Shown: positions 1 through 64,000 of the stretch, piece after piece
Layout of the letters: each line of letters opens with the position of its first letter
How positions within the stretch are numbered: the first letter of the stretch is position 1
From: Ruania zhangjianzhongii
GTDB taxonomy: Bacteria; Actinomycetota; Actinomycetes; Actinomycetales; Beutenbergiaceae
Reading direction: 5' to 3'
Length of the DNA: 64,000 nt
NCBI RefSeq assembly: GCF_008000995.1
Contig: NZ_CP042828.1
Coordinates: 992,001-1,056,000, forward strand
Translations under genes and position numbers: made by a program
Notes under the pieces: generated by a model
Database searches by the model: none
The model's input: the letters and a program-made list of their open reading frames with translations, nothing else
Told to the model about the DNA's origin: nothing

Positions 1-594
1 GTCGCCGGTGCGCTGGAACCCGATCAGGTCCGCGCCGAGCAGCCCGTCGACCACCTCCTTGCGCCAGGTGAGCTGACCGAACAGCTCCACCGGCGGGAAC
101 GGGATGTGGTTGAAGAAACCGATCCGCACGTCCGGGCGCAGCCGGCGGAGCATCTGCGGGACGAGCTGGAGCTGGTAGTCGTGCACCCATACTGTGGCGT
201 GCTCGGCGGCCGCTTCGGCAGCAGCCTCGGAGAATCGGCGATTCACCTCCAGGTAGGCGTTCCACCAGTAGCGGTGATAGGTCGGGTCGACGATCACGTC
301 GTGGTAGAGCGGCCACAGGGTGGCGTTGGAGAACCCTTCGTAATAGTTCTCCACCTCCTGGGCGCTCAGCGGTACCGGAACCAGATGCATCCCGTCCGCC
401 TCGAACGGGTCCAGATCGGTGTCCGCGCGGCCGGACCAGCCCACCCAGGCGCCGTCCTGGGACTGCATCACCGGGTGCAGTGCGGTGACCAGGCCCCCTG
501 GGGAACGGTCCCAGGAGACCTTGCCCTTGCTGCTGACCTGCACGTCTACCGGCAGACGGTTGGCGACGACGACGAACTCGTGCGATCCAGTCAT
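1..594 (-). CDS. otsA: Trehalose-6-phosphate synthase (OtsA), 3' part cut off by the window edge
   Basis: The gene reads leftward from the ATG at 594 and runs off the window, so only the first 198 codons are present. The reading begins [18 protein letters not shown] and contains the GT20 hallmarks [26 protein letters not shown] and [10 protein letters not shown], which form part of the sugar-nucleotide and glucose-6-phosphate site. The family joins glucose from a nucleotide sugar to glucose-6-phosphate in the cytoplasm, giving trehalose-6-phosphate for osmoprotection and carbon storage. The catalytic C-terminal half lies outside the window. The kinase gene at 894 is divergent. Confidence 0.93.
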
Positions 595-893
595 GTCCCT
601 CACTCTTCGGTTGCCTTCCGCCAGGCTAGCCGGGGTGATGGGCCGGCGCAGCGCCGCCCCCAACGACGTCGACCCGCCCACCTCGGTTTGCCCGGCATCG
701 TCGCTTTGCCCGGCATCGTCGCTTTGCTCGGTACCGTCGCTTCCTCGGTCGCGGAACCGACAGATCGTGGCACACCGATGGCGGGGATCGCGTGTGGCCG
801 GGAGCACGGTGGCTGCGAGGGACCTGTGCAGGTGTCGGGGGTGCCCGGTGTGGGTCACCGCCCGGCGCCCGACGGTGGCGTAAGTTGCCTCGT
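595..893. other. Divergent intergenic region, otsA / kinase gene
   Basis: About 300 bases separate the starts of otsA (leftward) and the Ser/Thr kinase gene (rightward), so the promoters of both must lie here. Apart from the short tandem repeat at 687-740 I see no open frame with coding character and no convincing promoter match. Confidence 0.5.
687..740. repeat. Three tandem 18-bp units
   Basis: Units at 687-704, 705-722 and 723-740. The first two are identical (TTTGCCCGGCATCGTCGC); the third differs at three positions. They lie in the otsA/kinase divergent spacer. Function unknown; slippage-prone DNA is the simplest reading. Confidence 0.85.
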
Positions 894-2576
894 ATGACGG
901 GCGAGTCGGGCGATCAGCAGTCGCCGACCCGGGAGGTCGGGGGCTATCGCCTGCTGCACGCGCTCGGCACCGGCGGGATGGGGACGGTCTACGACGCGAT
1001 CGATGCCGAGGGCCGGCATGTGGCCCTCAAGCTGCTGCACCCAGCGTTCAGCGCCGACGAGGCCGCCCGGGAGCGGCTGCGCCGAGAGGTCGCCACTCTG
1101 CACCGGGTCAAAGGCGAGTCGGTGGCACGGGTACTGGACGCGGAGGCGGAGTCCGAAGAGGCGTTCATCGTCACCGAACTGATCGACGGGCAGTCGCTGG
1201 AGGAGTCGATCCGAGAGCACGGGCAGATGGACGCCGAGGAGCTCGCCGACCTGGCCGCCGGGCTTGCCGGTGCGCTGGAGTCGATTCACGGTGCCGGCGT
1301 GCTGCACCGCGACCTCAAACCCGGCAATGTGATGCTCACCGACGACGGTCCGGTGGTGATCGACTTCGGCATCTCCCAGCTCGCCGACGACCCGCGGATC
1401 ACCCAGACTGGTCTGGTCACCGGGACGCCGGGTTACGTGGACCCGCAGGTGATGCACGGCGCGAACCCCAATGCCGCCGGCGACTGGTGGGGCTGGGCCG
1501 CCGTCCTGGTGTTCGCCGCGACCGGACGGCAGCCGTTCGGCCGCGGCCCCGGGGTCCTGATGCGGGTGGAGTCCGGCCGGGTGGACACCGAGGACCTGTC
1601 TCCACGGGTGGCGCAGGTGCTGCGGCGCGCGTTGCATCCGGACCCCGAACGCCGGATGCGGCAGGAGGTGGTGTGCACCGCGCTCGCTGAGCATGCAGCG
1701 GGCCGGGACGTGACCGCGCTGCTCGCCGATCACGAGGAACAGGTCACCGGTGCCGACGGGGAACCGGAGCGGGCCGACGCCCCCGCAGTGCTGCCGCCGT
1801 CCTACGCGCCTGGGACGGGAGCAACCGGCGCGGTTCCGGCCGAAGTCCTCGGACCGCGGACGGCCTATCTGCCCACCTCGATGCAGCCCGGCGGCGCTCC
1901 GGCTCCACCACCGCAAACCGCGATGCCTCCCGGCCCGCCCCCGGGCCAACCGGTGTGGCAGGCGACCGACGGGCAGTGGCCCGGCGGCCCAGCGGAGGCA
2001 CAGCTGCCTGCCTGGTTCCGGCCGCCGCCGGGACGCGGCTGGATCTCGCTGGCCTGGCTGATGGCCGTCGTGGCCCTCGGCCTGGTCTACCCCTCGTGGG
2101 TGCTGCTCACCCTGGTCGCCGTGACCGCCTTGCTCGGCGGGATCGGGTCGGCTGCGCAGGCGCTGCGGCAGCGCCGGCTGGAACGCGGCCCCGGGCGCTG
2201 GGACCGCACCCGGGTAGCGGCATCGTTCCCGGGACACCTGCTGCTGGGCATCTTGCTCACCCTGCCCGGGGTGATCGTCGGAGCTGCCGGCGGAGCGATC
2301 GTCTGGATCCTCGCCGTGGACACAGTGCCGGTGGCAGCGGTGCTGCCGATCACGGTGGCCGTGGTGGCGCTGCTGGTCTGGTGGACCCCGTCCAGCGGAC
2401 GGGCCCGGGAGGGTGAGCGGGTCGTGCTGCAGCACATCGCACCGCTCGGGTTGGGCGGGGCGCTCTGGGCTCTGATCGCGCTCGCGGTGGCGCTCGGTGG
2501 CCTGATGATCTACTTCCTCGGCGGCAACGCGCCGCAGTGGGCACCGTTCCCCGCCCCACCCACCTCGTTCTTCTGA
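894..2576 (+). CDS. Serine/threonine protein kinase with C-terminal membrane domain
   Basis: 560-residue Hanks-type kinase. The glycine loop GTGGMGTVY spans residues 25-33, the ATP lysine is K46, the catalytic loop HRDLKPGN has H138 and D140, and DFG begins at D157, followed by [11 protein letters not shown] as activation segment and P+1 region. After the kinase domain (to about residue 265) comes a Pro/Ala-rich linker, then several hydrophobic helices from about residue 380 to the end. The kinase would face the cytoplasm, anchored from its C-terminus. No extracellular PASTA or other sensor is visible. ATG 894 was chosen because kinase homology starts soon after it and the upstream in-frame extension is Arg/Gly-rich without family character. 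Substrates cannot be inferred from the neighbours. Confidence 0.92.
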
Positions 2577-2724
2577 CCGGCCATGGGGTGTCTGCCCGAT
2601 CGGTGAGTGGTCACTGCTGCGGGGTGGGGTCCACCAGCACCGGCGCACTTCTGCCCACTCGGCGTAGGGATGGCGCGGCGGCCGTGGGTTCCGACGACCG
2701 CGGTGGGCTGCGTATCCTGGGCGG

Positions 2725-3285
2725 ATGGTCCGGCGGATATCGGCACAGGTGCGCGCTCGTGCGCGCCCGCGCTCTGGCGCTGGCCTCACCGGCCCGCGCT
2801 CCGGTGGCGGACTGACTGCTCTTGCGCGCCCGCGCTCCGGTGGCACCCTCGCCGCGGTGGGTCTGGCCTGGTCGGCGCTGACCGTGCTGCTCTCCACGGT
2901 GCTGCGTCCGGCGGACTGCGTCGAAGCGGCCGGTATCACCGGTTTCGTTGCCCGCAACCTTGCCCAGATGCGGATGGCCGCCGAGTGCCCCACCGGCACC
3001 CTCGGCTACGGCCCGCACACTATGGCCGCAGTCGGCGCCGCCAGTGCGCTGCTGGCCAGCCTGGTGATCGCGCATGCCGCCGCTGGCGTGCTCGCGTACT
3101 GGCTCGGCCGCGCCGGCCGGGCGACCCGCGCGCTCATCGCCACTCTCAGCCGTCCTCTGCCCCGGCTACTGCGCCGCTGGCCCACCCCGGCCCGGGTGAC
3201 GCTGCCGGACTGGCGAGGTACCGCCGTCGTGCCCGCTTTCCTGAACCCCCCGGTGTGGCGGCGCGGCCCTCCGCTGCCGGCCTGA
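2725..3285 (+). CDS. Hypothetical small membrane protein
   Basis: 186-residue frame in the gap between the kinase and the thioredoxin-fold gene. The first 45 residues are Arg/Gly/Ser-rich and built from an imprecise repeat (RPRSG, GPRSGGG, RPRSGG). Two hydrophobic segments follow at about 45-62 and 102-125, with a basic, Pro-rich tail. I recognise no family. Same-strand placement and two plausible membrane helices favour a real gene, but the start is uncertain and the Arg-rich N-terminus may be non-coding. A downstream start, just before the first hydrophobic segment, is possible. Confidence 0.45.
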   Translation: MVRRISAQVRARARPRSGAGLTGPRSGGGLTALARPRSGGTLAAVGLAWSALTVLLSTVLRPADCVEAAGITGFVARNLAQMRMAAECPTGTLGYGPHTMAAVGAASALLASLVIAHAAAGVLAYWLGRAGRATRALIATLSRPLPRLLRRWPTPARVTLPDWRGTAVVPAFLNPPVWRRGPPLPA

Positions 3286-3417
3286 TCGCCCCTCCCTGCC
3301 AGCACGCAGGCCGACCCGGCGCGATCCTCTCGGCGGCCAGCTCCGCCACCGGCCTCAGCGGCCCAGCCGCGCCCCTACTTCGCCGCCCAGACCGCGGCCC
3401 GACCAAGGACACACTCG

Positions 3418-4185
3418 ATGGCACAGTCCAATAAGCTCAGCAAGACCGAGCGGCGCGAAGCCGCACGAAAAGAAGCCGAACGGCTCCGCAAGATCCAGGC
3501 GGCGAAAGAGAAGCGCAGCCGCCGGATCCTGATCGGCGTGGTGGCCGCCGTGCTCGCGCTGATCATCGCCGCTGTGGTGGTGATCGCGCTCCAGGCCAAC
3601 CGCACCCTGCTGTCCGACTTCGAGGGCGCCACCCCAGCCGGCTCCGATCTGAACGGCGGCATCCCGATCGGTGCAGACGGTGCCGGCTCGGCGAACGAGG
3701 GCGCCCCGGAGCTCGACGTCTACGTGGATTTCATGTGCCCGCACTGCGGCACGTTCGAGCAGATCAACGGTGAGGACCTCACCCAGGCTGCTGCCGACGG
3801 TGAAGTCACCGTGATCTACCACCCGGTGAGCTTCCTCAGCGACTACTCCGCGCGCGCCGCTGCCGCCTTCGCCGAGGTGGCCAACAGCGCACCGGAGAAC
3901 GCGATGGACTTCATGAACATCCTGTTCGCGAACCAGCCGACTGAGGGCGGGGACGGGCTGACCGATGAGCAGATCGCCGAGTTCGCGGTCGAGGCCGGCG
4001 TCCCGCAGGACGTGGCAGACACCCTGGCGGACGGCACCTATGCCGAGTGGGTGGATATCGCCACTCAGCAGGCCAGCCGGGACGGGGCCAGCAGCACCCC
4101 GACCGTGCTGCTCGACGGCGACGAGTGGGGTGGCAACTGGAACAACCCCGGTGAGCTGCTCGCCGCTGTGCAGGAGGCCGGCTGA
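3418..4185 (+). CDS. DsbA-family thioredoxin-fold protein, membrane-anchored
   Basis: 255 residues. A basic N-terminal 35 residues precede one membrane helix at about 37-60, so the rest is extracytoplasmic. The thioredoxin-fold domain (PF13462 type) carries the redox motif CPHC at C107 and C110 and a cis-Pro region near STPTVLLDG. Proteins of this type oxidise or isomerise thiols of secreted proteins in actinobacteria, often paired with VKOR; no VKOR gene is seen nearby. AAGGA lies about 9 bases before the ATG. A strong hairpin follows the gene at 4211-4250. Confidence 0.88.
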   Translation: MAQSNKLSKTERREAARKEAERLRKIQAAKEKRSRRILIGVVAAVLALIIAAVVVIALQANRTLLSDFEGATPAGSDLNGGIPIGADGAGSANEGAPELDVYVDFMCPHCGTFEQINGEDLTQAAADGEVTVIYHPVSFLSDYSARAAAAFAEVANSAPENAMDFMNILFANQPTEGGDGLTDEQIAEFAVEAGVPQDVADTLADGTYAEWVDIATQQASRDGASSTPTVLLDGDEWGGNWNNPGELLAAVQEAG

Positions 4186-4210
4186 CCTAGAGCCGGCCGC
4201 GGCGCCGGAG

Positions 4211-4250
4211 CCCTCCGCGCCCACGGCGATAGTGCCGTGGGCGCGGAGGG
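4211..4250. terminator. 17-bp perfect hairpin after the thioredoxin-fold gene
   Basis: Arms 4211-4227 and 4234-4250 pair over 17 bp with loop GATAGT. The following bases TGATTGTTG hold only a weak T-run, as is common in actinobacteria. It lies 25 bp after the stop codon at 4185 and isolates the tRNA downstream. Confidence 0.8.
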
Positions 4251-4431
4251 TGATTGTTGAGCGCGGGCGGTGGGTCGCCTCGCCCAGCGGCAGGGGCACG
4301 TGGGCGGCTGCGGCGCCGAGCGCGCTTCTGCCGAACTGCCGACGGCGGAGCGCACCGGGATCTGTCCGGTTTCGCCTTCCGCCGGGCGCATCTGGCACAC
4401 TTTCTGAGTCCGGCGCGCTGCCGCCGGGCGC

Positions 4432-4507
4432 GCCACCTTAGCTCAGTTGGTAGAGCACTCGCCTTGTAAGCGAACGGTCGTCGGTTCGAGTCCGACAGGT
4501 GGCTCCA
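4432..4507 (+). tRNA. tRNA-Thr (anticodon TGT)
   Basis: A full cloverleaf can be drawn: acceptor arms GCCACCT (4432-4438) and AGGTGGC (4497-4503), D-arm GCTC...GAGC, anticodon loop CTTGTAA with TGT at 4465-4467, and T-arm GTCGG TTCGAGT CCGAC. The discriminator is T4504 and CCA is encoded at 4505-4507. The outermost anticodon-stem pair is a C-A mismatch. Confidence 0.95.
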
Positions 4508-4627
4508 CGGGACACGGCACTGCACTCTCACGCACCCGGCGACCGTTGCGGCGTGACCTGGTCGCCGAGCACTGGCCCGGTAGTCCCCAGTGACGCTGGC
4601 GGCGCCCGGCGGGCGTACCGTAGAGGG

Positions 4628-5470
4628 GTGACTTCTCCTCTCCCCTACGTGATCGCCGGGTCCGAGGCCACCGGCGGTGCTGGCATCCAGGTGGACCTGA
4701 AAACCTTCCAGGCGCTGGGCACCTACGGCATGGGCACGCTCACCTGCATCGTCTCCTTCGACCCGAAGAACGGCTGGGCGCACCGGTTCGTCCCGGTCGA
4801 GGCGCAAGTGATCGCTGACCAGATCGAGGCCGCCACCTCCTGCCACGACCTGGACGTGGTGAAGATCGGCATGCTCGGCACCCCGGCCACGATCGACGCT
4901 GTGGCCGCCGGGCTGGCCACCCAGCAGTGGCGGCACGTGGTGCTCGACCCGGTGCTGATCTGCAAGGGGCAGGAGCCCGGTGCCGCTCTGGACACCGATA
5001 ACGCGCTGAAGGCGCAGATCCTCCCCGCCGCCACCGTGGTCACCCCGAACCATTTCGAGGCCCGCACCCTGGCCGGGATGGACCGGATCGACTCGGTGGC
5101 GGACCTGGCCGAGGCGGCCCGACGCATCCACGACCTCGGCCCCAGGTACGTCATTGCCAAGGGTGGGGTCGAGCTGGGCGGACCGGACGCCGTCGACGTG
5201 CTCTACGACGGTGAGCGCACCACTGTGCTCGCCACCCCGAAGATCGGCGAGGAGCGGGCCAGCGGCGCGGGCTGCACGTTCGCGGCCGCAGTCACCGCCG
5301 AGCTGGCGAAGGGCACCGACATCCACGATGCCACGCTGATCGCCAAGCAGGTGGTCACCCAGGGCATCCTCGACCGGCGCGCCTCACACGCCCCGTTCGA
5401 CGCGGTCTACTTCGACGGCACCCTGCGGGCGGACGTGGCAGCCCTGGTGACAGTTTCCACACTGGCCTGA
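4628..5470 (+). CDS. pdxK: Pyridoxine/pyridoxamine kinase (PdxK/ThiD ribokinase family)
   Basis: 280-residue ribokinase-fold kinase starting at GTG 4628, where family homology begins (YVIAGSEATGGAGIQVDLKTF). It has TYGMGTLTCIV and DPKNGW, which match the Gram-positive PdxK subgroup better than thiamine-pathway ThiD, and the anion-hole/catalytic motif SGAGCTF at 212-218. The family phosphorylates pyridoxal, pyridoxine or pyridoxamine (or HMP in ThiD) with ATP in the cytoplasm. No thi genes are adjacent, which supports vitamin B6 salvage. It stands alone after the tRNA. Confidence 0.85.
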   Translation: MTSPLPYVIAGSEATGGAGIQVDLKTFQALGTYGMGTLTCIVSFDPKNGWAHRFVPVEAQVIADQIEAATSCHDLDVVKIGMLGTPATIDAVAAGLATQQWRHVVLDPVLICKGQEPGAALDTDNALKAQILPAATVVTPNHFEARTLAGMDRIDSVADLAEAARRIHDLGPRYVIAKGGVELGGPDAVDVLYDGERTTVLATPKIGEERASGAGCTFAAAVTAELAKGTDIHDATLIAKQVVTQGILDRRASHAPFDAVYFDGTLRADVAALVTVSTLA

Positions 5471-5572
5471 GACTCACCCGGTGGCGACTCACGTGTTCCA
5501 ACTCGAGCAGGCGGCGCGGGTGGTGGGCACGGATCCGCTGGGTAGGCAGCGCCCCGGCCATAGGGTTAGGCC

Positions 5573-7669
5573 ATGCGTCCTGAACACCTGAGCCTCTTCC
5601 GTATGCCCGGCCGCGCCGCGGTGCACCCCGACGGCACCTGGGCAGTGGTCTCCATCGCCCGACCGGACACCGAGGAGGACACCTACCCGGCCACCCTCTG
5701 GCGAGTGGACCTCACCGACGGCTCCACCACGCCGTTCAGCCACGGGTGGCGGGATACCCAACCGACTTTCTCCCCGGATGGCAAGCGGCTCGCCTATCTC
5801 CGGCAGGCCAAGGGCGACAAGCCGCAGCTCGCCCTGCTGGACCTGACCGGCGGGGAGCCGGAGGTGCTCACCAGCCATCCGCTCGGCGTCTCCGGTGCAC
5901 CCGAGTTCTCTCCGGACTCGACCAGGATCGCCTACACCGCCCGGGTTCCGGAGCAGGGCAGGTACGGCACGGTCGACGGCGTAGGTCCGGGTGCGGAGCC
6001 GCCTCGCCACATCACCCGGTTCAGCTACCGGCGGGATGGGGCCGGCTTCTACCTCGACCGGCCCCAGCACGTGTTCGTCGTCGAGGTGCCCGATCCGGCG
6101 GACCCGACCGCCGATCTGCCCCGCCGGGACGCGACGGGAACTGTGGCCCGTGGGGGTGGCGACGCGCAGCGCGGCGGCGACGATCAGAGTGCGCACACCG
6201 ACGCCGGCGCAGCAGGCAGTGCGAAAGACACCGACAAGGACCAGCCGAAGCCGGTGACCCGGCCAGGGGTGAGCGGCCGGCAGATCACCACGGTCGACGA
6301 GGATCACGACAGTCCGGTGTGGACCCCGGACGGGACGCACCTGGTGGTGGCACGGTCCCGGCCGGACGCACTCGCCGGGGTCCTCGCGGTGCACGCCGAC
6401 CAGCCGGGATCGCCCGACCAGAGCCTGGAGGTCGGCCAGCTGGTCCCCGGTCCGGTCGCGTTCAGCACCGACGGGAGCACACTCTGGCTGCTGCTGTCCG
6501 ACTACGGCCCGGACCAGAGGGATTTCATCGGCCCTGCTCCGGCGCTGCACCGCGCCGACTGGGACAGCGCCCGCGTGCAGCTCGCACCCGGCTCGCTGCA
6601 GCGGCTCACCGACCCGGAGGAGATGCCGCTGGCCGGCGCCCTCGAGGTGGCCGGCACCGATGTGCTGCTCGGCCGGCAGCACCGCGGCACCACCGAGGTG
6701 CTGCGCTACCGGGCCGGGGAGCTGAGCACCGCCTACTCGGGTGAGGTGGAGACCAGCGCAGTGCGCGCCGTCGGCCCCGACGGCGCCGCCGTGGTGACCG
6801 CCGCGAGCGCGGACAGCGCCGGCGACCTCTGGCTGCTGCCGGCCGGGGGCGAGGCCACGCGGTTGACCGACCTCGGCGCCCGCCTGCGCGCCGAAGCGGG
6901 AGTGATCAGCCCCGAGGAGCGGGAAGCCACCAGCCCGGACGGGTACCCGGTGCACGGCTGGGTCGCCGTACCGGAGGGGGAGGGGCCGCACCCGGTGCTG
7001 CTGCTGATCCACGGTGGACCGCACGCCCAGTACACGCCCACGTTCTTCGACGAGGTGCAGACCTACGCCGGTGCCGGCTACGCCGTCGTGTTCTGCAACC
7101 CGCGGGGTTCTGCCGGGTACGGGCGCGCGCACGGCCGCGCGATCACCGGTGGCTTCGGCGACAGGGATGCGGCGGACGTCCTCGCCTTTCTCGATGATGC
7201 GCTGACCGATCCGCGGTTGGACGCCCAGCGCGTCGGCGTGCTCGGTGGTTCCTACGGCGGCTACATGACCGCCTGGCTGACCACCCGCACCGACCGGTTC
7301 GCCGCGGCCATCGTCGAACGCGGGTTCCTCGACCCGGCCAGCTTCGTCGGCTCGGCGGACATCGGCTGGTTCTTCTCCCAGGCCTACGTCGGCTCCGATC
7401 CGGAGCAGGTAGCCGCGCAGAGTCCGATGGCCCACCTGGACAAAGTCAGCACCCCCACGCTGGTGATCCACTCCGAGCAGGACTGGCGCTGCCCGGTGGA
7501 GCAGGGCCAGCGCTGGTACGTGGGGCTGAAGCAGCGGGGTGTACCGACCGAGCTGCTGCTGTTCTCCGGTGAGGGGCACGAGCTCAGCCGGGCCGGGACC
7601 CCCAAGCACCGGCTGGCGCGGTTCGAGCACATCCTGCGCTGGTGGGAGAGGTACCTGCCGGTGGGCTGA
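5573..7669 (+). CDS. S9 family prolyl-oligopeptidase-type peptidase
   Basis: 698 residues. The N-terminal half is a TolB-like beta-propeller with repeats of the type PTFSPDGKRLAY. The C-terminal alpha/beta-hydrolase domain begins near residue 450 with HGGPHAQY. The triad is visible: Ser560 in GGSYGGY, Asp637 in SEQDWRCP, His669 in GEGHELS. No signal peptide is seen, so it is probably cytoplasmic and cleaves short or acylated peptides. An Asp/Gly/Lys-rich insert at about 180-230 sits within the propeller. It converges on the acyl-CoA dehydrogenase gene with a gap of six bases. Confidence 0.9.
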   Translation: MRPEHLSLFRMPGRAAVHPDGTWAVVSIARPDTEEDTYPATLWRVDLTDGSTTPFSHGWRDTQPTFSPDGKRLAYLRQAKGDKPQLALLDLTGGEPEVLTSHPLGVSGAPEFSPDSTRIAYTARVPEQGRYGTVDGVGPGAEPPRHITRFSYRRDGAGFYLDRPQHVFVVEVPDPADPTADLPRRDATGTVARGGGDAQRGGDDQSAHTDAGAAGSAKDTDKDQPKPVTRPGVSGRQITTVDEDHDSPVWTPDGTHLVVARSRPDALAGVLAVHADQPGSPDQSLEVGQLVPGPVAFSTDGSTLWLLLSDYGPDQRDFIGPAPALHRADWDSARVQLAPGSLQRLTDPEEMPLAGALEVAGTDVLLGRQHRGTTEVLRYRAGELSTAYSGEVETSAVRAVGPDGAAVVTAASADSAGDLWLLPAGGEATRLTDLGARLRAEAGVISPEEREATSPDGYPVHGWVAVPEGEGPHPVLLLIHGGPHAQYTPTFFDEVQTYAGAGYAVVFCNPRGSAGYGRAHGRAITGGFGDRDAADVLAFLDDALTDPRLDAQRVGVLGGSYGGYMTAWLTTRTDRFAAAIVERGFLDPASFVGSADIGWFFSQAYVGSDPEQVAAQSPMAHLDKVSTPTLVIHSEQDWRCPVEQGQRWYVGLKQRGVPTELLLFSGEGHELSRAGTPKHRLARFEHILRWWERYLPVG

Positions 7670-7675
7670 GCAGGC

Positions 7676-9583
7676 TTACCGGTAGCGGCGCCGCACCCCT
7701 GGCTCAGTGGACGGGCCGTGCTGGGGGTCGGCGATCCACGGTCCGGTACCCTCGCTCGGGTCGAGCACCCCGGCCTCGGCCCAGGTGAGGTCCCCGGCGA
7801 GCACCCGGGCAGCGAGCTTCTCGTCCGGTGCGTCGGTGTTCACCCACAGCGCCCGGAACAGGGCCTCCACCCGCAGCCGGGACTGTCGGCAGAAGCCGTC
7901 GACCAGTGCTTGCGCCGAATCGTCGGCGCCGGGGCGGGCCGCGTAGGCGGACACGGCGGTGATCGCGAACAGCTCGGCACCGATGTCCACGATCCGGCCG
8001 AGGAAACCCTGCTTGTGCTCCAGACCGCCCTGCCAGCGGGCCATCCCGTAGAACGTGGACCGGGCCAGCCGGCGGCTCGCGCGCTCTACGTACCGCAGGT
8101 GCCGGGCGGACGGGCCGAGGTCGGCGTAGGAGGTCGGAGTATTGCCCGGTCCGGTGAGCAGGCGCGGCAACCAGGAGGCGTAGAACTTCGCCGCCGCCAC
8201 CAGGGCCTGGGAACGCTGCGCGGACGTGGCCTCGGGATCGATGATGTCCCCGGCCACGGCGAGGTGGGTGTCCACTGCCTCCCGCGCGATCAGCAGATGC
8301 ATGATCTCGCTGGATCCCTCGAAGACGCGGTTGATCCGCAGGTCCCGGAGCAGCTGCTCGGCCGGCACGGCTCGTTCCCCACGGGCGGCCAGCGAGGCGG
8401 CCGTCTCGTAGCCGCGGCCGCCACGCAGCTGCACCAGATCGTCGGCCACCTGCCACGCCATCTCCGAGCACCACAGCTTGGCCAGCGCGGCCTCGATCCG
8501 GATATCGGCGGCACCGGAGTCACTCAGCTCCCCGGCGATCTCCACCACGGCCTCCTGCGCATAGGCGGTGGCGGCCATGAACGCCAGCTTGTGCGCGACC
8601 GCCGGGTGCCGCCCGATCGGCCGGCCCCACTGCACCCGTTCGTTGCTCCACTCCCGGGCGATCTTCAGCGACCACTTGCTTGCCGCGACGCACAGCGCCG
8701 GGATGGACAGCCGCCCGGTGTTCAGCGTGGTCAGCGCGATCTTCAGGCCCTGTCCCTCCCGCCCGACGACGTTCCTCGCGGGTACCCGGACCTGGTGGAA
8801 CCGGGTGAGCCCGTTCTCCAGTCCTTTCAGCCCCATGAACGAGTTGCGCCGTTCGACGGTGATGCCCTCCGCGTCCCCCGCCACGACGAAGGCGGTGATG
8901 CCACCCTTGCCCCCCGCGTGCTCGGGCACCCGGGCCATCACCACCAGCAGCTCGGCCAGCACTCCGTTCGTGGTCCACAGCTTGACCCCGTCGAGCAGGT
9001 AGTCGCCGTCGGCGGTGGGAGTGGCGGTGGCGCGCAGTCGGGCCGGGTCGGAGCCGACGTCCGGCTCGGTGAGCAGGAACGCCGAGATGGCTCCGGCCGC
9101 GCAGCGCGGCAGGTACTCGGCCTTGAGTTCCTCGGACCCGAACTGCTTCACCGGTTCGGGTACCCCGATCGACTGGTGTGCCGAGATCAGGGCGCCGAGG
9201 CTGGGATGCGCCGACCCGATCAACATCAGCGCACGGTTGTAGTGCACCTGGCTCAGCCCGAGGCCGCCGTAGGCGGTGGGGATCTTGATGCCGAAGGTGC
9301 CGAGGTCGATCAGCCCGGCGAGCACCTCGTCACTGATGGAGTCCTCGGCCTCGATCCGTGCGCCGTCGACGTGCTCGCTCAGGTGGCTGGCCAGCCGGTC
9401 CAGGAAGGCCTCACCCCGGGCGTGCTGCTCCGGGTCGGCCGCTACTCGTGGCCAGACCAGGTCCGGGCGGAAGTCACCGAGGTAGAGCTGCTTGGCGAAC
9501 GACTCGTTCGCCCACTCGCTCTGCCGGGACTGCTCGGCTACCCGGCGCGCGTCGCGCTCGGTGACCTTCGGGGTGGTGCTCAT
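7676..9583 (-). CDS. Acyl-CoA dehydrogenase family protein (FadE type)
   Basis: 635 residues. It follows the ACAD plan: an N-terminal helical domain, the mid beta domain with LTEPDVGSDPARLRATA (FAD and substrate contact), and the C-terminal helical domain with VQLRGGRGYETA and INRVFEGSSEIMHLLIAREA, followed by an extension of about 150 residues as in long-chain enzymes. It would oxidise an acyl-CoA to the enoyl-CoA using FAD. The start at 9583 has AGGAGG seven bases upstream; the frame is open farther upstream but crosses the promoter region. It is divergent from an alpha/beta hydrolase, and the shared control region holds two TetR-like operators. Confidence 0.92.
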   Translation of the reverse strand: MSTTPKVTERDARRVAEQSRQSEWANESFAKQLYLGDFRPDLVWPRVAADPEQHARGEAFLDRLASHLSEHVDGARIEAEDSISDEVLAGLIDLGTFGIKIPTAYGGLGLSQVHYNRALMLIGSAHPSLGALISAHQSIGVPEPVKQFGSEELKAEYLPRCAAGAISAFLLTEPDVGSDPARLRATATPTADGDYLLDGVKLWTTNGVLAELLVVMARVPEHAGGKGGITAFVVAGDAEGITVERRNSFMGLKGLENGLTRFHQVRVPARNVVGREGQGLKIALTTLNTGRLSIPALCVAASKWSLKIAREWSNERVQWGRPIGRHPAVAHKLAFMAATAYAQEAVVEIAGELSDSGAADIRIEAALAKLWCSEMAWQVADDLVQLRGGRGYETAASLAARGERAVPAEQLLRDLRINRVFEGSSEIMHLLIAREAVDTHLAVAGDIIDPEATSAQRSQALVAAAKFYASWLPRLLTGPGNTPTSYADLGPSARHLRYVERASRRLARSTFYGMARWQGGLEHKQGFLGRIVDIGAELFAITAVSAYAARPGADDSAQALVDGFCRQSRLRVEALFRALWVNTDAPDEKLAARVLAGDLTWAEAGVLDPSEGTGPWIADPQHGPSTEPGVRRRYR

Positions 9584-9675
9584 TATCGCCTCCTCGCGAT
9601 ATCCGGTACTGGCAGTATGCGCTACTTTTCCAGGCTCCGCCCGGGAGACGGCGCAACCTCGTCCTTCGCCACACC

Positions 9676-9722
9676 TTGAACGATCATTCGAAACAAGGTA
9701 TAACAGCCTAGAACGATCATTC
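9676..9722. promoter_or_regulatory. Divergent promoter with two TetR-type operators
   Basis: For the hydrolase gene, -35 TTGAAC (9676-9681) and -10 TATAAC (9699-9704) are separated by exactly 17 bp. Two copies of the imperfect palindrome GAACGATCATTC lie at 9678-9689 (over the -35) and 9711-9722 (over the expected start of transcription). On the other strand TTGAAT and TATACC can serve the dehydrogenase, so the two promoters may share the TATA box. The operators match the palindrome before the TetR gene (11874-11895). Confidence 0.75.
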
Positions 9723-9736
9723 AAGGAGGTGCCGGT

Positions 9737-10618
9737 GTGGAGACCGTGACGTTGGCGGCTGGTCCCATCGACTACGTGGATACGGGTGGCCCAGGGCCGG
9801 TGATAGTGCTCACGCACGGCTTCCCCATGAATCACCTGCAGTGGCGCAAAGTCCTTCCCCTGTTGGGTGACTTCCGTTGCATCCTGCCCACACTCCCGCT
9901 AGGCGCCCACCGGCTGCCGATGAACCCCGGGGTCGATCTCGGTCAAGGCGGACAAGCGCAGATCCTGGCCGACTTCCTTGACGCCCTAGAACTTCGGGAT
10001 GTCACGCTAGTGATGAACGACTGGGGCGGCCCTCAGTTCCTCATCGCCCTGGGCCGCGCCCAGCGGATCGCGCGGATGGTCTTCGTCGCGTGCGAGGCAT
10101 TCGACAACTTCCCGCCGAAGCGGGCTCGGCCAGCGATGCGGTTGACGCGTGCACCCGGTGGCACGTGGCTCCTCATGCAACTTCTCCGCATGGCGTTCTT
10201 CCGGCACAGTCGCAGAACGTGGGGGGCGTTGAGCCACACGCGGATTCCCGAGGGCGTGCTCGATCAATGGTTCGCGCCGGCGCAGGGGAGCAGAGCGATC
10301 AGACGCGACCTTCGTGCATTTGCCGTCGGTGCGCCACGGCGTCGGACATTGCTGGCGTGGAGCCAGGCGCTCGGAGAATTTGCCTCTCCGGCGCTCATTG
10401 TCTGGGCTTCAGAAGATCTCATGATGCCTAGCGAGCACGGACAGCGCCTCGCCGACCTCCTCCCACAGGGCCGCCTGGTTGAGGTGCACGATTCGGGCAC
10501 CTTGATCCCTGAGGATCAACCCGAAGAATTGGCACGGATACTGTGCGACTTCCTGGATCAGGACGCGTCTGTTCCAGGCCCGTCCGAGACAGAGGCAGGG
10601 CCAAGAAAGAAACGGTGA
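9737..10618 (+). CDS. Alpha/beta-fold hydrolase with Asp nucleophile motif
   Basis: 293 residues starting at GTG 9737, with AAGGAGGT six bases upstream. The oxyanion region is LTHGFPMNH. The nucleophile elbow reads VMNDWGGPQ, the Asp-nucleophile form seen in haloalkane dehalogenases and epoxide hydrolases, and the acid position is near VWASEDLMMP. At the expected catalytic His the sequence is DSGTLIPEDQPEEL, so Thr replaces His; a His does occur four residues earlier. The protein may be a non-canonical member or may act without the usual second half-reaction. It is probably controlled together with the divergent acyl-CoA dehydrogenase. Confidence 0.8.
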   Translation: METVTLAAGPIDYVDTGGPGPVIVLTHGFPMNHLQWRKVLPLLGDFRCILPTLPLGAHRLPMNPGVDLGQGGQAQILADFLDALELRDVTLVMNDWGGPQFLIALGRAQRIARMVFVACEAFDNFPPKRARPAMRLTRAPGGTWLLMQLLRMAFFRHSRRTWGALSHTRIPEGVLDQWFAPAQGSRAIRRDLRAFAVGAPRRRTLLAWSQALGEFASPALIVWASEDLMMPSEHGQRLADLLPQGRLVEVHDSGTLIPEDQPEELARILCDFLDQDASVPGPSETEAGPRKKR

Positions 10619-10728
10619 TCAGCAGTGAGTCACGATCCTTCAGCGGTGGCAGCGATGACCCTGCGAAGGTGACGAGACGAGGGCGACCCCTGATGGTTGT
10701 GCGAAGGTCTGCGGACGGTGGGGGCAGA

Positions 10729-11181
10729 TCAGTCCTCGATGGGGTCTGCGAGTGCCTCGCTGTCACCGGCTGTGGCGACCGCGTGCAGGGCGCGCTGAAG
10801 CACCTGCAGGTCCTCGAGGGTCTCTACCGACGTGACTTTGCCCCACCTCAGGCTGATGAATTGGAACACGGTGTTCGCGTAGTGCTCGTCCCCGGGGAGA
10901 GGGCCGGACACGTGGGAGCGCACAGCGACGCGTGTTCGCCAGGGCCCGCCGTTCACGAGAATGTCATCGATGGAGAACCGGACGCCGGGCATCAGTCGCA
11001 AGACTCGTTCCCACCACCGCACCATCGCCGCTCGGCTGGTTCGATGGCCCCCGAGTGCATGGTCGCCATGGAACCGGTACTCGAATGTGGGCGCGAGTCC
11101 GTCGACCATAGGCAGGTAGTCACCGTCGTTGATGCTCTCGAACGTCGAGCGGACCTTGGCTCTGACGAAGCGTTTGTACAT
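10729..11181 (-). CDS. SnoaL-like / nuclear transport factor 2 family protein
   Basis: 150 residues with the cone-shaped NTF2-like layout: an N-terminal helix with FESINDGDY, then HALGGHRTSRAAMVRWWERVLRLMPGVRFSI. The family includes SnoaL-type polyketide cyclases, limonene-epoxide hydrolase-like enzymes and ligand-binding proteins without catalytic activity, so the reaction cannot be named. GGGAGAG precedes the ATG at 11181. It is convergent with the alpha/beta hydrolase and lies just downstream of the TetR gene on the same strand. Confidence 0.75.
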   Translation of the reverse strand: MYKRFVRAKVRSTFESINDGDYLPMVDGLAPTFEYRFHGDHALGGHRTSRAAMVRWWERVLRLMPGVRFSIDDILVNGGPWRTRVAVRSHVSGPLPGDEHYANTVFQFISLRWGKVTSVETLEDLQVLQRALHAVATAGDSEALADPIED

Positions 11182-11245
11182 TGCTCTCCCGGGTATTCGG
11201 TGGTTCCGGTGCGTTCGCGCATGACGGGCCGCGGCCGCTCCGCTC

Positions 11246-11833
11246 TCAGGTGGCGTCGGCCATCGTCTGTGCCAGTTGGGTCATCGACCGACCCGCTGCA
11301 AGGAGGGGAGCTTGGGAGCGTTGGGCGCGTGCCAGGATGAACCCTCCCTCCAGGCTCGTCAGGATCGCGATCGCCAGATCGCGCGAGCGGTGCGGGTCAT
11401 CGACTATGGCGCGACACCATGAGGACAGGTCGTCGGTCCACGCAGCGAAGACGTCCGCCGTTGCTTGCCTGATGGTGTCGTGGGTGCTGGCCGCCTCCAG
11501 TGCCACGGTGGCGATCGGGCACGCATCGGCGTAGTCGGACTGCTCCAGATCTCTGGCCGCCTGGGTGAACATCGCTCCGATTGCATCGACCGGGGCGGGA
11601 GATCCGTCATTCAGTACGCCCAGCACCATGGCTCCGTAGGCAGCGCCACCGGTGCGGACGACCTCCTCAGCCAGAGCTTCCTTGCCGTCAAAGAAGTGGT
11701 AGACGGAGCCGATCCTCGCGTCTGACTCGACCGCGATCTCCTTCAGTCCGGTCCCGGTGTATCCCTGTCGTCGGAACAGGATGCTGGTCGCCGTCAGAAT
11801 GCGCTCGCGCGTACCGATCCTCACGCTGGTCAT
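11246..11833 (-). CDS. TetR/AcrR family transcriptional regulator
   Basis: 195 residues. The N-terminal helix-turn-helix reads RERILTATSILFRRQGYTGTGLKEIAVESDARIGSVYHFF, split here only by function: helices 1-3 of a TetR domain, ending in GSVYHFFDGKEAL. The C-terminal domain is of the LmrA/YxaF type. It would be a dimeric repressor released by a small ligand. ATG 11833 follows GGGAGGG; a longer frame to 11989 lacks family character. A palindrome at 11874-11895 overlaps its own promoter, and similar sites lie at 9678 and 9711, so it probably represses itself and the dehydrogenase/hydrolase pair. Confidence 0.92.
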   Translation of the reverse strand: MTSVRIGTRERILTATSILFRRQGYTGTGLKEIAVESDARIGSVYHFFDGKEALAEEVVRTGGAAYGAMVLGVLNDGSPAPVDAIGAMFTQAARDLEQSDYADACPIATVALEAASTHDTIRQATADVFAAWTDDLSSWCRAIVDDPHRSRDLAIAILTSLEGGFILARAQRSQAPLLAAGRSMTQLAQTMADAT

Positions 11834-11873
11834 CCACCCTCCCGCTGCATCGCCTGCGCCCAGGATATCAGTT

Positions 11874-11895
11874 CGCTTGAATAGTTGTTCAAGCG
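11874..11895. promoter_or_regulatory. Palindromic operator upstream of the TetR gene
   Basis: Perfect 8-bp arms CGCTTGAA (11874-11881) and TTCAAGCG (11888-11895) flank TAGTTG. Read on the minus strand, TTGAAC inside it can act as -35, with a GATATC-like -10 17 bp downstream, so binding would block the TetR promoter. The core matches the sites at 9676-9722. Confidence 0.8.
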
Positions 11896-11936
11896 CAATG
11901 GGGCAAGCGATGCGGCGCGCAGCTCCTCGGGCTGGC

Positions 11937-12161
11937 TCAGCGGCGGCCCTGGTTGCGCGGGTGCTGCTTCGCGACGCGCTCGTTGCCACGCCGGTAGTTC
12001 CCGGTCAGTCGTGCCATCAGCTCCTGCGGGTCCTCCCGGTCCACCCGGGCCAAGAACTCCGCGGCCCGCTGCCCGCGCAGTGTGGTGGCGTGCACACCGT
12101 GGTGGGTGATCCGGACCTTTCCGTCCCGTTCGGAGTACTCGAATCCGCCGGCGTCAGCCAT
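11937..12161 (-). CDS. Small conserved-looking protein of unknown function
   Basis: 74 residues, starting [20 protein letters not shown] and ending in a basic tail (RGNERVAKQHPRNQGRR). The ATG at 12161 overlaps the stop codon of the SGNH gene by 8 bases, which suggests translational coupling. I do not recognise the family. The central LRGQRAAEFLARVDREDPQ looks like a short helical domain. Its place as third gene after ung and the SGNH hydrolase is the only functional hint. Confidence 0.65.
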   Translation of the reverse strand: MADAGGFEYSERDGKVRITHHGVHATTLRGQRAAEFLARVDREDPQELMARLTGNYRRGNERVAKQHPRNQGRR

Positions 12162-13059
12162 CGTCACCCACCCCGTTCGTCGGGCCGGCCCCATCGGCCG
12201 ATCCGCCGTGTTCGGCTGAACCGTCCGGCCCGGCCCGTTCGTCCGCCCCGGCCGATCCGTCCGGCTCCATCGCGGCCAGTGGCGCCGCGTCCGGGCGCTT
12301 GGCGGAGCGCCCATCGCCGGAGGACCGCCCGCGCAGGTGCCGCCGTGCCCAAGGGTAGACCTCCCGGCGCAGCCAGGCGGCATCGGTGCGCCACTGGTCC
12401 CGCACCGGGATCGGCTCGGCGGCCGGCAGCGGCCGGGCCCAGTCCGGGTCCTCCGGCGGCAGGCCGAGCGCTACCAGGGCGGCTTGCGCCACCCGGTGAT
12501 GCCCCTCGGGGCTGAGGTGGATCCGGTCCTGCGCCCACATCCGCCAGTCCTGCAGTGCGCGCAACCCCCACACGTCCACCACGTCTGCCCCGGTCCGCCG
12601 GGCGATCGACCAGATGTGGGCGTTGTACACCGCCACCTTCGGCCGGATCGCCCCGAGCAGTGGGGCGCGGCGAGGGTCGGTACCGGTGGCCAGCAGCACC
12701 TGCGCGCCGGCCGCCCGTGCGCTGCGCACCGCCCGCTCCAACCGCACGGCGAGCCGGTCCGGGTCCGCGTTCGGCCGGAGCAGATCGTTGCCACCGCCCA
12801 CGATGGACACCAAGTCCGGTCCGGCGGCGAGGGCCTCGGGGAGCTGGACGTCCAGGATCGGCCCCAGCAGCCGGCCACGCACGGCGAGATTTGCGTACTC
12901 CAGGCGAGCTCCGCCGTCGGCGACCCGCCGCGCGGACAACGCGGCGGCCAGCCGGTCCGCCCAGCCCCGCAGTTGCTCCCCCTCCTCGGCGTAGGGGTCC
13001 CACAGGCCCTCGGTCATCGAGTCCCCGACGGCGATATAGCGGTGCCAGCTCACACTCAC
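12154..13059 (-). CDS. SGNH/GDSL-family hydrolase
   Basis: 301 residues. Block I is AVGDSMTEG (nucleophile Ser14), block III is VGGGNDLL (oxyanion Asn) and block V is [10 protein letters not shown] (catalytic Asp and His). The family hydrolyses esters or thioesters of lipids or sugars. There is no signal peptide, so it appears cytoplasmic. The last 60 residues are low-complexity (Gly, Ala, Asp, Ser) and probably disordered. The start overlaps the ung stop (ATGA at 13056-13059), and the end overlaps the next small gene. Confidence 0.9.
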
Positions 13060-13778
13060 GGCAGCTGCCAGTCCACCGGCTCGGCCCCGGCCGCCACCAG
13101 CAGCTCGTTCGCGCGGGAGAACGGCCGCGAGCCGAAGAACCCGCGGGAGGCCGACAGCGGGCTGGGGTGCACGCTGGCGATGATCGGCGTCTGCCCGAGC
13201 AGCGGCGAGAGCGACTGCGCGTCCCGGCCCCAGAGGATCGCCACCATCGGCTCCTCGCGCGCCACGAGCGCCCGGATCGCCGCATCGGTGACCCGTTCCC
13301 AGCCTTTGCCCCGGTGCGAGGCGGGCTGCCCAGGTTGCACGGTCAGGCTCCGGTTCAGCAGCAGCACCCCGGCGTGTGCCCAGGCGGACAGGTCGCCGGT
13401 GGTCGGCGTCGGCAGGCCGAGATCGCTGGTCAGCTCCTTGTAGATGTTCTGCAGTGACCGCGGGATCGGCCGCACGTCCTCCTGCACCGAGAAGGACAGC
13501 CCCATCGCATGGCCCGGTGTGGGGTAGGGGTCCTGACCGACGATCAGCACCCGCACCTGCTCGAACGGGTGGGTGAAGGCACGCAGCACATTCTCGCCAG
13601 CCGGCAGATAGCCGCGCCCGGCCGCGATCTCGGCGCGCAGGAACCCGCCCATCGTATGGATATCGCCTTCGACGTCGGCCAGCGCACGCGCCCAGCCGGG
13701 GTCGACCAGCTCCGTCAACGGTTGGGGACTGCTTGTCGCTGAGGTCTGCACAACACTAGCGTGGCACGGCCGCGCCAT
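13056..13778 (-). CDS. ung: Uracil-DNA glycosylase, family 1
   Basis: It removes uracil from DNA in base excision repair. Motif A is [17 protein letters not shown] with catalytic Asp83, and motif B is [17 protein letters not shown] with His204. The whole family-1 domain is present ([13 protein letters not shown] to the C-terminus). I place the start at ATG 13778, giving 240 residues; a further upstream ATG at 13826 and an internal GTG are also possible, since homology begins only near residue 20. It is the first gene of a three-gene overlapping unit. Confidence 0.95.
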
Positions 13779-13885
13779 GAAGCGCGCACTGTTATCACAG
13801 CACTCGCCGCCGAGGCTGAATGACACGCGTGTCGTTTCCCCCTAGGATGGGCGACGCAGCACCGAGGACAACGCGAGGAGGACCG

Positions 13886-14182
13886 ATGTCGGCAGTTCGT
13901 CCGCTGACCACCGAGAGCACGACCGCCGCTGGCGACCTCAGCGAGCGGGACGCGCAGATCCTCGCGTTCGAGCGGCAGTGGTGGAAGTACGCCGGCGCGA
14001 AGGAGAGCGCGATCCGCGAGCTCTTCGACATGTCCGCTACCCGCTACTACCAGGTGCTGAACACGCTGATCGATGACCCGGCGGCGCTCGCCGCCGAGCC
14101 GATGCTGGTCAAGCGGCTGCGCCGGATGCGGTCCACCCGGCAGCGCGAGCGGACGGCCCGCCGCCTCGGCAATGACCTGTAA
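13886..14182 (+). CDS. DUF3263 domain protein
   Basis: 98 residues. The DUF3263 core is almost the whole protein: LSERDAQILAFERQWWKYAG, then KESAIRELFDMSATRYYQVLN, ending in a basic RRMRSTRQRERTARRLG tail. The fold resembles a helix-turn-helix DNA-binding domain (DMSATRYYQVLNTLID), as in small actinobacterial regulators; the function is not established to my knowledge. ATG 13886 has GAGGAGGA upstream. It precedes the LytR_C gene by 28 bases, a common actinobacterial pairing. Confidence 0.9.
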   Translation: MSAVRPLTTESTTAAGDLSERDAQILAFERQWWKYAGAKESAIRELFDMSATRYYQVLNTLIDDPAALAAEPMLVKRLRRMRSTRQRERTARRLGNDL

Positions 14183-14210
14183 GAGCGTGCGGACCGGTTA
14201 GCCTTCCTCA

Positions 14211-14849
14211 GTGAGCAAGCAGCCGTACGCCTACGACGAGGATGAGTTCGACGCGCTCGGCGCCGACCGCGTCCCCGTTGGGGTCCACCGCCGACCTGTG
14301 CCGTGGTGGCGGCACGCACTGCCGTTCCTGGTGGTGCTGGTCCTGGCGCCGATCCTCGCGTTCGGTGTGGTGCAGATCTGGTCGCAGGAGGCCGGACCGA
14401 ACTCCGACCCCACGCCCACGGCTGGTGCCGATGACAGTGGCGCCGACGGCTCCGGGGACACCGGCGGCGAGGAGCCCTCAGGCGAGGGCACCGATGAGAC
14501 CGGCGAGTCCGATGCCGACGCTGACGCCAGCGAGTCGCCCGAGGAGGAGACCACCCCGGAGGACGACCTGGACCGCGATCTCGGCGTCTGGATACTCAAC
14601 GGGAGTGCGACGGTCGGGCTGGCCGGTGAGGCCGCCAGCCAGCTCGAAGCCGACGACTGGACCAACATCGACACGGCCGACTACAGCAACGAGCTGCCCA
14701 CGGAGAGCGCGGTCTTCTACACCACAGCGGAGATGGCCGAAGAAGCGGAGGCCATCGGGGAAGCACTGGGGATCGGCGCGCTGTATGAGGACCCCGAGGC
14801 TGCCTCGAACGGGGTCGTGATCGTGCTGCGGTCGGACTTCGAGCAGTAA
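14211..14849 (+). CDS. LytR C-terminal domain protein, membrane-anchored
   Basis: 212 residues from GTG 14211. A short cytoplasmic N-terminus precedes one membrane helix at about 37-56. A strongly acidic Asp/Glu/Gly/Ser linker (about 60-122) leads to a LytR_C domain (LGVWILNGSATVGLAGEAA to VIVLRSDF). The domain accompanies LytR-CpsA-Psr enzymes that attach glycopolymers to peptidoglycan, but the catalytic LCP domain is absent here. It probably shares a transcript with the DUF3263 gene. Confidence 0.85.
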   Translation: MSKQPYAYDEDEFDALGADRVPVGVHRRPVPWWRHALPFLVVLVLAPILAFGVVQIWSQEAGPNSDPTPTAGADDSGADGSGDTGGEEPSGEGTDETGESDADADASESPEEETTPEDDLDRDLGVWILNGSATVGLAGEAASQLEADDWTNIDTADYSNELPTESAVFYTTAEMAEEAEAIGEALGIGALYEDPEAASNGVVIVLRSDFEQ

Positions 14850-14867
14850 GAACGTCCCGACGGCGCA

Positions 14868-14884
14868 GCTCGCCTCGGGCGAGC
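14868..14884. terminator. Short GC hairpin after the LytR_C gene
   Basis: GCTCGCC and GGCGAGC (7 bp) flank TCG, 18 bases after the stop at 14849. There is no T-run. It would serve both the rightward gene and the convergent GH15-like gene. Confidence 0.45.
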
Positions 14885-14993
14885 GCCGCGCTGCCTGTCT
14901 GCGCTACGCGCTCCGGCCGGCGACGGCGCAGCTCACCGTGGCGGGCTCAGCTCGGCTGGCACTGCCGGTCCGGTTCGCTGGGCGTGGTTGGGG

Positions 14994-16316
14994 TCAGCGC
15001 GGTTCGTCCAGCTCGGCCAGGGTGAGCAGCACCAGAGCGCAGCTCCAGGTCAGTGGGGCGACGTGCGCGGGGGAGCCGTCCGGGCCCACCTTCTCCGGGA
15101 TCGAACCGGTAGCCGTGCGGTGCTCATCGATCCACTCGATCCACTGCCACGCGAGGGCGTCCTGGCCGTTGCTGGCGGCGGCCCAGGCATAGAGCGCAGT
15201 CTCCGGGGTCCAGGACATGGACGGCTCGCGCCAGGAGGAGCCGGGCGCGAGCCCGCCGGCCGGGCGCTGCATCGCGCCGATCGACGTCTGCCAGGCGACC
15301 AGCGCACCGGGCAGCGGCTCGGCGAGGAACGGTGGCAGGGTGAACGCCGTTGCCGCGTCCTGGGCGGTGCGGCTCGGGTAGCGGCCATAGCCGTACTGCC
15401 CGAAATCGTCGGTGATGGCTCCGCGCAGCTGCTCGGTGCGGGTGACTACGTCGTCGGCCTGCTGTGCCAGCCCGGCTCCGCGGTAGATCCGTTCCGATGC
15501 TTCCAGGCCGGCGAGTACCGGGGCGGCGGTGCCGAGGGTCACCTGGGACTCCTGACGCTCCCAGTAGTCGGCGGACGGCAGCGGTAGTCCGCTCTCGGTG
15601 TTGGTCTGGCTGAGCAGGTAGTCGGTGGACCGTTCGATCATCGGGGTGAACTGGTCCCGCAGGGCCGCCACGTCTAGCCCGAGCTCGGGCGCTGCGGCCA
15701 GCAGTCGGTCCAGAGCCCACAGCACCCAGGCGGTGCCGTCGGTCTGCAGTCCGCGCTCGTCCGGCACACCCGAACCGTCGGGCAGGTAACGGGCGTGGAA
15801 GGAGCCGTCGTCCTCCTGGACCTGCTGCAGGAACTCCAGGATCGAGATCGCGTCGGCCGGATGCCCGGTGGCGGTGTAGGCGGCCACCACGAAGGAGGCG
15901 TCTCGCGGCCAGACGTAGCGCCAGTTGGTCGACGGGCCGGCGAGCACGGCGCCGTCGTCGCTGGTCAGAGTCCGCAGGTCGAGCAGAGCGGTGGTGGCCA
16001 GCTCGGCGTAATCGTGCCCGGCGCCGGGGATCTGGCCTTCGGCGAGCCACTGGTGGCTCTCCGAAGCCAGGATCTCGGCAGCCTCGAGCTGGTCACCGGG
16101 GCCCGGGTCGAGGATCCGCGTGCCGGCCAGGTACTGCGGTTGCTCGCCCGCGGCAATGATCGTGGGGTTCCCCTCGGCGTCGACAGCGACACCGTTCTGG
16201 TAGAGGGAGTTGTGCGCGACCGGTGCCCGGGGTTTCACCAGTGCCGCAGCAGCCACCAGCGCGACGGCCACCACCAGGGTGGCCACCACGGTGAGCGGTC
16301 GCAGACGAGATGTCAT
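14994..16316 (-). CDS. Exported GH15-like glucoamylase-family protein
   Basis: 440 residues. An N-terminal hydrophobic segment (about 9-30) acts as signal peptide or membrane anchor. The (alpha/alpha)6-barrel signatures of family GH15 follow: STNWRYVWPRDASFV, the helix around DDGSFHARYLPDG, and the C-terminal TGSIPEKVGPDGSPAHVAPLTWS with the probable catalytic base Glu. Family members release glucose or related sugars from alpha-glucans or trehalose. The substrate cannot be read from the sequence, and no starch-binding module is present. The protein would act outside the membrane. Confidence 0.82.
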   Translation of the reverse strand: MTSRLRPLTVVATLVVAVALVAAAALVKPRAPVAHNSLYQNGVAVDAEGNPTIIAAGEQPQYLAGTRILDPGPGDQLEAAEILASESHQWLAEGQIPGAGHDYAELATTALLDLRTLTSDDGAVLAGPSTNWRYVWPRDASFVVAAYTATGHPADAISILEFLQQVQEDDGSFHARYLPDGSGVPDERGLQTDGTAWVLWALDRLLAAAPELGLDVAALRDQFTPMIERSTDYLLSQTNTESGLPLPSADYWERQESQVTLGTAAPVLAGLEASERIYRGAGLAQQADDVVTRTEQLRGAITDDFGQYGYGRYPSRTAQDAATAFTLPPFLAEPLPGALVAWQTSIGAMQRPAGGLAPGSSWREPSMSWTPETALYAWAAASNGQDALAWQWIEWIDEHRTATGSIPEKVGPDGSPAHVAPLTWSCALVLLTLAELDEPR

Positions 16317-16588
16317 CTGCGTAAGCCTAAATCAGCGAGTATCGGCCGCGCCGTCTCAGTGTGCGGACTGGTCGATGCCCTGTGCGGTGAGACCCCGTGT
16401 TCAGAAGGTGACTTTGTTATCAATTCGTGATGCTGAATGGTCGAGTAATCGGCTGCGCGAACGTACAGTGACTGGCGTCAGGAGCGCCAGGACGGCGTTC
16501 CTGCTGTCTGTACAACGTCGAGTCCGCGCCCGGTTCCGTCCAGGGCTGACGCGGGCACGGCCCATATCGACAGGCTCGGGGGAGTCAC
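16317..16588. other. Intergenic region before the surface-protein gene
   Basis: 272 bases between the divergent GH15-like and LPXTG genes. It is locally poorer in GC (around 16400-16460) than its surroundings and must hold both promoters. I see no palindrome or clear -35/-10 pair. Confidence 0.4.
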
Positions 16589-19500
16589 GTGCAACCAAGG
16601 CAGAAGACTGCGCGCTCATCGGCGCGTGCTCAGTGGCGTAAGCCGCTGGCAATCGCTACGGCGTCCGTCGCCGCTGTAGCGCTCGGCGCGGTGGGGCTCA
16701 CCCACGTGCCCCCACCGGCCGCGGCCGAGCCGGGTGACGACAGCGAGGCGCTCGCCCAGCTCATCGACGGTTCGGTGCTGGAGGGGCTGGATGCCGACGC
16801 GCTGGCTGACCTGGTGGCGGCCGTCAGCACTGAGTCCGGCAATCCCAGCGATGTGGGGCCGAACCCCGCGACCATCGACGCCGCTCTGCTCGATGAGACC
16901 GCTCTGCTCGATCTCGGATTGCTGAGCCTCCCGCTGATCGGGGACGGCAGCAACGGTGGACTGCTGAATCTCGGTCCAGATGCTGCTGCGGGCCTCCTGA
17001 ACGGCTACGCGGCTTCGCCCACGGCGGAGGAGTCCCTGGCTGCCTCTGGCGCGGTCGGTGCCGACGGCTCGATCGATGCCGACGCCGGCAGCAGCACCGA
17101 AGCCGCGACCTTGGACCTCACGGCGCTGCTCGGCCAGGTGGGTGTCGACGGGCTGACCGATGAGATCGTCGACCAGGTCGCCCTCGAACTGGGTGCACTG
17201 GCCTCCCGCGCCGAGCAGACTCAGCCGGGCGACCCGGCGGGCGAGTACCTGCTCGCCGGCGCCGAGGTGCAGCTGCACAGCCCACTGGTTGACGGCCTCG
17301 CCGGCACAGTGCAGGACACTGTGGGCGAGCTTGAGGGCACGGTGAACGGCGCCCTTGGCCCGGATGGCGCGGTGCAGGGCCTGCTGGACGCGGTGACTAT
17401 CGCTCCGGCTAACCTCGGTGTTGGCCCGATTAGCCTGGCCACAGTCGACTTCGGTGCGCCGACTGTCGACGCCACGGTGGATCTGACCGCAGTCACGGAC
17501 GACATCCTCGTCGGCCAGATCAGCGAGGGCGCGGTCACGATCGACCTGTCCACGGGCACGATCGCGATCGATCTGGAGCAGCTGCACGCCGACGGGCTGA
17601 ACGGACTCGACCCGAACACGAACTTGCTCACCACCGGTGAGATCAACCAGGTCACCACGGCGATCACGAACCTGCTCGACGATCTGCTGGACAACGTCGC
17701 GCAGGCGCTCGACGACGCCATTCTGGGTACTGCCGTCACCGTCGACCTCCACCCGAGCGTCACTCTGCTCAGCGGCGTCGTCGGCGATGCAAATGTTGGT
17801 GCGACGCTCGCCGGGACGCTCGGAGACTTCCTCGGTGTGACCGAGACCGACCCGGACCTGGATGTCACGGGCTCCGTCTCCCTCAGCCTTCTTGTCACAG
17901 AGCTCGAGCTCGATGCAAGCGGCCTGCTGAACCTGCTGGAGCCTGTGATCACGGCCGCGCTGGGCGCAGTCGGCGGGGCCTTCGACAGCCTCCTGAACCC
18001 GGACGACACCGAGGGCACCCCCGCGCTCGGCGTCGTCGCTGCCCTGCAGACGACGCTCAGCGAGCTGCTCGACGGCCTGGACGTCATCAACCCGCTGCTC
18101 GAGCAGCTGCTCACCCTGACGGTGAACGCGCAGCCGACCGAGCTCGAGCCGCCGGCTGAGGGCGACCTCGGTGAAGACTCCTTCACGGTGCGGGCGCTCT
18201 CGGTGGAACTGCTGCCGAACGTGCTCGGCGGTGTGGTGCTGGACCTGGCCTCGTCCACGATCCGTACCGCCCAGGCGCCGACCACTGCCGAGACCCTGGA
18301 CGTCACCTACACCCCGACCGAGGCGGCACCGGGCACGGAGGCGGTCTCCGACGCGCCGACCTTCACCCTCACCGAGGGTGGCGACCCGGCGACAGCCCCG
18401 GAGGGCACCACGTTCGCGTTCGGCCCGGATGCCCCAGAGGGCGCAACGATCGACCCGGACACCGGTGTGATCACCTGGACCCCGGGCGTCGAGAACGCGA
18501 ACAGCACGGTAGACATCCCGGTCGTCGTGACCTACCCGGATGAGTCGGCCGACACCGCGGTGGCACCGTTCCAGGTGGCCGACGTCTCGGCGAACCTGCT
18601 CGACCCGGCCTACGAGCCGACCGACGCCACACCCGGTGTGGAGACCACGACCGGTCCGCCGACGTTCACCGATGGTGACGGCGCTACAGTCGCCCCGCCG
18701 GCGGGCACCACGTTCGAGCTCGGCCCGGACGCTCCGGCGGATGCGACGATCGACCCGGACACCGGTGTGATCACCTGGACCCCCGGCGTCGAGGACGCGA
18801 ACGACACCACGTCCATCCCGGTGGTGGTGACCTACCCGGACACCTCCACGGACGACACGACCGCGGACTTCGTGGTCGCCGCTCTGGCGGACTCGCTCAC
18901 CCCGGCCTACACGGACACTCTCGCCGAGATCGGCGTGGAGGCCTCCTCCGAGGCGCCGACGTTCACCGATGGTGCGGGTGCTGATGCTGAGGCTCCGGTG
19001 GGCACCACCTACAGCCTGGGTGAGGGTGCACCGGAGGGTGCGACCATCGACCCGGACACCGGTGTCGTCACCTGGACCCCCGGCGTCGAGAACGCGAACA
19101 GCACCGAGGAGATCCCGGTGCTGGTGACCTATCCGGACGACTCGACCGGCAACGTCCTCGCACCGTTCCAGGTGGGCGACGTGACCGCAGCGGACCTCGA
19201 GCCGGCCTACGAGACCACCCCGGCTGAGGTGGGCGTACCGGCCGAGTCCACCGCGCCGACGTTCACGGACAGTGAGGGTGCGGAGGCGGAGGCACCGGAA
19301 GGCACGGCCTACGGCCTCGGTGAGGGTGCACCGGAGGGGGCGACGATCGACCCGGACACCGGTGTGATCACCTGGACCCCCGCCGTCGAGGATGCCAACG
19401 ACATCACGCTGATCCCCGTGGTGGTCACCTACCCGGACACCTCGGTCGACTCGCTGGACGCACCCTTCGAGGTGGCCGCGCTGGCGGACACGCTGGCCCC

Positions 19501-21574
19501 GGCCTACACCGACACACCGGCTCAGGTGGGTGTCGAAGCGGTCTCCGACCCGCCGACGTTCACCGATGGTGAGGGTGCGGACGCGGAGGCACCAGAGGGC
19601 ACGACCTACAGCCTGGGTGAGGGTGCACCGGAGGGTGCGTCCATCGACCCGGACACCGGCGTGATCAGCTGGACCCCGTCCGAGGAGGACGCGGACACCC
19701 TGGTGGAGATCCCCGTGGTGGTGACGTACCCGGACAACTCGACCGACGACGCCACCGCTGCGTTCGACGTCGACGAGTACAACGGCAACGCCTCGGCCTC
19801 GGCTGCGGCATCGGCGAACGCCGACGATGAGTCGAACGCCTCGGCGGAGGCTGCTGCTGAGGTAGCGGCCAATGCCGATGCGACCACCACGTCCTCGGCT
19901 GCTGCCGATGTCGATGCCACGGCGGCTGCTCAGGCGGCGGCGAACGAGGATGCGTCCTCGGACGCGTCGGCCGACGTTGAGGTGGATGCGAACGCCTCGG
20001 CTGCTGCTGCGGCTCAGGCTGCGGCGAACGCGGACAACACCGCGGACGCCAACGCTGCCGCCAGCGCCGATCAGTCGGCACAGACGGACACCGACACCTC
20101 GGCGAACGCGAACTCCGCTGCCGCCGCTGAAGCTGCCTCGACCGCGGACTCGTCCTCGGAGGCCTCAGCGAACGCCACGGCGGAAGCGGACTCGAACACC
20201 AACGCCTCGGCGTCGGCTGCAGCGTCGGCGAATGCGGACGATGACTCGAACGCTTCGGCGGAGGTGGCTGCTCAGGCTGCTGCCAACGATGATGCGTCGA
20301 GCACGTCCTCGGCTGCTGCCGATGCTGACGCCACGGCGGCTGCCCAGTCGGCGGCGAACGAGGATGCGTCCTCGGACGCGTCGGCCGACGTTGAGGTGGA
20401 TGCGAACGCCTCGGCCGCTGCTGCGGCTCAGGCTGCGGCGAATGCGAACAACGAGTCCGACACCAACGCGGAGGCCTCGGCCGCTGCGGACGCCACCGCC
20501 GAGAACGATGCCAACTCGAACTCGGCATCCGCTGCCAACGCTGCCGCCACCGCGGACTCCTCCGCGGAGGCCTCGGCTGCGGCGACTGCTGATTCGAACG
20601 CCTCCTCGGACGATGCCGCGGATCCGGACGGTTCGGCGGACGACTCCACCGACCCGGAGGCGGACGACTCGTCCGACTCGGACGCGAACACCAACGCCTC
20701 GGCCTCGGCTGCGGCGTCGGCGAACGCGGACGACGACTCCAACGCCGCTGCTGAGGCTGCTGCTCAGGCCGCTGCTGACCCGGACGCGGACACCGCAGCC
20801 TCCGCAGCTGCTGACCAGGACGCCACTGCGGCGGCCCAGTCGGCAGCGAACGAGGACGCGTCCTCGGACGCCTCGGCGAACGTGGACAGCGACGCCAACG
20901 CGGCTGCTGCCGCAGCGGCACAGGCTGCGGCGAACACGGACAATGACTCGGACAGCAACGCGGAGGCCTCGGCTGCCGCGTCTGCCGAGGCAGAGGCTGA
21001 CGCCAACGCTGCGGCCTCGGCCGCCGCTGAGGCTGCGTCCACGGCGGACTCCTCCGCGGAGGCCTCTGCTGCCGCATCGGCGAACGCCAGCTCGGCTGCC
21101 GACGGTGACGAGTCCGGCCTGGCGGCCACCGTCCGGTACGCGGAGATCGTCCGCGACACCGGCGTGGTCCAGGAGGTCTACGGCACCGGGTTCGCCGCCG
21201 GTGAGTCGGTGACCGCCACGGTGAACTCCACCCCGTTCGACCTCACGGCTACCGCCAACGAGGACGGCGACGTGACGTTCGCCTTCGAGGTCGACTCCGA
21301 CTTCGAGCTGGGTGAGCACTACGTGATCGTGGTGGGCGAGACCTCGGGCGAGGTTCCCGAGGCGAACACCGCCACCGACTTCGTGGTGGTGGCTGCCGGC
21401 AGCGGCGGCGCGAGTGCCTCCGGGAGCTCGGACGCCTCCGGTAGCGGTGCCGATCTGCCGGACACCGGGGCGAACCTGAACCCGGGTCTGCTGATCGGAG
21501 CCCTGCTCCTCCTCCTGGTCGGTGCTGGCCTGGCGGTCGCCGCCAAGCTCCGCCGTCGCGGACAGGAAGGCTGA
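16589..21574 (+). CDS. LPXTG-anchored choice-of-anchor G-like surface protein with Rib-like repeats
   Basis: 1661 residues, starting at GTG 16589 after GGGGGAG. A basic N-terminus and hydrophobic stretch end in PPPAAAEP, a signal peptide of about 47 residues. Residues 50-560 form an Asp/Leu/Gly-rich domain like the choice-of-anchor G family. Five Rib/alpha-like repeats of 99-100 residues follow (about 565-1065), each with ATIDPDTGVITWTP and VVTYPD. Residues about 1066-1505 are a stalk of Ala, Ser, Asn, Asp, Glu and Thr. A beta-rich domain (about 1506-1600), the sorting motif LPDTG at 1623-1627, a hydrophobic helix and RRRGQEG complete it. Sortase would link it to peptidoglycan; no sortase gene is in the window. 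An adhesin or surface fibre is likely but inferred. Confidence 0.88.
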   Translation: MQPRQKTARSSARAQWRKPLAIATASVAAVALGAVGLTHVPPPAAAEPGDDSEALAQLIDGSVLEGLDADALADLVAAVSTESGNPSDVGPNPATIDAALLDETALLDLGLLSLPLIGDGSNGGLLNLGPDAAAGLLNGYAASPTAEESLAASGAVGADGSIDADAGSSTEAATLDLTALLGQVGVDGLTDEIVDQVALELGALASRAEQTQPGDPAGEYLLAGAEVQLHSPLVDGLAGTVQDTVGELEGTVNGALGPDGAVQGLLDAVTIAPANLGVGPISLATVDFGAPTVDATVDLTAVTDDILVGQISEGAVTIDLSTGTIAIDLEQLHADGLNGLDPNTNLLTTGEINQVTTAITNLLDDLLDNVAQALDDAILGTAVTVDLHPSVTLLSGVVGDANVGATLAGTLGDFLGVTETDPDLDVTGSVSLSLLVTELELDASGLLNLLEPVITAALGAVGGAFDSLLNPDDTEGTPALGVVAALQTTLSELLDGLDVINPLLEQLLTLTVNAQPTELEPPAEGDLGEDSFTVRALSVELLPNVLGGVVLDLASSTIRTAQAPTTAETLDVTYTPTEAAPGTEAVSDAPTFTLTEGGDPATAPEGTTFAFGPDAPEGATIDPDTGVITWTPGVENANSTVDIPVVVTYPDESADTAVAPFQVADVSANLLDPAYEPTDATPGVETTTGPPTFTDGDGATVAPPAGTTFELGPDAPADATIDPDTGVITWTPGVEDANDTTSIPVVVTYPDTSTDDTTADFVVAALADSLTPAYTDTLAEIGVEASSEAPTFTDGAGADAEAPVGTTYSLGEGAPEGATIDPDTGVVTWTPGVENANSTEEIPVLVTYPDDSTGNVLAPFQVGDVTAADLEPAYETTPAEVGVPAESTAPTFTDSEGAEAEAPEGTAYGLGEGAPEGATIDPDTGVITWTPAVEDANDITLIPVVVTYPDTSVDSLDAPFEVAALADTLAPAYTDTPAQVGVEAVSDPPTFTDGEGADAEAPEGTTYSLGEGAPEGASIDPDTGVISWTPSEEDADTLVEIPVVVTYPDNSTDDATAAFDVDEYNGNASASAAASANADDESNASAEAAAEVAANADATTTSSAAADVDATAAAQAAANEDASSDASADVEVDANASAAAAAQAAANADNTADANAAASADQSAQTDTDTSANANSAAAAEAASTADSSSEASANATAEADSNTNASASAAASANADDDSNASAEVAAQAAANDDASSTSSAAADADATAAAQSAANEDASSDASADVEVDANASAAAAAQAAANANNESDTNAEASAAADATAENDANSNSASAANAAATADSSAEASAAATADSNASSDDAADPDGSADDSTDPEADDSSDSDANTNASASAAASANADDDSNAAAEAAAQAAADPDADTAASAAADQDATAAAQSAANEDASSDASANVDSDANAAAAAAAQAAANTDNDSDSNAEASAAASAEAEADANAAASAAAEAASTADSSAEASAAASANASSAADGDESGLAATVRYAEIVRDTGVVQEVYGTGFAAGESVTATVNSTPFDLTATANEDGDVTFAFEVDSDFELGEHYVIVVGETSGEVPEANTATDFVVVAAGSGGASASGSSDASGSGADLPDTGANLNPGLLIGALLLLLVGAGLAVAAKLRRRGQEG
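18270..19780 (+). repeat. Five tandem repeats of about 300 bp (Rib-like domains)
   Basis: The ATCGACCCGGACACCGG block recurs at 18449, 18749, 19046, 19346 and 19643, giving periods of 300, 297, 300 and 297 bp. Identity is high in the second half of each unit and lower in the first. This implies recent amplification or ongoing gene conversion inside the surface-protein gene. Confidence 0.9.
19784..21100 (+). repeat. Low-complexity Ala/Ser/Asn/Asp stalk with long-period copies
   Basis: About 440 codons use almost only Ala, Ser, Asn, Asp, Glu, Thr, Val and Gln; there is no Arg, Lys, Trp, Cys or Pro apart from a short acidic Pro-containing patch. A longer unit restarts at about 19787, 20201 and 20693 (AACGCCTCG...), so the stalk consists of three diverged copies of 138-164 codons. 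Confidence 0.85.
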
Positions 21575-21604
21575 CCCAAGCCGGCGCAGGTCCTGGCTAC
21601 GATG

Positions 21605-21645
21605 CGAGGCCCGGTCCCGAGGCACACCCTCGGGACTGGGCCTCG
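21605..21645. terminator. Strong hairpin after the surface-protein gene
   Basis: Arms 21605-21622 and 21628-21645 pair over 18 bp with a single G-T wobble and loop CACAC, 30 bases after the stop codon. No T-run follows. Confidence 0.8.
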
Positions 21646-21698
21646 CCGCTGGTCATCACCGGCATGATGGGCAGGACGAACCGGTCCGGGAGAAGACG

Positions 21699-22502
21699 AT
21701 GACGAAGTCGGACAGCCAGGAGGCTGCGCCAGATACCGAGGAACCGCGCGAGCACACCAGGCTCACCACCGTCAAACGGGTGGTCATCCTGCTCGGCGCG
21801 TTCTTCACCGCCTGGCACATCTTCGCCACGTTCCTGTGGATCGCCCCCGGCTCCGGGCTGCGCGACGTGGTGCCCGGCACCCTGTTGCACGACTACATGA
21901 TCCCGATGCACGGGCAGAGCTGGAGCGTGTTCGCACCGAACCCGATCAACGGTGACTACCGGCTGCAGGTGCGGGCCGTGACCGGCTCGGGCGAGGACGC
22001 AGTCGAGACCGAGTGGGTGGACGCCACTGCTGCCGAGATCACCATGCTCACCCACAACCTCTTTCCGCCGCGGGCATCCAATGCCGCGATGGACGTCGCC
22101 TCCCGGTTCAAGGGGGCCTTCGACGACCTGAACGAGGCGCAGCAGGAGATCGTCGCGCTGGGCTACTACCAGGGTGAGGACTGGCGAGATCGGCTCCAGG
22201 CGGCCCTGCTGGAGCACGGGAACGAGGCCGCCGTGATGGAGTACCTGGAGACCGAACGCCTCGCCGGCGCCTACTCCACCCAGGTGGCGCAGGCGCTGTG
22301 GGGCGAGGACGTGCAGCAGGTGCAGTTCATCGTCAGCCGGCAGAACGTGATCCCGTTCGCCGAACGGAACAACCCGGATGCCGAGCGGCCCGCCGTCCAG
22401 CCCGCACCCACCGGCTGGCGCGGGCCGATCGTCGAACCCGGCCAGTCCCAGGAGCGCTTCGCCGAGATCTTCCTCACCGGGGTGGAGGAGTCCGGGCAGT
22501 GA
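21699..22502 (+). CDS. DUF5819 family membrane protein
   Basis: 267 residues starting at ATG 21699. One membrane helix near residues 25-48 (VVILLGAFFTAWHIFATFLWIAP) is followed by YMIPMHGQSWSVFAPNPINGDYRLQVRA, the hallmark of DUF5819, and a soluble extracytoplasmic part. In this family the WSVFAPNP segment is also found in HTTM-associated proteins. Function unknown. The stop overlaps the GTG of the HTTM gene (GTGA at 22499-22502), so the two are almost certainly co-translated partners. Confidence 0.85.
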   Translation: MTKSDSQEAAPDTEEPREHTRLTTVKRVVILLGAFFTAWHIFATFLWIAPGSGLRDVVPGTLLHDYMIPMHGQSWSVFAPNPINGDYRLQVRAVTGSGEDAVETEWVDATAAEITMLTHNLFPPRASNAAMDVASRFKGAFDDLNEAQQEIVALGYYQGEDWRDRLQAALLEHGNEAAVMEYLETERLAGAYSTQVAQALWGEDVQQVQFIVSRQNVIPFAERNNPDAERPAVQPAPTGWRGPIVEPGQSQERFAEIFLTGVEESGQ

Positions 22503-23737
22503 GCGCCAAGAACGCCACGAACGCGAAGAAGAACGACGGCGCTCCCGCCGCGGCCACGTCTGCGTCACCGCCCGCAGGGCGCGGGCAGCGCAGGTCGGTG
22601 CCCGCCGCCGGTGCGCAGACGCTCGCAGTGCTGATCGGCGAGCTGCTCCGGATGATCGGGTCCCTGGTGGACCGCGGCATCGCTTTCGTCGAGTCCTGGT
22701 TGGTGGACGCCAAACGGGCTCGCTACGGCCTCGCGATCACCCGGATCCTGCTCGGCGTGACCGGGCTCGGACTGCTCGCCACCAACTTCCGCACCCGGTA
22801 CTACGCATTCGGCAGCGGATCCGCCTGGAACGGTGAGGCCGCCCAGCCGGTCAGCGACTTCCCGCAGATCCCGATCTTCAGCGGTTTCCACCGCGTTGCC
22901 CTGAACGACACCGCCTTCACCGCCGCCTACCTGGCGCTGGCCGCTCTGGCGGTGCTGGTGATCCTGGGCTGGCGGATGAAGATCGTGCTGCCGGTCTACT
23001 TCGTCGCCTGGGTGTCCTTCATCGAGATGAACGACAGCCTCGGCGACCAGGGCGACAACATGTACCGGATCACCCTGCTGGCGCTGCTGTTCGCCGACAC
23101 CGCCGGCCGCTGGTCCCTGGACGCCCGCCGCCGCGCCCGGCTCCCGGAGGGCGGCACCTGGTGGCAGCGTGCCTGGCGCGGTGGGCCGTTCGTCCCGGCC
23201 TGGATCACCAACTCCGCGCACAACCTGGTGCTGGTGGCGGTGGCCTGCCACGTCTGCTTCGTCTACGCCTCCGGCGCGCTGTACAAGGCCGGCGGCGAGC
23301 CGTGGCAGCACGGCTACGCGATCTACAACCCGCTGCACACCCAGCGGTTCGGCACCTGGCCTGAGCTGAGCGAGCTGTTCACCACCTGGTCGCCGATGGT
23401 CACCGCGATCTCGTGGAGCTCGATCATCCTGCAGATGGCCTTCCCGATGATGTTGCTGCGCCGGTTTACCCGGGTGATCGCGCTGGTCGGCATCGGCTCC
23501 TTCCACCTGGGGATCGCGATCCTGATGGGGCTGCCCTGGTTCTCCCTGGCGATGATCGCCATCGACGCGATCTTCATCCGGGACGTCACCTGGAAGGCGG
23601 TCGGGACGAGGATCGGCACCGTCTGGCGAGAATCCCGGGATCGCGCCGATCCACCGGAACAGGACCCGCCCCCGGATGCCGAACCAGACGAGCCGGCCGT
23701 GACTGCCCCCGCCCGATCGGAGACAATGGCGAGATGA
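22499..23737 (+). CDS. HTTM domain (vitamin K-dependent carboxylase-like) membrane protein
   Basis: 412 residues with GTG start. After a disordered cytoplasmic N-terminus come about eight hydrophobic helices. Signatures of the HTTM family include TRILLGVTGLGLL near residue 83, the loop EMNDSLGDQGDNMYRITLLALLFADTAGRWSLD, and YASGALYKAGGEPWQHGYAIYNPLHT. HTTM covers vitamin K-dependent gamma-carboxylase and many bacterial relatives with unproven reactions. The C-terminal 45 residues are acidic and Pro-rich. It overlaps the preceding DUF5819 gene and the following FAD oxidoreductase (ATGA at 23734-23737). Confidence 0.88.
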   Translation: MSAKNATNAKKNDGAPAAATSASPPAGRGQRRSVPAAGAQTLAVLIGELLRMIGSLVDRGIAFVESWLVDAKRARYGLAITRILLGVTGLGLLATNFRTRYYAFGSGSAWNGEAAQPVSDFPQIPIFSGFHRVALNDTAFTAAYLALAALAVLVILGWRMKIVLPVYFVAWVSFIEMNDSLGDQGDNMYRITLLALLFADTAGRWSLDARRRARLPEGGTWWQRAWRGGPFVPAWITNSAHNLVLVAVACHVCFVYASGALYKAGGEPWQHGYAIYNPLHTQRFGTWPELSELFTTWSPMVTAISWSSIILQMAFPMMLLRRFTRVIALVGIGSFHLGIAILMGLPWFSLAMIAIDAIFIRDVTWKAVGTRIGTVWRESRDRADPPEQDPPPDAEPDEPAVTAPARSETMAR

Positions 23738-25209
23738 CTCGCCCCAGCACGGACGCCGTCGTCATCGGTTCCGGACCGAACGGACTGGCCGGTGCGGTGA
23801 CCCTGGCCCGGGCCGGGCTCGAGGTGACTGTGCTGGAAGCACAGCCGGTGGCCGGGGGAGGGGCGCGCACCCTGGACTCCGAGCTCGCCGACGGGCTGCG
23901 GCACGACGTCTGCTCGGCGGTGCACGCCCTGGCACTGGCCAGCCCGTTCTTCCGAGACTTCGACCTGTCCGCCCGGGGGGTGGACCTGGTGGTCCCGGAG
24001 ATCTCTTACGCCCAGCCGTTGGACGGTGGGCGTGCCGCCGTCGCGTACCGCTCGCTGGAGCGCACTGCGACAGAGCTGGGGGTCGACGGCGGAGCGTGGC
24101 GGGACCTGTTCGCTCCCCTGGTGGAGAACGAACAGCTCCTCACTGCGCTGATCCTCGGCAACCGCCGGGAGGTCCCGCCGGGGCTGCTCACCGGCCCCGG
24201 ACTGAAGGCCCTCGGAGCCGCCGTGCTGCGGTTGCTCGAGCAGGGCACCCCCGCATGGAACCTGCGGTTCCGCGGCGACGAGGCACCGGCGCTGTTCTCC
24301 GGTGTGTCGGCGCACGCGATCGCCACCCTGCCCTCGCTCGCCGCGGCCGGTACCTCGATCATGCTCGCCACCAACGCCCACGGCGCCGGCTGGCCGATCC
24401 CGGTGGGGGGTTCGCAGGCCATCACGGCAGCGCTCATCGCTGACTTGGAGGCCCACGGCGGCCGGGTGGTCACCGGCAGCGAGGTGACCAGCTGGCGGCA
24501 GCTGCCGCGGGCACGCACCTACCTGGCCGACCTGGCCCCGGCCGGTCTGCTCCGGATCTGGGGGGAGCGGATGCGACCGTCGGTGCGCAGCGCGCTGGCC
24601 CGGTTCCGGTACGGCAATGCCGCCGCCAAGGTGGACTTCGTGCTCTCCGGCCCGGTGCCCTGGGCGGACGAGCGGATGGCCGGAGCGGGCACTGTGCACG
24701 TGGCCGGCAGCAGGGCCGATATGGCCCGCGCCGAGGCGCAGGTGGCGGGCGGTGTGCTGCCGGCACGGCCGATGATGCTGTTCAGTGATCCCGCACTGCA
24801 TGACCCGAGCCGCGAGGTGGGCGGGCTGCGGCCGGGCTGGGCCTACGCGCACGTGCCTGCCGGGTGTCCGGTAGACGTCACCGAGCTGGTCACCGCGCAG
24901 ATCGAACGATTCGCCCCCGGCTTCCGGGACGTCGTGGTCGACGCCCGGTGCACCCCCGCGGACCGGATGGCCGAGCACAACGCGAACTACGTGCGCGGCG
25001 ACATCGCCGCCGGGGGGCTGAGTACCTGGGGGATGCTCGCTCGACCGCGGTTGACCACGAACCCGTACGCCGCCGGGATCCCCGGGGTCTACCTGTGCTC
25101 CCAGTCCACTCCGCCTGGACCGGGGGTGCACGGGATGAGTGGTTGGCACGCCGCCCGGATGGCGCTGCAGCAGCGGTTCGGCCTCCCGGCCCCCGATCTG
25201 GCTCCCTGA
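23734..25209 (+). CDS. Phytoene desaturase-like FAD/NAD(P)-dependent oxidoreductase
   Basis: 491 residues. The N-terminal Rossmann motif is VVIGSGPNGLAGAVTLARAGLEVTVLEA, with GGGARTLDSE as second FAD contact, and the C-terminal FAD motif is GVYLCSQSTPPGPGVHGMSGWHAA. The architecture matches CrtI/amine oxidase-type flavoenzymes acting on hydrophobic substrates. No carotenoid genes are adjacent, so a carotenoid role is not supported. The 4-bp overlap with the HTTM gene points to a joint pathway. Confidence 0.85.
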   Translation: MTRPSTDAVVIGSGPNGLAGAVTLARAGLEVTVLEAQPVAGGGARTLDSELADGLRHDVCSAVHALALASPFFRDFDLSARGVDLVVPEISYAQPLDGGRAAVAYRSLERTATELGVDGGAWRDLFAPLVENEQLLTALILGNRREVPPGLLTGPGLKALGAAVLRLLEQGTPAWNLRFRGDEAPALFSGVSAHAIATLPSLAAAGTSIMLATNAHGAGWPIPVGGSQAITAALIADLEAHGGRVVTGSEVTSWRQLPRARTYLADLAPAGLLRIWGERMRPSVRSALARFRYGNAAAKVDFVLSGPVPWADERMAGAGTVHVAGSRADMARAEAQVAGGVLPARPMMLFSDPALHDPSREVGGLRPGWAYAHVPAGCPVDVTELVTAQIERFAPGFRDVVVDARCTPADRMAEHNANYVRGDIAAGGLSTWGMLARPRLTTNPYAAGIPGVYLCSQSTPPGPGVHGMSGWHAARMALQQRFGLPAPDLAP

Positions 25210-25485
25210 TCCCACCCCGAACCCCGGTACGGCGACGGTATCTGACCTGCCTTGCACCGGCCGTAGTTTCGCCGGACGCGACCTGGCCGGCCGAGCGAGT
25301 CGGCGGTGAGTGGTCCGGCTCGGCGAGGGGTCGCGAGGCCGCGAGAGTGCGCCTCCTGACCACTCAGTGAGACAAATCGGCACGTTCGCACACGAGTCTG
25401 GGGAGTGTGCCGAGAATGGCTACCGGCCGACGCCGGAGGCGCCCGATGCGGGCTCCGGTTCCTCTCGACGATGCAAGGAGTACAT
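25210..25485. other. Intergenic leader of the tctCBA operon
   Basis: 276 bases with no coding frame I trust. An in-frame extension of tctC covers its end but lacks a signal-peptide context. The operon promoter must lie here; I find no confident -35/-10 or operator palindrome. Confidence 0.4.
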
Positions 25486-26463
25486 GTGCGTACTACCCCG
25501 GGAACTGGGCGACGCTCTGCGGCACCGTGGATCGCTGCCGCCGTAGCCGTGGGCACGATCCTGTCCGGTTGCGGTGCGGCGGGCCCCTACCCCGACGGCA
25601 CAGTGGAGCTGATGATTCCGTGGTCGGCGGGCGGGGGATCCGACCTCTCGGCGCGGCTGTTCGTCAGCGAGCTCGAAGAGCCGCTGTCCGCCACCATCAG
25701 CCCGGCCAACGAGCCGGGCGCCAACGGTGCGATCGGGTGGGGAAGCCTGGCACAGGCGGACAACGACGGGTACTCCGTGGGCCTGCTCACCTACGACGTG
25801 CTGAGCAACGAGATCCTGGACCCGACCTCGCCCGCGCTGGAAGATTTCGACATCCTGGCCCAGTACGAGCAGCAGGAGCTGTACTTCTACGTTCCCAGCG
25901 ACAGCCCGTACGAGACGGCTGCCGACCTCGAGGGGAGCAACCTGACCGTCGGTACCTCCGGGATGGGCGGGATCGACCATCAGGCCCCGGCAGCCCTGGC
26001 CCGAGAGCTGGGGGTGGAGTGGGAGTACGTCCCGTTCGATGGTCAGGCCGACGGTCTGACCAACCTGCTCGGCGGAAACATCGATGCCTTCGTCTTCACC
26101 CCGACGGTCGCGGCCCAGTACGTCGAGGACGGGACGTTGCGCATCCTGGGGACCTTCGCCAGTGAGCGCACCGAGGAGTACCCGGACACAGCGACCTTCG
26201 TCGAGCAGGGGTACGACGTGCCCCCGATCGCGTCCTTCCGGGGAATCGCGGCACCGGCTGGGCTCGATGAGGAGGTCCGGGCCACTCTCGTGGAGGCGAT
26301 CGAGACCACGGCGCAGGACGAGGAGTATCTCGCCGCGGCTGCCGAGGCCGGGAACACGCCGCGGTACCGAACCGGTGAGGATTTCGAGGCGTACATGAAT
26401 GAGCTTCGGCCCACGATCGCCGACCTGCTGCAAGAGATGGGCCTCGCCCAGGCGGCCGGATGA
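25486..26463 (+). CDS. tctC: TctC/Bug-family solute-binding lipoprotein
   Basis: 325 residues from GTG 25486, with AAGGAG five bases upstream. A basic N-terminus, hydrophobic core and lipobox TILSGC make it a lipoprotein. The TctC (Bug) domain follows: VELMIPWSAGGGSDLSARLF, then NEPGANGAIGW and GTSGMGGIDHQAPA, the beta-strand and P-loop-like sites that hold carboxylates. It captures a carboxylated solute outside the membrane for the TctAB channel. An upstream ATG (25471) in frame is less likely. It is the first gene of a run that overlaps or nearly abuts through 30810. Confidence 0.92.
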   Translation: MRTTPGTGRRSAAPWIAAAVAVGTILSGCGAAGPYPDGTVELMIPWSAGGGSDLSARLFVSELEEPLSATISPANEPGANGAIGWGSLAQADNDGYSVGLLTYDVLSNEILDPTSPALEDFDILAQYEQQELYFYVPSDSPYETAADLEGSNLTVGTSGMGGIDHQAPAALARELGVEWEYVPFDGQADGLTNLLGGNIDAFVFTPTVAAQYVEDGTLRILGTFASERTEEYPDTATFVEQGYDVPPIASFRGIAAPAGLDEEVRATLVEAIETTAQDEEYLAAAAEAGNTPRYRTGEDFEAYMNELRPTIADLLQEMGLAQAAG

Positions 26464-27020
26464 GCGACGACGTCCGTGCGCCGGCAGCGACTGCACGACA
26501 CCCCGGACGCGGTCCCCGCAACGAGTCCGTGCTGAAGATCGCCTTCCCCGGCGTGCTGTTCGTCTTCTCCGTGGCCATCGTCGTGCAAGCGGTCCAGCTG
26601 ACCGGGCCACTCGCCGAGTCCAACGCGCAGCTGTATCCGATCGTGGTGGCGAGTCTGCTGGCTCTCGGTTCAGTGGTCTCCATCATCGGCGCGGTCCGCG
26701 GCACCGGCGAGCCGCTGCCGCACACCGTGGCCGCCGCGGGCACCGATGAGCCGGACGAGGCAGCAGAGCAGGACCGCGGCGGGCGTACCCGTGCGCTCGT
26801 GGTGCTGATCGCCAGTGTGGCGTACCCGCTGGCCATGCCCGTGCTCGGCTTTCACCTGACGACGGTGGTGTATGCGAGTGCACTGAGCTACCTGCTGCAG
26901 GAACGGTCCTGGCGCGGACGGGCGGTAGCCGCCGCCACCGGCGTGGGGATCACGCTCTTCTGCCACCTCACCTTCGTGCTGGTGCTGCAGGCCAGGTTGC
27001 CTACTGGGGTGATCTTCTGA
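26460..27020 (+). CDS. tctB: Tripartite tricarboxylate transporter small membrane subunit TctB
   Basis: 186 residues, ATG at 26460 overlapping the tctC stop (ATGA). It has four hydrophobic helices typical of TctB (about 24-45, 58-80, 105-130, 142-180) joined by an acidic loop rich in Asp and Glu. Together with TctA it forms the secondary-transport channel fed by TctC. Its stop overlaps the tctA start (TGATG). Confidence 0.85.
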   Translation: MSDDVRAPAATARHPGRGPRNESVLKIAFPGVLFVFSVAIVVQAVQLTGPLAESNAQLYPIVVASLLALGSVVSIIGAVRGTGEPLPHTVAAAGTDEPDEAAEQDRGGRTRALVVLIASVAYPLAMPVLGFHLTTVVYASALSYLLQERSWRGRAVAAATGVGITLFCHLTFVLVLQARLPTGVIF

Positions 27021-28522
27021 TGGAGCTGGCAGCCACGCTGGGCAACGTGTTCACGCCGGCAAGCCTGATGTGGATCGTCATCGGTGCCTCCGCCGGCATC
27101 ATCGTCGGCGTCATCCCCGGCCTGACCGCCACGGTGGCGATCGCGTTGCTGGTGCCGTTGACCCTCGACCTGGACCCGTTGCACTCGATGCTCATGCTGA
27201 CCGGGATCTTCGCCGGCAGCCAGTACTCCAACTCGATCACCTCGATCATGCTGCGTACCCCGGGCAACCCTGCCGGTGCGGTGACGATCTTCGATGGCTA
27301 CCCGATGGCGCTGAAGGGCGAGGCTGGCCGTGCCATCGGGCTGGGGGCGTGGGCGAGCGCCTTCGGCGGAATCTTCTCGGTGCTGGTGCTGTGGGCTTTC
27401 TCCCAGCTGTTGGCGAGCGTGGCGCTGAAATTCTCGCCGGTGGAGTACTTCTCCGTCGCGGTCCTCGGGCTGACCACTGCCGTCGCCGTCACCGGGACCT
27501 CGAAAGCCCGCAGCCTCACGGCGACCGCACTGGGGTTGCTGGTGGGAGTGATCGGCACCGACCCGCTGGTGAACCTGCCCCGGTTCACCTTCGGCCTGCC
27601 CGAGCTCCGGCTGGGGGTGCCGTTCCTGGCGGCGATCATCGGCGTGTTCGCGATGGCAGAGGTGCTGCGACTGGCCGAGGTCCCCGGCCGCAAGACCCGG
27701 ATGGTGACCACGATCGGACGGATCCTTCCCTCATGGGCGGATATCCGGCGCACCTTCCGGCCGGTCTTCCGCGGCTCGGTGATCGGCACGATCGTCGGCA
27801 TCCTGCCCGGCGGCGGTGGGGCGATGGCCTCCTTCATTGCCTACGGGGAGGCCAAGCGTGTCTCGAAGAAGCCGGAGGAGTTCGGCAAGGGGTCGATCGA
27901 GGGGCTCACCGCGCCGGACGCCGCCGGCAACGGGGTTGCCGGTGGTGCCATGGTGCCGCTGCTCAGCCTGGGCATTCCGGGCGACGCTGCCACTGCGGTG
28001 ATGCTCGGAGCGCTGGTCATCCAGGGGATCACCCCCGGTCCGGCACTGTTCGACGGCCGGGGAGCAGACCTGGTCTACCCCCTCTTTGCCGGGATGCTGC
28101 TGGCGAACGTCGCGATGCTGATCATGGGCCTGACCCTAGCCCGCCCGCTGGCCAGTGTGGCGCTGTTGCCCCGCAGTATCCTGCTTCCGGCGATCGCGAC
28201 CCTGTCCTTCACCGGCGCGTTCATCGCCACCGGGCAGACCTACCTGCTGTGGGTGACGCTGGTCTTCGGCGTGATCGGGTATCTGATGGTGCGGTTCGAC
28301 TATCCGGTCGCCGCCCTCGCTCTCGGCCTGGTGCTCGGGCCGATCCTGGAGTCCAACCTGCGCCGTGGGCTGATGCTGCACGACGGCGACGCTTCCGTCT
28401 TCCTCACTCGGCCCATCTCGGCAGTGCTGCTCCTCGCCGCCGTGGCGCTGCTGGTCGTGAGTATCTGGGGATCGCGGCGCTCCCGGAAAAAGGCGGCCGC
28501 CAAGGAGCTGAGCACAGTATGA
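27020..28522 (+). CDS. tctA: Tripartite tricarboxylate transporter large membrane subunit TctA
   Basis: 500 residues, mostly hydrophobic with about twelve helices. TctA signatures are visible: GVIPGLTATVAIALLVPLT, GSQYSNSITSIMLRTPGNP, GYPMALKGEAGRAIG and, in the second half, LTAPDAAGNGVAGGAMVPL with GIPGDAATAVMLGAL. It is the pore subunit of a cation-driven carboxylate importer. The 3' end overlaps the VOC gene (ATGA at 28519-28522). Confidence 0.95.
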   Translation: MELAATLGNVFTPASLMWIVIGASAGIIVGVIPGLTATVAIALLVPLTLDLDPLHSMLMLTGIFAGSQYSNSITSIMLRTPGNPAGAVTIFDGYPMALKGEAGRAIGLGAWASAFGGIFSVLVLWAFSQLLASVALKFSPVEYFSVAVLGLTTAVAVTGTSKARSLTATALGLLVGVIGTDPLVNLPRFTFGLPELRLGVPFLAAIIGVFAMAEVLRLAEVPGRKTRMVTTIGRILPSWADIRRTFRPVFRGSVIGTIVGILPGGGGAMASFIAYGEAKRVSKKPEEFGKGSIEGLTAPDAAGNGVAGGAMVPLLSLGIPGDAATAVMLGALVIQGITPGPALFDGRGADLVYPLFAGMLLANVAMLIMGLTLARPLASVALLPRSILLPAIATLSFTGAFIATGQTYLLWVTLVFGVIGYLMVRFDYPVAALALGLVLGPILESNLRRGLMLHDGDASVFLTRPISAVLLLAAVALLVVSIWGSRRSRKKAAAKELSTV

Positions 28523-29301
28523 GCACTCCGGGCACTGGCACCGGGATCTGCTTCGACCATGCCGTACTCGGAGTACGGGACCTGTCCGCGGCCACGGCTG
28601 CGCTCACCTCGGCCGGGCTGAGGTACGCCGGTGGCGGTGAGCACATCGGGCGGGGGACCGCCAACAGCCTGTTCGCGTTGGCCGAGGGATACCTGGAGCT
28701 GCTCACCGTCACCGATCCGGACCTCGCCCGGTCGCACTCGACGAACCGTGCCCAGGTGGCCGATGCCCTCGACACCCACGCGGCTCTTCCGCTCGGGTTC
28801 GCCTTCCAGGTGGCCGATGTTGCCGCAGCCGGGGAAGCGCTGCAGAAGTCCGGCCTGCGGGTCGAAGGGCCGGTGCCGATGTCCCGGCGAAACCCGGACG
28901 GCACCGTCCTGACCTGGCGAAACCTGTATGTCGGTACCACCCAGTGGCGCACCCTCCTGCCATTCCTGATCACCTGGGATGCCCCGCACGACCTGAGCGA
29001 TGCCGAGGCGCCCCGGCTGCACCGCCTGGAGCTGGCCGAGCCCGGCGACCCGGCCACCTCGCCCTCCGGCGGGTTGCCGGCTGCTGTGCACGGCTACCAC
29101 CAGCTCGGCGCCACCCAGAGCGCTCCTGACCGGCTCCGCCTGAGCGGGCTCGACCTGGTCTTCACCAGGCCGGAGGGGGCGGCAGGCGAAGGCCTGACCC
29201 GGATCCAGCTGGCCGGTGGGCACCGCCGAGGAGGTCTCGGCGGGCTCGAGGACTTTCTCACCTGGACCAGCCCGGGTCACGGCTCGTCCCACTCATCCTG
29301 A
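28519..29301 (+). CDS. VOC / glyoxalase-like domain protein
   Basis: 260 residues. The N-terminal half is a glyoxalase-like (Glyoxalase_3, PF13468) fold: FDHAVLGVRDLSAATAALTSAGLRY with metal-ligand His in the first strand, EGYLELLTV, and later FAFQVADVAAAGEAL with PDGTVLTWRNLYV. Such proteins isomerise, dioxygenate or simply bind small ligands using a divalent metal. The second half (about 150-260) is less conserved. Translational coupling to tctA suggests it acts on the imported compound. Confidence 0.75.
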   Translation: MSTPGTGTGICFDHAVLGVRDLSAATAALTSAGLRYAGGGEHIGRGTANSLFALAEGYLELLTVTDPDLARSHSTNRAQVADALDTHAALPLGFAFQVADVAAAGEALQKSGLRVEGPVPMSRRNPDGTVLTWRNLYVGTTQWRTLLPFLITWDAPHDLSDAEAPRLHRLELAEPGDPATSPSGGLPAAVHGYHQLGATQSAPDRLRLSGLDLVFTRPEGAAGEGLTRIQLAGGHRRGGLGGLEDFLTWTSPGHGSSHSS

Positions 29302-29351
29302 ACCACGCCGCCTCCGAGCGGCACCCGGCACCAACGAAGGGAAACATCACT

Positions 29352-30392
29352 GTGCCAGGCACTATGAATGCGCTCGTCCTGACCGAGCACGGCGGACTCG
29401 ACCAGCTCGCGGTGGTCTCCGACCACCCACGGCCGCAGCTCCGCGACGGGCATGTCGTGCTCAAGGTCACTGCCAGCGCGTACAACTACCACGACCTGTT
29501 CACGGTCAAGGGCATGCCCGGGATCAAGGTCCCGCTGCCGATCGTGCCGGGCCTGGACCTTGCCGGGGAGATCGCCGAGGTGGCCGAGGATGTCACCGGC
29601 TGGCGCGCCGGGGACCGGGTGCTGGTGCACCCCCGGCACCCGGAGAAGGGCCTGATGGGTGAGATGCTCGACGGAGGGATGGCCGAGTACGCGCTGGTCC
29701 ACGCCAGCCAGCTCATCCGGATCCCGGACGCGGTCAGCGACGTCCAAGCGGCTGCACTCCCGGTCGCCTACGGCACCGCCCACCGGATGATCATGGGCAA
29801 GGGCGAGATCAAGGCCGGCGACACGGTCCTGGTCCTCGGTGCCTCCGGCGGTGTCGGGACGGCCTCAGTCGTGCTGGCCAAGAAGCTCGGCGCGCATGTC
29901 ATCGCCGCCGCTGGTAGTGCCGAGAAGTGCCAGGCCCTGCTCGAGATCGGGGCCGACGAGGTGATCAACTACCGGGAGGAAGACTTCTACCAGTGGGTCA
30001 AGACCCACTACGGCAAGCCGCACCGGCTCACCGGGGAGGGCGGGGTCGACGTCGTCATCAACTTCACCGGCGGGGACACCTGGGCCCCCACACTACGAAG
30101 CGTGAAGCTCGGCGGCTCGATCCTGGTCTGCGGCGCCACGGCCGGGTACGACCCGAAGGAGGATCTGCGCTACATCTGGAGCTTCGAGCTACGGGTGATC
30201 GGCTCGAACAGCTTCCGCACCGAGGACTTCGAGGCACTGCTGCAGCTGTGTGCCACCGGTGAGCTCGACCCCCCGGTCAGTCATGTCCTCCCGCTGAGCG
30301 AGGCCGTGGAAGGCCTGCGCAAGGTCCGGGACCGGGAGGTCCTCGGCAAGATCGTGATCACCCCGTCCACCCAGGAGACCGACAATGTCTGA
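29352..30392 (+). CDS. MDR-family (quinone oxidoreductase-like) dehydrogenase
   Basis: 346 residues. The GroES-like N-terminal domain contains KVTASAYNYHDLFTVKG and PGLDLAGEIAEV. The Rossmann domain contains VLVLGASGGVGTASVVLAKKLGA, then ADEVINYREEDF. The structural-zinc cysteine cluster is missing, as in quinone reductases and enoyl reductases of the family. It probably uses NADPH on an alpha,beta-unsaturated carbonyl or acyl-CoA. GTG 29352 has AAGGGA upstream; ATG 29364 is an alternative. It is separated from the VOC gene by 50 bases and overlaps the thioesterase gene by 8. Confidence 0.85.
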   Translation: MPGTMNALVLTEHGGLDQLAVVSDHPRPQLRDGHVVLKVTASAYNYHDLFTVKGMPGIKVPLPIVPGLDLAGEIAEVAEDVTGWRAGDRVLVHPRHPEKGLMGEMLDGGMAEYALVHASQLIRIPDAVSDVQAAALPVAYGTAHRMIMGKGEIKAGDTVLVLGASGGVGTASVVLAKKLGAHVIAAAGSAEKCQALLEIGADEVINYREEDFYQWVKTHYGKPHRLTGEGGVDVVINFTGGDTWAPTLRSVKLGGSILVCGATAGYDPKEDLRYIWSFELRVIGSNSFRTEDFEALLQLCATGELDPPVSHVLPLSEAVEGLRKVRDREVLGKIVITPSTQETDNV

Positions 30393-30810
30393 GCAGCCCA
30401 CCCTGACCGCACCGGAACTGCAGCAGCGTCTGCGCGAGGCCCCCTTCCACGACTGGCTCGGCCTGGAGGTCCGCTCCGTCACCGACACGGGGTTGGAACT
30501 GACGGCGACGTGGCGTCCGGAGTGGGCGAACTCCGTCGGGAAGACCCACGGCGGCATCCTCAGCTCCTTGCTGGACCTGGCCGCCGACTGGGCACTGGTC
30601 GCGACCCAGGGCGTTCCGGCCCCGACGATCGACTTCACCGTGCACTACCTGCGGGCCGCCGCCCCGGGCGACCTCACCGTGCGTGCCCGGCTCGTGCGCG
30701 CCGGTCGTTCCCTGACGGTGGCGGAGGCCGAGGTCCTCGACGCCAGCGGGAAGACGCTGGCCGTGGGCCGGGGCACCTACGCTTCGTTCGCCACCCGGAA
30801 GAACGAGTAA
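30385..30810 (+). CDS. PaaI-type hotdog-fold thioesterase
   Basis: 141 residues with the hotdog PaaI signature: FHDWLGLEVRSV, WANSVGKTHGGILSSLLDLAADWAL, and a DFTVHYLRAA beta-strand. The Asp in SLLDLAAD matches the catalytic acid of the family. It would hydrolyse an acyl- or aryl-CoA, releasing CoA. The start overlaps the oxidoreductase end. Its presence suggests that part of the substrate is processed as a CoA thioester. Confidence 0.85.
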   Translation: MSEQPTLTAPELQQRLREAPFHDWLGLEVRSVTDTGLELTATWRPEWANSVGKTHGGILSSLLDLAADWALVATQGVPAPTIDFTVHYLRAAAPGDLTVRARLVRAGRSLTVAEAEVLDASGKTLAVGRGTYASFATRKNE

Positions 30811-30834
30811 GGGAACTGTTCCGGGCGGTCCCGG

Positions 30835-31614
30835 TCAGGTCGTCAGCACCTGCCGGATCTCGTCCCAGAAGCCGGTGACGTGAGCGCGGGCGGCGCCTTC
30901 CGCCGCATCGCGATCACCCTCGAGCACCGCGGTGAGCAGGCCGCGGTGCTCGTCGACGGCTTCGTCGAGCCGGTGCACCTGCGCCAGTCCGAGGAACCAG
31001 AGCCGCAGGCTCAGGGTGAGGTACTCGGACAGCGAGGCCTGGAGGTAGCGGTTGTGGGTGGCGTGGTGCACGCAGTGGTGCACGCGCTGGTCCAGCCGGA
31101 TCAGCCCGCGCTGGCCTTCGGCACCGGAACCCAGGTCGGCGAGCAGCCGGGAGGCGTTCTCCCGGTCCGCGGGATCGGCACGTTCGACGGCGAGCCGGGC
31201 CGCCAGCCCCTCGAGCTCGACCCGCACCTCCGAGACGCGCGCCAGGTCGCGCACCTCCACCGGAGCGACGACGGTCCCGCGCCGAGCGTAGATCGCGACC
31301 AGCCCCTCGTCAGCCAACCGCCGGAGCGCTTCGCGCACGGGAGTACGCCCGAGGTGGAGTCGCGCCATCAGGTCCCGTTCGTCCAGAGCGGTACCTGGCG
31401 CCAGCTCGAGCGTGACGATCAGGTCGCGGAGGTGGAAGTAGGCGACAGCGGAGCGGGACTCGATCGGCGCGCCCGGCGGGGGCGGGACGGTCAGGTCGGC
31501 AAGGGCGGTCTGATCGGTCCACGAGGAGGCGGTCGGCGGCTGAGCCGTCGGCGCGGGAGGCAGGCGGGCTGCCGGAGTGGTCGCCGGCCCGGCATCGGGT
31601 TCCGTTCGAACCAT
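30835..31614 (-). CDS. GntR-family regulator with FCD ligand domain
   Basis: 259 residues. After a Pro-rich N-terminus of about 60 residues (unusual for the family) comes a winged helix, SAVAYFHLRDLIVTLELAPGTALDERDLMARL and GRTPVREALRRLADEGLV, then an all-helical FCD domain whose metal/ligand His residues are visible (HHCVHHATH, DEHRGLLTAV). FCD regulators bind small carboxylates. It lies between the two catabolic operons, divergent from the flavin demethylase gene, with a palindrome at 31631-31653 between the starts. Confidence 0.92.
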   Translation of the reverse strand: MVRTEPDAGPATTPAARLPPAPTAQPPTASSWTDQTALADLTVPPPPGAPIESRSAVAYFHLRDLIVTLELAPGTALDERDLMARLHLGRTPVREALRRLADEGLVAIYARRGTVVAPVEVRDLARVSEVRVELEGLAARLAVERADPADRENASRLLADLGSGAEGQRGLIRLDQRVHHCVHHATHNRYLQASLSEYLTLSLRLWFLGLAQVHRLDEAVDEHRGLLTAVLEGDRDAAEGAARAHVTGFWDEIRQVLTT

Positions 31615-31630
31615 GGCCAACACCTCTCTC

Positions 31631-31653
31631 CTGATATATCTTGAGAGTATCAG
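31631..31653. promoter_or_regulatory. Palindromic operator between GntR gene and demethylase gene
   Basis: Inverted repeat CTGATA (31631-31636) and TATCAG (31648-31653) with an AT-rich centre (TATCTTGAGAG). It lies 17 bases before the GntR start codon and 20 before the demethylase start, a natural position for the FCD regulator to control itself and the divergent gene. Confidence 0.7.
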
Positions 31654-31673
31654 GGCTGGTCGAGGAGGACGCC

Positions 31674-34178
31674 ATGGCACAGTTGCCGGAGCGAGCGGAC
31701 GTCGTCGTCATCGGAGCGGGAGTGGTCGGCAACTCCGTGGTGCACCATCTGGCCGACCAGGGCTGGCGCAACCTCGTCCTGCTCGACAAGGGACCGTTGC
31801 CCGACCCTGGCGGATCCACGGGGCACGCCTCGAACTTCGTGTTCCCGGTGGACCACTCCAAGGAGATCACCGATCTCACCGTGGACTCGATGCGCCAGTA
31901 CGCCGAACTGGGCGTGCTCACCGCCTGCGGTGGTATCGAGGTGGCCCGATCGACCGAGCGCGCCCAGGAGCTGCGCCGCCGGATGACCTCCGCCCGGTCC
32001 TGGGGCATCGAGGCGGAGCTGCTGACTCCTCGGCAGATCAAGGACCTGGTGCCGTACTGCGACACCGACCTGCTGGTCGCCGGCTTCCACACCCCCACCG
32101 GCGCGATCGTGGACCCGGTACGGGCCGGGGCCCTGATGCGCGAGCAGGCCGAGCAGCTCGGCGCGCTCACCGTCTGCGCCGAGACCGAGGTGGTCGACCT
32201 CGCGGTCTCCGGCGGCCGGGTGCGCAGCGTCGTCACCGACCGGGGCGCCATCGAGACCGAGATCGTGGTGGTGGCCTGCGGGGTCTGGAGCTCGGCCGTG
32301 GCCGCGCTGGCCGGTGCGCGTATCCCGCTCACCCCGGCAGTGCACCAGATGATCGACGTCGGGCCGATCCCGGAGCTGGAAGCCAGCGGGGAGTGGATCG
32401 GCTTCCCCCTGGTGCGGGACATGGACTGCCTGATGTACGAACGGCAACGGGGCGCGAATCTGGAGATCGGGTCCTACGCCCACCGACCCATCCTGCACAG
32501 CCCGGGTCAGATCCCCCCGGTCGGGGCGCCCGGCCAGGAGAGCCCGACCAGCTTCCCGTTCACCGCTGAGGACTTCGCGCCGCAGCTGCGCCAGGCCCAG
32601 GAGCTCTTTCCCGGCCTGCTCGGCGGGCCCACCCCGCAGCCGCACAAGGCGTTGAACGGACTGCTCTCCCTCACCCCCGACGGCGGACCGCTCCTCGGCG
32701 AAACCCCGGAGGTCGCCGGACTGTGGTCAGCCGCAGCAGTGTGGATCAAAGAGGCGCCCAGCGTCGGACGGATGATCGCACAATGGCTCACCGAGGGATC
32801 GACCGACATCGATCTGCACAGTGCGGATATCTCCCGGTTCTACCCGCACGCCCGCACCGAGGCGCACGTGCGCGCCCGCACCGCCGAGGGCTTCGGCAAG
32901 ATCTACGGCATCACCCACCCGCGCGAGCAGTGGCTGAGCAACCGGCCGGTGCGCACCAGCCCGTTCCACCCCCGCACCAGCGCACTCGGCGCGGTGTACT
33001 TCGAAGCCGGCGGCTGGGAACGCCCGCAGTGGTATGAGGCCAATGCCGGTCTGGTCCAGGAGTACGCGGCCTGGATCCCGCAACGCAGCGCCGAGTGGGA
33101 CGCGCGCTGGTGGTCGCCGATCATCGAGGCGGAGCATCTGGCGATGCGGGACCGGGTGGCGATGATCGACCTGAGTGCCTTCGCCGTGTTCGACGTCACC
33201 GGAGCGGGCGCGCTCGGCTATGTGCAGCGGATGGCGATGGCCCAGGTCGACCGGCCCATCGGGCGCGGTATCTACACCCCGCTGCTCGCGCCCGACGGCG
33301 GGTTCCGTTCCGACCTGACGATCGTGCGCCGGGGCGAGCAGGACTTCCGGATCATCACCGGCGGCGCCGACGGTGCACGGGACCTAGCCTGGTTTCGGGC
33401 GCACCTCCCGGCCGACGGCTCGGTCCACCTGGTCGACATGACCTCAGCGGTGTGCACGGTCGGCATCTGGGGCCCGCGGGCGCGCGAGGTGGTGGCCGGG
33501 CTCACCGACGACGACGTCAGCGACGCCGGATTCGGCTTCGGGACCGCACGGGACGTGGTGCTCGGTGGCCTGCCGGTCTCGATGCTGCGCATCTCCTACG
33601 TCGGTGACCTCGGCTGGGAGATCCACGCGCCCACGGAGTATGGACTCCAGCTCTGGGACCTGCTCTGGGAGGCGGGCGAGCGCCACGGGATGATCGCCGC
33701 CGGGATCGGCGTCTACGGCACCACCGGCCGCCTGGAGAAGGCGCACCGGCTGATGGGTGCGGAGCTGACCGGGGAGTACAACCCGGTGGAGGCGGGCCTG
33801 GCACTGCCGCGGGTGAAGAACCCGGAATTCATCGGGAAGGCGGCCTATCTGGCCGCCCGCGAGGCGGCACCGGCGGCCACACTGTGCACGCTGGCGCTGG
33901 ACCCGGGGGCGGGCCGGTTCATGACCGGGAATGAACCGATCCTCACCCGGAGTGGGGAGCCGATCGTCGACGGCGTAGGTCGCCGGTCGTACGTCACCTC
34001 AGCCGGGCCCGCGCCCTCGCTGGGCAGATATCTGTTGCTCGCGTACCTGCCGCCGGAGCATGCCGTCGCCGGCGGTGAGCTGCTGGTGGAGTATCTCGGC
34101 GACCGGTACCCGGTGACCGTCCTGACCGTGGGACGCACCGCCCCCTTCGACCCTGACCTGGCCCGGGTGAAGGGATGA
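31674..34178 (+). CDS. FAD-dependent oxidoreductase / GcvT fusion (dimethylglycine-sarcosine dehydrogenase type)
   Basis: 834 residues in the four-part layout of dimethylglycine and sarcosine dehydrogenases. A DAO domain starts with VVVIGAGVVGNSVVHHLADQG; the GGSTGHASN segment has His51 where relatives attach FAD covalently. An FAO_M middle domain follows (about 370-440), then a GcvT domain from about 480 (EHLAMRDRVAMIDLSAFAVFDVTG) and a GcvT C-terminal barrel. The flavin part would oxidise an N-methyl group and the GcvT part pass it to tetrahydrofolate as methylene-THF. The substrate is unknown. GAGGAGGA lies before ATG 31674; a TTG farther upstream is inside the operator and was rejected. 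Confidence 0.9.
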   Translation: MAQLPERADVVVIGAGVVGNSVVHHLADQGWRNLVLLDKGPLPDPGGSTGHASNFVFPVDHSKEITDLTVDSMRQYAELGVLTACGGIEVARSTERAQELRRRMTSARSWGIEAELLTPRQIKDLVPYCDTDLLVAGFHTPTGAIVDPVRAGALMREQAEQLGALTVCAETEVVDLAVSGGRVRSVVTDRGAIETEIVVVACGVWSSAVAALAGARIPLTPAVHQMIDVGPIPELEASGEWIGFPLVRDMDCLMYERQRGANLEIGSYAHRPILHSPGQIPPVGAPGQESPTSFPFTAEDFAPQLRQAQELFPGLLGGPTPQPHKALNGLLSLTPDGGPLLGETPEVAGLWSAAAVWIKEAPSVGRMIAQWLTEGSTDIDLHSADISRFYPHARTEAHVRARTAEGFGKIYGITHPREQWLSNRPVRTSPFHPRTSALGAVYFEAGGWERPQWYEANAGLVQEYAAWIPQRSAEWDARWWSPIIEAEHLAMRDRVAMIDLSAFAVFDVTGAGALGYVQRMAMAQVDRPIGRGIYTPLLAPDGGFRSDLTIVRRGEQDFRIITGGADGARDLAWFRAHLPADGSVHLVDMTSAVCTVGIWGPRAREVVAGLTDDDVSDAGFGFGTARDVVLGGLPVSMLRISYVGDLGWEIHAPTEYGLQLWDLLWEAGERHGMIAAGIGVYGTTGRLEKAHRLMGAELTGEYNPVEAGLALPRVKNPEFIGKAAYLAAREAAPAATLCTLALDPGAGRFMTGNEPILTRSGEPIVDGVGRRSYVTSAGPAPSLGRYLLLAYLPPEHAVAGGELLVEYLGDRYPVTVLTVGRTAPFDPDLARVKG

Positions 34179-34199
34179 GCGTGCGGCGCGATTCCATCG

Positions 34200-34259
34200 G
34201 AACCCCCTTGGCGCATGGGAACCTGGTGACACCGTGGTTCCTCTCCGCCAAGGGGGTTC
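34200..34259. promoter_or_regulatory. Nested hairpin that embeds the cyclodeaminase ribosome binding site
   Basis: Outer arms 34200-34213 and 34246-34259 pair perfectly over 14 bp. Inside, GGAACC (34218-34223) pairs with GGTTCC (34236-34241), and GGTG/CACC (34225-34228, 34230-34233) closes the tip. The 3' outer arm contains AGGGGG (34251-34256), which is 7 bases before GTG 34264. Folded RNA would hide that site, so this may be an attenuator or translational switch; it could also be a terminator for the upstream gene. Confidence 0.75.
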
Positions 34260-34263
34260 GAAT

Positions 34264-34785
34264 GTGGGTGACCGGATGAGGGACGAGTCGGTCGCCGAGG
34301 TGCTGGCGCAGATGGCCTCCGGCGCGCCGGGTCCGTCCGCCGGGTCGGCGGCGGGTCTCGCCGCCGCGATGGCTGCGGCCCTGGTGGCGAAAACGGCGCG
34401 GCTCTCCGGCCGCCAGCTCGCCGCCGCCGACGAGCTCGCTGACGCCGACGAGCTCGCCGAGGAAGCAGACACCTGGCGCGAGCGGGCACTGGCGCTGGCC
34501 GAGGCCGATGCCGCAGGCGTCCGGGCGCTACTGACCTCCGGCACTGACGCTCCGACCGACCCGAGTGCGATCCCGGCCCAGATCGGCGAGGTGGCCGCCG
34601 CTGTCGAACGGCTCGCCGCGACCCTGGCCGAGCAGGGCAACCCCCGCCTGCACGCTGACGCCGTCGCCGCCGGGCAGCTGGCGGGCGCCGCCGGCATCAG
34701 CATCGACGCCATCCTGCGCAGCAATGCTGGCGCACCCGGTGCACCGCTCGATTCCACCGACCCGCACGCCGGCGAGCCCGGCTGA
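34264..34785 (+). CDS. Cyclodeaminase/cyclohydrolase-like folate enzyme (FchA/FTCD C-domain family)
   Basis: 173 residues, all helical. The family signature is SGAPGPSAGSAAGLAAAMAAALVAKTARLS, split around the folate-binding Gly-rich turn, then helices with ADAAGVRALLTSG and NPRLHADAVAAGQLAGAAGISIDAI. Relatives convert methenyl-THF to formyl-THF (FchA) or deaminate formimino-THF. The C-terminus is shorter than usual. In this island a methenyl-THF cyclohydrolase role fits between MetF and formate-THF ligase. The start is GTG 34264 by ribosome-site spacing; ATG 34276 is the alternative. Confidence 0.75.
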   Translation: MGDRMRDESVAEVLAQMASGAPGPSAGSAAGLAAAMAAALVAKTARLSGRQLAAADELADADELAEEADTWRERALALAEADAAGVRALLTSGTDAPTDPSAIPAQIGEVAAAVERLAATLAEQGNPRLHADAVAAGQLAGAAGISIDAILRSNAGAPGAPLDSTDPHAGEPG

Positions 34786-34835
34786 ACCGGCGGAACCCAC
34801 AGAACCCATTTGACCCGCTGAACCCACTGAACCGC
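34782..34835. repeat. Six imperfect tandem 9-bp units
   Basis: Consensus CTGAACCCA, starting at the stop codon of the cyclodeaminase gene: 34782, 34791, 34800, 34809, 34818, 34827. The 9-bp period keeps reading frame. Probably slippage-derived; it may extend or shorten the C-terminus in relatives. Confidence 0.75.
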
Positions 34836-34919
34836 TTGGCACGGTGACGTACGCAGCACACCGGCGGCTGCGCCGTCGGCCGGATGAGCGTGCACAGGAG
34901 CGGCGCCGGTACGGCCCTC

Positions 34920-35696
34920 TCAGGACTGTGCGACGACCGGCTGGTAGCCCATCCGCCGGGAGATGGCTTCGCCCGCCCGCGCGACGGTGACCGCTGCCTC
35001 CGGCAGCCGCTCGGGACTGAGTCGGTAGGTCGGGCCCGCCACGCTGATCGCGGCGATCACCGCGCCGTCGTGCCCGCGGATCGGCGCGGCGACCGCGTTC
35101 AGGCCGGTCTCCAACTCCTCGACGGCGGTGGCCCACCCGGTCTCTCGCACCGTCTGTAGCTCGCGGCGCAAGTCCGCCGCGGAGGTGAGAGTGTGCTCGG
35201 TGAAGCGCTCCAGCGGGGCGGTGAGCCGTCCGTCGCGCTCCTCGTCGTCGAGATGAGCAAGCAGGACCTTGCCGCTGGAGGTGGCGTGCAACACCGTGCG
35301 TTGCCCCACCCAGTTCTGCATCGCGACGGTGCTCGTTCCCTCTGCCTGGCAGACGTTCGTGGCTGCCTCCCCGGTCAGGACGGCGACGTTGACGGTCTCG
35401 CCGAGCTCCTCGGCCAGGCCGTCGCAGACCGGTTGTGCCTGCGTGGTCACATCGAGTCGGGACGCCGTCGCACCGGCGAGCCGGAGGAGGCCGACGCCGA
35501 GCCGGACCCGCCGGGTGTCGGCCAGGCGTTCGACGAGCTCGTGCCCGGAGAGCGCCGTGATCAGCCGGGAGGCGGTGGAGCTGTGCACGCCGAGCTCTCG
35601 GGCGACCTCGGCCACGCCGGCCTCACCCTCGCGCGCCAGCAGCTCCAGCACCTGCACCGCTCGGTCGACCGACTGCACCGATCCCGTGTCTCGCAT
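34920..35696 (-). CDS. IclR-family transcriptional regulator
   Basis: 258 residues. The N-terminal winged helix reads SVDRAVQVLELLAREGEAGVAEVARELGVHSSTASRLITAL, and the C-terminal GAF-like effector domain contains NVCQAEGTSTVAMQNWVGQRTVLHATSSGKVLLAHL. IclR proteins control degradation of aromatic and small organic acids. It is divergent from the GcvT-like demethylase gene; a pair of direct repeats (35742-35772) lies between them, suggesting it governs the gcvT-metF-fhs operon. Confidence 0.93.
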   Translation of the reverse strand: MRDTGSVQSVDRAVQVLELLAREGEAGVAEVARELGVHSSTASRLITALSGHELVERLADTRRVRLGVGLLRLAGATASRLDVTTQAQPVCDGLAEELGETVNVAVLTGEAATNVCQAEGTSTVAMQNWVGQRTVLHATSSGKVLLAHLDDEERDGRLTAPLERFTEHTLTSAADLRRELQTVRETGWATAVEELETGLNAVAAPIRGHDGAVIAAISVAGPTYRLSPERLPEAAVTVARAGEAISRRMGYQPVVAQS

Positions 35697-35741
35697 GGCT
35701 CTGAGAGTAGTCCCGTTGCGGCCCAGTCGTGCAGTAAATGA

Positions 35742-35772
35742 TGCGCAATACGCACGCCCTTGCGCTATACGC
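35742..35772. promoter_or_regulatory. Direct-repeat pair, candidate IclR operator
   Basis: TGCGCAATACGC (35742-35753) and TGCGCTATACGC (35761-35772) differ at one base and are spaced 19 bp start to start, about two helical turns. They lie between the divergent IclR gene and the GcvT-like gene. Confidence 0.65.
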
Positions 35773-35834
35773 TCCACGGGGGAGACACTGGGGCACGGGA
35801 CCACCTGGTGGCCGTGGCTGAATCGGAGGCAATG

Positions 35835-37064
35835 ATGTCCGTGCACACCCACCCAGAAATTCTTCTCTACCCGCGCATCCGCAAGTCCCCGTTCTTCTAC
35901 GCCTCTCGGCGTCATGGGGTCGCGATGTACAGCGTCTACAACCGCACCTATCACCCCCGTCACTACGGCGACCCGGTGGCGGAGTACTGGGCGCTGCTGA
36001 ACGGCGTCACCCTGTGGGACGTCGGTGTCGAACGGCAGATCGAGATCACCGGTCCGGACGCCTTCGACTTCACCAACCTGCTCGTCACCCGCGACCTGTC
36101 CACCTGCCAGGTAGGTCAGTGCAAGTACGTCTTCCTCACCGACGACGATGGCGGCATCCTCAACGACCCGGTGCTGCTGCGGCTCGGCGAGAACCACTTC
36201 TGGCTCTCCCTGGCGGACAGCGACATCCTGCTCTGGGCCCGCGGCGTGGCCTACCGCTCCGGATTCGACGTGCAGATCCGCGAGGCCGATGTTGCTCCGG
36301 TCCAGGTCCAGGGCCCGAAGTCGGCCGCAGTCATGCGGGATCTCTTCGGTGATGCCGTGCTCGACATCGGCTACTACTACCTGCACGAGTTCACCCTCGA
36401 CGGCCTCGAGGTGATTGTTTCCCGGACCGGGTACACCGCTGAGCTCGGCTATGAGATCTACGTGCGGGATGCGAGTCTGCATGCGATGCGGGTCTGGGAC
36501 CTGATCTGGCAGGCGGGCCAGCCGCACGGGCTGCAGGTCATCGGCCCCTGTCATATCCGCCGGATCGAGGGCGGAATCCTCGCCCACGGCTGCGATATCA
36601 CCTTCGACACCAACCCGTTCGAAGTGGGGATGGGTTATGACTGGATGGTCAGCCTGGACAAGGCGGGCGACTTCATCGGCAAGGAGGCGCTGACCCGGAT
36701 CCGGGCCGAAGGCCCCCGCCGCAAGCTCGCCGGGGTGGAGATCGGCGGTCCGTCGCTGGGTTCCTTCAACGACGGCTCGATGATCGACGTCTACGGCGTC
36801 CACCACGACGGCCGGCGAGTCGGGGAGGTGACCTCGGCGTGCTACTCGCCCCGGCTGGAGAAGAACATCGGTTACGCGATGGTCCCGGTCGAACTCACTG
36901 CACTCGGCACCGCGCTGACGGTGGACACCGGAAGCGAGGTGAGAGACGCTGTCGTCGTGGCCAAGCCGTTCATCGATCCGACCAAGGAGCAGCCCAAGCA
37001 GGACGTCAACTCCCTGGTAGCCGCGGGTACGGCGGCCGCGGACCCGGCGGCGCGCCAGGTCTGA
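35835..37064 (+). CDS. GcvT-family THF-dependent demethylase (DmdA/LigM-like aminomethyltransferase)
   Basis: 409 residues. It is a stand-alone GcvT-fold protein with TLWDVGVERQIEITGPDAFDFTNLL, the strand CKYVFLTDDDGGILNDPVLLRL, DSDILLWARGVAY, VQVQGPKSAAVMRDLFG and SRTGYTAELGYEIYV. These features match THF-dependent demethylases such as DMSP demethylase DmdA and vanillate O-demethylase LigM better than true glycine-cleavage GcvT; no gcvH or gcvP is near. It would move a methyl group from an S-, O- or N-methyl donor to THF. GGAGG is five bases before ATG 35835. metF and fhs follow at once, the order found in ligM-metF-ligH. Confidence 0.82.
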   Translation: MSVHTHPEILLYPRIRKSPFFYASRRHGVAMYSVYNRTYHPRHYGDPVAEYWALLNGVTLWDVGVERQIEITGPDAFDFTNLLVTRDLSTCQVGQCKYVFLTDDDGGILNDPVLLRLGENHFWLSLADSDILLWARGVAYRSGFDVQIREADVAPVQVQGPKSAAVMRDLFGDAVLDIGYYYLHEFTLDGLEVIVSRTGYTAELGYEIYVRDASLHAMRVWDLIWQAGQPHGLQVIGPCHIRRIEGGILAHGCDITFDTNPFEVGMGYDWMVSLDKAGDFIGKEALTRIRAEGPRRKLAGVEIGGPSLGSFNDGSMIDVYGVHHDGRRVGEVTSACYSPRLEKNIGYAMVPVELTALGTALTVDTGSEVRDAVVVAKPFIDPTKEQPKQDVNSLVAAGTAAADPAARQV

Positions 37065-37065
37065 C

Positions 37066-37961
37066 ATGCTCGCCCGGCGGCGTCTGCCACGCTCATCGAG
37101 ACGGTGGGCCGACGCGATGGCGGGCGAGCCGCACTTCGAGGTGATCCCGCTCCCGGGCATCGAGGACGAGATCGAGGAGTACCTGCCCGCCCGTGCGACG
37201 GTCACCGTGACCGCGTCGCCGCGCCAGGGACTGGCAGCGACCCTCGAGCTCACCACCCGGCTCGCCCTGCGGGGCATCGACGCCGTCCCGCACCTGGCCG
37301 CGCGCCAGGTGCGGGATGTCGCGGGGCTGCGGGGCATCCTGCGGGACCTCGATGCCGCCGGAGTTCGTGAGGTGTTCGTGATCGGCGGTGACCAGAAGGA
37401 GCCCGTCGGTGACTTCGGCAGCGCACTGGAGCTGCTCCGGGCGATGCAGGGCATCGGACACGAGTTCACTGTGGGGATCGCCGGTTACCCGGAGACGCAC
37501 CCGATGATCATCGACGACGTCGCTGTGCAGGCGATGTGGGACAAGCAGGTGCACGCGTCCTATCTCGTCAGCCAGATGACCTTCGACGCCCGGGTGCTGC
37601 TCGAGTGGGTCCGGCGGCTGCGCCGGCGCGGCATCACCTTGCCCGTCCGGGTCGGTGTCGCCGGGCCGGTCGGCACGGCGCGGTTGCTCCGGGTGGGGGC
37701 CAAGGTCGGGGTCGGGGACTCGCTCCGGGTACTGAGCAAGCACCGCGGTGTGCTGCGGCACCTGTCCGGGACCTGGACGCCCGCTCGCCTGCTCGAGGAC
37801 CTCACCCCGGCGTTCGCCGACCCGGGCTACGGCCTGGCCGGCGTGCACGTGTACACCTTCAACGCGTTGGCCCGACCGCCCAGTGGTGGCAGCAGGCGAC
37901 CAGTCAGCGGTCCGGCTGGGCGGTCGATGGCGGGCCGGTGGACCACACACCAGGGAGATGA
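37066..37961 (+). CDS. metF: Methylenetetrahydrofolate reductase-like protein (MetF), probable frameshift near its 3' end
   Basis: TIM-barrel MetF domain: HFEVIPLPGIEDEIEEYLP, REVFVIGGDQKEPVGDFGSA, VGIAGYPETHP, SYLVSQMTFDA and VRVGVAGPVG. In this setting it would oxidise methyl-THF to methylene-THF. The frame stays open into fhs, but past about 37874 it turns Arg/Gly/Ser-rich. One base shift gives LARTAQWWQQATSQRSGW and a TGA at 37959-37961, just before the fhs ribosome site. The end I give assumes that shift; without it, this is a MetF-formate-THF ligase fusion ending at 39678. ATG 37066 is two bases after the gcvT-like stop; ATG 37117 is an alternative start. Confidence 0.75.
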
Positions 37962-37965
37962 ACAG

Positions 37966-39678
37966 ATGGCACAGACCACCACGACACCGGGGAACCTGGA
38001 GATCGCACGCGGTGCAGCACTGCAGCCGATCGAGGAGGTCGCCGCCGGAATGGGGCTGGGTCCGCACCTGCTGGAGCACTACGGGCGCGGGGTGGCGAAG
38101 ATCGACCTCGCGGCGATCGAGGAGGTGGCCGACCGTCCGCCGGCCAAGTACATCGTCGTCAGCGCGATCACGCCGACACCTCTGGGCGAGGGCAAGACGA
38201 CTACCACTGTCGGTCTGGGGCAGGGGCTCGCCCGCACCGGCCGCCGGGCGACGATCGCGATCCGGCAGGCCTCGATGGGCCCCACGCTGGGGATCAAGGG
38301 CGGGGCCGCCGGCGGCGGGTACAGCCAGGTGGTGCCGATGGAACGGCTGAACCTCCATCTCACCGGGGACATGCATGCGGTCACCGCTGCGCACAACCAG
38401 CTCGCCGCGATGATCGACAACGAGCTGTTCCGCGGCAACCCGCTCGGGATCGACCCGGATGCCGTCAGCTGGCGGCGCGTGCTGGACGTCAATGATCGTG
38501 CGCTGCGGGACATCGTCACCGGGCTGGGCCCGCGCACGAACGGCCCGCCCCGGCAGACCGGGTTCGACATCACCGCAGCCTCGGAGCTGATGGCCACTCT
38601 GGCGATGGCCACCTCGCTGCGCGATCTGCGCGAACGTCTCGGCCGGACCGTGGTCGGCTTCACCCGGGACGGTGGTGAACCGGTGACGGCGGAGCAGATC
38701 CGCGCCGCCGGTGCGATGACGGTGCTGCTGCGCGAAGCGCTCAAACCGAACCTGCTGCAGACCCTGGAGAACACCCCCGCTCTGGTGCACGCCGGGCCGT
38801 TCGGGAACATTGCCACGGGCAATTCTTCGGTGGTGGCGGACCTGATCGGGATCCGGACCGGGGACTACCTCGTCACCGAGGCCGGGTTCGGTGCAGACAT
38901 GGGCGCCGAACGCTTCTTCAACATCAAGTGCCGGGTTTCCTCTCTGGTGCCTGACGCCGGCGTGGTGGTCGCCACCGTGCGGGCGCTGAAGGTGCACTCC
39001 GGCCGGCACACCGTGGTTGCCGGGCGCCCGTTGCCTACCGAGCTGCTGGCCGAGAACCCCGACGACGTCTACGCCGGCGGGGACAACCTGCGTGCGCAGA
39101 TCGCGAACATCCGCCGGCACGGGGTCACCCCGGTAGTGGCGATCAACGCCTTCGGTGGTGACTACGCCTCCGAGCACGAGGCGATCCGGGCCATCGCAGC
39201 CGAGGCAGGGGTGCGGTGCGCGCTGTCCACGCACTTTTCCGAGGGTGGCGCCGGGGCGGTCGAGCTGGCCGAAGCGGTAGCCGAGGCAGCCGAGGAACCG
39301 AGCGAGTTCCATCACCTCTACCCGGCCGAGGCGGGGCTGCGGGAGAAGATCGAGACCATCGCCACGCAGGTCTACGGCGCCGACGGTGTGGAGTACTCGA
39401 CGGTCGCGGCCCGCTCGCTGGACCTGTTCGAGCGCAGCGGGTGGGGGGATCTGCCGATCTGCATGGCCAAGACCCACCTGTCCCTGTCTGCGGATCCGAC
39501 TCTACGCGGCGCTCCGACCGGGTGGACGTTGCCCGTGCGGGAGGTGCGCGCCTCGGTCGGCGCGGGCTTCATCTACCCGATCTGCGGGCAGATGCAGACG
39601 ATGCCCGGCCTCGGTTCGGACCCGGCTGCCGTCCATATCGACATCAACGACGACGGCGAGACGGTCGGCCTGTTCTGA
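37966..39678 (+). CDS. fhs: Formate-tetrahydrofolate ligase
   Basis: 570 residues, the normal length of the family. The P-loop TPLGEGKT is at 71-78, followed by QASMGPTLGIKGGAAGGGYSQV, NLHLTGDMHAV and EAGFGADMGAERFFNIKCR. It joins formate and THF with ATP; here the reverse direction would yield formate and ATP from formyl-THF. Its own ATG 37966 has AGGGAG at 37952-37957, which argues for separate translation even though the frame is open upstream into metF. Confidence 0.93.
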   Translation: MAQTTTTPGNLEIARGAALQPIEEVAAGMGLGPHLLEHYGRGVAKIDLAAIEEVADRPPAKYIVVSAITPTPLGEGKTTTTVGLGQGLARTGRRATIAIRQASMGPTLGIKGGAAGGGYSQVVPMERLNLHLTGDMHAVTAAHNQLAAMIDNELFRGNPLGIDPDAVSWRRVLDVNDRALRDIVTGLGPRTNGPPRQTGFDITAASELMATLAMATSLRDLRERLGRTVVGFTRDGGEPVTAEQIRAAGAMTVLLREALKPNLLQTLENTPALVHAGPFGNIATGNSSVVADLIGIRTGDYLVTEAGFGADMGAERFFNIKCRVSSLVPDAGVVVATVRALKVHSGRHTVVAGRPLPTELLAENPDDVYAGGDNLRAQIANIRRHGVTPVVAINAFGGDYASEHEAIRAIAAEAGVRCALSTHFSEGGAGAVELAEAVAEAAEEPSEFHHLYPAEAGLREKIETIATQVYGADGVEYSTVAARSLDLFERSGWGDLPICMAKTHLSLSADPTLRGAPTGWTLPVREVRASVGAGFIYPICGQMQTMPGLGSDPAAVHIDINDDGETVGLF

Positions 39679-39793
39679 GCGCTGGGCAACCGTGGGACGG
39701 CGAACGCTCGCCGAGACGATGCGCGCCGGGCGGAGCCGGAGAGCTGGCGGACGGTCCTGAGGGTGAGATCCACGTGCGCCGTATGCTCGCGGG

Positions 39794-40747
39794 ATGTCGT
39801 CGACCCGGTCGCATCGTGGCCAGCAGCTGGGCGGCGTGCTCGCCGGACTCGATGACTCCGCGCTGCTGACGCTGCTCGCGCGCGGGGAGCCGTTGGCTAC
39901 CGGGATCGGTGGATCCACTCTTCGCGTGCAGGTCGAGGGCTCGCCGGTCTTCGTGAAGCAGATGCCGCTCTCCGCCCTCGAGAAGTCCGATCTGCGCTCG
40001 ACCGCGAACCGTTTCGGCCTGCCGGCGGTCTGCCACTACGGAATCGGCAGCCCCGGATTCGGAGTGGGACGCGAGCTGGCAACCCACGAGCTGACCACGG
40101 GCTGGGTGCACGACGGCGCCTGCGACCTCTTCCCGCTCCTGCTGCACTGGCGCGTTCTGGACCAGGGGTGTCCGACCGACACCTCCGAGTTCGAGGGTCT
40201 CGGCATGGCACGAAAGTGGGGGCACCACTGGCCCCGGGTGCGCGACCGAGCAGATGCACTGCGCGCGGCCGAGTCGAGTGTGGTCCTGTTCCTCGAGCAT
40301 GTTCCAGACACACTGGAATCCTGCCTCCGACGGCAGTTCGCGACCGGTCCGCGCGCGGCCGGGGCTGCGTTCGCCGAAGCGCTGGGACAGCTCATCAACG
40401 CCACGGCTTGGATGGGCGCCCGCGGCCTGCAGCACCTGGACGAGCGCAGCTTCTTCGCCAGTCATGGCCACTACGACCACGACGCAGGAGTGACCAGCCT
40501 GCTGCACTGGACACTCGCCGAGGTGGGCGTGTGCCCTCGCGCAGACCGGCTGGCCACGTTGCGGGCGGTAGCGGCTGGTCGAGGAGCTGAGTACCTCGGT
40601 CGCGTCCGGACGCGGGTGAGCGGCGCTGCCGAGTCGTTCGAGGAACACGCGCAGACGGCGGTCGCGGTCACCGAACTGTTCGATCGGCTGATGACCGATG
40701 CCACCGCCGCAGGCTATGGCGCCCCGAACAGCGCGAGTGCTCCTTGA
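39794..40747 (+). CDS. Protein kinase-like protein lacking the catalytic loop
   Basis: 317 residues. The N-terminal lobe resembles actinobacterial kinase-like proteins: GGSTLRVQVEGSPVFVKQMPLSALE with a candidate ATP lysine, STANRFGLPAVCHYGIGSPGFGVGRELATHELTTGWV. The C-lobe has GLQHLDERSFF, but no Asn of an HxDxxxxN loop and no DFG follow; HGHYDHDAGVTSLLHW comes directly. From memory of relatives about 30 residues seem to be missing in frame. It may be a pseudokinase or a regulatory protein. It stands alone before the groEL region. Confidence 0.55.
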   Translation: MSSTRSHRGQQLGGVLAGLDDSALLTLLARGEPLATGIGGSTLRVQVEGSPVFVKQMPLSALEKSDLRSTANRFGLPAVCHYGIGSPGFGVGRELATHELTTGWVHDGACDLFPLLLHWRVLDQGCPTDTSEFEGLGMARKWGHHWPRVRDRADALRAAESSVVLFLEHVPDTLESCLRRQFATGPRAAGAAFAEALGQLINATAWMGARGLQHLDERSFFASHGHYDHDAGVTSLLHWTLAEVGVCPRADRLATLRAVAAGRGAEYLGRVRTRVSGAAESFEEHAQTAVAVTELFDRLMTDATAAGYGAPNSASAP

Positions 40748-40774
40748 TCCGGCCGGCTGGTGCTGCAACCTCCC

Positions 40775-40809
40775 CTCGCCCGCGAGGCCGAAGCTGCCGC
40801 GCGGGCGAG
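40775..40809. terminator. Hairpin after the kinase-like gene
   Basis: CTCGCCCGCG (40775-40784) and CGCGGGCGAG (40800-40809) pair perfectly over 10 bp, 28 bases after the stop. There is no T-run. Confidence 0.55.
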
Positions 40810-40881
40810 CGTTCGCAGGAGGGGGAGCGGCCCGCACAGGTTCACCTGTGCGCGAAACCTCGGCTCCGCCGTCGGACGCTC

Positions 40882-40908
40882 CTTGCACTCGCACAGGGAG
40901 AGTGCCAA
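40882..40908. promoter_or_regulatory. CIRCE element 1 (HrcA operator)
   Basis: CTTGCACTC - 9 bases - GAGTGCCAA. The left arm matches 7 of 9 and the right arm 8 of 9 bases of the CIRCE consensus TTAGCACTC-N9-GAGTGCTAA. It lies upstream of groEL in the 318-base gap that also holds the second CIRCE. Confidence 0.88.
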
Positions 40909-40916
40909 TATTGGCG

Positions 40917-40943
40917 TTAGCACTCTCACTACGAGAGTGACAA
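40917..40943. promoter_or_regulatory. CIRCE element 2 (HrcA operator)
   Basis: TTAGCACTC - 9 bases - GAGTGACAA. The left arm is a perfect match and the right arm has two mismatches. Start-to-start distance from element 1 is 35 bp. HrcA repression released by heat is expected. Confidence 0.92.
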
Positions 40944-40981
40944 TCGTGGTCAGCGAGATGAGGCGCTGGGCGGGTGCGTGA

Positions 40982-42694
<1,713 letters not shown>

Positions 42695-42751
42695 CGAAGC
42701 ACGGAGCGGAGGTTGGGCGCTAGCCCAGCAACGCTCACTGCCTGACGAAGG

Positions 42752-42778
42752 CCCCCGGTTCCCACGTGGAGCCGGGGG
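42752..42778. terminator. Hairpin after groEL
   Basis: CCCCCGG and CCGGGGG arms, extended by a TCC/GGA pair, around CACGT, followed by TCTTCGTCTGTTTGG, which is T-rich for this genome. It lies 57 bases after the groEL stop. Confidence 0.85.
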
Positions 42779-42821
42779 TCTTCGTCTGTTTGGGGACCAC
42801 AGCCGTTCTACAGTGCAGACC

Positions 42822-43433
42822 ATGCGTGGTTCCTCCGGTGCTCACCGCGGATGGTCGCCCCCGCCGCGGCGCGGCTCGGCTCCGTCCCCAGACACCGGCG
42901 GGTACTGGGTCGTCGTCAAGCCGTCCGGTCGCCGCGTGGTCGGTTTGTTCGCCGCGATCGTCGGGATGCTGCTGCTGGGCGCGTTCCTCATCCTGCTGGC
43001 GATCGTCGGTGAGCAGCCACGTGCCGGGATGACCACGCGGATCGCGTCCCATGCAGCGGGCGGGTTCTTGATTCTCGTCGCGATCTACCTCACCGTGATT
43101 GCCCCGCGCACGCTGCGCGGGTCCCGGTTCGGGTACACCCGCGCCGCCTTCGCGTATGTCGCCGATTCACAGGACAGCAGCACGATTCCCTGGACCGACA
43201 TCTCCGCCGTGACGATCTGCTTGGCGGAGAATCCAGGGGGCCGGGAATCGCGCCTCCCGAGCGTGGACATCGAAATGCCGGCCGAGGTACGGGCGCAGTA
43301 TCCGCAGCTCCGGGATTTCTGGCGCGACGATCGCTATGCGCTGCCCTTCCTGGCCTACCCGGACCTGCTGGCAGCGATGGAGTACGGCTGCCGGACCTAT
43401 GCCGGGCATCGCTATCGCGGATTCAGCCGGTAG
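42822..43433 (+). CDS. Two-helix membrane protein, paralog 1 of 3
   Basis: 203 residues. A disordered Pro/Ser-rich N-terminus is followed by VVVKPSGRR, two membrane helices (about 43-66 and 80-98) and a soluble domain beginning at the basic RTLRGSRFGYTRAAF. It ends FLAYPDLLAAMEYGCRTYAGHRYRGFSR, which aligns with the ends of the next two genes. No family is recognised; the layout resembles PH-domain-like bacterial membrane proteins. It is the most diverged of the three copies. Confidence 0.75.
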   Translation: MRGSSGAHRGWSPPPRRGSAPSPDTGGYWVVVKPSGRRVVGLFAAIVGMLLLGAFLILLAIVGEQPRAGMTTRIASHAAGGFLILVAIYLTVIAPRTLRGSRFGYTRAAFAYVADSQDSSTIPWTDISAVTICLAENPGGRESRLPSVDIEMPAEVRAQYPQLRDFWRDDRYALPFLAYPDLLAAMEYGCRTYAGHRYRGFSR

Positions 43434-43471
43434 CGCCACGGCGGCTCGTCCTCGTGAGTACTCTGCAGGGC

Positions 43472-44119
43472 ATGGAACCTGTGGGGGGATCGCGCGATCA
43501 CGATGCGCCGCCGAGCCGGTATGACCCGGGGGCACCGGTCGAGGGCGCGGGCAGGCACCAGGTCAAGGTGACGCCGAACAGCAAGAACAAGGCGACGCAG
43601 ATCTTCGCCGCGCTGTTCTGCCTGGTGATCGGCTTCGGAGCACTGGCCTATGCGATCGCGAACCCGCAGCTACCAGACCGCGCGGTGCCGGTCGTGGCCG
43701 GCAGCATCGTCGGCGTGGTGGGGCTGTTGCTGTGCCTGATGCTCAAACGCGTGCTGCACACCCGCACCTACACGTTCACCGACTCGGCGTTCGAAGGTGA
43801 GGACTACAGCCACCGCACTTTTGAGCTGCCCTGGAGCGACGTCGCCGAGATCACGATCCAGGCGTACAAGAAACGATCGTTCCTGCGCAGTCTGTGGATG
43901 TCGCTGTTCGTTCGCCGGGCCTTCCGGAACCCGTCGACTGCGTACCTGCGCCTCCGGCTCCGGCAGCCGGTCGACCGCGGGAAGGCGTTGACCTCCCTGG
44001 GAGCGCGCCAGGGGACGGTCAAGGTGCCGTTCTGGAACCAGCCCGAGCTGATCGACTCCCTCGCCCATGGCTGCCGGACCTACGCAGCGGATCGATTCCG
44101 CGGGGTGGACATGTCATGA
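43472..44119 (+). CDS. Two-helix membrane protein, paralog 2 of 3
   Basis: 215 residues. RYDPGAPVEGAG at the N-terminus matches PYDPGVPVTPSP of the next protein. Two helices (about 45-62 and 70-92) are followed by RTYTFTDSAFEGEDYSHRTFELPWSDVAEITI and a C-terminus KVPFWNQPELIDSLAHGCRTYAADRFRGVDMS. ATG 43472 was preferred to GTG 43454 because it gives the same N-terminal length as the paralog. Its stop overlaps the next start (ATGA). Confidence 0.75.
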   Translation: MEPVGGSRDHDAPPSRYDPGAPVEGAGRHQVKVTPNSKNKATQIFAALFCLVIGFGALAYAIANPQLPDRAVPVVAGSIVGVVGLLLCLMLKRVLHTRTYTFTDSAFEGEDYSHRTFELPWSDVAEITIQAYKKRSFLRSLWMSLFVRRAFRNPSTAYLRLRLRQPVDRGKALTSLGARQGTVKVPFWNQPELIDSLAHGCRTYAADRFRGVDMS

Positions 44120-44733
44120 CGGATGCAGCCGACGGATCGCCGAGTCCGTATGACCCGGGAGTGCCCGTCACGCCATCGCCCTCGGTCCATCGGGTCGTGG
44201 TGAGACCTGCTCTGAAGGACGTGCTCGTGCAGAGCCTTACCGGTGGGATCTGCCTGGTGGCTGGCTTCGGCGTCGTGATCGTCGCCATCCTCAGGCCACC
44301 GATGGAGGGCCGGCCGATGGCGCTGGTGGTCGGCAGCATCTTTGGCCTGATCGGATTGCTGATCTGCTTCACGCTGACCCGGGTCCTGCGTGCCCGCACC
44401 TACACGTTCACCGAGTCGGCGCTAGAAGGCGCGGACGCGGCCGGGCACGCGTTTCGGCTGCCGTGGCGCGACCTGGAGAGCATCACCATCGACAGCTCAC
44501 AGCCGGCTGGCTACTGGCACTATCTTCGGGTTCGGCGCTACCAGAGCCGGGTGCACGCCTACCTGCGGATCAAGGTCCGGCCCGGGGCAGAGTTCACCGG
44601 CACCATGGCGGTGCGGTCGAAGTGGAAGGAAGTTCGGCTGCCGTTCTGGAACCGACACGAGCTGGTCCACTCCTTCGCCTACGGCTGCCGCACCTTCGCC
44701 GGACCGAAGTTCCAGGGCGTCAAGGTGAACTGA
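44116..44733 (+). CDS. Two-helix membrane protein, paralog 3 of 3
   Basis: 205 residues, very similar to the preceding protein: PYDPGVPV, two helices (about 38-58 and 64-88), RTYTFTESALEGADAAGHAFRLPWRDLESITI, and RLPFWNRHELVHSFAYGCRTFAGPKFQGVKVN. It overlaps its upstream paralog by 4 bases and runs 14 bases into the tail of the convergent DUF4031-HD gene. Function unknown. Confidence 0.78.
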   Translation: MTDAADGSPSPYDPGVPVTPSPSVHRVVVRPALKDVLVQSLTGGICLVAGFGVVIVAILRPPMEGRPMALVVGSIFGLIGLLICFTLTRVLRARTYTFTESALEGADAAGHAFRLPWRDLESITIDSSQPAGYWHYLRVRRYQSRVHAYLRIKVRPGAEFTGTMAVRSKWKEVRLPFWNRHELVHSFAYGCRTFAGPKFQGVKVN

Positions 44734-45622
44734 CCGGGGTTCCGCCGCCGGCCAGAGCGTGGAGCTCGCGCTCCAGATTTCGCCGGGCCGTCGATTCCCA
44801 CCGGGCGGCGCCGACCGTAGAGTGGAACAGCGGCTGGAGGGCCAGGAGGTGCTTCGCGACGGCGCTCCTTCCGGTGCGCCAGTCCGGCTCGTTGACGTGG
44901 GCATACTCGGCGCGCACCTGCTGCAGGTACCGGGCATAGCCGGCGCTGTCCCGGCCGAGGACCGCCAGATCAGCGTCACAGAGCAGGGCACCGGGGGTGT
45001 CACCGGATGCGGGGGAGTGGGATCGGGTGAGGAGCACCAGGCGGACCACCTCGGCGATGTCGTCCGGGGGAAGTCCGGTGGCGGGCAACGTGTGGGCGGC
45101 CAGCTCCGCCGACGCCTGTTCGTCCGCACCGGAAGCCCCGGTGTAGACGGCATCGTGGTACCAGGCTGCGAGCGCCGTCACCGCTGGTGGCGGTGACGGT
45201 GTACAGAGCTGATCCAGCGCGGTGAGGACATCGAGGAGGTGGGTGCCGGTGTGGTAGCGCCGGTGCGGTTCACTCCAGCGGTCCAGCAGCTCGGCACCCA
45301 GCCCGGGCTGCCCGGGCATCAGGTTCTGCCACCGGCTCGTGAGCACGGCCTGCACCCGCTCGGGCCGAGCGCGTGCAGGCAGCCGCAGGCCGCTGTTCCG
45401 CAACCGGCGGATCAGCTCACCGGCACTGACCGGTGCCGCACCTAGGCGGACGAGCTGGCCGTGCCGTTCTTCCGGGACGTCGTAGTGATCACCATCGAAA
45501 GCACGCTCAGCCAGCCCGGCCGCAGCAGCGAAGCGGTGCAGCTCGGCCAGGGTGTGGTCCGAGACCAGGTGCGAGAACCGAGTGCCGTGCGCGGGCCACA
45601 TCGGCGGATCGATGAGGATCAC
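44720..45622 (-). CDS. DUF4031 domain fused to HD-type phosphohydrolase
   Basis: 300 residues from GTG 45622. The first 85 residues are DUF4031 (ILIDPPMWPAHGTRFSHLVSDHTLAELHRFA, then FDGDHYDVPEERHGQLV). The rest is an HD-superfamily domain with all metal ligands: HTGTHLLDVL, AAWYHDAVY and LLCDADLAVLG. The family is annotated as predicted metal-dependent phosphohydrolase; its substrate is unknown. A paralog of the HD half, with a damaged HD motif, lies at 46243-47847. Confidence 0.85.
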   Translation of the reverse strand: MILIDPPMWPAHGTRFSHLVSDHTLAELHRFAAAAGLAERAFDGDHYDVPEERHGQLVRLGAAPVSAGELIRRLRNSGLRLPARARPERVQAVLTSRWQNLMPGQPGLGAELLDRWSEPHRRYHTGTHLLDVLTALDQLCTPSPPPAVTALAAWYHDAVYTGASGADEQASAELAAHTLPATGLPPDDIAEVVRLVLLTRSHSPASGDTPGALLCDADLAVLGRDSAGYARYLQQVRAEYAHVNEPDWRTGRSAVAKHLLALQPLFHSTVGAARWESTARRNLERELHALAGGGTPVSSP

Positions 45623-45679
45623 GCCGTCGAGCCTAGCGGCGCGGCGAGCAATTCCGGTGTGCTCTCCGTGACTGCCCGT

Positions 45680-45781
45680 CGGAATCCACGTCGAGCCTCG
45701 GAGTCCACTTTGAGCCTCGGAGTCCACTTTGAGCCTCGGAACCCGGTGAGAAGTGGATTCCGAGGGGCCAACCGGATTCCG
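45680..45781. repeat. Array of 19-bp units, copy A
   Basis: Rightward units start at 45680, 45699, 45718 and (degenerate) 45737; unit 45718 reads CGGAGTCCACTTTGAGCCT. Two leftward units follow, 45781 to 45763 and 45762 to 45744, the second reading CGGAATCCACTTCTCACCG. Core CGGAATCCACTT plus a 7-base spacer, strictly 19-bp spacing, arms converging. The same layout recurs at 48941-49004. It lies between the WXG100 and DUF4031-HD genes. Confidence 0.85.
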
Positions 45782-45800
45782 GAGTAGCGATTCGCTGCCG

Positions 45801-46091
45801 TCAGCGACTGAACATGCGCAGGTTACTGCTCTCCACATCCGCGTACTGACGGGCGCTGGCATCCAGGGCATGCGAGATGTTGTCCAACGAGGCCTCCACC
45901 TGCCGCTGGGTCGCCCGCCAGTCCGTGATCAGTGCGCCGAACGCCGACGACGCCCCGCCTCGCCAGGAGGACTGCAGCGCGGTGAGATGGCGCATCATGT
46001 TCGTCACCTCGGTGTTGATGATGGTGGCGGAGGCGCGGGCCGATGCACCCGCCCGGGCGACCTCGGCACTGTCGACTTCGAAACGCGGCAT
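45801..46091 (-). CDS. WXG100-family protein (ESX/type VII secretion target)
   Basis: 96 residues, the standard size. Two helices flank the turn W43-R44-G45 in LQSSWRGGASSAF. Such proteins dimerise as helical hairpins and leave through type VII secretion. No EccC, EccD or partner gene is in the window, and the C-terminal YxxxD/E signal is not obvious (QYADVE fits loosely). It is an orphan here. Confidence 0.85.
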   Translation of the reverse strand: MPRFEVDSAEVARAGASARASATIINTEVTNMMRHLTALQSSWRGGASSAFGALITDWRATQRQVEASLDNISHALDASARQYADVESSNLRMFSR

Positions 46092-46242
46092 GATCTCTCC
46101 TCGATCCGGGCTGCACCCGATGCGCAGCCGATGATCTCGACGCTAGGAGAGTGCCCTCATCCGGTGCCTGACCCCGGGGGAGGGCTGTGGATAGCGAGGC
46201 ATCGGGCCAGGGGCTGGGTCCGAGGTGGCCGGTGCTGGGCGC

Positions 46243-47847
46243 TCAGGTGTCCTCGGGGGAGCGGGCCCCCTCGGGGGAGCGATCCGGCCCGCTGGTGCGG
46301 CGCTTGATCGCAGGCATCCGCGGCGGACGGCTCAGCGAAGAGGTCTCGTCGAAGTCGTCCGAGGCCCCTGGTACGCCTTCATTTGCCCCAGTATCGCCGA
46401 CCCCGGGCTCCAGCGGAGAGGGTGCACTGGTGCCGCGCCGGTGGACATGGCCGGCCGTGCGGCCAGCCCGCTGGGCCGCCTCCTGGTCGGCCGCTTCGCG
46501 GGCGAGATGCTCGGCCCAGCGGCGCTGGCTGCGTTCGGCAACGGTTTCCGTGGGTGAGGCGCCGGAGTCGGCCGCGGTCCGATCCTCGGCAGCGCTTGCG
46601 CGCCTGGCCGCCCTGCCGTCCACGGGCGCACTCTCGATCGAGGCGCCGTCGATCCCGCCGGCACCCTCGATCCCGCCGGCGCCGTCGAAATTCTCGGGTC
46701 CCTCGGCGTCCCCAGTGCCCGCATCGCGCTCGGCGCCCGGACTCCCCTCAGCCGCACGGGTCCTCCGCTCGACGGCCCCCGGATCCTCCACCGCGCGCGG
46801 CTCGAACCCGCTGGGACCGGGACCGCCGTCGGGCAGTTCCACCTCATCGGGAACGGCAGGAGTGCTTGCCACGCCCGCACCCGGGACCGGTGGGGAGACG
46901 GGGGCTGCGCCGTCGTCGGCAACCTGCGCATCCCCAGCGGTAGGTGCGGCCACCGTACCCGCAGGAGCTGCGCCGTCGCCGGCTTGCTCAGGCGTGCCCG
47001 GACTTGGCACTGACATGCCCGGACTTGACGCTGACGCGCCCGGACTTGGCACTGACGCCCCCGGATCTGGCGCTGACCTGTCCGTGGGCCCGGCCCCGGA
47101 AGCCTCCGTTCCCTCCGCGGTGAGCCGCGCGGCCTCGGCGGTGAGCCGGTCCAGCTCGGCGGTGAGGTTCTCCCGTGCGGCGTCCTCCCAGTCCTGGGCC
47201 ATCGGGCTCTGGAACAGATACGCACGGCCGAGCAGCTTGGTCACGATCGCCAGCCGAGCGCGCACGTAGTCCTCCCGTGGGATGTGCGCGTACTCGGCCC
47301 GCACCTCCTTGCGGTACCCGGCATAGCGTTGCGGCTCGGCCGCCAGACCACCCAGATCCGCGTCGCAGAGCGCCTGAGCGTCGATATCGCCCTTCGGTGC
47401 AGTGTGCCGGGCGATCCCTAGGATGAGCGCGGCGATCCGGTCCACCACCGCCGGCGGCACCCCGAGCTCAGTCAACTCGGTGCGCGCCAGCTCGGCCGAG
47501 GCCGGCTCGTCCACCCCGCCGCGATGGGCGTACGCGTGCTGTGCGGCGGCGTTGAACACGGCGCCGTGATACCACGCGGCCAACCGCACCACATCCGGGT
47601 TGTGCGTCTCCGGCGCCAGCTCGTCCACCCGTGCCAGCACGGCGATCAGCCGGCGGAGGTTGTGGTGGATCCGCTCCGGCGCGGACCACCGCTCGATCAT
47701 CCGCTCGCCGTAGGCCTCCAGCGTGGGTCGGTCCGCAGTGGCGCCGACATCCTGGAGACTCCGCCGCCACGCTGCCAACATCCACGCAGGTGCGTCGCAG
47801 ACGCCCATGACGCTCTCGTTCCCCGTTCGCTCGATCGGACACGTCAT
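46243..47847 (-). CDS. Degenerate HD-phosphohydrolase paralog with long low-complexity tail
   Basis: 534 residues. Residues about 20-220 align with the HD half of the 44720-45622 protein: ERIHHNLRRLIAVL, AAWYHGAVFN and LCDADLGGLA. The HD motif has become HG (Gly codon at 47563-47565), so metal binding should be impaired. From about residue 235 the protein is Pro/Ser/Ala/Gly/Glu-rich, with repeats such as VPSPGA and GAGGIEG, and probably disordered. It ends in a short basic segment. Start ATG 47847 follows CAGGG; ATG 47808 is also possible. Confidence 0.72.
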   Translation of the reverse strand: MTCPIERTGNESVMGVCDAPAWMLAAWRRSLQDVGATADRPTLEAYGERMIERWSAPERIHHNLRRLIAVLARVDELAPETHNPDVVRLAAWYHGAVFNAAAQHAYAHRGGVDEPASAELARTELTELGVPPAVVDRIAALILGIARHTAPKGDIDAQALCDADLGGLAAEPQRYAGYRKEVRAEYAHIPREDYVRARLAIVTKLLGRAYLFQSPMAQDWEDAARENLTAELDRLTAEAARLTAEGTEASGAGPTDRSAPDPGASVPSPGASASSPGMSVPSPGTPEQAGDGAAPAGTVAAPTAGDAQVADDGAAPVSPPVPGAGVASTPAVPDEVELPDGGPGPSGFEPRAVEDPGAVERRTRAAEGSPGAERDAGTGDAEGPENFDGAGGIEGAGGIDGASIESAPVDGRAARRASAAEDRTAADSGASPTETVAERSQRRWAEHLAREAADQEAAQRAGRTAGHVHRRGTSAPSPLEPGVGDTGANEGVPGASDDFDETSSLSRPPRMPAIKRRTSGPDRSPEGARSPEDT

Positions 47848-47977
47848 CGTAGCCCTGAGGTGTCCCGATCCGCGCTGTGAGAGGTGTTGCCTCGGTCACG
47901 CCTGACCGGGCCCGGTGCACAGCAGACCGAAGGGCCGCCAGGCTCCGGAATGACCCTTCCGCAGTTAGTCTGGAGGT

Positions 47978-48460
47978 ATGGCGGACCAGGTGCAGGCGAC
48001 GGTGATCACGGTCTCGGACCGGTGCGCCCGGGGAGACCGGGAAGACCGGTCCGGACCCGAGGCAGCACGCCGCCTCACCGAGGCTGGATACGCCGTGGGG
48101 CCAGTGGTGGTGATCCCGGACGGCGAGCTGTCCGTGGCCGAAGCGATCACCGCCGCAGTATCCTCCGGCGCCCGGCTGGTGCTGACCAGCGGCGGCACCG
48201 GGGTGGCCCCGCGTGACCTGACCCCGGAGGGCACCCGCCGCGTGCTGGACCGAGTGCTGCCGGGGGTGGCCGAGGAGATCCGCCGGCGAGAGGTCGCCAG
48301 CGTGCCCACCTCCGCGCTCGGGCGTGGTCTGACCGGCACCTGTGGGCGGGCGTTCGTGGTGAACGCCCCCGGGTCGCTCGGTGGGGTGAGCACCGCGGTC
48401 GAGGTCATCCTTCCGCTGATTCCGCACGTGCTCTCCCAGGTCGACGGCGGTGACCACTGA
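47978..48460 (+). CDS. moaB: MoaB/MogA-family molybdopterin adenylyltransferase
   Basis: 160 residues. It has VITVSDRCARGDREDRSGPE, LVLTSGGTGVAPRDLTPEGT (the molybdopterin-binding GGTG loop) and FVVNAPGSLGGVSTAVEVILP. The family adenylylates molybdopterin before metal insertion. First gene of moaB-moaE, the stop overlapping moaE (TGATG). Confidence 0.92.
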   Translation: MADQVQATVITVSDRCARGDREDRSGPEAARRLTEAGYAVGPVVVIPDGELSVAEAITAAVSSGARLVLTSGGTGVAPRDLTPEGTRRVLDRVLPGVAEEIRRREVASVPTSALGRGLTGTCGRAFVVNAPGSLGGVSTAVEVILPLIPHVLSQVDGGDH

Positions 48461-48885
48461 TGGTCGTCGCGCTCACCTCGATCTCGGCTACTGATCTCGA
48501 TCTGGCCGAGCACCTGGACGCAGTCAGCGGGTCAGAACAGGGCGCGCTGACCAGTTTTGTCGGCACAGTGCGCGACCACAGCCCGGACGCCGCCGGCACC
48601 GTCACCCACTTGGAGTATGTCGCCCACCCGGACGCCGAGGCGGTCCTGGGCCGGATCGCTGCCGAGGTCGCTGCCGGGTACCCGGAGGTGACGTTGGCAG
48701 CCAGCCACCGGACCGGCACCGTGGCCGTGGGCGGGCTGGCGATCGTGGTCTGCGCCGGCTCAGCGCACCGGGTTGATGTGTTCGACGCCTGCCGTCAGCT
48801 CGTGGAGCGGATCAAGGCCGAGCTGCCGATGTGGAAGAAGCAGGTGCTGACCGACGGGTCGCACACCTGGGTGGGATCGGCATGA
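48460..48885 (+). CDS. moaE: Molybdopterin synthase large subunit MoaE
   Basis: 141 residues. It has GALTSFVGTVRDHSPD, LEYVAHPDAEAVL, ASHRTGTVAVGGLAIVV and the catalytic-lysine region MWKKQVLTDGSHTWVG. With thiocarboxylated MoaD it turns cPMP into molybdopterin. MoaD is encoded separately at 51655-51891 on the other strand. Confidence 0.95.
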   Translation: MVVALTSISATDLDLAEHLDAVSGSEQGALTSFVGTVRDHSPDAAGTVTHLEYVAHPDAEAVLGRIAAEVAAGYPEVTLAASHRTGTVAVGGLAIVVCAGSAHRVDVFDACRQLVERIKAELPMWKKQVLTDGSHTWVGSA

Positions 48886-48940
48886 GCGCGCACCGCGCCG
48901 ACCGCGCCGCACCCGCACCCAGCCCCGCACCCAGCCCCAT

Positions 48941-49004
48941 CGGAATCCACTTAGACCCTCGGAATCCAGTTGCACCTGAATTCCGAGGCTGGAAGTGGAT
49001 TCCG
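48941..49004. repeat. Array of 19-bp units, copy B
   Basis: Rightward units 48941-48959 (CGGAATCCACTTAGACCCT) and 48960-48978, then a leftward unit 49004 to 48986 (CGGAATCCACTTCCAGCCT) and a diverged one before it. Same core and spacing as 45680-45781. It lies in the moaE-moaA gap, ending 47 bases before the moaA ribosome site. Confidence 0.85.
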
Positions 49005-49063
49005 AGGCATGCGCCCGCTGTCCGGGCGACGCGTGCGCCGGTCGCCGGCAAAGGAAGGACATC

Positions 49064-50080
49064 ATGACCGTCTCCAGCCATCTCGCCCGCCCTCTGGTGG
49101 ACTCCTTCGGGCGCGTGCACCGCGACCTGCGCATCTCCCTGACCGACGTCTGCAACCTGCGCTGCACCTACTGCATGCCCGCCGAAGGGGTGCCCTGGCT
49201 GGCTCGGGAGAACATCCTGGCCACCGAGGAGCTGGTCCGGGTGGCTGAGGTGGCGGCCGCGCTGGGCATCGTCGAGGTCCGGCTCACCGGCGGCGAACCG
49301 CTGCTGCGCCGCGACGCGGTGGACGTGGTGCGCCAGATGGCCGCGATCGAAGGCGAAGACGGCCCGCTCGAGGTCTCGATGACCACCAACGCACTGCGCC
49401 TGGTCAAGCTCGCCGGCCCGCTGGCCGAAGCAGGCCTGGCGCGAGTGAACATCAGCCTGGACACCATCCGCGCCGAGCGGTTCGCCGAGCTCACCCGCCG
49501 GGACCGGCTGCAGGACGTGCTGGACGGTATCGACGCCGCCATCGAGGCCGGGTTCGCACCGATCAAGCTGAACGCCGTCGCGATGCGGGACGTGAACGAC
49601 GACGAGCTCGTGGACCTGGTGCGCTTCGCCGTGGACAAGGGCTGCGAGATCCGGTTCATCGAGCAGATGCCGCTGGATGCCGGGCACATCTGGTCCCGGG
49701 TGAAGATGGTCACCGGTGAGGAGATCCTCGCCCAGCTCGGGGAGGCGTTCGAGCTGACTCCGGTGGGGGAGCGCGGCGCCGCTCCGGCCGAGCAGTTCCG
49801 GATCGACGGCGGGCCCTCCACGGTGGGCGTCATCCGATCGGTCTCGAAGCCGTTCTGCGGAGCGTGCGACCGGGTGCGGATCACCGCCGACGGTCAGCTG
49901 CGCAACTGCCTGTTCGCCCGGGAGGAGTCCGATCTGCTGTCCGTGCTGCGTGCCGACGGCAGCGATGACGATCTGGCCGAGATGATGCACACCTGCATCG
50001 CCGGCAAGCTACCCGGCCACGGCATCAACGATCCCGGGTTCCTGCAGCCGGACCGGCCGATGAGCGCCATCGGCGGATGA
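49064..50080 (+). CDS. moaA: GTP 3',8-cyclase MoaA
   Basis: 338 residues. The radical-SAM cluster is C30-x3-C34-x2-C37 in CNLRCTYCMP, GGEPLLR binds SAM, and the C-terminal cluster ligands are C265, C268 and C282 (FCGACDRV and LRNCLF). The C-terminus ends in the activating Gly-Gly. It converts GTP to the first Moco intermediate. AAGGAAGGA precedes ATG 49064. Confidence 0.97.
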   Translation: MTVSSHLARPLVDSFGRVHRDLRISLTDVCNLRCTYCMPAEGVPWLARENILATEELVRVAEVAAALGIVEVRLTGGEPLLRRDAVDVVRQMAAIEGEDGPLEVSMTTNALRLVKLAGPLAEAGLARVNISLDTIRAERFAELTRRDRLQDVLDGIDAAIEAGFAPIKLNAVAMRDVNDDELVDLVRFAVDKGCEIRFIEQMPLDAGHIWSRVKMVTGEEILAQLGEAFELTPVGERGAAPAEQFRIDGGPSTVGVIRSVSKPFCGACDRVRITADGQLRNCLFAREESDLLSVLRADGSDDDLAEMMHTCIAGKLPGHGINDPGFLQPDRPMSAIGG

Positions 50081-50178
50081 GCGTGCCTGCTCCGATGCCC
50101 GACGGCGGAGCCTCCGGGGACCGGACAGGTCACCCGGATGTGGGGGTCGTTCGGGTGTTGCACGACGGCGGAGCGTAG

Positions 50179-50673
50179 GTGGCTCCGGCTCCGCACCCGC
50201 CGCTGGTGGTTGTCCAGGCGCTCTTCGCGGCACTGGCCGCACGCGGCCAGGTGGTCCTCGGCGGTTCGGCCCTGCTGTATGCGCTCGGGCTGACGGGGAC
50301 GGTGCGGGACTGGGATCTGGTCACCGACGTTCCTGCCGATCAGGTCGCCGAGGTGCTGGCGGCCCGAGGCCTGCCGGCAGTGCTCCGGAGCGGGGACTCA
50401 CCCCAGTTCGCCACCGCAGCCTTGTTCCAGGTGGACGCCGGCGACCACGACATCGACGTCCTGGTGGACTTCGCGATCCGCTCCGGCGGCGAGGCGGTGC
50501 CGATCCCGCCTCGGGCCTGGCGCTCCTGGAACCAGATGATGCTTGCCGCCCCGCAGGACTGGGAGCGCGCCTACCGGCTGATGGGCCGGGTGCAGAAGGC
50601 GGAGCTGCTCCGTGACTGGCTGGTGAACGGCGATGGACCCACGAGTGCCGGCGATGGACAGATTCGAGCCTGA
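50179..50673 (+). CDS. Nucleotidyltransferase-fold protein of unknown role
   Basis: 164 residues from GTG 50179. GGSALLYALGL followed by RDWDLVTDVP and later DIDVLVDFAI fits the minimal nucleotidyltransferase fold (GG motif, paired acidic residues DWD and DID). No partner antitoxin or toxin domain is seen. It lies 98 bases after moaA and just before the inositol-phosphatase gene; a Moco role is not evident. Confidence 0.6.
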   Translation: MAPAPHPPLVVVQALFAALAARGQVVLGGSALLYALGLTGTVRDWDLVTDVPADQVAEVLAARGLPAVLRSGDSPQFATAALFQVDAGDHDIDVLVDFAIRSGGEAVPIPPRAWRSWNQMMLAAPQDWERAYRLMGRVQKAELLRDWLVNGDGPTSAGDGQIRA

Positions 50674-50700
50674 CCGGCGAACTCTGGCAGATTGGAGGCC

Positions 50701-51486
50701 ATGGACACCGACGCGATTCTCGATCTGCTCAAGGAAACCGCCGCAGAGTTCATCACCCCGCGGTTCCGGGCGCTGGCCGAGCACGAGGTGATGGAGAAGG
50801 CACCCGGGGACCTGGTCACCGTGGCCGACCGCGAGTCCGAGATCGCCATCACCGCACGGCTGCGCGAGCACTACCCGGACGCACTCATCCTCGGTGAGGA
50901 GGCGACCCAGACCCAGGCCGGGCTGCTCACCGCGTTCGCCGGCGCCGAGCACGCGTTCACGATCGACCCGGTGGATGGCACCAAGAACTTCGTCAATGGC
51001 TCACCGGACCACGCGGTGATGGTCTCCGAGCTGCGGGACGGACGGGCTCTGCGCGGCTGGATCTGGCAGCCGGAGCACCAGGTCGCGTTCGTGGCCGAAG
51101 CCGGTGCCGGGGTGTCTCGCAACGGGGAGCAGCTCTCCGCCCTGCCGCGCGCGAGCGAGCCGGCAGAGATTCGCGGGGCGAGTTCGACCGATCTGCACGG
51201 CCTGGCCCCGGGACCGTTCGCCGAGGTCACCGACTCCTGGTGGTGCGCCGGCGTGGACTACCCCCAGGTGATCACCGGTGGCGTCGACTACATGCTGTTC
51301 CGCAAGGACTGGCCCTGGGACCACGTGCCCGGTGCGCTGATGGTGGCCGAGCTCGGCGGGCGTACCGGCCGGTTGGACGGCAGCGAGTACGACTCGCGGC
51401 AGCGTCAGGAGTGGCTGTTGACCGCTGCCACCGAGGAACTCTTCGAGCAGGTCCGCGGCCCGGTCGCCGCAGCACTCGGCCTTTGA
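50701..51486 (+). CDS. Inositol monophosphatase family protein
   Basis: 261 residues. The metal site is complete: GEEATQ (Glu), IDPVDGTKNFVNG with Asp89, and KDWPWDHVPGALMVAELGG at the C-terminal Asp. The family dephosphorylates inositol phosphate, histidinol phosphate or PAP. ATG 50701 follows TTGGAGG. Confidence 0.9.
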   Translation: MDTDAILDLLKETAAEFITPRFRALAEHEVMEKAPGDLVTVADRESEIAITARLREHYPDALILGEEATQTQAGLLTAFAGAEHAFTIDPVDGTKNFVNGSPDHAVMVSELRDGRALRGWIWQPEHQVAFVAEAGAGVSRNGEQLSALPRASEPAEIRGASSTDLHGLAPGPFAEVTDSWWCAGVDYPQVITGGVDYMLFRKDWPWDHVPGALMVAELGGRTGRLDGSEYDSRQRQEWLLTAATEELFEQVRGPVAAALGL

Positions 51487-51654
51487 GCGGGGTGGCCTCA
51501 GCGGAGGCCACCCACCGACAGCCCCGTCACCCCACCGGCCGCGCTCCTGACCGGGCCCGGCCCGAGGCGGTCGTGACCGAACTCGGTGAGTAGCTACCCG
51601 AGAGCACGAGCGAGTGCGACCGGTGACGTGTGGATCGATTCAGCGAATCTGGGC

Positions 51655-51891
51655 TCAGCCGCCGGCGAACGGCGGCAGCACGTCCACCACATCGGTGGCG
51701 CCCAGGGTGGTGTCCGGCTCGGCGGCCACCCCGTCCACGAGCAGCGAGCAGGTGGTCAGCACCCGCTCCAGCTGCTCCCCGTGCCGGTCCACCATCAGGG
51801 CACGCAGCTCACCGATGGTCCCGGCGGCCAAGGACTCACCCTGGCGCCCAGCCGCCTCCGCGGCAGCCGCGAAGTACCGAACTTCGGTCAC
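51655..51891 (-). CDS. moaD: Molybdopterin synthase small subunit MoaD
   Basis: 78 residues with ubiquitin-like fold: VRYFAAAAEAAGRQ, LVDGVAAEPDTTLGATDVVDVLPPFAGG. The C-terminal Gly-Gly is the sulfur carrier, to be thiocarboxylated by the MoeZ protein encoded at 56292. It is on the strand opposite to moaE. Confidence 0.92.
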   Translation of the reverse strand: MTEVRYFAAAAEAAGRQGESLAAGTIGELRALMVDRHGEQLERVLTTCSLLVDGVAAEPDTTLGATDVVDVLPPFAGG

Positions 51892-52052
51892 GACTCCTCC
51901 TTCGACGGGGCCCGGCGGGCGGGCCCGGATCTCTGCTCTCGAGTCTGCCAGAGGATGGGCGCTCGCGGGCGCGTGGTGCGCGTCGGGCCGGTCCTCGTCG
52001 CAAGTTCACGAACTCGATGGAACCGATCGGCGCGACGGTCCCTCTTGTGGGT

Positions 52053-53513
52053 ATGAGCACCCTCACCCGAGCCGCGGGCCGGCCCACGATCGGCAACCGT
52101 CCGCGCGTCAGCACCCCAACCTCCGACCGACGGGAGCGTCGCCTCGGCCTCGGCATGGCCGCGGTCCTGCTGGTCGATGCGGCCCTGCACCTGTACTGGG
52201 CGACCGGGGCTGTCTGGCCGGCACCGGACGAGTTCTCCCTCTCGGTCGCGGTGCTCGGCTTCGGTGTCGACTTCCGGCCCGGTCTGCTGATTCCGCTGGC
52301 CGTGCTGGTCAGCGTGGGCGCCGGCCTGGTGGCCGCCCGGGCTCTGCTCGGGCGCGGCCACCGGCTCGGGCTGTTGTGGCAGCTCGGCACCGCAGCGGTC
52401 ACTGCCGGAGTGCTGACCCGAGGGCTGCTGGGTGTGCTCTGGGCTATCCCCGCCACCGGTCACCTGCCCGACGGCTTCTACTGGATCAACCTGCTCGCCT
52501 ACACGCCGCTGTGCCTGGCGATGGCCATCGCCGGCTTCCGGCTGCTCCGCCCGGCCCGCGCTACCGGCTGGCGTCGCACAGTCGCCGTGCGGACGTGGGC
52601 CCTCGCGCTGCCCGTCGTACTGGTTGCCCTGCTGGTGTACGGCGCCTATGGGCTCACCCCGCGGGTCGTGGAGGACTACGCGCCGGTCCACGGTCTCGGC
52701 GGGCTCCAGTCGCAGTATGTCGACACCGAGCTGGCCCGCTTCCACTACGTCCAGCACGGCCAAGGGTCACCGGTCGTGCTGCTCTCCCCGGGCGCCGCCT
52801 GGATCTCCTCCTGGCTTCCGCAGATCCGCGCGCTGGCCGCCGACCACACGGTCTACGCGGTGGACCTGCCCGGGCAGGGGTTCACCGACCTGCACGATGA
52901 GGAGTTCCGCTTCGACCTGCCTGGAATGACCTCTGCTGTGCAGACCTTTCTGGACGCCGTCGGCCTCGAGCGGACGGCACTGGCCGGCAGCTCGTGGAGC
53001 GGGGGCTGGGCGCTGTCCTTCGCCCAGCAACACCCCGAGCGGGTCTCCCGTCTGATGCTGCTGGCACCCTCCGGGCTGGATCGGCCCGACCCGACCAGCT
53101 GGGAGATGCTGAAGCTGCCAGTCATCGGGCGCGCTCTGACGAGGCTCGGTGCGAGCAGCCGAGCGACCGCCGATTCCAGTCTGGAGAGCTTGTTCGTCCA
53201 CGACGACCGGATCACGGACGAGCTGGCGGAGGGATTCTTCGCGGCGCAGACCCGCCCGGATAACGTGCGCTCGATGTATGAGCTGCAAGCCCGGCTCGAC
53301 TGGAGCACGGTCGAGGCCGGACTTGCCACAACCGAGCAGCCGACCCTGGTCCTCTGGGGCGGCCAAGACTCCGTGCTGCCAGTCGATCGGGCGGCGGTGT
53401 TCGGGCAGTTGCTGCCGAACGCCACCGTGCGGGTGTTCGACGACTGCGGGCACGGCCTGCCGTTGGATTGCCCTGGTCGGATCTCCACCCAGATGGTGGA
53501 ATTCTTGCCGTGA
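52053..53513 (+). CDS. DUF3995 membrane domain fused to alpha/beta hydrolase
   Basis: 486 residues. Residues about 30-195 contain five hydrophobic helices; the first half matches DUF3995 (LVDAALHLYWATGAVWPAPDEFSLSVAVLGFGVDFRP). From about 220 an alpha/beta hydrolase follows: VVLLSPGAAWISSWLPQI, nucleophile elbow AGSSWSGGWAL, acid near VLWGGQDSVLP and His in DDCGHGLPLDCP, so the triad looks complete. It would work at the membrane on a lipid-like ester or acyl substrate. The stop overlaps the sigma-factor start (GTGA). Confidence 0.8.
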   Translation: MSTLTRAAGRPTIGNRPRVSTPTSDRRERRLGLGMAAVLLVDAALHLYWATGAVWPAPDEFSLSVAVLGFGVDFRPGLLIPLAVLVSVGAGLVAARALLGRGHRLGLLWQLGTAAVTAGVLTRGLLGVLWAIPATGHLPDGFYWINLLAYTPLCLAMAIAGFRLLRPARATGWRRTVAVRTWALALPVVLVALLVYGAYGLTPRVVEDYAPVHGLGGLQSQYVDTELARFHYVQHGQGSPVVLLSPGAAWISSWLPQIRALAADHTVYAVDLPGQGFTDLHDEEFRFDLPGMTSAVQTFLDAVGLERTALAGSSWSGGWALSFAQQHPERVSRLMLLAPSGLDRPDPTSWEMLKLPVIGRALTRLGASSRATADSSLESLFVHDDRITDELAEGFFAAQTRPDNVRSMYELQARLDWSTVEAGLATTEQPTLVLWGGQDSVLPVDRAAVFGQLLPNATVRVFDDCGHGLPLDCPGRISTQMVEFLP

Positions 53514-54031
53514 CCCTCGACCTTCCGATCCAGCGCGGCGCGGATCTGGTCCGTGCCGTGCAGGGCGGTGACACGCTTGCTCTGGTCGAGCTGCTCGACC
53601 TGCTCGAGCCGTATGTCGGGCGGATCTGCGGCGCGATCGCGCTCGACGCGGGTGCGGATGCTGCGCAGGAGGCGTTGATGATCGTGCTGCGCCGACTGCC
53701 CACGCTGCGGGAGCCGGTGACGTTGTACGCCTGGGTCCGGACCATCGCCGTCCGGGAGGCGCTGCGGCACGCGGGGGGAACGGGCCGGGCGCTGGCCGTC
53801 GACCCGACCGGCCTCGACGCGGTGCCCAAGCCAGGAGATCCCGAGCTCGCCACCGATGTGCGGGACGTCCTTCACCGGCTCCGACCGGAGCACCGCGCCG
53901 TCCTCGTGCTCCGGGATCTGCACGGCATGGACGAAGCAACTGCAGCGGGCTACCTCGAGGTGCCGCCCGGGACCGTGAAATCGCGGCTGCACCGAGCGAG
54001 GGCAGCCTTCAGGAAAGCGTGGACCTCATGA
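53510..54031 (+). CDS. Sigma-70 family (ECF-like) RNA polymerase sigma factor
   Basis: 173 residues. Region 2 begins LVRAVQGGDTLALVELLDLLEPYV and includes DAAQEALMIVLRRLPTLREPVTLYAWVRTIAVREALR; region 4 is VLHRLRPEHRAVLVLRDLHGMDEATAAGYLEVPPGTVKSRLHRAR. No anti-sigma gene is seen; its neighbours are the membrane hydrolase and an SRPBCC protein, both overlapping by 4 bases. Confidence 0.88.
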   Translation: MTLDLPIQRGADLVRAVQGGDTLALVELLDLLEPYVGRICGAIALDAGADAAQEALMIVLRRLPTLREPVTLYAWVRTIAVREALRHAGGTGRALAVDPTGLDAVPKPGDPELATDVRDVLHRLRPEHRAVLVLRDLHGMDEATAAGYLEVPPGTVKSRLHRARAAFRKAWTS

Positions 54032-54498
54032 ACCCCCACTGGCCCAGCACGAGCCTCGATCCGGTGCAGCGTCTGCACACAGTCGCCGCCGGAGTCCCCG
54101 GGGCGGCGGTGACCGAACGTGTCGTCGCCGCCGAGTTCGACTCGGTGTGGTCCACCCTGACCGACTTCCCGGGCGGCTTCACCCAGGTCCAGCCGGACAT
54201 GCGGCGGGTGCAGGTCCTGTCCCGGGACGGCGACCGGGTGCGGCTGCTCGCCAGCAGCCGCCGCGGAATGCGCGCACTGCTGGTCGGCATCGAGCGACCC
54301 GGCTGGTGCTGGCTGCAGAGCAGGTTCCTCATCATCGCGATGGCCGCCACACCGCACAGCTCTGGCGGCACTCGGGTAGCGCTGACCGGTGGTGTCCGGG
54401 TTCCCGGGCGGGCGAGGATCGTGCCGATCGGGGTACGCCACGAAGCGAGGCGCTCCCTCGACGCGCTCGCCCAGCTCCTGGACAACCCTTCGTCCTGA
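54028..54498 (+). CDS. SRPBCC-fold protein
   Basis: 156 residues. AAVTERVVAAEFDSVWSTLTDFPGGFTQVQPDMRRVQV is the N-terminal strand-helix of a START-like fold; MAATPHSSGGTRVALTGGV continues the sheet and a C-terminal helix closes the pocket. These proteins bind hydrophobic ligands. It overlaps the sigma gene (ATGA) and may respond to the product of the hydrolase. Confidence 0.72.
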   Translation: MNPHWPSTSLDPVQRLHTVAAGVPGAAVTERVVAAEFDSVWSTLTDFPGGFTQVQPDMRRVQVLSRDGDRVRLLASSRRGMRALLVGIERPGWCWLQSRFLIIAMAATPHSSGGTRVALTGGVRVPGRARIVPIGVRHEARRSLDALAQLLDNPSS

Positions 54499-54574
54499 CT
54501 ACCAACACCACCGGTCCCGTCGACCTCACCTGCCCGCGGAGGAAGGCAGGTCTTGGGGCTCGGCGGGTGGTGGG

Positions 54575-55048
54575 TCAGGGCTCGCGGTGCCAGTCGCCGG
54601 ACTTGCCGCCGGTCTTGGCGATCAGGCGTACCGACTCGATCGAGGTGGACTTGTCCAGCGCCTTGACCATGTCCACCACGTTCAGCGCGGCCACGCTGAC
54701 CGCGGTCAGCGCCTCCATCTCCACCCCGGTGCGGTCGGCGGTGCGCGCGGTCGCGGTCAGCTCCACCCCGTCGTCGGTGACCTCGGCGTCCAGCACCACG
54801 CCGTGCACACCGATCACATGCGCCAGCGGCAGCAGCTCCGGAGTGCGCTTCGCGCCGGCGATCCCCGCCACCCGGGCCACAGCGAGCACATCCCCCTTGG
54901 GTACCGAACCGTCGCGCAGCGCCGCCACCACGTGCGGGGCGCAGCGCACCAGGCCGGTGGCAGTGGCCGAGCGCACCGTCGGGGTCTTCTCGGTGACGTC
55001 GACCATCCGGGCCTGACCGGCCTCGTCCAGGTGGGTGAACTTGCTCAT
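54575..55048 (-). CDS. moaC: Cyclic pyranopterin monophosphate synthase MoaC
   Basis: 157 residues. It has HLDEAGQARMVDVTEK, PLAHVIGVHGV, GVEMEALTAVSVAALNVVDMVKALDKSTSI and LIAKTGGKSGDW. It converts the MoaA product to cPMP. The start overlaps the moeA stop (TGATG), last gene of moeZ-moeA-moaC. Confidence 0.96.
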   Translation of the reverse strand: MSKFTHLDEAGQARMVDVTEKTPTVRSATATGLVRCAPHVVAALRDGSVPKGDVLAVARVAGIAGAKRTPELLPLAHVIGVHGVVLDAEVTDDGVELTATARTADRTGVEMEALTAVSVAALNVVDMVKALDKSTSIESVRLIAKTGGKSGDWHREP

Positions 55049-56295
55049 CAGCCGGGGGTCCTCTCGGTCCGCAGAATCTGTACCGTCTCGCCGGCAGCCA
55101 CCTGGTCAACCTCGGCCGGCACCCGGGCGAGTGCCTGCGCACCGGCGAGGCTGGCCACCAGGTGTGAGCCGGATCCCCGCGGTGTCACCGGGCGCACTGC
55201 GGGCAGCCCGCCCCGGTCGTTGGCCGGGTCCACCACGACCGGGATGTACTGCTCCCGTCCGGAAGGCGAGCGCCACCCGACGGCGACCGTCGCCTCCTCA
55301 AGGTGGGCTCCGCCGTCGTCCTGGCCAGCCATCCGGGCCAGCGCCGGGCGGACGAACACTTCGAAGGAGACGTGCACGCTCACCGGGTTCCCCGGCAGCG
55401 CCACCACCACCGGCCCCTTGGGCAGGCGGCCCAGCCCTTGCGGCTTACCGGGCTGCATCGCCACCGGACCGAACCACATCGTCGCCAGCGGCGCGAGCAC
55501 CTCCTTGACCACGTCATAGGCGCCCACGCTGACCCCACCGGAGCAGATGATCAGGTCTACCTCGCCGGACACCTGGCGCAACGTGGCAGCGAAGGCGTCG
55601 GCGTCGTCGGGCACCGCGCCGAGCCGGGTCGCCGCACCACCGGCCTCGCGCACCGCCTGAGCGAGCAGATGGGAGTTGGAGTCCGGGATCTGACCCCAGG
55701 CACATGGTTCCCCGGCCGGCACGAGCTCCGAGCCGGTGGAGATCACGGCCACCCGGGGTCGCGGGTGCACCAGCAGCTCGCCGTGCCCGCAGGCCGCGGC
55801 GGCTGCGAGCTGAGGGGCGTGCAGCACCGTGCCCGCGCGCAGCACCAGATCCCCGGCTGCCACATCTTCACCCCGGCGGCGCAGGTGTGCCGCGGGTGCG
55901 GGCTCCGCGGTGATCCGCACCTGCTCGGTGCCGGCATCGGTGTCCTCCACCGGCACGATGGCGTCCGGTCCGTCCGGCATCGGTGCGCCGGTCATGATCC
56001 GGGCGACGCTTCCGGGCCCGATCGCCGGGGCCTCGGTGGCGCCGGCGGGCAGGTCGGCCACCACGGGCAGGGTTACCGGGCGGGCCGGGCTCGCCCCGCT
56101 CAGGTCTGCGGCATGGACGGCGTACCCGTCCATCGCGGAGTTGTCGAACAGGGGGATCGGGGTGCGGCTGGTGACGTCGGCGGCGAGCACGCACCCGCCG
56201 GCCTCGGCCAGCCCCAGCGTGCGCGCCGGCAGCGGCCTGGTGAGCGCAGCGAGCGCTGCCTGGTGCTCGGCGACACTGCGCCGGTCGGCGCTCAC
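55048..56295 (-). CDS. moeA: Molybdopterin molybdenumtransferase MoeA
   Basis: 415 residues from GTG 56295. It has FDNSAMDGYAVHAADL, ARIMTGAPMPDGPDAIVPVED, the MoCF domain ICSGGVSVGAYDVVKEVL, and ALPGNPVSVHVSFEVFV. It inserts molybdate into adenylylated molybdopterin. It overlaps moeZ (GTGA) and moaC. Confidence 0.95.
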   Translation of the reverse strand: MSADRRSVAEHQAALAALTRPLPARTLGLAEAGGCVLAADVTSRTPIPLFDNSAMDGYAVHAADLSGASPARPVTLPVVADLPAGATEAPAIGPGSVARIMTGAPMPDGPDAIVPVEDTDAGTEQVRITAEPAPAAHLRRRGEDVAAGDLVLRAGTVLHAPQLAAAAACGHGELLVHPRPRVAVISTGSELVPAGEPCAWGQIPDSNSHLLAQAVREAGGAATRLGAVPDDADAFAATLRQVSGEVDLIICSGGVSVGAYDVVKEVLAPLATMWFGPVAMQPGKPQGLGRLPKGPVVVALPGNPVSVHVSFEVFVRPALARMAGQDDGGAHLEEATVAVGWRSPSGREQYIPVVVDPANDRGGLPAVRPVTPRGSGSHLVASLAGAQALARVPAEVDQVAAGETVQILRTERTPG

Positions 56296-57548
56296 AGCTG
56301 CTGCCAGGCGGTCATGCCCCCGGTGAGCACGGTGGTGGCGAAGCCCGCGGTAGTCAGGTCCCGGGCGGCCCGTTCCGCGCGCGGCCCGGTCGCGCAGTAC
56401 ACGACCACCGGCACCTGGTGGTCCAGTCCGGCCCGGCCGGACTGGGTGAGCGCCTGGGCGAGCGGCACCAGCCGGGCGCCCGGGATGGAGCGCTGGGTGT
56501 ACTCCGCCGGTTCGCGCACGTCCATCAGGATGAAGTCGTCCCGGCCGTAGCGCCGGTCCTGCAGGCGCTCCTCCAGCTCGGCGGCGCTGATCCGCTCGAA
56601 CGGTTCGTCCGCCGGCGGCGGCGGCGGCAGACTGCCGTTCGGTGCCGGCAGCGGCGCCGGCGAGCCCGAGGGCGGCGGCAGCGGACCCTCTCCAGGCGAG
56701 GCCCCGCCGTCGGCAGCGGTACTCGCCGCTGTACCGGAGGGCGAGGTGGGCGCCGAGACCGACCCGGGTGGCGCCGTCGTGCGTGGCCGCAACGGGATCT
56801 CGCGCCCGCTGGCGGCGAGGGTGTCCAGCACCAGCACCCGGCCGAACAGTGGATCCCCGATCCCGGCGATCAGCTTGATCGCCTCGTTCGCCATGATCGC
56901 GCCGACCTGCCCACACATCGCGCCGAGCACGCCGCCCTCGGCGCAGGAGGGGACCGACCCCTCCGGTGGCTGGTGCGGGAACAGGTCGCGCAGCGTGCGC
57001 GGCTGCTCACCGGCCGGCGGTCGGGACCAGAACACCGAGATCTGGGCGTCGGTGCGGAAGATCGATGCCCACACCAGTGGGATGCCGAGCTCGGCGCAGG
57101 CGTCGTTGACCAGGTAGCGGGTGGCGAAGTTGTCGGTGCCGTCCAGCACCAGGTCGTAGCCGGTGAGTAGCTCGGTGGCGGTCTCGGTGTCCAGGCGGAC
57201 GTGGTGCCGGTGGACGGTCAGGTCCGGGCTGAGCGCGAGCAGGTGCTCGGCGCCGGAGTCCACTTTCGGGCGGCCGATGTCGTCGACGGTGTGGATCACC
57301 TGCCGGTGCAGGTTCGAGCGCTCCACCACGTCGTCGTCGAAGAGCCCGAGGGTGGCTACGCCCGCGCCGGCCAGGTACAGCAGGGCCGGCGAGCCGAGAC
57401 CGCCGACACCGATCACCGCCACCTTCGCCGCGCGCAGCCGCCGCTGCCCGATCTCGCCGAGCTGGGGCAGGAACAGGTGCCGGGCGAACCGCTCCGTCTC
57501 GACGCGGTTCAGCGGCGGTCCGGGTTCGACCAGCGGAGGGAGAGCCAT
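56292..57548 (-). CDS. moeZ: MoeZ-type adenylyltransferase/sulfurtransferase (ThiF + rhodanese)
   Basis: 418 residues. The ThiF/E1 domain (1-245) has GVGGLGSPALLYLAGAGV, DGTDNFATRYLVNDAC and the PSCAEGGVLGAMCG segment. A Gly/Pro/Ser-rich linker of about 60 residues leads to a rhodanese domain with active-site Cys in VVYCATGPRAERAARDL. It adenylates and sulfurates MoaD-like carrier proteins. No zinc-binding CxxC pairs are apparent in the E1 domain. Head of the moeZ-moeA-moaC operon. Confidence 0.93.
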   Translation of the reverse strand: MALPPLVEPGPPLNRVETERFARHLFLPQLGEIGQRRLRAAKVAVIGVGGLGSPALLYLAGAGVATLGLFDDDVVERSNLHRQVIHTVDDIGRPKVDSGAEHLLALSPDLTVHRHHVRLDTETATELLTGYDLVLDGTDNFATRYLVNDACAELGIPLVWASIFRTDAQISVFWSRPPAGEQPRTLRDLFPHQPPEGSVPSCAEGGVLGAMCGQVGAIMANEAIKLIAGIGDPLFGRVLVLDTLAASGREIPLRPRTTAPPGSVSAPTSPSGTAASTAADGGASPGEGPLPPPSGSPAPLPAPNGSLPPPPPADEPFERISAAELEERLQDRRYGRDDFILMDVREPAEYTQRSIPGARLVPLAQALTQSGRAGLDHQVPVVVYCATGPRAERAARDLTTAGFATTVLTGGMTAWQQL

Positions 57549-57635
57549 GGTCCCACGGTAGCCCGCGCGGGCACCGACTGGGGTGCGGGGCGGCTCCGGC
57601 TCAGCGCGCCGACCGGGGCCTCAGGCGGCGCTGGC

Positions 57636-58406
57636 TCAGCGAGGCGGCATCCGCAGCCCGCCGTCCAGGCGAATCACGTCGCCGTTCAGGTACGGGTTGG
57701 TCACGATGTGCTCGACCAGCGCGGCGTACTCCTCCGGGCGGCCAAGCCGGGGCGGGTGCGGGACCAGTGCCTCCAGCCCGGACTGCACCTCCTCGCCCAG
57801 GCCCGCCATCATCGGGGTGCCGAAGATGCCCGGTGCGATTCCGGCGACCCGGATGCCGTACTGCGCCAGGTCGCGCGCCGCGGTCAGCGTGAGCGAGGCG
57901 ACGCCGCCCTTGGACGAGGCGTAGGCGGCCTGGCCGACCTGTCCTTCGAACGCCGCCACCGAGGCGGTCAGCACCACCACACCGCGGTCGGCGTCCTCCT
58001 TGGCGGCTTCGTTGCCGGCCATCGCCTCGGCGGCCAGCCGGAGCAGGTTGAACGTGCCGACCAGGTTGATCTCCACCACCCGCCGGTAGTCCTCCAGCGG
58101 GAGCAGGCCGCGCTTGCCGAGGATCCGGCCCGGGGTGGCCACCCCCGCGCAGGAGACTGCCACGCGCAGCTCGCCCAGGTCTCGGGCCAGCTCGACGGCG
58201 GAGCCCACCGCCTCGTCGTCGCGAACGTCGCCCGGGGCGAACCGGGCACGCTCGCCGAGCTCGGCGGCCAGGTCCGCACCGGGGGAGGAAGGCAGGTCGA
58301 GGAGCACGACGGCGCCACCCGCCGCGATCACGCGTCTCGCCGTGGCTTCGCCCAGGCCGGAGGCGCCGCCGGAGATCAGGGCCACAGTGCCGGAGGTGAT
58401 CTGCAT
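57636..58406 (-). CDS. Short-chain dehydrogenase/reductase (3-hydroxyacyl-CoA dehydrogenase type)
   Basis: 256 residues. ISGGASGLGEATARRVIAAG binds NAD, LDLPSS favours NAD over NADP, and the catalytic Ser in LTASVAAFEGQ with YASSK completes the site. The pattern GQVGQAAYASSKGGV with AGIAPGIFGTPMMAGL matches type II hydroxyacyl-CoA dehydrogenases (HSD17B10-like). It is probably involved in fatty or branched acyl oxidation and is unrelated to the Moco genes around it. Confidence 0.88.
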   Translation of the reverse strand: MQITSGTVALISGGASGLGEATARRVIAAGGAVVLLDLPSSPGADLAAELGERARFAPGDVRDDEAVGSAVELARDLGELRVAVSCAGVATPGRILGKRGLLPLEDYRRVVEINLVGTFNLLRLAAEAMAGNEAAKEDADRGVVVLTASVAAFEGQVGQAAYASSKGGVASLTLTAARDLAQYGIRVAGIAPGIFGTPMMAGLGEEVQSGLEALVPHPPRLGRPEEYAALVEHIVTNPYLNGDVIRLDGGLRMPPR

Positions 58407-58475
58407 CTCACCACGCTAACGCGGGTCCGCCGGCTATGTGCTGTCTCGGGTTCGCTACCTCGGCGGCACGACCAA

Positions 58476-58539
58476 CTGAGTACCTCCTGGACATCGGAGT
58501 ACCGAAACTTTGGTACTCCGATGTCCAGGAGGTACTCAG
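58476..58539. repeat. Perfect 28-bp inverted repeat with 8-base loop
   Basis: Arms 58476-58503 and 58512-58539 are exact reverse complements, starting CTGAGTACCTCC and ending GGAGGTACTCAG; the loop is GAAACTTT. It lies between the divergent SDR and MerR/TOBE genes, so it is not a terminator for either of them. No transposase or flanking target duplication is visible. Confidence 0.95.
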
Positions 58540-58650
58540 ACGAGTGTCTGCGCAGGGGATGGTAGTCGGTCGGATGGGTGCAGTCGGTGGGGCGCGTGTG
58601 CGCCACCATATGCGGATCGAACGTGCAGACGCGCCTGTATGATGGCGATC

Positions 58651-59037
58651 ATGTCGCAGTATCGGATCAGTGAAGCGGCTGAGCTCCTCGGTGTCAGCCC
58701 GGACACGGTGCGCCGCCAGGTGGACGCCGGCTCCCTGCCCGGTGCGCGTGATGAGGCCGGCCGGTTGGTGGTCCCCGGCGAGGCGCTCGCCCGCTGGGCC
58801 CAGGAGCGGGCCGAGTCCCCGCACGTGGGCAGCGGCAGCAGTGCCCGGAACCGGTTTACCGGGCTGGTCACTGCGATCACCGCCGATGCGGTGATGGCTC
58901 AGGTGGACCTGCAGTGCGGGCCTTACCGCGTGGTGTCGCTGATGTCCGCCGAGGCGGTCCGCGACCTCGGCCTGGAGGTCGGGGACCGCGCGAGCGCCGT
59001 GGTGAAGGCCACCACCGTGATCGTGGATGCCCGATGA
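58651..59037 (+). CDS. MerR-type HTH / TOBE-domain molybdate regulator
   Basis: 128 residues. The N-terminal excisionase/MerR-type HTH is YRISEAAELLGVSPDTVRRQVDAGSLPGARDEAGRLVVPGEAL, in two pieces recognition helix and wing; the C-terminal half is one TOBE domain (RNRFTGLVTAITADAVMAQVDLQCGPYRVVSLMS). TOBE domains bind molybdate or tungstate. Leading modABC, it is the likely molybdate-sensing regulator in place of ModE. The -10-like TATGAT at 58638-58643 lies 7 bases before ATG 58651, so the mRNA may be leaderless. The stop overlaps modA (ATGA). Confidence 0.85.
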   Translation: MSQYRISEAAELLGVSPDTVRRQVDAGSLPGARDEAGRLVVPGEALARWAQERAESPHVGSGSSARNRFTGLVTAITADAVMAQVDLQCGPYRVVSLMSAEAVRDLGLEVGDRASAVVKATTVIVDAR

Positions 59038-59939
59038 GCACCCGCCGTTCCCCCGCGCGCCGCCGCTACGCAAACAACCGGTCCGGCTCCGCCGCATCGC
59101 CCGCGCGTCGCGCCGCCGCATCGCCCGCGCGCCGCGCCGCCGCCACCTGGCTCGCCGCTGCCGCGATCCTCGCGCTGACTGCCGCCTGCAGCTCCGGCGA
59201 CTCCGGTGATGCGGGAACTTCCGGCGATCCGGAGCCCTCGGACACGGCAGGCGAAGGTGGGGGAGACCAGACCCTGACCGTGTTCGCCGCCGCCTCGTTG
59301 ACCGAGCCGATGGAGGACCTGCTGGAGATGTTCGCCGAGGACCACCCGGACGTGAGGATCGAGCCCGCTGTCTACGACGGGTCCTCCACCCTGGTCACCC
59401 AGCTCACCGAGGGCGCCCAGGCCGACGTGCTCGCCACGGCCAACACCTCCACGATGGAGGACCTGGTCGCCGCCTTCCCCGATCAGAATCTGGAACCGAC
59501 CCTGTTCGCCACGAACACCCTGGTGATCGCCGTACCCGAAGGAAACCCGCTGGGGATCACGTCCCTGGCGGACCTGGACGAGGCGACCTTCGTGACCTGC
59601 GCCCCGGAAGTGCCCTGCGGTGCGGCCGCCACCGAGCTGTTCGACCTCGCCGGGTTCGGGGGAGAGCCGGTCAGCCTGGAGCAGAACGTCACCGCTGCGG
59701 CGGAGCGGGTGGTCTCCGGGGAGGTGGATGCGGCGCTGGTCTACGCCACCGACGTCACCTCCCGGGAGAACGAGCTGGAGGCTGTGGTCCCGGGCGAGGC
59801 CGCCGAGGTGGTCAACGAGTATCCGATCGTGGCGCTGCAGGACTCCGTGCTCGGCCAGGAGCTCGTGGATCTGGTGATGTCCGAGGACGGGATGCACGTG
59901 CTGGTCGGGTACGGCTTCGGAGTGCCGGAGGCGCAGTGA
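59034..59939 (+). CDS. modA: Molybdate ABC transporter substrate-binding lipoprotein ModA
   Basis: 301 residues. An Arg/Ala-rich N-terminus, hydrophobic core and lipobox LTAAC give a lipoprotein. The binding domain reads LTVFAAASLTEPMEDLLEMF, YDGSSTLVTQLTEGAQADV and VVSGEVDAALVYATDV. It binds molybdate outside the membrane. The N-terminus has a repeated RRAAASPARRAAA that lengthens the signal region. Confidence 0.95.
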   Translation: MSTRRSPARRRYANNRSGSAASPARRAAASPARRAAATWLAAAAILALTAACSSGDSGDAGTSGDPEPSDTAGEGGGDQTLTVFAAASLTEPMEDLLEMFAEDHPDVRIEPAVYDGSSTLVTQLTEGAQADVLATANTSTMEDLVAAFPDQNLEPTLFATNTLVIAVPEGNPLGITSLADLDEATFVTCAPEVPCGAAATELFDLAGFGGEPVSLEQNVTAAAERVVSGEVDAALVYATDVTSRENELEAVVPGEAAEVVNEYPIVALQDSVLGQELVDLVMSEDGMHVLVGYGFGVPEAQ

Positions 59940-60796
59940 CCACCGGGGTGCGCACCTCCGAACGGTCGACGGCGGGACTCGCCCGGCCCTCCCGGCGCGC
60001 CCAGGTGCGCGGCCGGCTTCCCGCGTGGGTGATCGCCGTCGCCGTGCTCGCGGTCGCCACCCTGGTGCTGCCGCTGGCGGCACTGTTCCCCCGGGTGGAG
60101 TGGTCGACCTTCCCGGCTGCCATCACCTCGCCGGAGGCAGTGTTCGCCCTCGGGCTCTCGCTGCGCACCGGAGCAGTCGCGGTGATCTGCTGCCTGGTCC
60201 TCGGGATACCGCTGGCGCTGCTGCTCTCCCGGGCCCCGGAAGGCCTGGCCGCGGTACTGCGCACCCTGGTCACCCTGCCGCTGGTGCTGCCACCGCTGGT
60301 GGGCGGGATGGCGCTGCTGTACCTGTTCGGCCGGAACGGTTGGCTCGGGCAGGCGCTGCAGGTGTTCGGGATCAGCGTGCCGTTCACCTCGGCCGCTGTG
60401 GTGCTCGCGCAGACCTTCGTGGCGATGCCGTTCCTGGTGCTCTCCCTCGAAGGTTCGTTGCGCACGGCCGGAAGCCGGTACGAGCAGGTGGCCGCTACCC
60501 TCGGCGCCGGTAGCTGGACGGTCCTGCGCCGGGTCACCCTCCCGCTGGTGCTGCCGGGGCTGACCGCCGGGACCGTGCTCGCCTTCGCCCGCGCGGTCGG
60601 CGAGTTCGGTGCTACCGCGATGGTCGCTGGGAACCGGCCCGGGGCGACGCAGACGGTGCCGATGGCGATCTACACCGCGTTCAACGGCGCCGGGGTGGGC
60701 CGGGACGCCGCGCTCGCGCTCGCAGTGCTGCTGGTGGTGGTGGCGTTGGTGATCCTGATCGGCCTGCGGGACTGGCGCCGGCGGGTGGCCTGGTGA
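59936..60796 (+). CDS. modB: Molybdate ABC transporter permease ModB
   Basis: 286 residues from GTG 59936 (GTGA overlap with modA). Five to six membrane helices and the EAA loop SRYEQVAATLGAGSWTVLRRVTLPLVLPGL that docks the ATPase. VGEFGATAMVAGNRPGATQTVPMAIY is typical of ModB. Confidence 0.95.
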   Translation: MTTGVRTSERSTAGLARPSRRAQVRGRLPAWVIAVAVLAVATLVLPLAALFPRVEWSTFPAAITSPEAVFALGLSLRTGAVAVICCLVLGIPLALLLSRAPEGLAAVLRTLVTLPLVLPPLVGGMALLYLFGRNGWLGQALQVFGISVPFTSAAVVLAQTFVAMPFLVLSLEGSLRTAGSRYEQVAATLGAGSWTVLRRVTLPLVLPGLTAGTVLAFARAVGEFGATAMVAGNRPGATQTVPMAIYTAFNGAGVGRDAALALAVLLVVVALVILIGLRDWRRRVAW

Positions 60797-60809
60797 CGGG
60801 GTCGACGCA

Positions 60810-61970
60810 GTGAGCGCGCCGGACGCCATGGCGCGGGATGCGGCCACGACCGCACCTGCCGACCTGCACGCCCAGGTAGCCCTGCGGCAGGGCGACTTCC
60901 ACCTCGACGTCGCCGTCGACGTCCCGGCCGGCCTGGTGCTCGCCGTGGTCGGCCCGAACGGCTCCGGTAAGTCGACGCTGCTGCACGTGATCGCCGGGCT
61001 GCTCCGCCCGGAACGAGGCACAGTCACCCTCGGCGAACGCAGCCTCACCGACGCCAGCGCCGGCACCCTCCTGCCGCCGCGGGACCGCCGGGTCGGGCTA
61101 CTCTCCCAGGATCCGGCTCTGTTCCCGCACCTGAGCGCACTGGAGAACGTGGCCTTCGGACCGCGCAGCACCGGGCAGCGGCCCAGGCCGGCGCGGGAGC
61201 GCGCTCAGCACTGGCTGGAGCAGGTAGGGATGAGCGCGCACGCCCGGCACCGGCCCGGGCGCCTCTCTGGTGGCCAGCAGCAACGGGTAGCGATCGCCCG
61301 CGCGCTCGCCGCTGAGCCGGATGTGCTGCTGCTGGACGAACCGCTGGCGGCGCTGGATGTGCAGACCGCCCCGCAGGTCCGCCAGCTCCTCGCCGAGCAG
61401 GTCCGCGCCAGCGGTACCACCACGGTGATCGTCTCCCACGACGTGCTCGACGCCGTGGTGCTCGCCGACCGGATCGCCGTGCTGCACGAGGGCCGGGTAG
61501 CCGAGCAGGGGCCGGTCGCCGACGTGCTCGGCGCCCCGCGGACCCCGTTCGCAGCCACCCTCGCCGGGGTGAACCTGCTGCCCGGTGAGCTCCTGGCCGA
61601 CCGCCGGGTCCGCACCTCGCTGGGCGAGTGGCAGCTCGCCGATCCCGGCGCAGACGGCTCTCCTGCCAGGATGGGCCGCGGCCAGGCGTGTGTCCTACGG
61701 ATCCGGCCGTCCGCCGTCGAGATCCACGCGGAGCGCCCGGGCGAGCCGAACGTGGCGCGCACCACGGTGCGCTGGGTGGAACCGGCCGACGGCGGTGTGC
61801 GGCTTCGGCTGTCCGGCTCACCCGAGCTGGTCGCGGACGTTCCGGCCGCCCGGGTGGACCCGGCCTGGCTACGTGCCGGTGCGCAGGTGTGGTTGCGGGT
61901 GGACCCGCGGGATATCCGCGCCGGTGCTGCCGCCGATCAGGACGACGGATCGTCCGCAGCCCCGGGCTGA
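60810..61970 (+). CDS. modC: Molybdate ABC transporter ATP-binding protein ModC
   Basis: 386 residues from GTG 60810. Walker A GPNGSGKST at 48-56, signature LSGGQQQRVAIARAL, Walker B LLLDEPLAALD, switch VSHD. A C-terminal TOBE-type domain (about 250-365) would sense molybdate. Its last 34 bases overlap the tail of the convergent histidine kinase gene. Confidence 0.95.
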   Translation: MSAPDAMARDAATTAPADLHAQVALRQGDFHLDVAVDVPAGLVLAVVGPNGSGKSTLLHVIAGLLRPERGTVTLGERSLTDASAGTLLPPRDRRVGLLSQDPALFPHLSALENVAFGPRSTGQRPRPARERAQHWLEQVGMSAHARHRPGRLSGGQQQRVAIARALAAEPDVLLLDEPLAALDVQTAPQVRQLLAEQVRASGTTTVIVSHDVLDAVVLADRIAVLHEGRVAEQGPVADVLGAPRTPFAATLAGVNLLPGELLADRRVRTSLGEWQLADPGADGSPARMGRGQACVLRIRPSAVEIHAERPGEPNVARTTVRWVEPADGGVRLRLSGSPELVADVPAARVDPAWLRAGAQVWLRVDPRDIRAGAAADQDDGSSAAPG

Positions 61971-63424
61971 CCCTGCGTGCTCGGCTGATCCTGCCCGCCA
62001 GGCTGCCCCTGCCCGCCGGCCTGCCCGCCAGGCTGACCCTGCGGCAGGTACACCACGATCGTCGTGCCGCCTCCGGGAGTGGGGTGATGCTCCACAGCAC
62101 CGCCGTGCGCGGCGAGGATCGTCGCGACGATCGCCAGACCCAGGCCGGCGCCGCCGGAGGTGCGGGCGCGGGAAGTATCCGGCCGGTAGAACCGCTCGAA
62201 GATCCGGGCCGCCTCCTCCTCGGGGACGCCAGGGCCGTGGTCGCGTACCTCGATCCGGGCCCACCCACCCTGAGCGGCAACGGCGACCTCCACTGCGGTA
62301 CCCGCCGGAGTGTGCTGCACGATGTTCCCGATCAGGTTGGTCACCACCTGCCGGATCCGGTCCCCGTCGGCGGTGACCCACACCTCTTCCGGGGCGAGCA
62401 GCTCGGTGGGACGGTCGGAGTCCAGGGCGCGCAGGTCCCCGACCGCGTCGGCGGCGACCGCCCGCAGGTCTACCGGCGCGAGCCGTAGCCCCTGACCCTC
62501 GTCCAGGCGGGCGAGCGCGAGCAGGTCGTTGACCAGAGTGCCCATCCGGATCGCCTCGGACTCGATCCGGGAGAACGTGGCCGGCAGCTGCTCGTCCGGT
62601 ACCGCACCCATCCGGTACAGCTCGCCGTAGCCGCGGATCGAGGCCAGTGGGGTGCGCAGCTCGTGCGAGGCGTCGGCGACGAACCGGCGCATGCGCGCCT
62701 CGGAGGCCGCCTGGGCGGCGAACGCGGTCTCCAGGTTCGCCACCATCGCATTGAACGACGATCCCAGCCGGCCCACCTCGGTGGAGTCCGGTGCCACCGG
62801 AGCGCGCCGGGTCAGGTCGCCGTAGGTGACCACCTCGGCGGCCGTGTCCTCGATCGCGCGCAGCCCGCGCAGCGACCGGTGCACCGCCGCGTACCCGGTG
62901 ACCCCGGCCAGCAGCACCATCCCCAGTCCCACCAGCATGATGAACAGCTGCATCTGCGCGAGCGTGCTGTTCACGGCATCCAGCGGAAGGGCGATCGCCA
63001 CCGAGACCGGGGTGCCGAACTCGTCCACCCCACGCACCATCACCATCCGCCACTCGGTAGCGCCCTCCACCGAGCCGACAGTGCGCACGTCTCCGGCCAC
63101 CTGCAGCATCTCGTCGTAGGTGATCGGTGGAATATCCGGCACCGCATCGGTGCCGGTAGTGGCGGGTGCGTCCAAGTAGGCCGATCCGTCCGCGGACATC
63201 ACCCGCATGTAGAAGGTGGTCGGCTGATCGTTGGTCGGCGCATTGGCCGGCCAGGACCCGCGCGCCTCGAGCAGCTGCACCGCGTTGTCCAGGTTGTCGT
63301 CCACCTGGTTGATCAGGGACCGCTTCAGCAGGGTCAGGGTGACCACGGCCGTCACCGCCAGCGCGAGCACCAGCAGCGCGGACAGGATGAGCACCAGCCG
63401 GACGCGCAGCGGCATCCGGTCCAT
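61937..63424 (-). CDS. Sensor histidine kinase
   Basis: 495 residues. Two membrane helices (about 9-33 and 163-185) enclose an extracytoplasmic sensor. HAMP follows, then the H-box ASHELRTPLASIRGYGEL with His254, N-box NLIGNIVQHTP, G1 DHGPGV and G2 GGAGLGLAI. The last 40 residues are a Gln/Gly/Pro-rich tail (GQPGGQ repeats). ATG 63424 has AAGGAG; it follows the response regulator by 22 bases. The signal is unknown. The set resembles mycobacterial TcrY/PrrB-type kinases. Confidence 0.93.
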   Translation of the reverse strand: MDRMPLRVRLVLILSALLVLALAVTAVVTLTLLKRSLINQVDDNLDNAVQLLEARGSWPANAPTNDQPTTFYMRVMSADGSAYLDAPATTGTDAVPDIPPITYDEMLQVAGDVRTVGSVEGATEWRMVMVRGVDEFGTPVSVAIALPLDAVNSTLAQMQLFIMLVGLGMVLLAGVTGYAAVHRSLRGLRAIEDTAAEVVTYGDLTRRAPVAPDSTEVGRLGSSFNAMVANLETAFAAQAASEARMRRFVADASHELRTPLASIRGYGELYRMGAVPDEQLPATFSRIESEAIRMGTLVNDLLALARLDEGQGLRLAPVDLRAVAADAVGDLRALDSDRPTELLAPEEVWVTADGDRIRQVVTNLIGNIVQHTPAGTAVEVAVAAQGGWARIEVRDHGPGVPEEEAARIFERFYRPDTSRARTSGGAGLGLAIVATILAAHGGAVEHHPTPGGGTTIVVYLPQGQPGGQAGGQGQPGGQDQPSTQGQPGAADDPSS

Positions 63425-63446
63425 CGCGCGCTCCTTGGCCGCCGGG

Positions 63447-64000
63447 CTACTGCTGTTCACGAAGGACGTATCCCACCCCGCGCTTGGTGTGGATCAGCGG
63501 CGGCGAGTCCGGGGTGAATGGGGTGTCCACCTTGCGGCGCAGATAGGAGATGTAGGACTCCACGATCGCGCCGTCGCCGCCCCAGTTGTAGGCCCACACA
63601 TGGTCCAGGATCTGCGCTTTGGAGAGCACTCGACCGGAGTTCAGCATCAGGTAGCGCAGCAGGGTGAACTCGGTGGGGGACAGTTCGATCTCGGCGCCCC
63701 CGCGGCGCACCTCGTGCGCGTCCTCGTCCATCTCCAGGTCACCGACCCGCAGCAGCGAGTCCTCGGTCATCGCCGCGGTGGCGGCCGCCCGGCGCAGGAT
63801 CGCCCGAATCCGTGCGATCACCTCGTCCAGGCTGAACGGTTTGGTGACGTAGTCGTCCCCGCCCACGGTCAGACCGGCGATCTTGTCCGCCGTCTCGTCC
63901 TTGGCGGTGAGGAACAGCACCGGGACACGTACGCCCTTGTCCCGCAGCCGGCGGGTCACGGTGAAACCGTCCATATCCGGCATCATCACGTCCAGCACGA
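63447..64000 (-). CDS. OmpR/PhoB-family response regulator, 5' part cut off
   Basis: Reads leftward; the first codons lie beyond the window. The receiver domain begins near the phospho-acceptor LDVMMPDMDG and contains LFLTAKDE and GGDDYVTKPFSLDEVIARI. The winged helix (trans_reg_C) shows ELSPTEFTLLRYLMLNSGRVLSKAQIL and VESYISYLRRKVD, ending GVGYVLREQQ. It is the cognate partner of the downstream kinase. Confidence 0.94.
   Translation of the reverse strand, partial: VLDVMMPDMDGFTVTRRLRDKGVRVPVLFLTAKDETADKIAGLTVGGDDYVTKPFSLDEVIARIRAILRRAAATAAMTEDSLLRVGDLEMDEDAHEVRRGGAEIELSPTEFTLLRYLMLNSGRVLSKAQILDHVWAYNWGGDGAIVESYISYLRRKVDTPFTPDSPPLIHTKRGVGYVLREQQ

Follow-up and report, generated by a model that had tools for sequence, protein, structure and literature searches.

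A candidate betaine demethylation and methyl oxidation module in Ruania zhangjianzhongii with a DmdA-related protein as its putative first enzyme

Profile searches of the window, the 64,000-nucleotide stretch of Ruania zhangjianzhongii contig NZ_CP042828.1 analysed here, located all genes named in the original prediction close to where it had placed them. A separate plus-strand operon at 25471..30810, outside the methyl module described below, comprises tctCBA followed by genes for a VOC protein, an MDR protein and a hotdog thioesterase; TctC, TctB and TctA all exceed their Pfam cut-offs, and the VOC protein belongs to Glyoxalase_3. To its right, the gene for a GntR/FCD regulator (30835..31614, minus strand) is divergent from that of a dimethylglycine oxidase/dehydrogenase-like fusion flavoprotein of the DMGO1 type (31674..34178, plus strand), which has the domain order DAO, FAO_M, GCV_T, GCV_T_C of dimethylglycine oxidase 1pj5, its best PDB match (555.5 bits, 38% identity). 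The functional residues His48, His225, Tyr259 and Asp552 of 1pj5 are retained. An FTCD_C protein follows (34276..34785, plus strand; PF04961, 50.3 bits, cut-off 24.5), whose likeness to the methenyl-THF cyclohydrolase FchA is weak (NF045657, 32.8 bits, cut-off 275) and whose gene type is present in just 6 of 80 related loci. The gene for an IclR-family regulator, BhcR-like below the cut-off (34920..35696, minus strand), is divergent from the GcvT-like demethylase gene (35832..37064, plus strand), and downstream of the latter lie metF (37117..37961) and fhs (37966..39678), both on the plus strand. The Fhs formate-THF ligase exceeds the NF010030 cut-off (775.9 bits versus 652), whereas the MetF-like protein falls below the canonical TIGR00676 model (62.8 bits, cut-off 293.7) and has as its closest PDB match 7xg9 (131 bits), which we take to be the Sphingobium MetF. 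Sphingobium MetF oxidises methyl-THF (PMC12585457), and the window protein is putatively of the same type. The block contains no recognisable betaine transporter gene. FolD, which had been described as the only enzyme missing from a methyl-to-formate path, is indeed absent from the block and is encoded elsewhere in the genome.

In the window, metF and fhs share one open frame (37066-39678), a feature that the original prediction did not mention. However, in the 34 relatives compared, adjacent metF and fhs genes occupy separate frames, and a stop falls between them or at the join; the part of the window homologous to the metF end belongs to another frame, which terminates at 37961. A conserved MetF-Fhs fusion is thereby ruled out, and a frameshift near the metF end is indicated instead. 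Since the gcvT match of this genome is also split over two frames, assembly indel errors are possible.

The protein at 35832..37064 is, by profile scores, tree and gene context, DmdA-related and a candidate THF-dependent betaine demethylase. The best-scoring named model is that of the DMSP demethylase DmdA (NF009133), at 339.4 bits under a curated cut-off of 410, while the true DmdA of P. inhibens reaches 600.3 bits. Scores with the GcvT models NF001567 and TIGR00528 are 181 and 140.6 bits (cut-offs 300 and 235.85), and that with the LigM model NF047885 is 43.3 bits (cut-off 580), covering residues 52-240 only. These scores make the protein DmdA-related and not LigM-like, so that one half of its earlier description as DmdA/LigM-like stands and the other falls; score and coverage rule out a LigM-like aromatic demethylase. 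In a tree whose rows included three true DmdA (P. ubique, Phaeobacter) and left out LigM, the protein is placed in a clade (95/98) distinct from those of GcvT, Tdm and true DmdA, with long branches flagged by the program. In place of the SKQ motif, which the three true DmdA rows as well as L143 and L146 contain, the window protein has YTAE. True DmdA is ruled out by cut-off, motif and tree, and a glycine-cleavage T protein by cut-offs and tree; the grouping with the latter family, which the original prediction had held up as contrary evidence, was not seen. The sequence comparisons point to membership in an uncharacterised DmdA-related clade. With DmdA (PDB 3tfh; Phaeobacter inhibens, L144) the protein has in common the GcvT family, by family the use of THF as methyl acceptor, and the form of a single small protein, but the two are 36.6% identical, and the predicted partner enzymes of the window protein would act on N-methyl groups.

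The right-hand gene set recurs and hence is not a product of chance. Of 80 related loci, 70 have at least 6 kb on either side, and among these a full-length DMGO/DMGDH-like gene, metF and fhs lie no more than 6 kb from the GcvT-like gene in 59, 60 and 54, respectively. Across 297 genomes of the order, the DmdA-like gene is present in 20 of the 24 with a DMGO1-type gene versus 7 of the 273 without, in counts where kin are not independent, and the same association by genus is 4/6 versus 1/89; the DmdA-like genes comprise 11 of the window clade and 16 of a second subfamily (45-49% identity). A constant betaine transporter neighbour is ruled out, since a search that used single BCCT, proV and OpuAC queries placed such genes next to the DmdA-like gene in merely two of the 80 loci, neither among the 22 with a close DMGO relative and SoxA: proV and OpuAC exceed their cut-offs in one, with the permease below its own (L081), and BCCT exceeds its cut-off in the other (L073).

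The interval 31674-39678 probably forms a module that demethylates a betaine and oxidises the methyl groups, and the predicted passage of methyl groups onto THF and from there to formate holds up as a reading of its genes. In the first step, the DmdA-related protein would transfer a methyl group of a quaternary N-methyl osmolyte to THF; its most likely substrate appears to be glycine betaine, a quaternary amine, in which case the products would be dimethylglycine and 5-methyl-THF. The DMGO-like flavoprotein, judging from its family and the residues it retains, would then oxidise the tertiary amine with formation of methylene-THF. The unusual MetF would convert methyl-THF to methylene-THF, FolD, perhaps aided by the FTCD_C protein, would lead on to formyl-THF, and Fhs would run towards formate with recovery of ATP. 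Instead of the carboxylate with both N-methyl and other methyl groups invoked previously, a betaine shedding its N-methyl groups in succession would be a simpler substrate.

According to the accessible text of PMC12478193, bacteria remove the first methyl group of glycine betaine by GbcAB, Bhmt or the cobalamin-dependent MtgBC(D). We tentatively propose, at somewhat less than an even chance, a new first step consisting of one small folate-dependent GcvT-superfamily demethylase, independent of O2 and cobalamin, together with the occurrence of this demethylase type in many actinobacteria and Halomonas and of related subfamilies next to metF on haloarchaeal plasmids. If this were so, folate would take up the first betaine methyl group directly, with neither oxygen nor vitamin B12 involved, a route that as yet has no laboratory precedent, and a folate-only enzyme would create no O2 demand and release no formaldehyde, with methyl energy kept as ATP through Fhs. 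It would also give a function to DmdA-related proteins hitherto annotated merely as glycine cleavage T-like. No report of a folate-dependent betaine demethylase was found in the open-access literature, judged by titles and abstract openings. In the accessible part of PMC4744692, a Ruegeria pomeroyi fhs double mutant does not grow with glycine betaine as sole carbon source. An aminomethyltransferase role in glycine betaine metabolism was postulated earlier for SAR11_1303 (accessible part of PMC3160333); SAR11_1303 and SAR11_1265 are described there as aminomethyltransferases adjoining betaine transport genes or metF, which gives them a parallel with the window protein in annotation and gene neighbourhood.

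The window genome has no match to PF00848 (GbcA type), MTTB or SoxD, and its sole PF02574 match is a 1185-aa frame read as MetH. PF00848 is likewise without a match in 13 of 34 cluster carriers, with no MTTB match in those 13 either; neither was found in G118 and G116, where the only SoxD is that in the DmdA-like locus. The proposed route has in common with aerobic glycine betaine catabolism (GbcAB, DMGO or DgcAB, SoxBDAG) the DMGO-like gene, THF methyl oxidation and, in 22 of the 80 loci, SoxA, but it would begin with methyl transfer to THF and not with oxygenation. With MtgBCD of Ruegeria pomeroyi it would share the delivery of a glycine betaine methyl to THF, but that system consists of three proteins and uses cobalamin (accessible text of PMC12478193), and MTTB is present in just 1 of 40 carriers. 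A GbcA-like gene lies about 11 kb from the DmdA-like gene within the sox region of M. suaedae (L204), a GbcA-like frame occurs in Saccharopolyspora hirsuta, and a PF00848 match, near another sox set, in Halomonas ramblicola; in these carriers the DmdA-like protein is thus no simple replacement of GbcA, and such coexistence rules out a universal one.

Three flavoprotein types accompany the demethylase in the 80 loci: close DMGO relatives in 27 (49-55% identity to 1pj5), DMGO1 in 22 and a Halomonas type in 15. A match of the required length is absent in 16 loci, some with the gene in pieces or on a short contig, and no flavoprotein match was seen in L027, L035, L041 and L054. SoxA is also present in 22 of the 27 loci with close DMGO relatives, which in these 22 are 50-55% identical to 1pj5, and candidates for all three demethylation steps thus stand together in 22 of the 80 loci, whereas none of the 22 DMGO1-type loci contains SoxA. 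The window genome offers candidates for steps 1 and 2, and 41 DAO matches. Lack of a SoxD match in it and in 10 more of the 15 DMGO1-type genomes searched leaves sarcosine without that oxidase, and the 38% identity to 1pj5 means that the substrate of the diverged flavoprotein may differ. Both points, and the lack of SoxA in the DMGO1-type loci, favour a two-N-methyl betaine such as proline betaine as substrate of the window group, the DmdA-like protein taking the first methyl and the DMGO1 flavoprotein the second, with no need of a sarcosine oxidase. We consider this unlikely but worth keeping in view, since SoxD is present in 4 of the 15 genomes, the block shows no proline-specific gene, and same-clade clusters with close DMGO relatives and SoxA point to glycine betaine. 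Moreover, dimethylglycine oxidase can act on sarcosine too.

Glycine betaine, our preferred substrate, must also be weighed against DMSP, which the DmdA-related protein would convert to methylmercaptopropionate and methyl-THF. DmdA is its closest named model, and related proteins (52-53%) on plasmids in Phaeobacter and Loktanella adjoin genes for an acyl-CoA synthetase (CoA ligase) and an enoyl-CoA hydratase, a DMSP-like setting that counts against the betaine reading. Nevertheless, a DMSP branch is very unlikely given the sub-threshold DmdA score, the missing SKQ motif, the separate clade and an N-methyl flavoprotein as the customary partner.

Treating the whole of 25471-39678 as one pathway for one imported carboxylate, as in the single catabolic island originally envisaged, is highly improbable and is ruled out as a general reading by the left set not travelling with the right. 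The right half occurs independently in relatives: TctA and TctC have no match in any of the 80 loci, VOC/MDR/PaaI genes appear in L066 alone (taken as the same genome as G007), and the congeneric G004 possesses the right block but neither the left one nor a VOC match. Transcription would also be interrupted by the divergent GntR and IclR genes. The parallel drawn with ligM-metF-ligH of Sphingobium survives in gene order (demethylase, metF, fhs) and in MetF type, but aromatic O-demethylation is scarcely credible with a demethylase far under the LigM cut-off and only partly covered by that model, and a DMGO-like flavoprotein as partner. Among 99 relatives the left block turned up in two, each of them a Ruania, with the VOC protein likewise in 2 of 99 genomes searched, and the entire gene order, left and right, is preserved in a second Ruania genome, which is the observation in favour of a single pathway.

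The genes named in the original prediction are all present in the window (G000:C2:992001-1056000, in a 5.1-Mb genome), but the single catabolic island that had been proposed for them is not supported. The left block comprises tctC, tctB, tctA and the genes for a VOC protein, an MDR oxidoreductase and a hotdog thioesterase, which overlap or almost touch on the plus strand (25471-30810), and all six are also present in G007, a genome of the same genus and the nearest relative for this block (locus L234). The VOC protein was found in only two of 99 genomes, the window genome G000 and G007. Among the best 80 of 120 loci with a relative of the GcvT-like gene, VOC, MDR and thioesterase matches occur only at L066 (Candidatus Ruania gallistercoris) and TctA/TctC at none, the L066 stretch ending short of the tct genes. 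Because of this distribution, and because G004 of the same genus contains the right block without the left, the two blocks are read as separate units lying side by side in two species. Their independence in relatives is thus observed in one direction, since no left operon without the right block was found and the VOC search of 99 genomes yielded no third genome.

The module formed by the right block is real and widely kept. A divergent GntR gene lies 5' of the flavoprotein gene (31674-34178), which is followed by the FTCD_C gene, and a divergent IclR gene lies 5' of the GcvT-like gene (35832-37064), which is followed by metF and fhs. The latter two appear as a single open frame because the metF end changes frame within 37800-37966, where the homologous sequence stays open in a different frame up to the stop at 37961. 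The genome's gcvT match (G000:C2:2615740-2616494; L003, L004) is also split between two frames, hinting at assembly indel errors or a broken gene, and the G004 flavoprotein gene is split likewise (L016 14080-16649). The flavoprotein has the domain set of dimethylglycine oxidase, matches 1pj5 with 555.5 bits and 38% identity, and retains its His48, His225, Tyr259 and Asp552, which we take to be residues with functional roles. At four loci of the same order (L207, L208, L209 and L212), a window-type flavoprotein gene is followed by what by eye are etfB- and etfA-like genes, one of which matched no family at E 1e-25 in an NCBIfam scan. The gene order suggests a dehydrogenase linked to an electron transfer flavoprotein.

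The GcvT-like protein reaches 339 bits on the DmdA model (cut-off 410), 230 on the TMAO demethylase model (cut-off 1100), 181 on the GcvT model (cut-off 300) and 43 on the LigM model (cut-off 580), and the last value disposes of the suggested LigM-like identity. In a 43-row tree, which includes no LigM row and drew a program warning on long branches among the outer rows, it falls in a clade of 23 rows (support 95/98) that excludes the rows of true DmdA, GcvT and Tdm, and hence does not group with glycine-cleavage T proteins. Hosts of this clade are actinobacteria, Halomonas, an Ectothiorhodospiraceae and a Chloroflexi bin. At the position of the DmdA SKQ, its members read T/S, A/G/S, E. The demethylase is an uncharacterised branch; DmdA itself is treated in sections of PMC5395565 and PMC7487153. 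A related subfamily with 52-53% identity on Phaeobacter and Loktanella plasmids (L138, L139, L140) has a DMSP-like setting with Lrp, OsmC, enoyl-CoA hydratase and acyl-CoA synthetase. Haloarchaeal DmdA-related proteins (40-44%) are encoded close to metF, folD-like and BCCT genes (L149) or to metF, FAD oxidoreductases and a ring-hydroxylating oxygenase (L142), and the L148 neighbourhood contains none of these genes.

Neighbours were counted at the 70 of these best 80 loci that have 6 kb or more of sequence on both sides of the GcvT-like gene. A full-length flavoprotein lies within 6 kb in 59 of 70; the counts for other neighbours are MetF 60/70, Fhs 54/70, SoxA 27/70, SoxB 30/70 and an FTCD_C gene 6/70. 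Across all 80, SoxA occurs at 22 of 27 loci with a dimethylglycine oxidase-type flavoprotein, at none of 22 with the window type, at none of 15 with the Halomonas type and at five of 16 with no flavoprotein of the required length. Transport genes follow metF at L081 (proV over cut-off, a permease and an OpuAC gene) and at L073 (a BCCT carrier over cut-off), where metF is also followed by a gene that passes the threshold of the model for N-methyl-L-tryptophan oxidase, a member of the monomeric sarcosine oxidase family. In 297 genomes of the order, a DmdA-like gene is present in 20 of 24 that encode the window-type flavoprotein versus seven of 273 that do not (Fisher 1.4e-21), and in four of six versus one of 89 at genus level, kin not being independent. 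The 27 DmdA-like genomes divide into 11 with the window clade (71-100%) and 16 with a second subfamily (45-49%). The flavoprotein occurs without a DmdA-like gene in G054, G069, G146 and G211. Stops interrupt the DmdA-like match in G144 and G170, which belong to the genus of G067 and lack the window-type flavoprotein, and also in G253, which has it.

Judged from their families, the GcvT-like protein would transfer a methyl group to THF, MetF would then oxidise methyl-THF, and FolD followed by Fhs would complete the methyl path. FolD, originally noted as missing, is indeed absent from the block but is encoded in the genome. The closest solved relative of the window MetF is 7xg9, presumably the Sphingobium enzyme. 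Sphingobium MetF oxidises methyl-THF (PMC12585457). A Ruegeria pomeroyi fhs double mutant was unable to use glycine betaine as its only carbon source for growth (PMC4744692), and according to PMC3160333 a role of the aminomethyltransferase SAR11_1303 in glycine betaine metabolism was already postulated in SAR11 work.

Since some clusters carry candidates for all three demethylation steps, glycine betaine would be the most economical substrate for the whole clade. The sole SoxD of G118 and G116 sits in the DmdA-like locus, and neither genome has a PF00848 or MTTB match. By contrast, M. suaedae carries in its sox region, some 11 kb away from the DmdA-like gene, both a GbcA-like gene (375 bits, cut-off 670) and a relative of dimethylglycine oxidase that is 64% identical to 1pj5; in Saccharopolyspora hirsuta, a GbcA-like frame below cut-off (216 bits) lies in a second sox-DMGO-BCCT region. 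Known routes to dimethylglycine are covered in portions of PMC12478193 and PMC12093977. Among carriers, PF00848 is absent from 13 of 34, a set that leaves out L052, MTTB from 39 of 40 and SoxD from 14 of 40, and BCCT is present in 37 of 40. Within the window's own branch, a betaine with two methyl groups, such as proline betaine, must be taken seriously as an alternative to glycine betaine, given a genome without SoxD. The window genome has no PF00848, MTTB or SoxD match, one BCCT away from the block, and one PF02574 match inside a 1185-residue frame read as MetH.

Elsewhere in the window, an LPXTG-anchored surface protein of 1661 residues has five long Rib domain matches (16589-21574). Downstream, the stretches 47978-50080, 56292-57548 and 58914-61970 hold a set in which Pfam matches identify a radical SAM gene of the MoaA type and a MoeB-like ThiF/rhodanese gene; by eye, their neighbours resemble further genes for molybdenum cofactor synthesis and an ABC transporter of the molybdate type. 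Adjoining the Saccharopolyspora cluster, a DddA-like deaminase gene is followed by an Imm1 immunity gene (L040 13944-15157).
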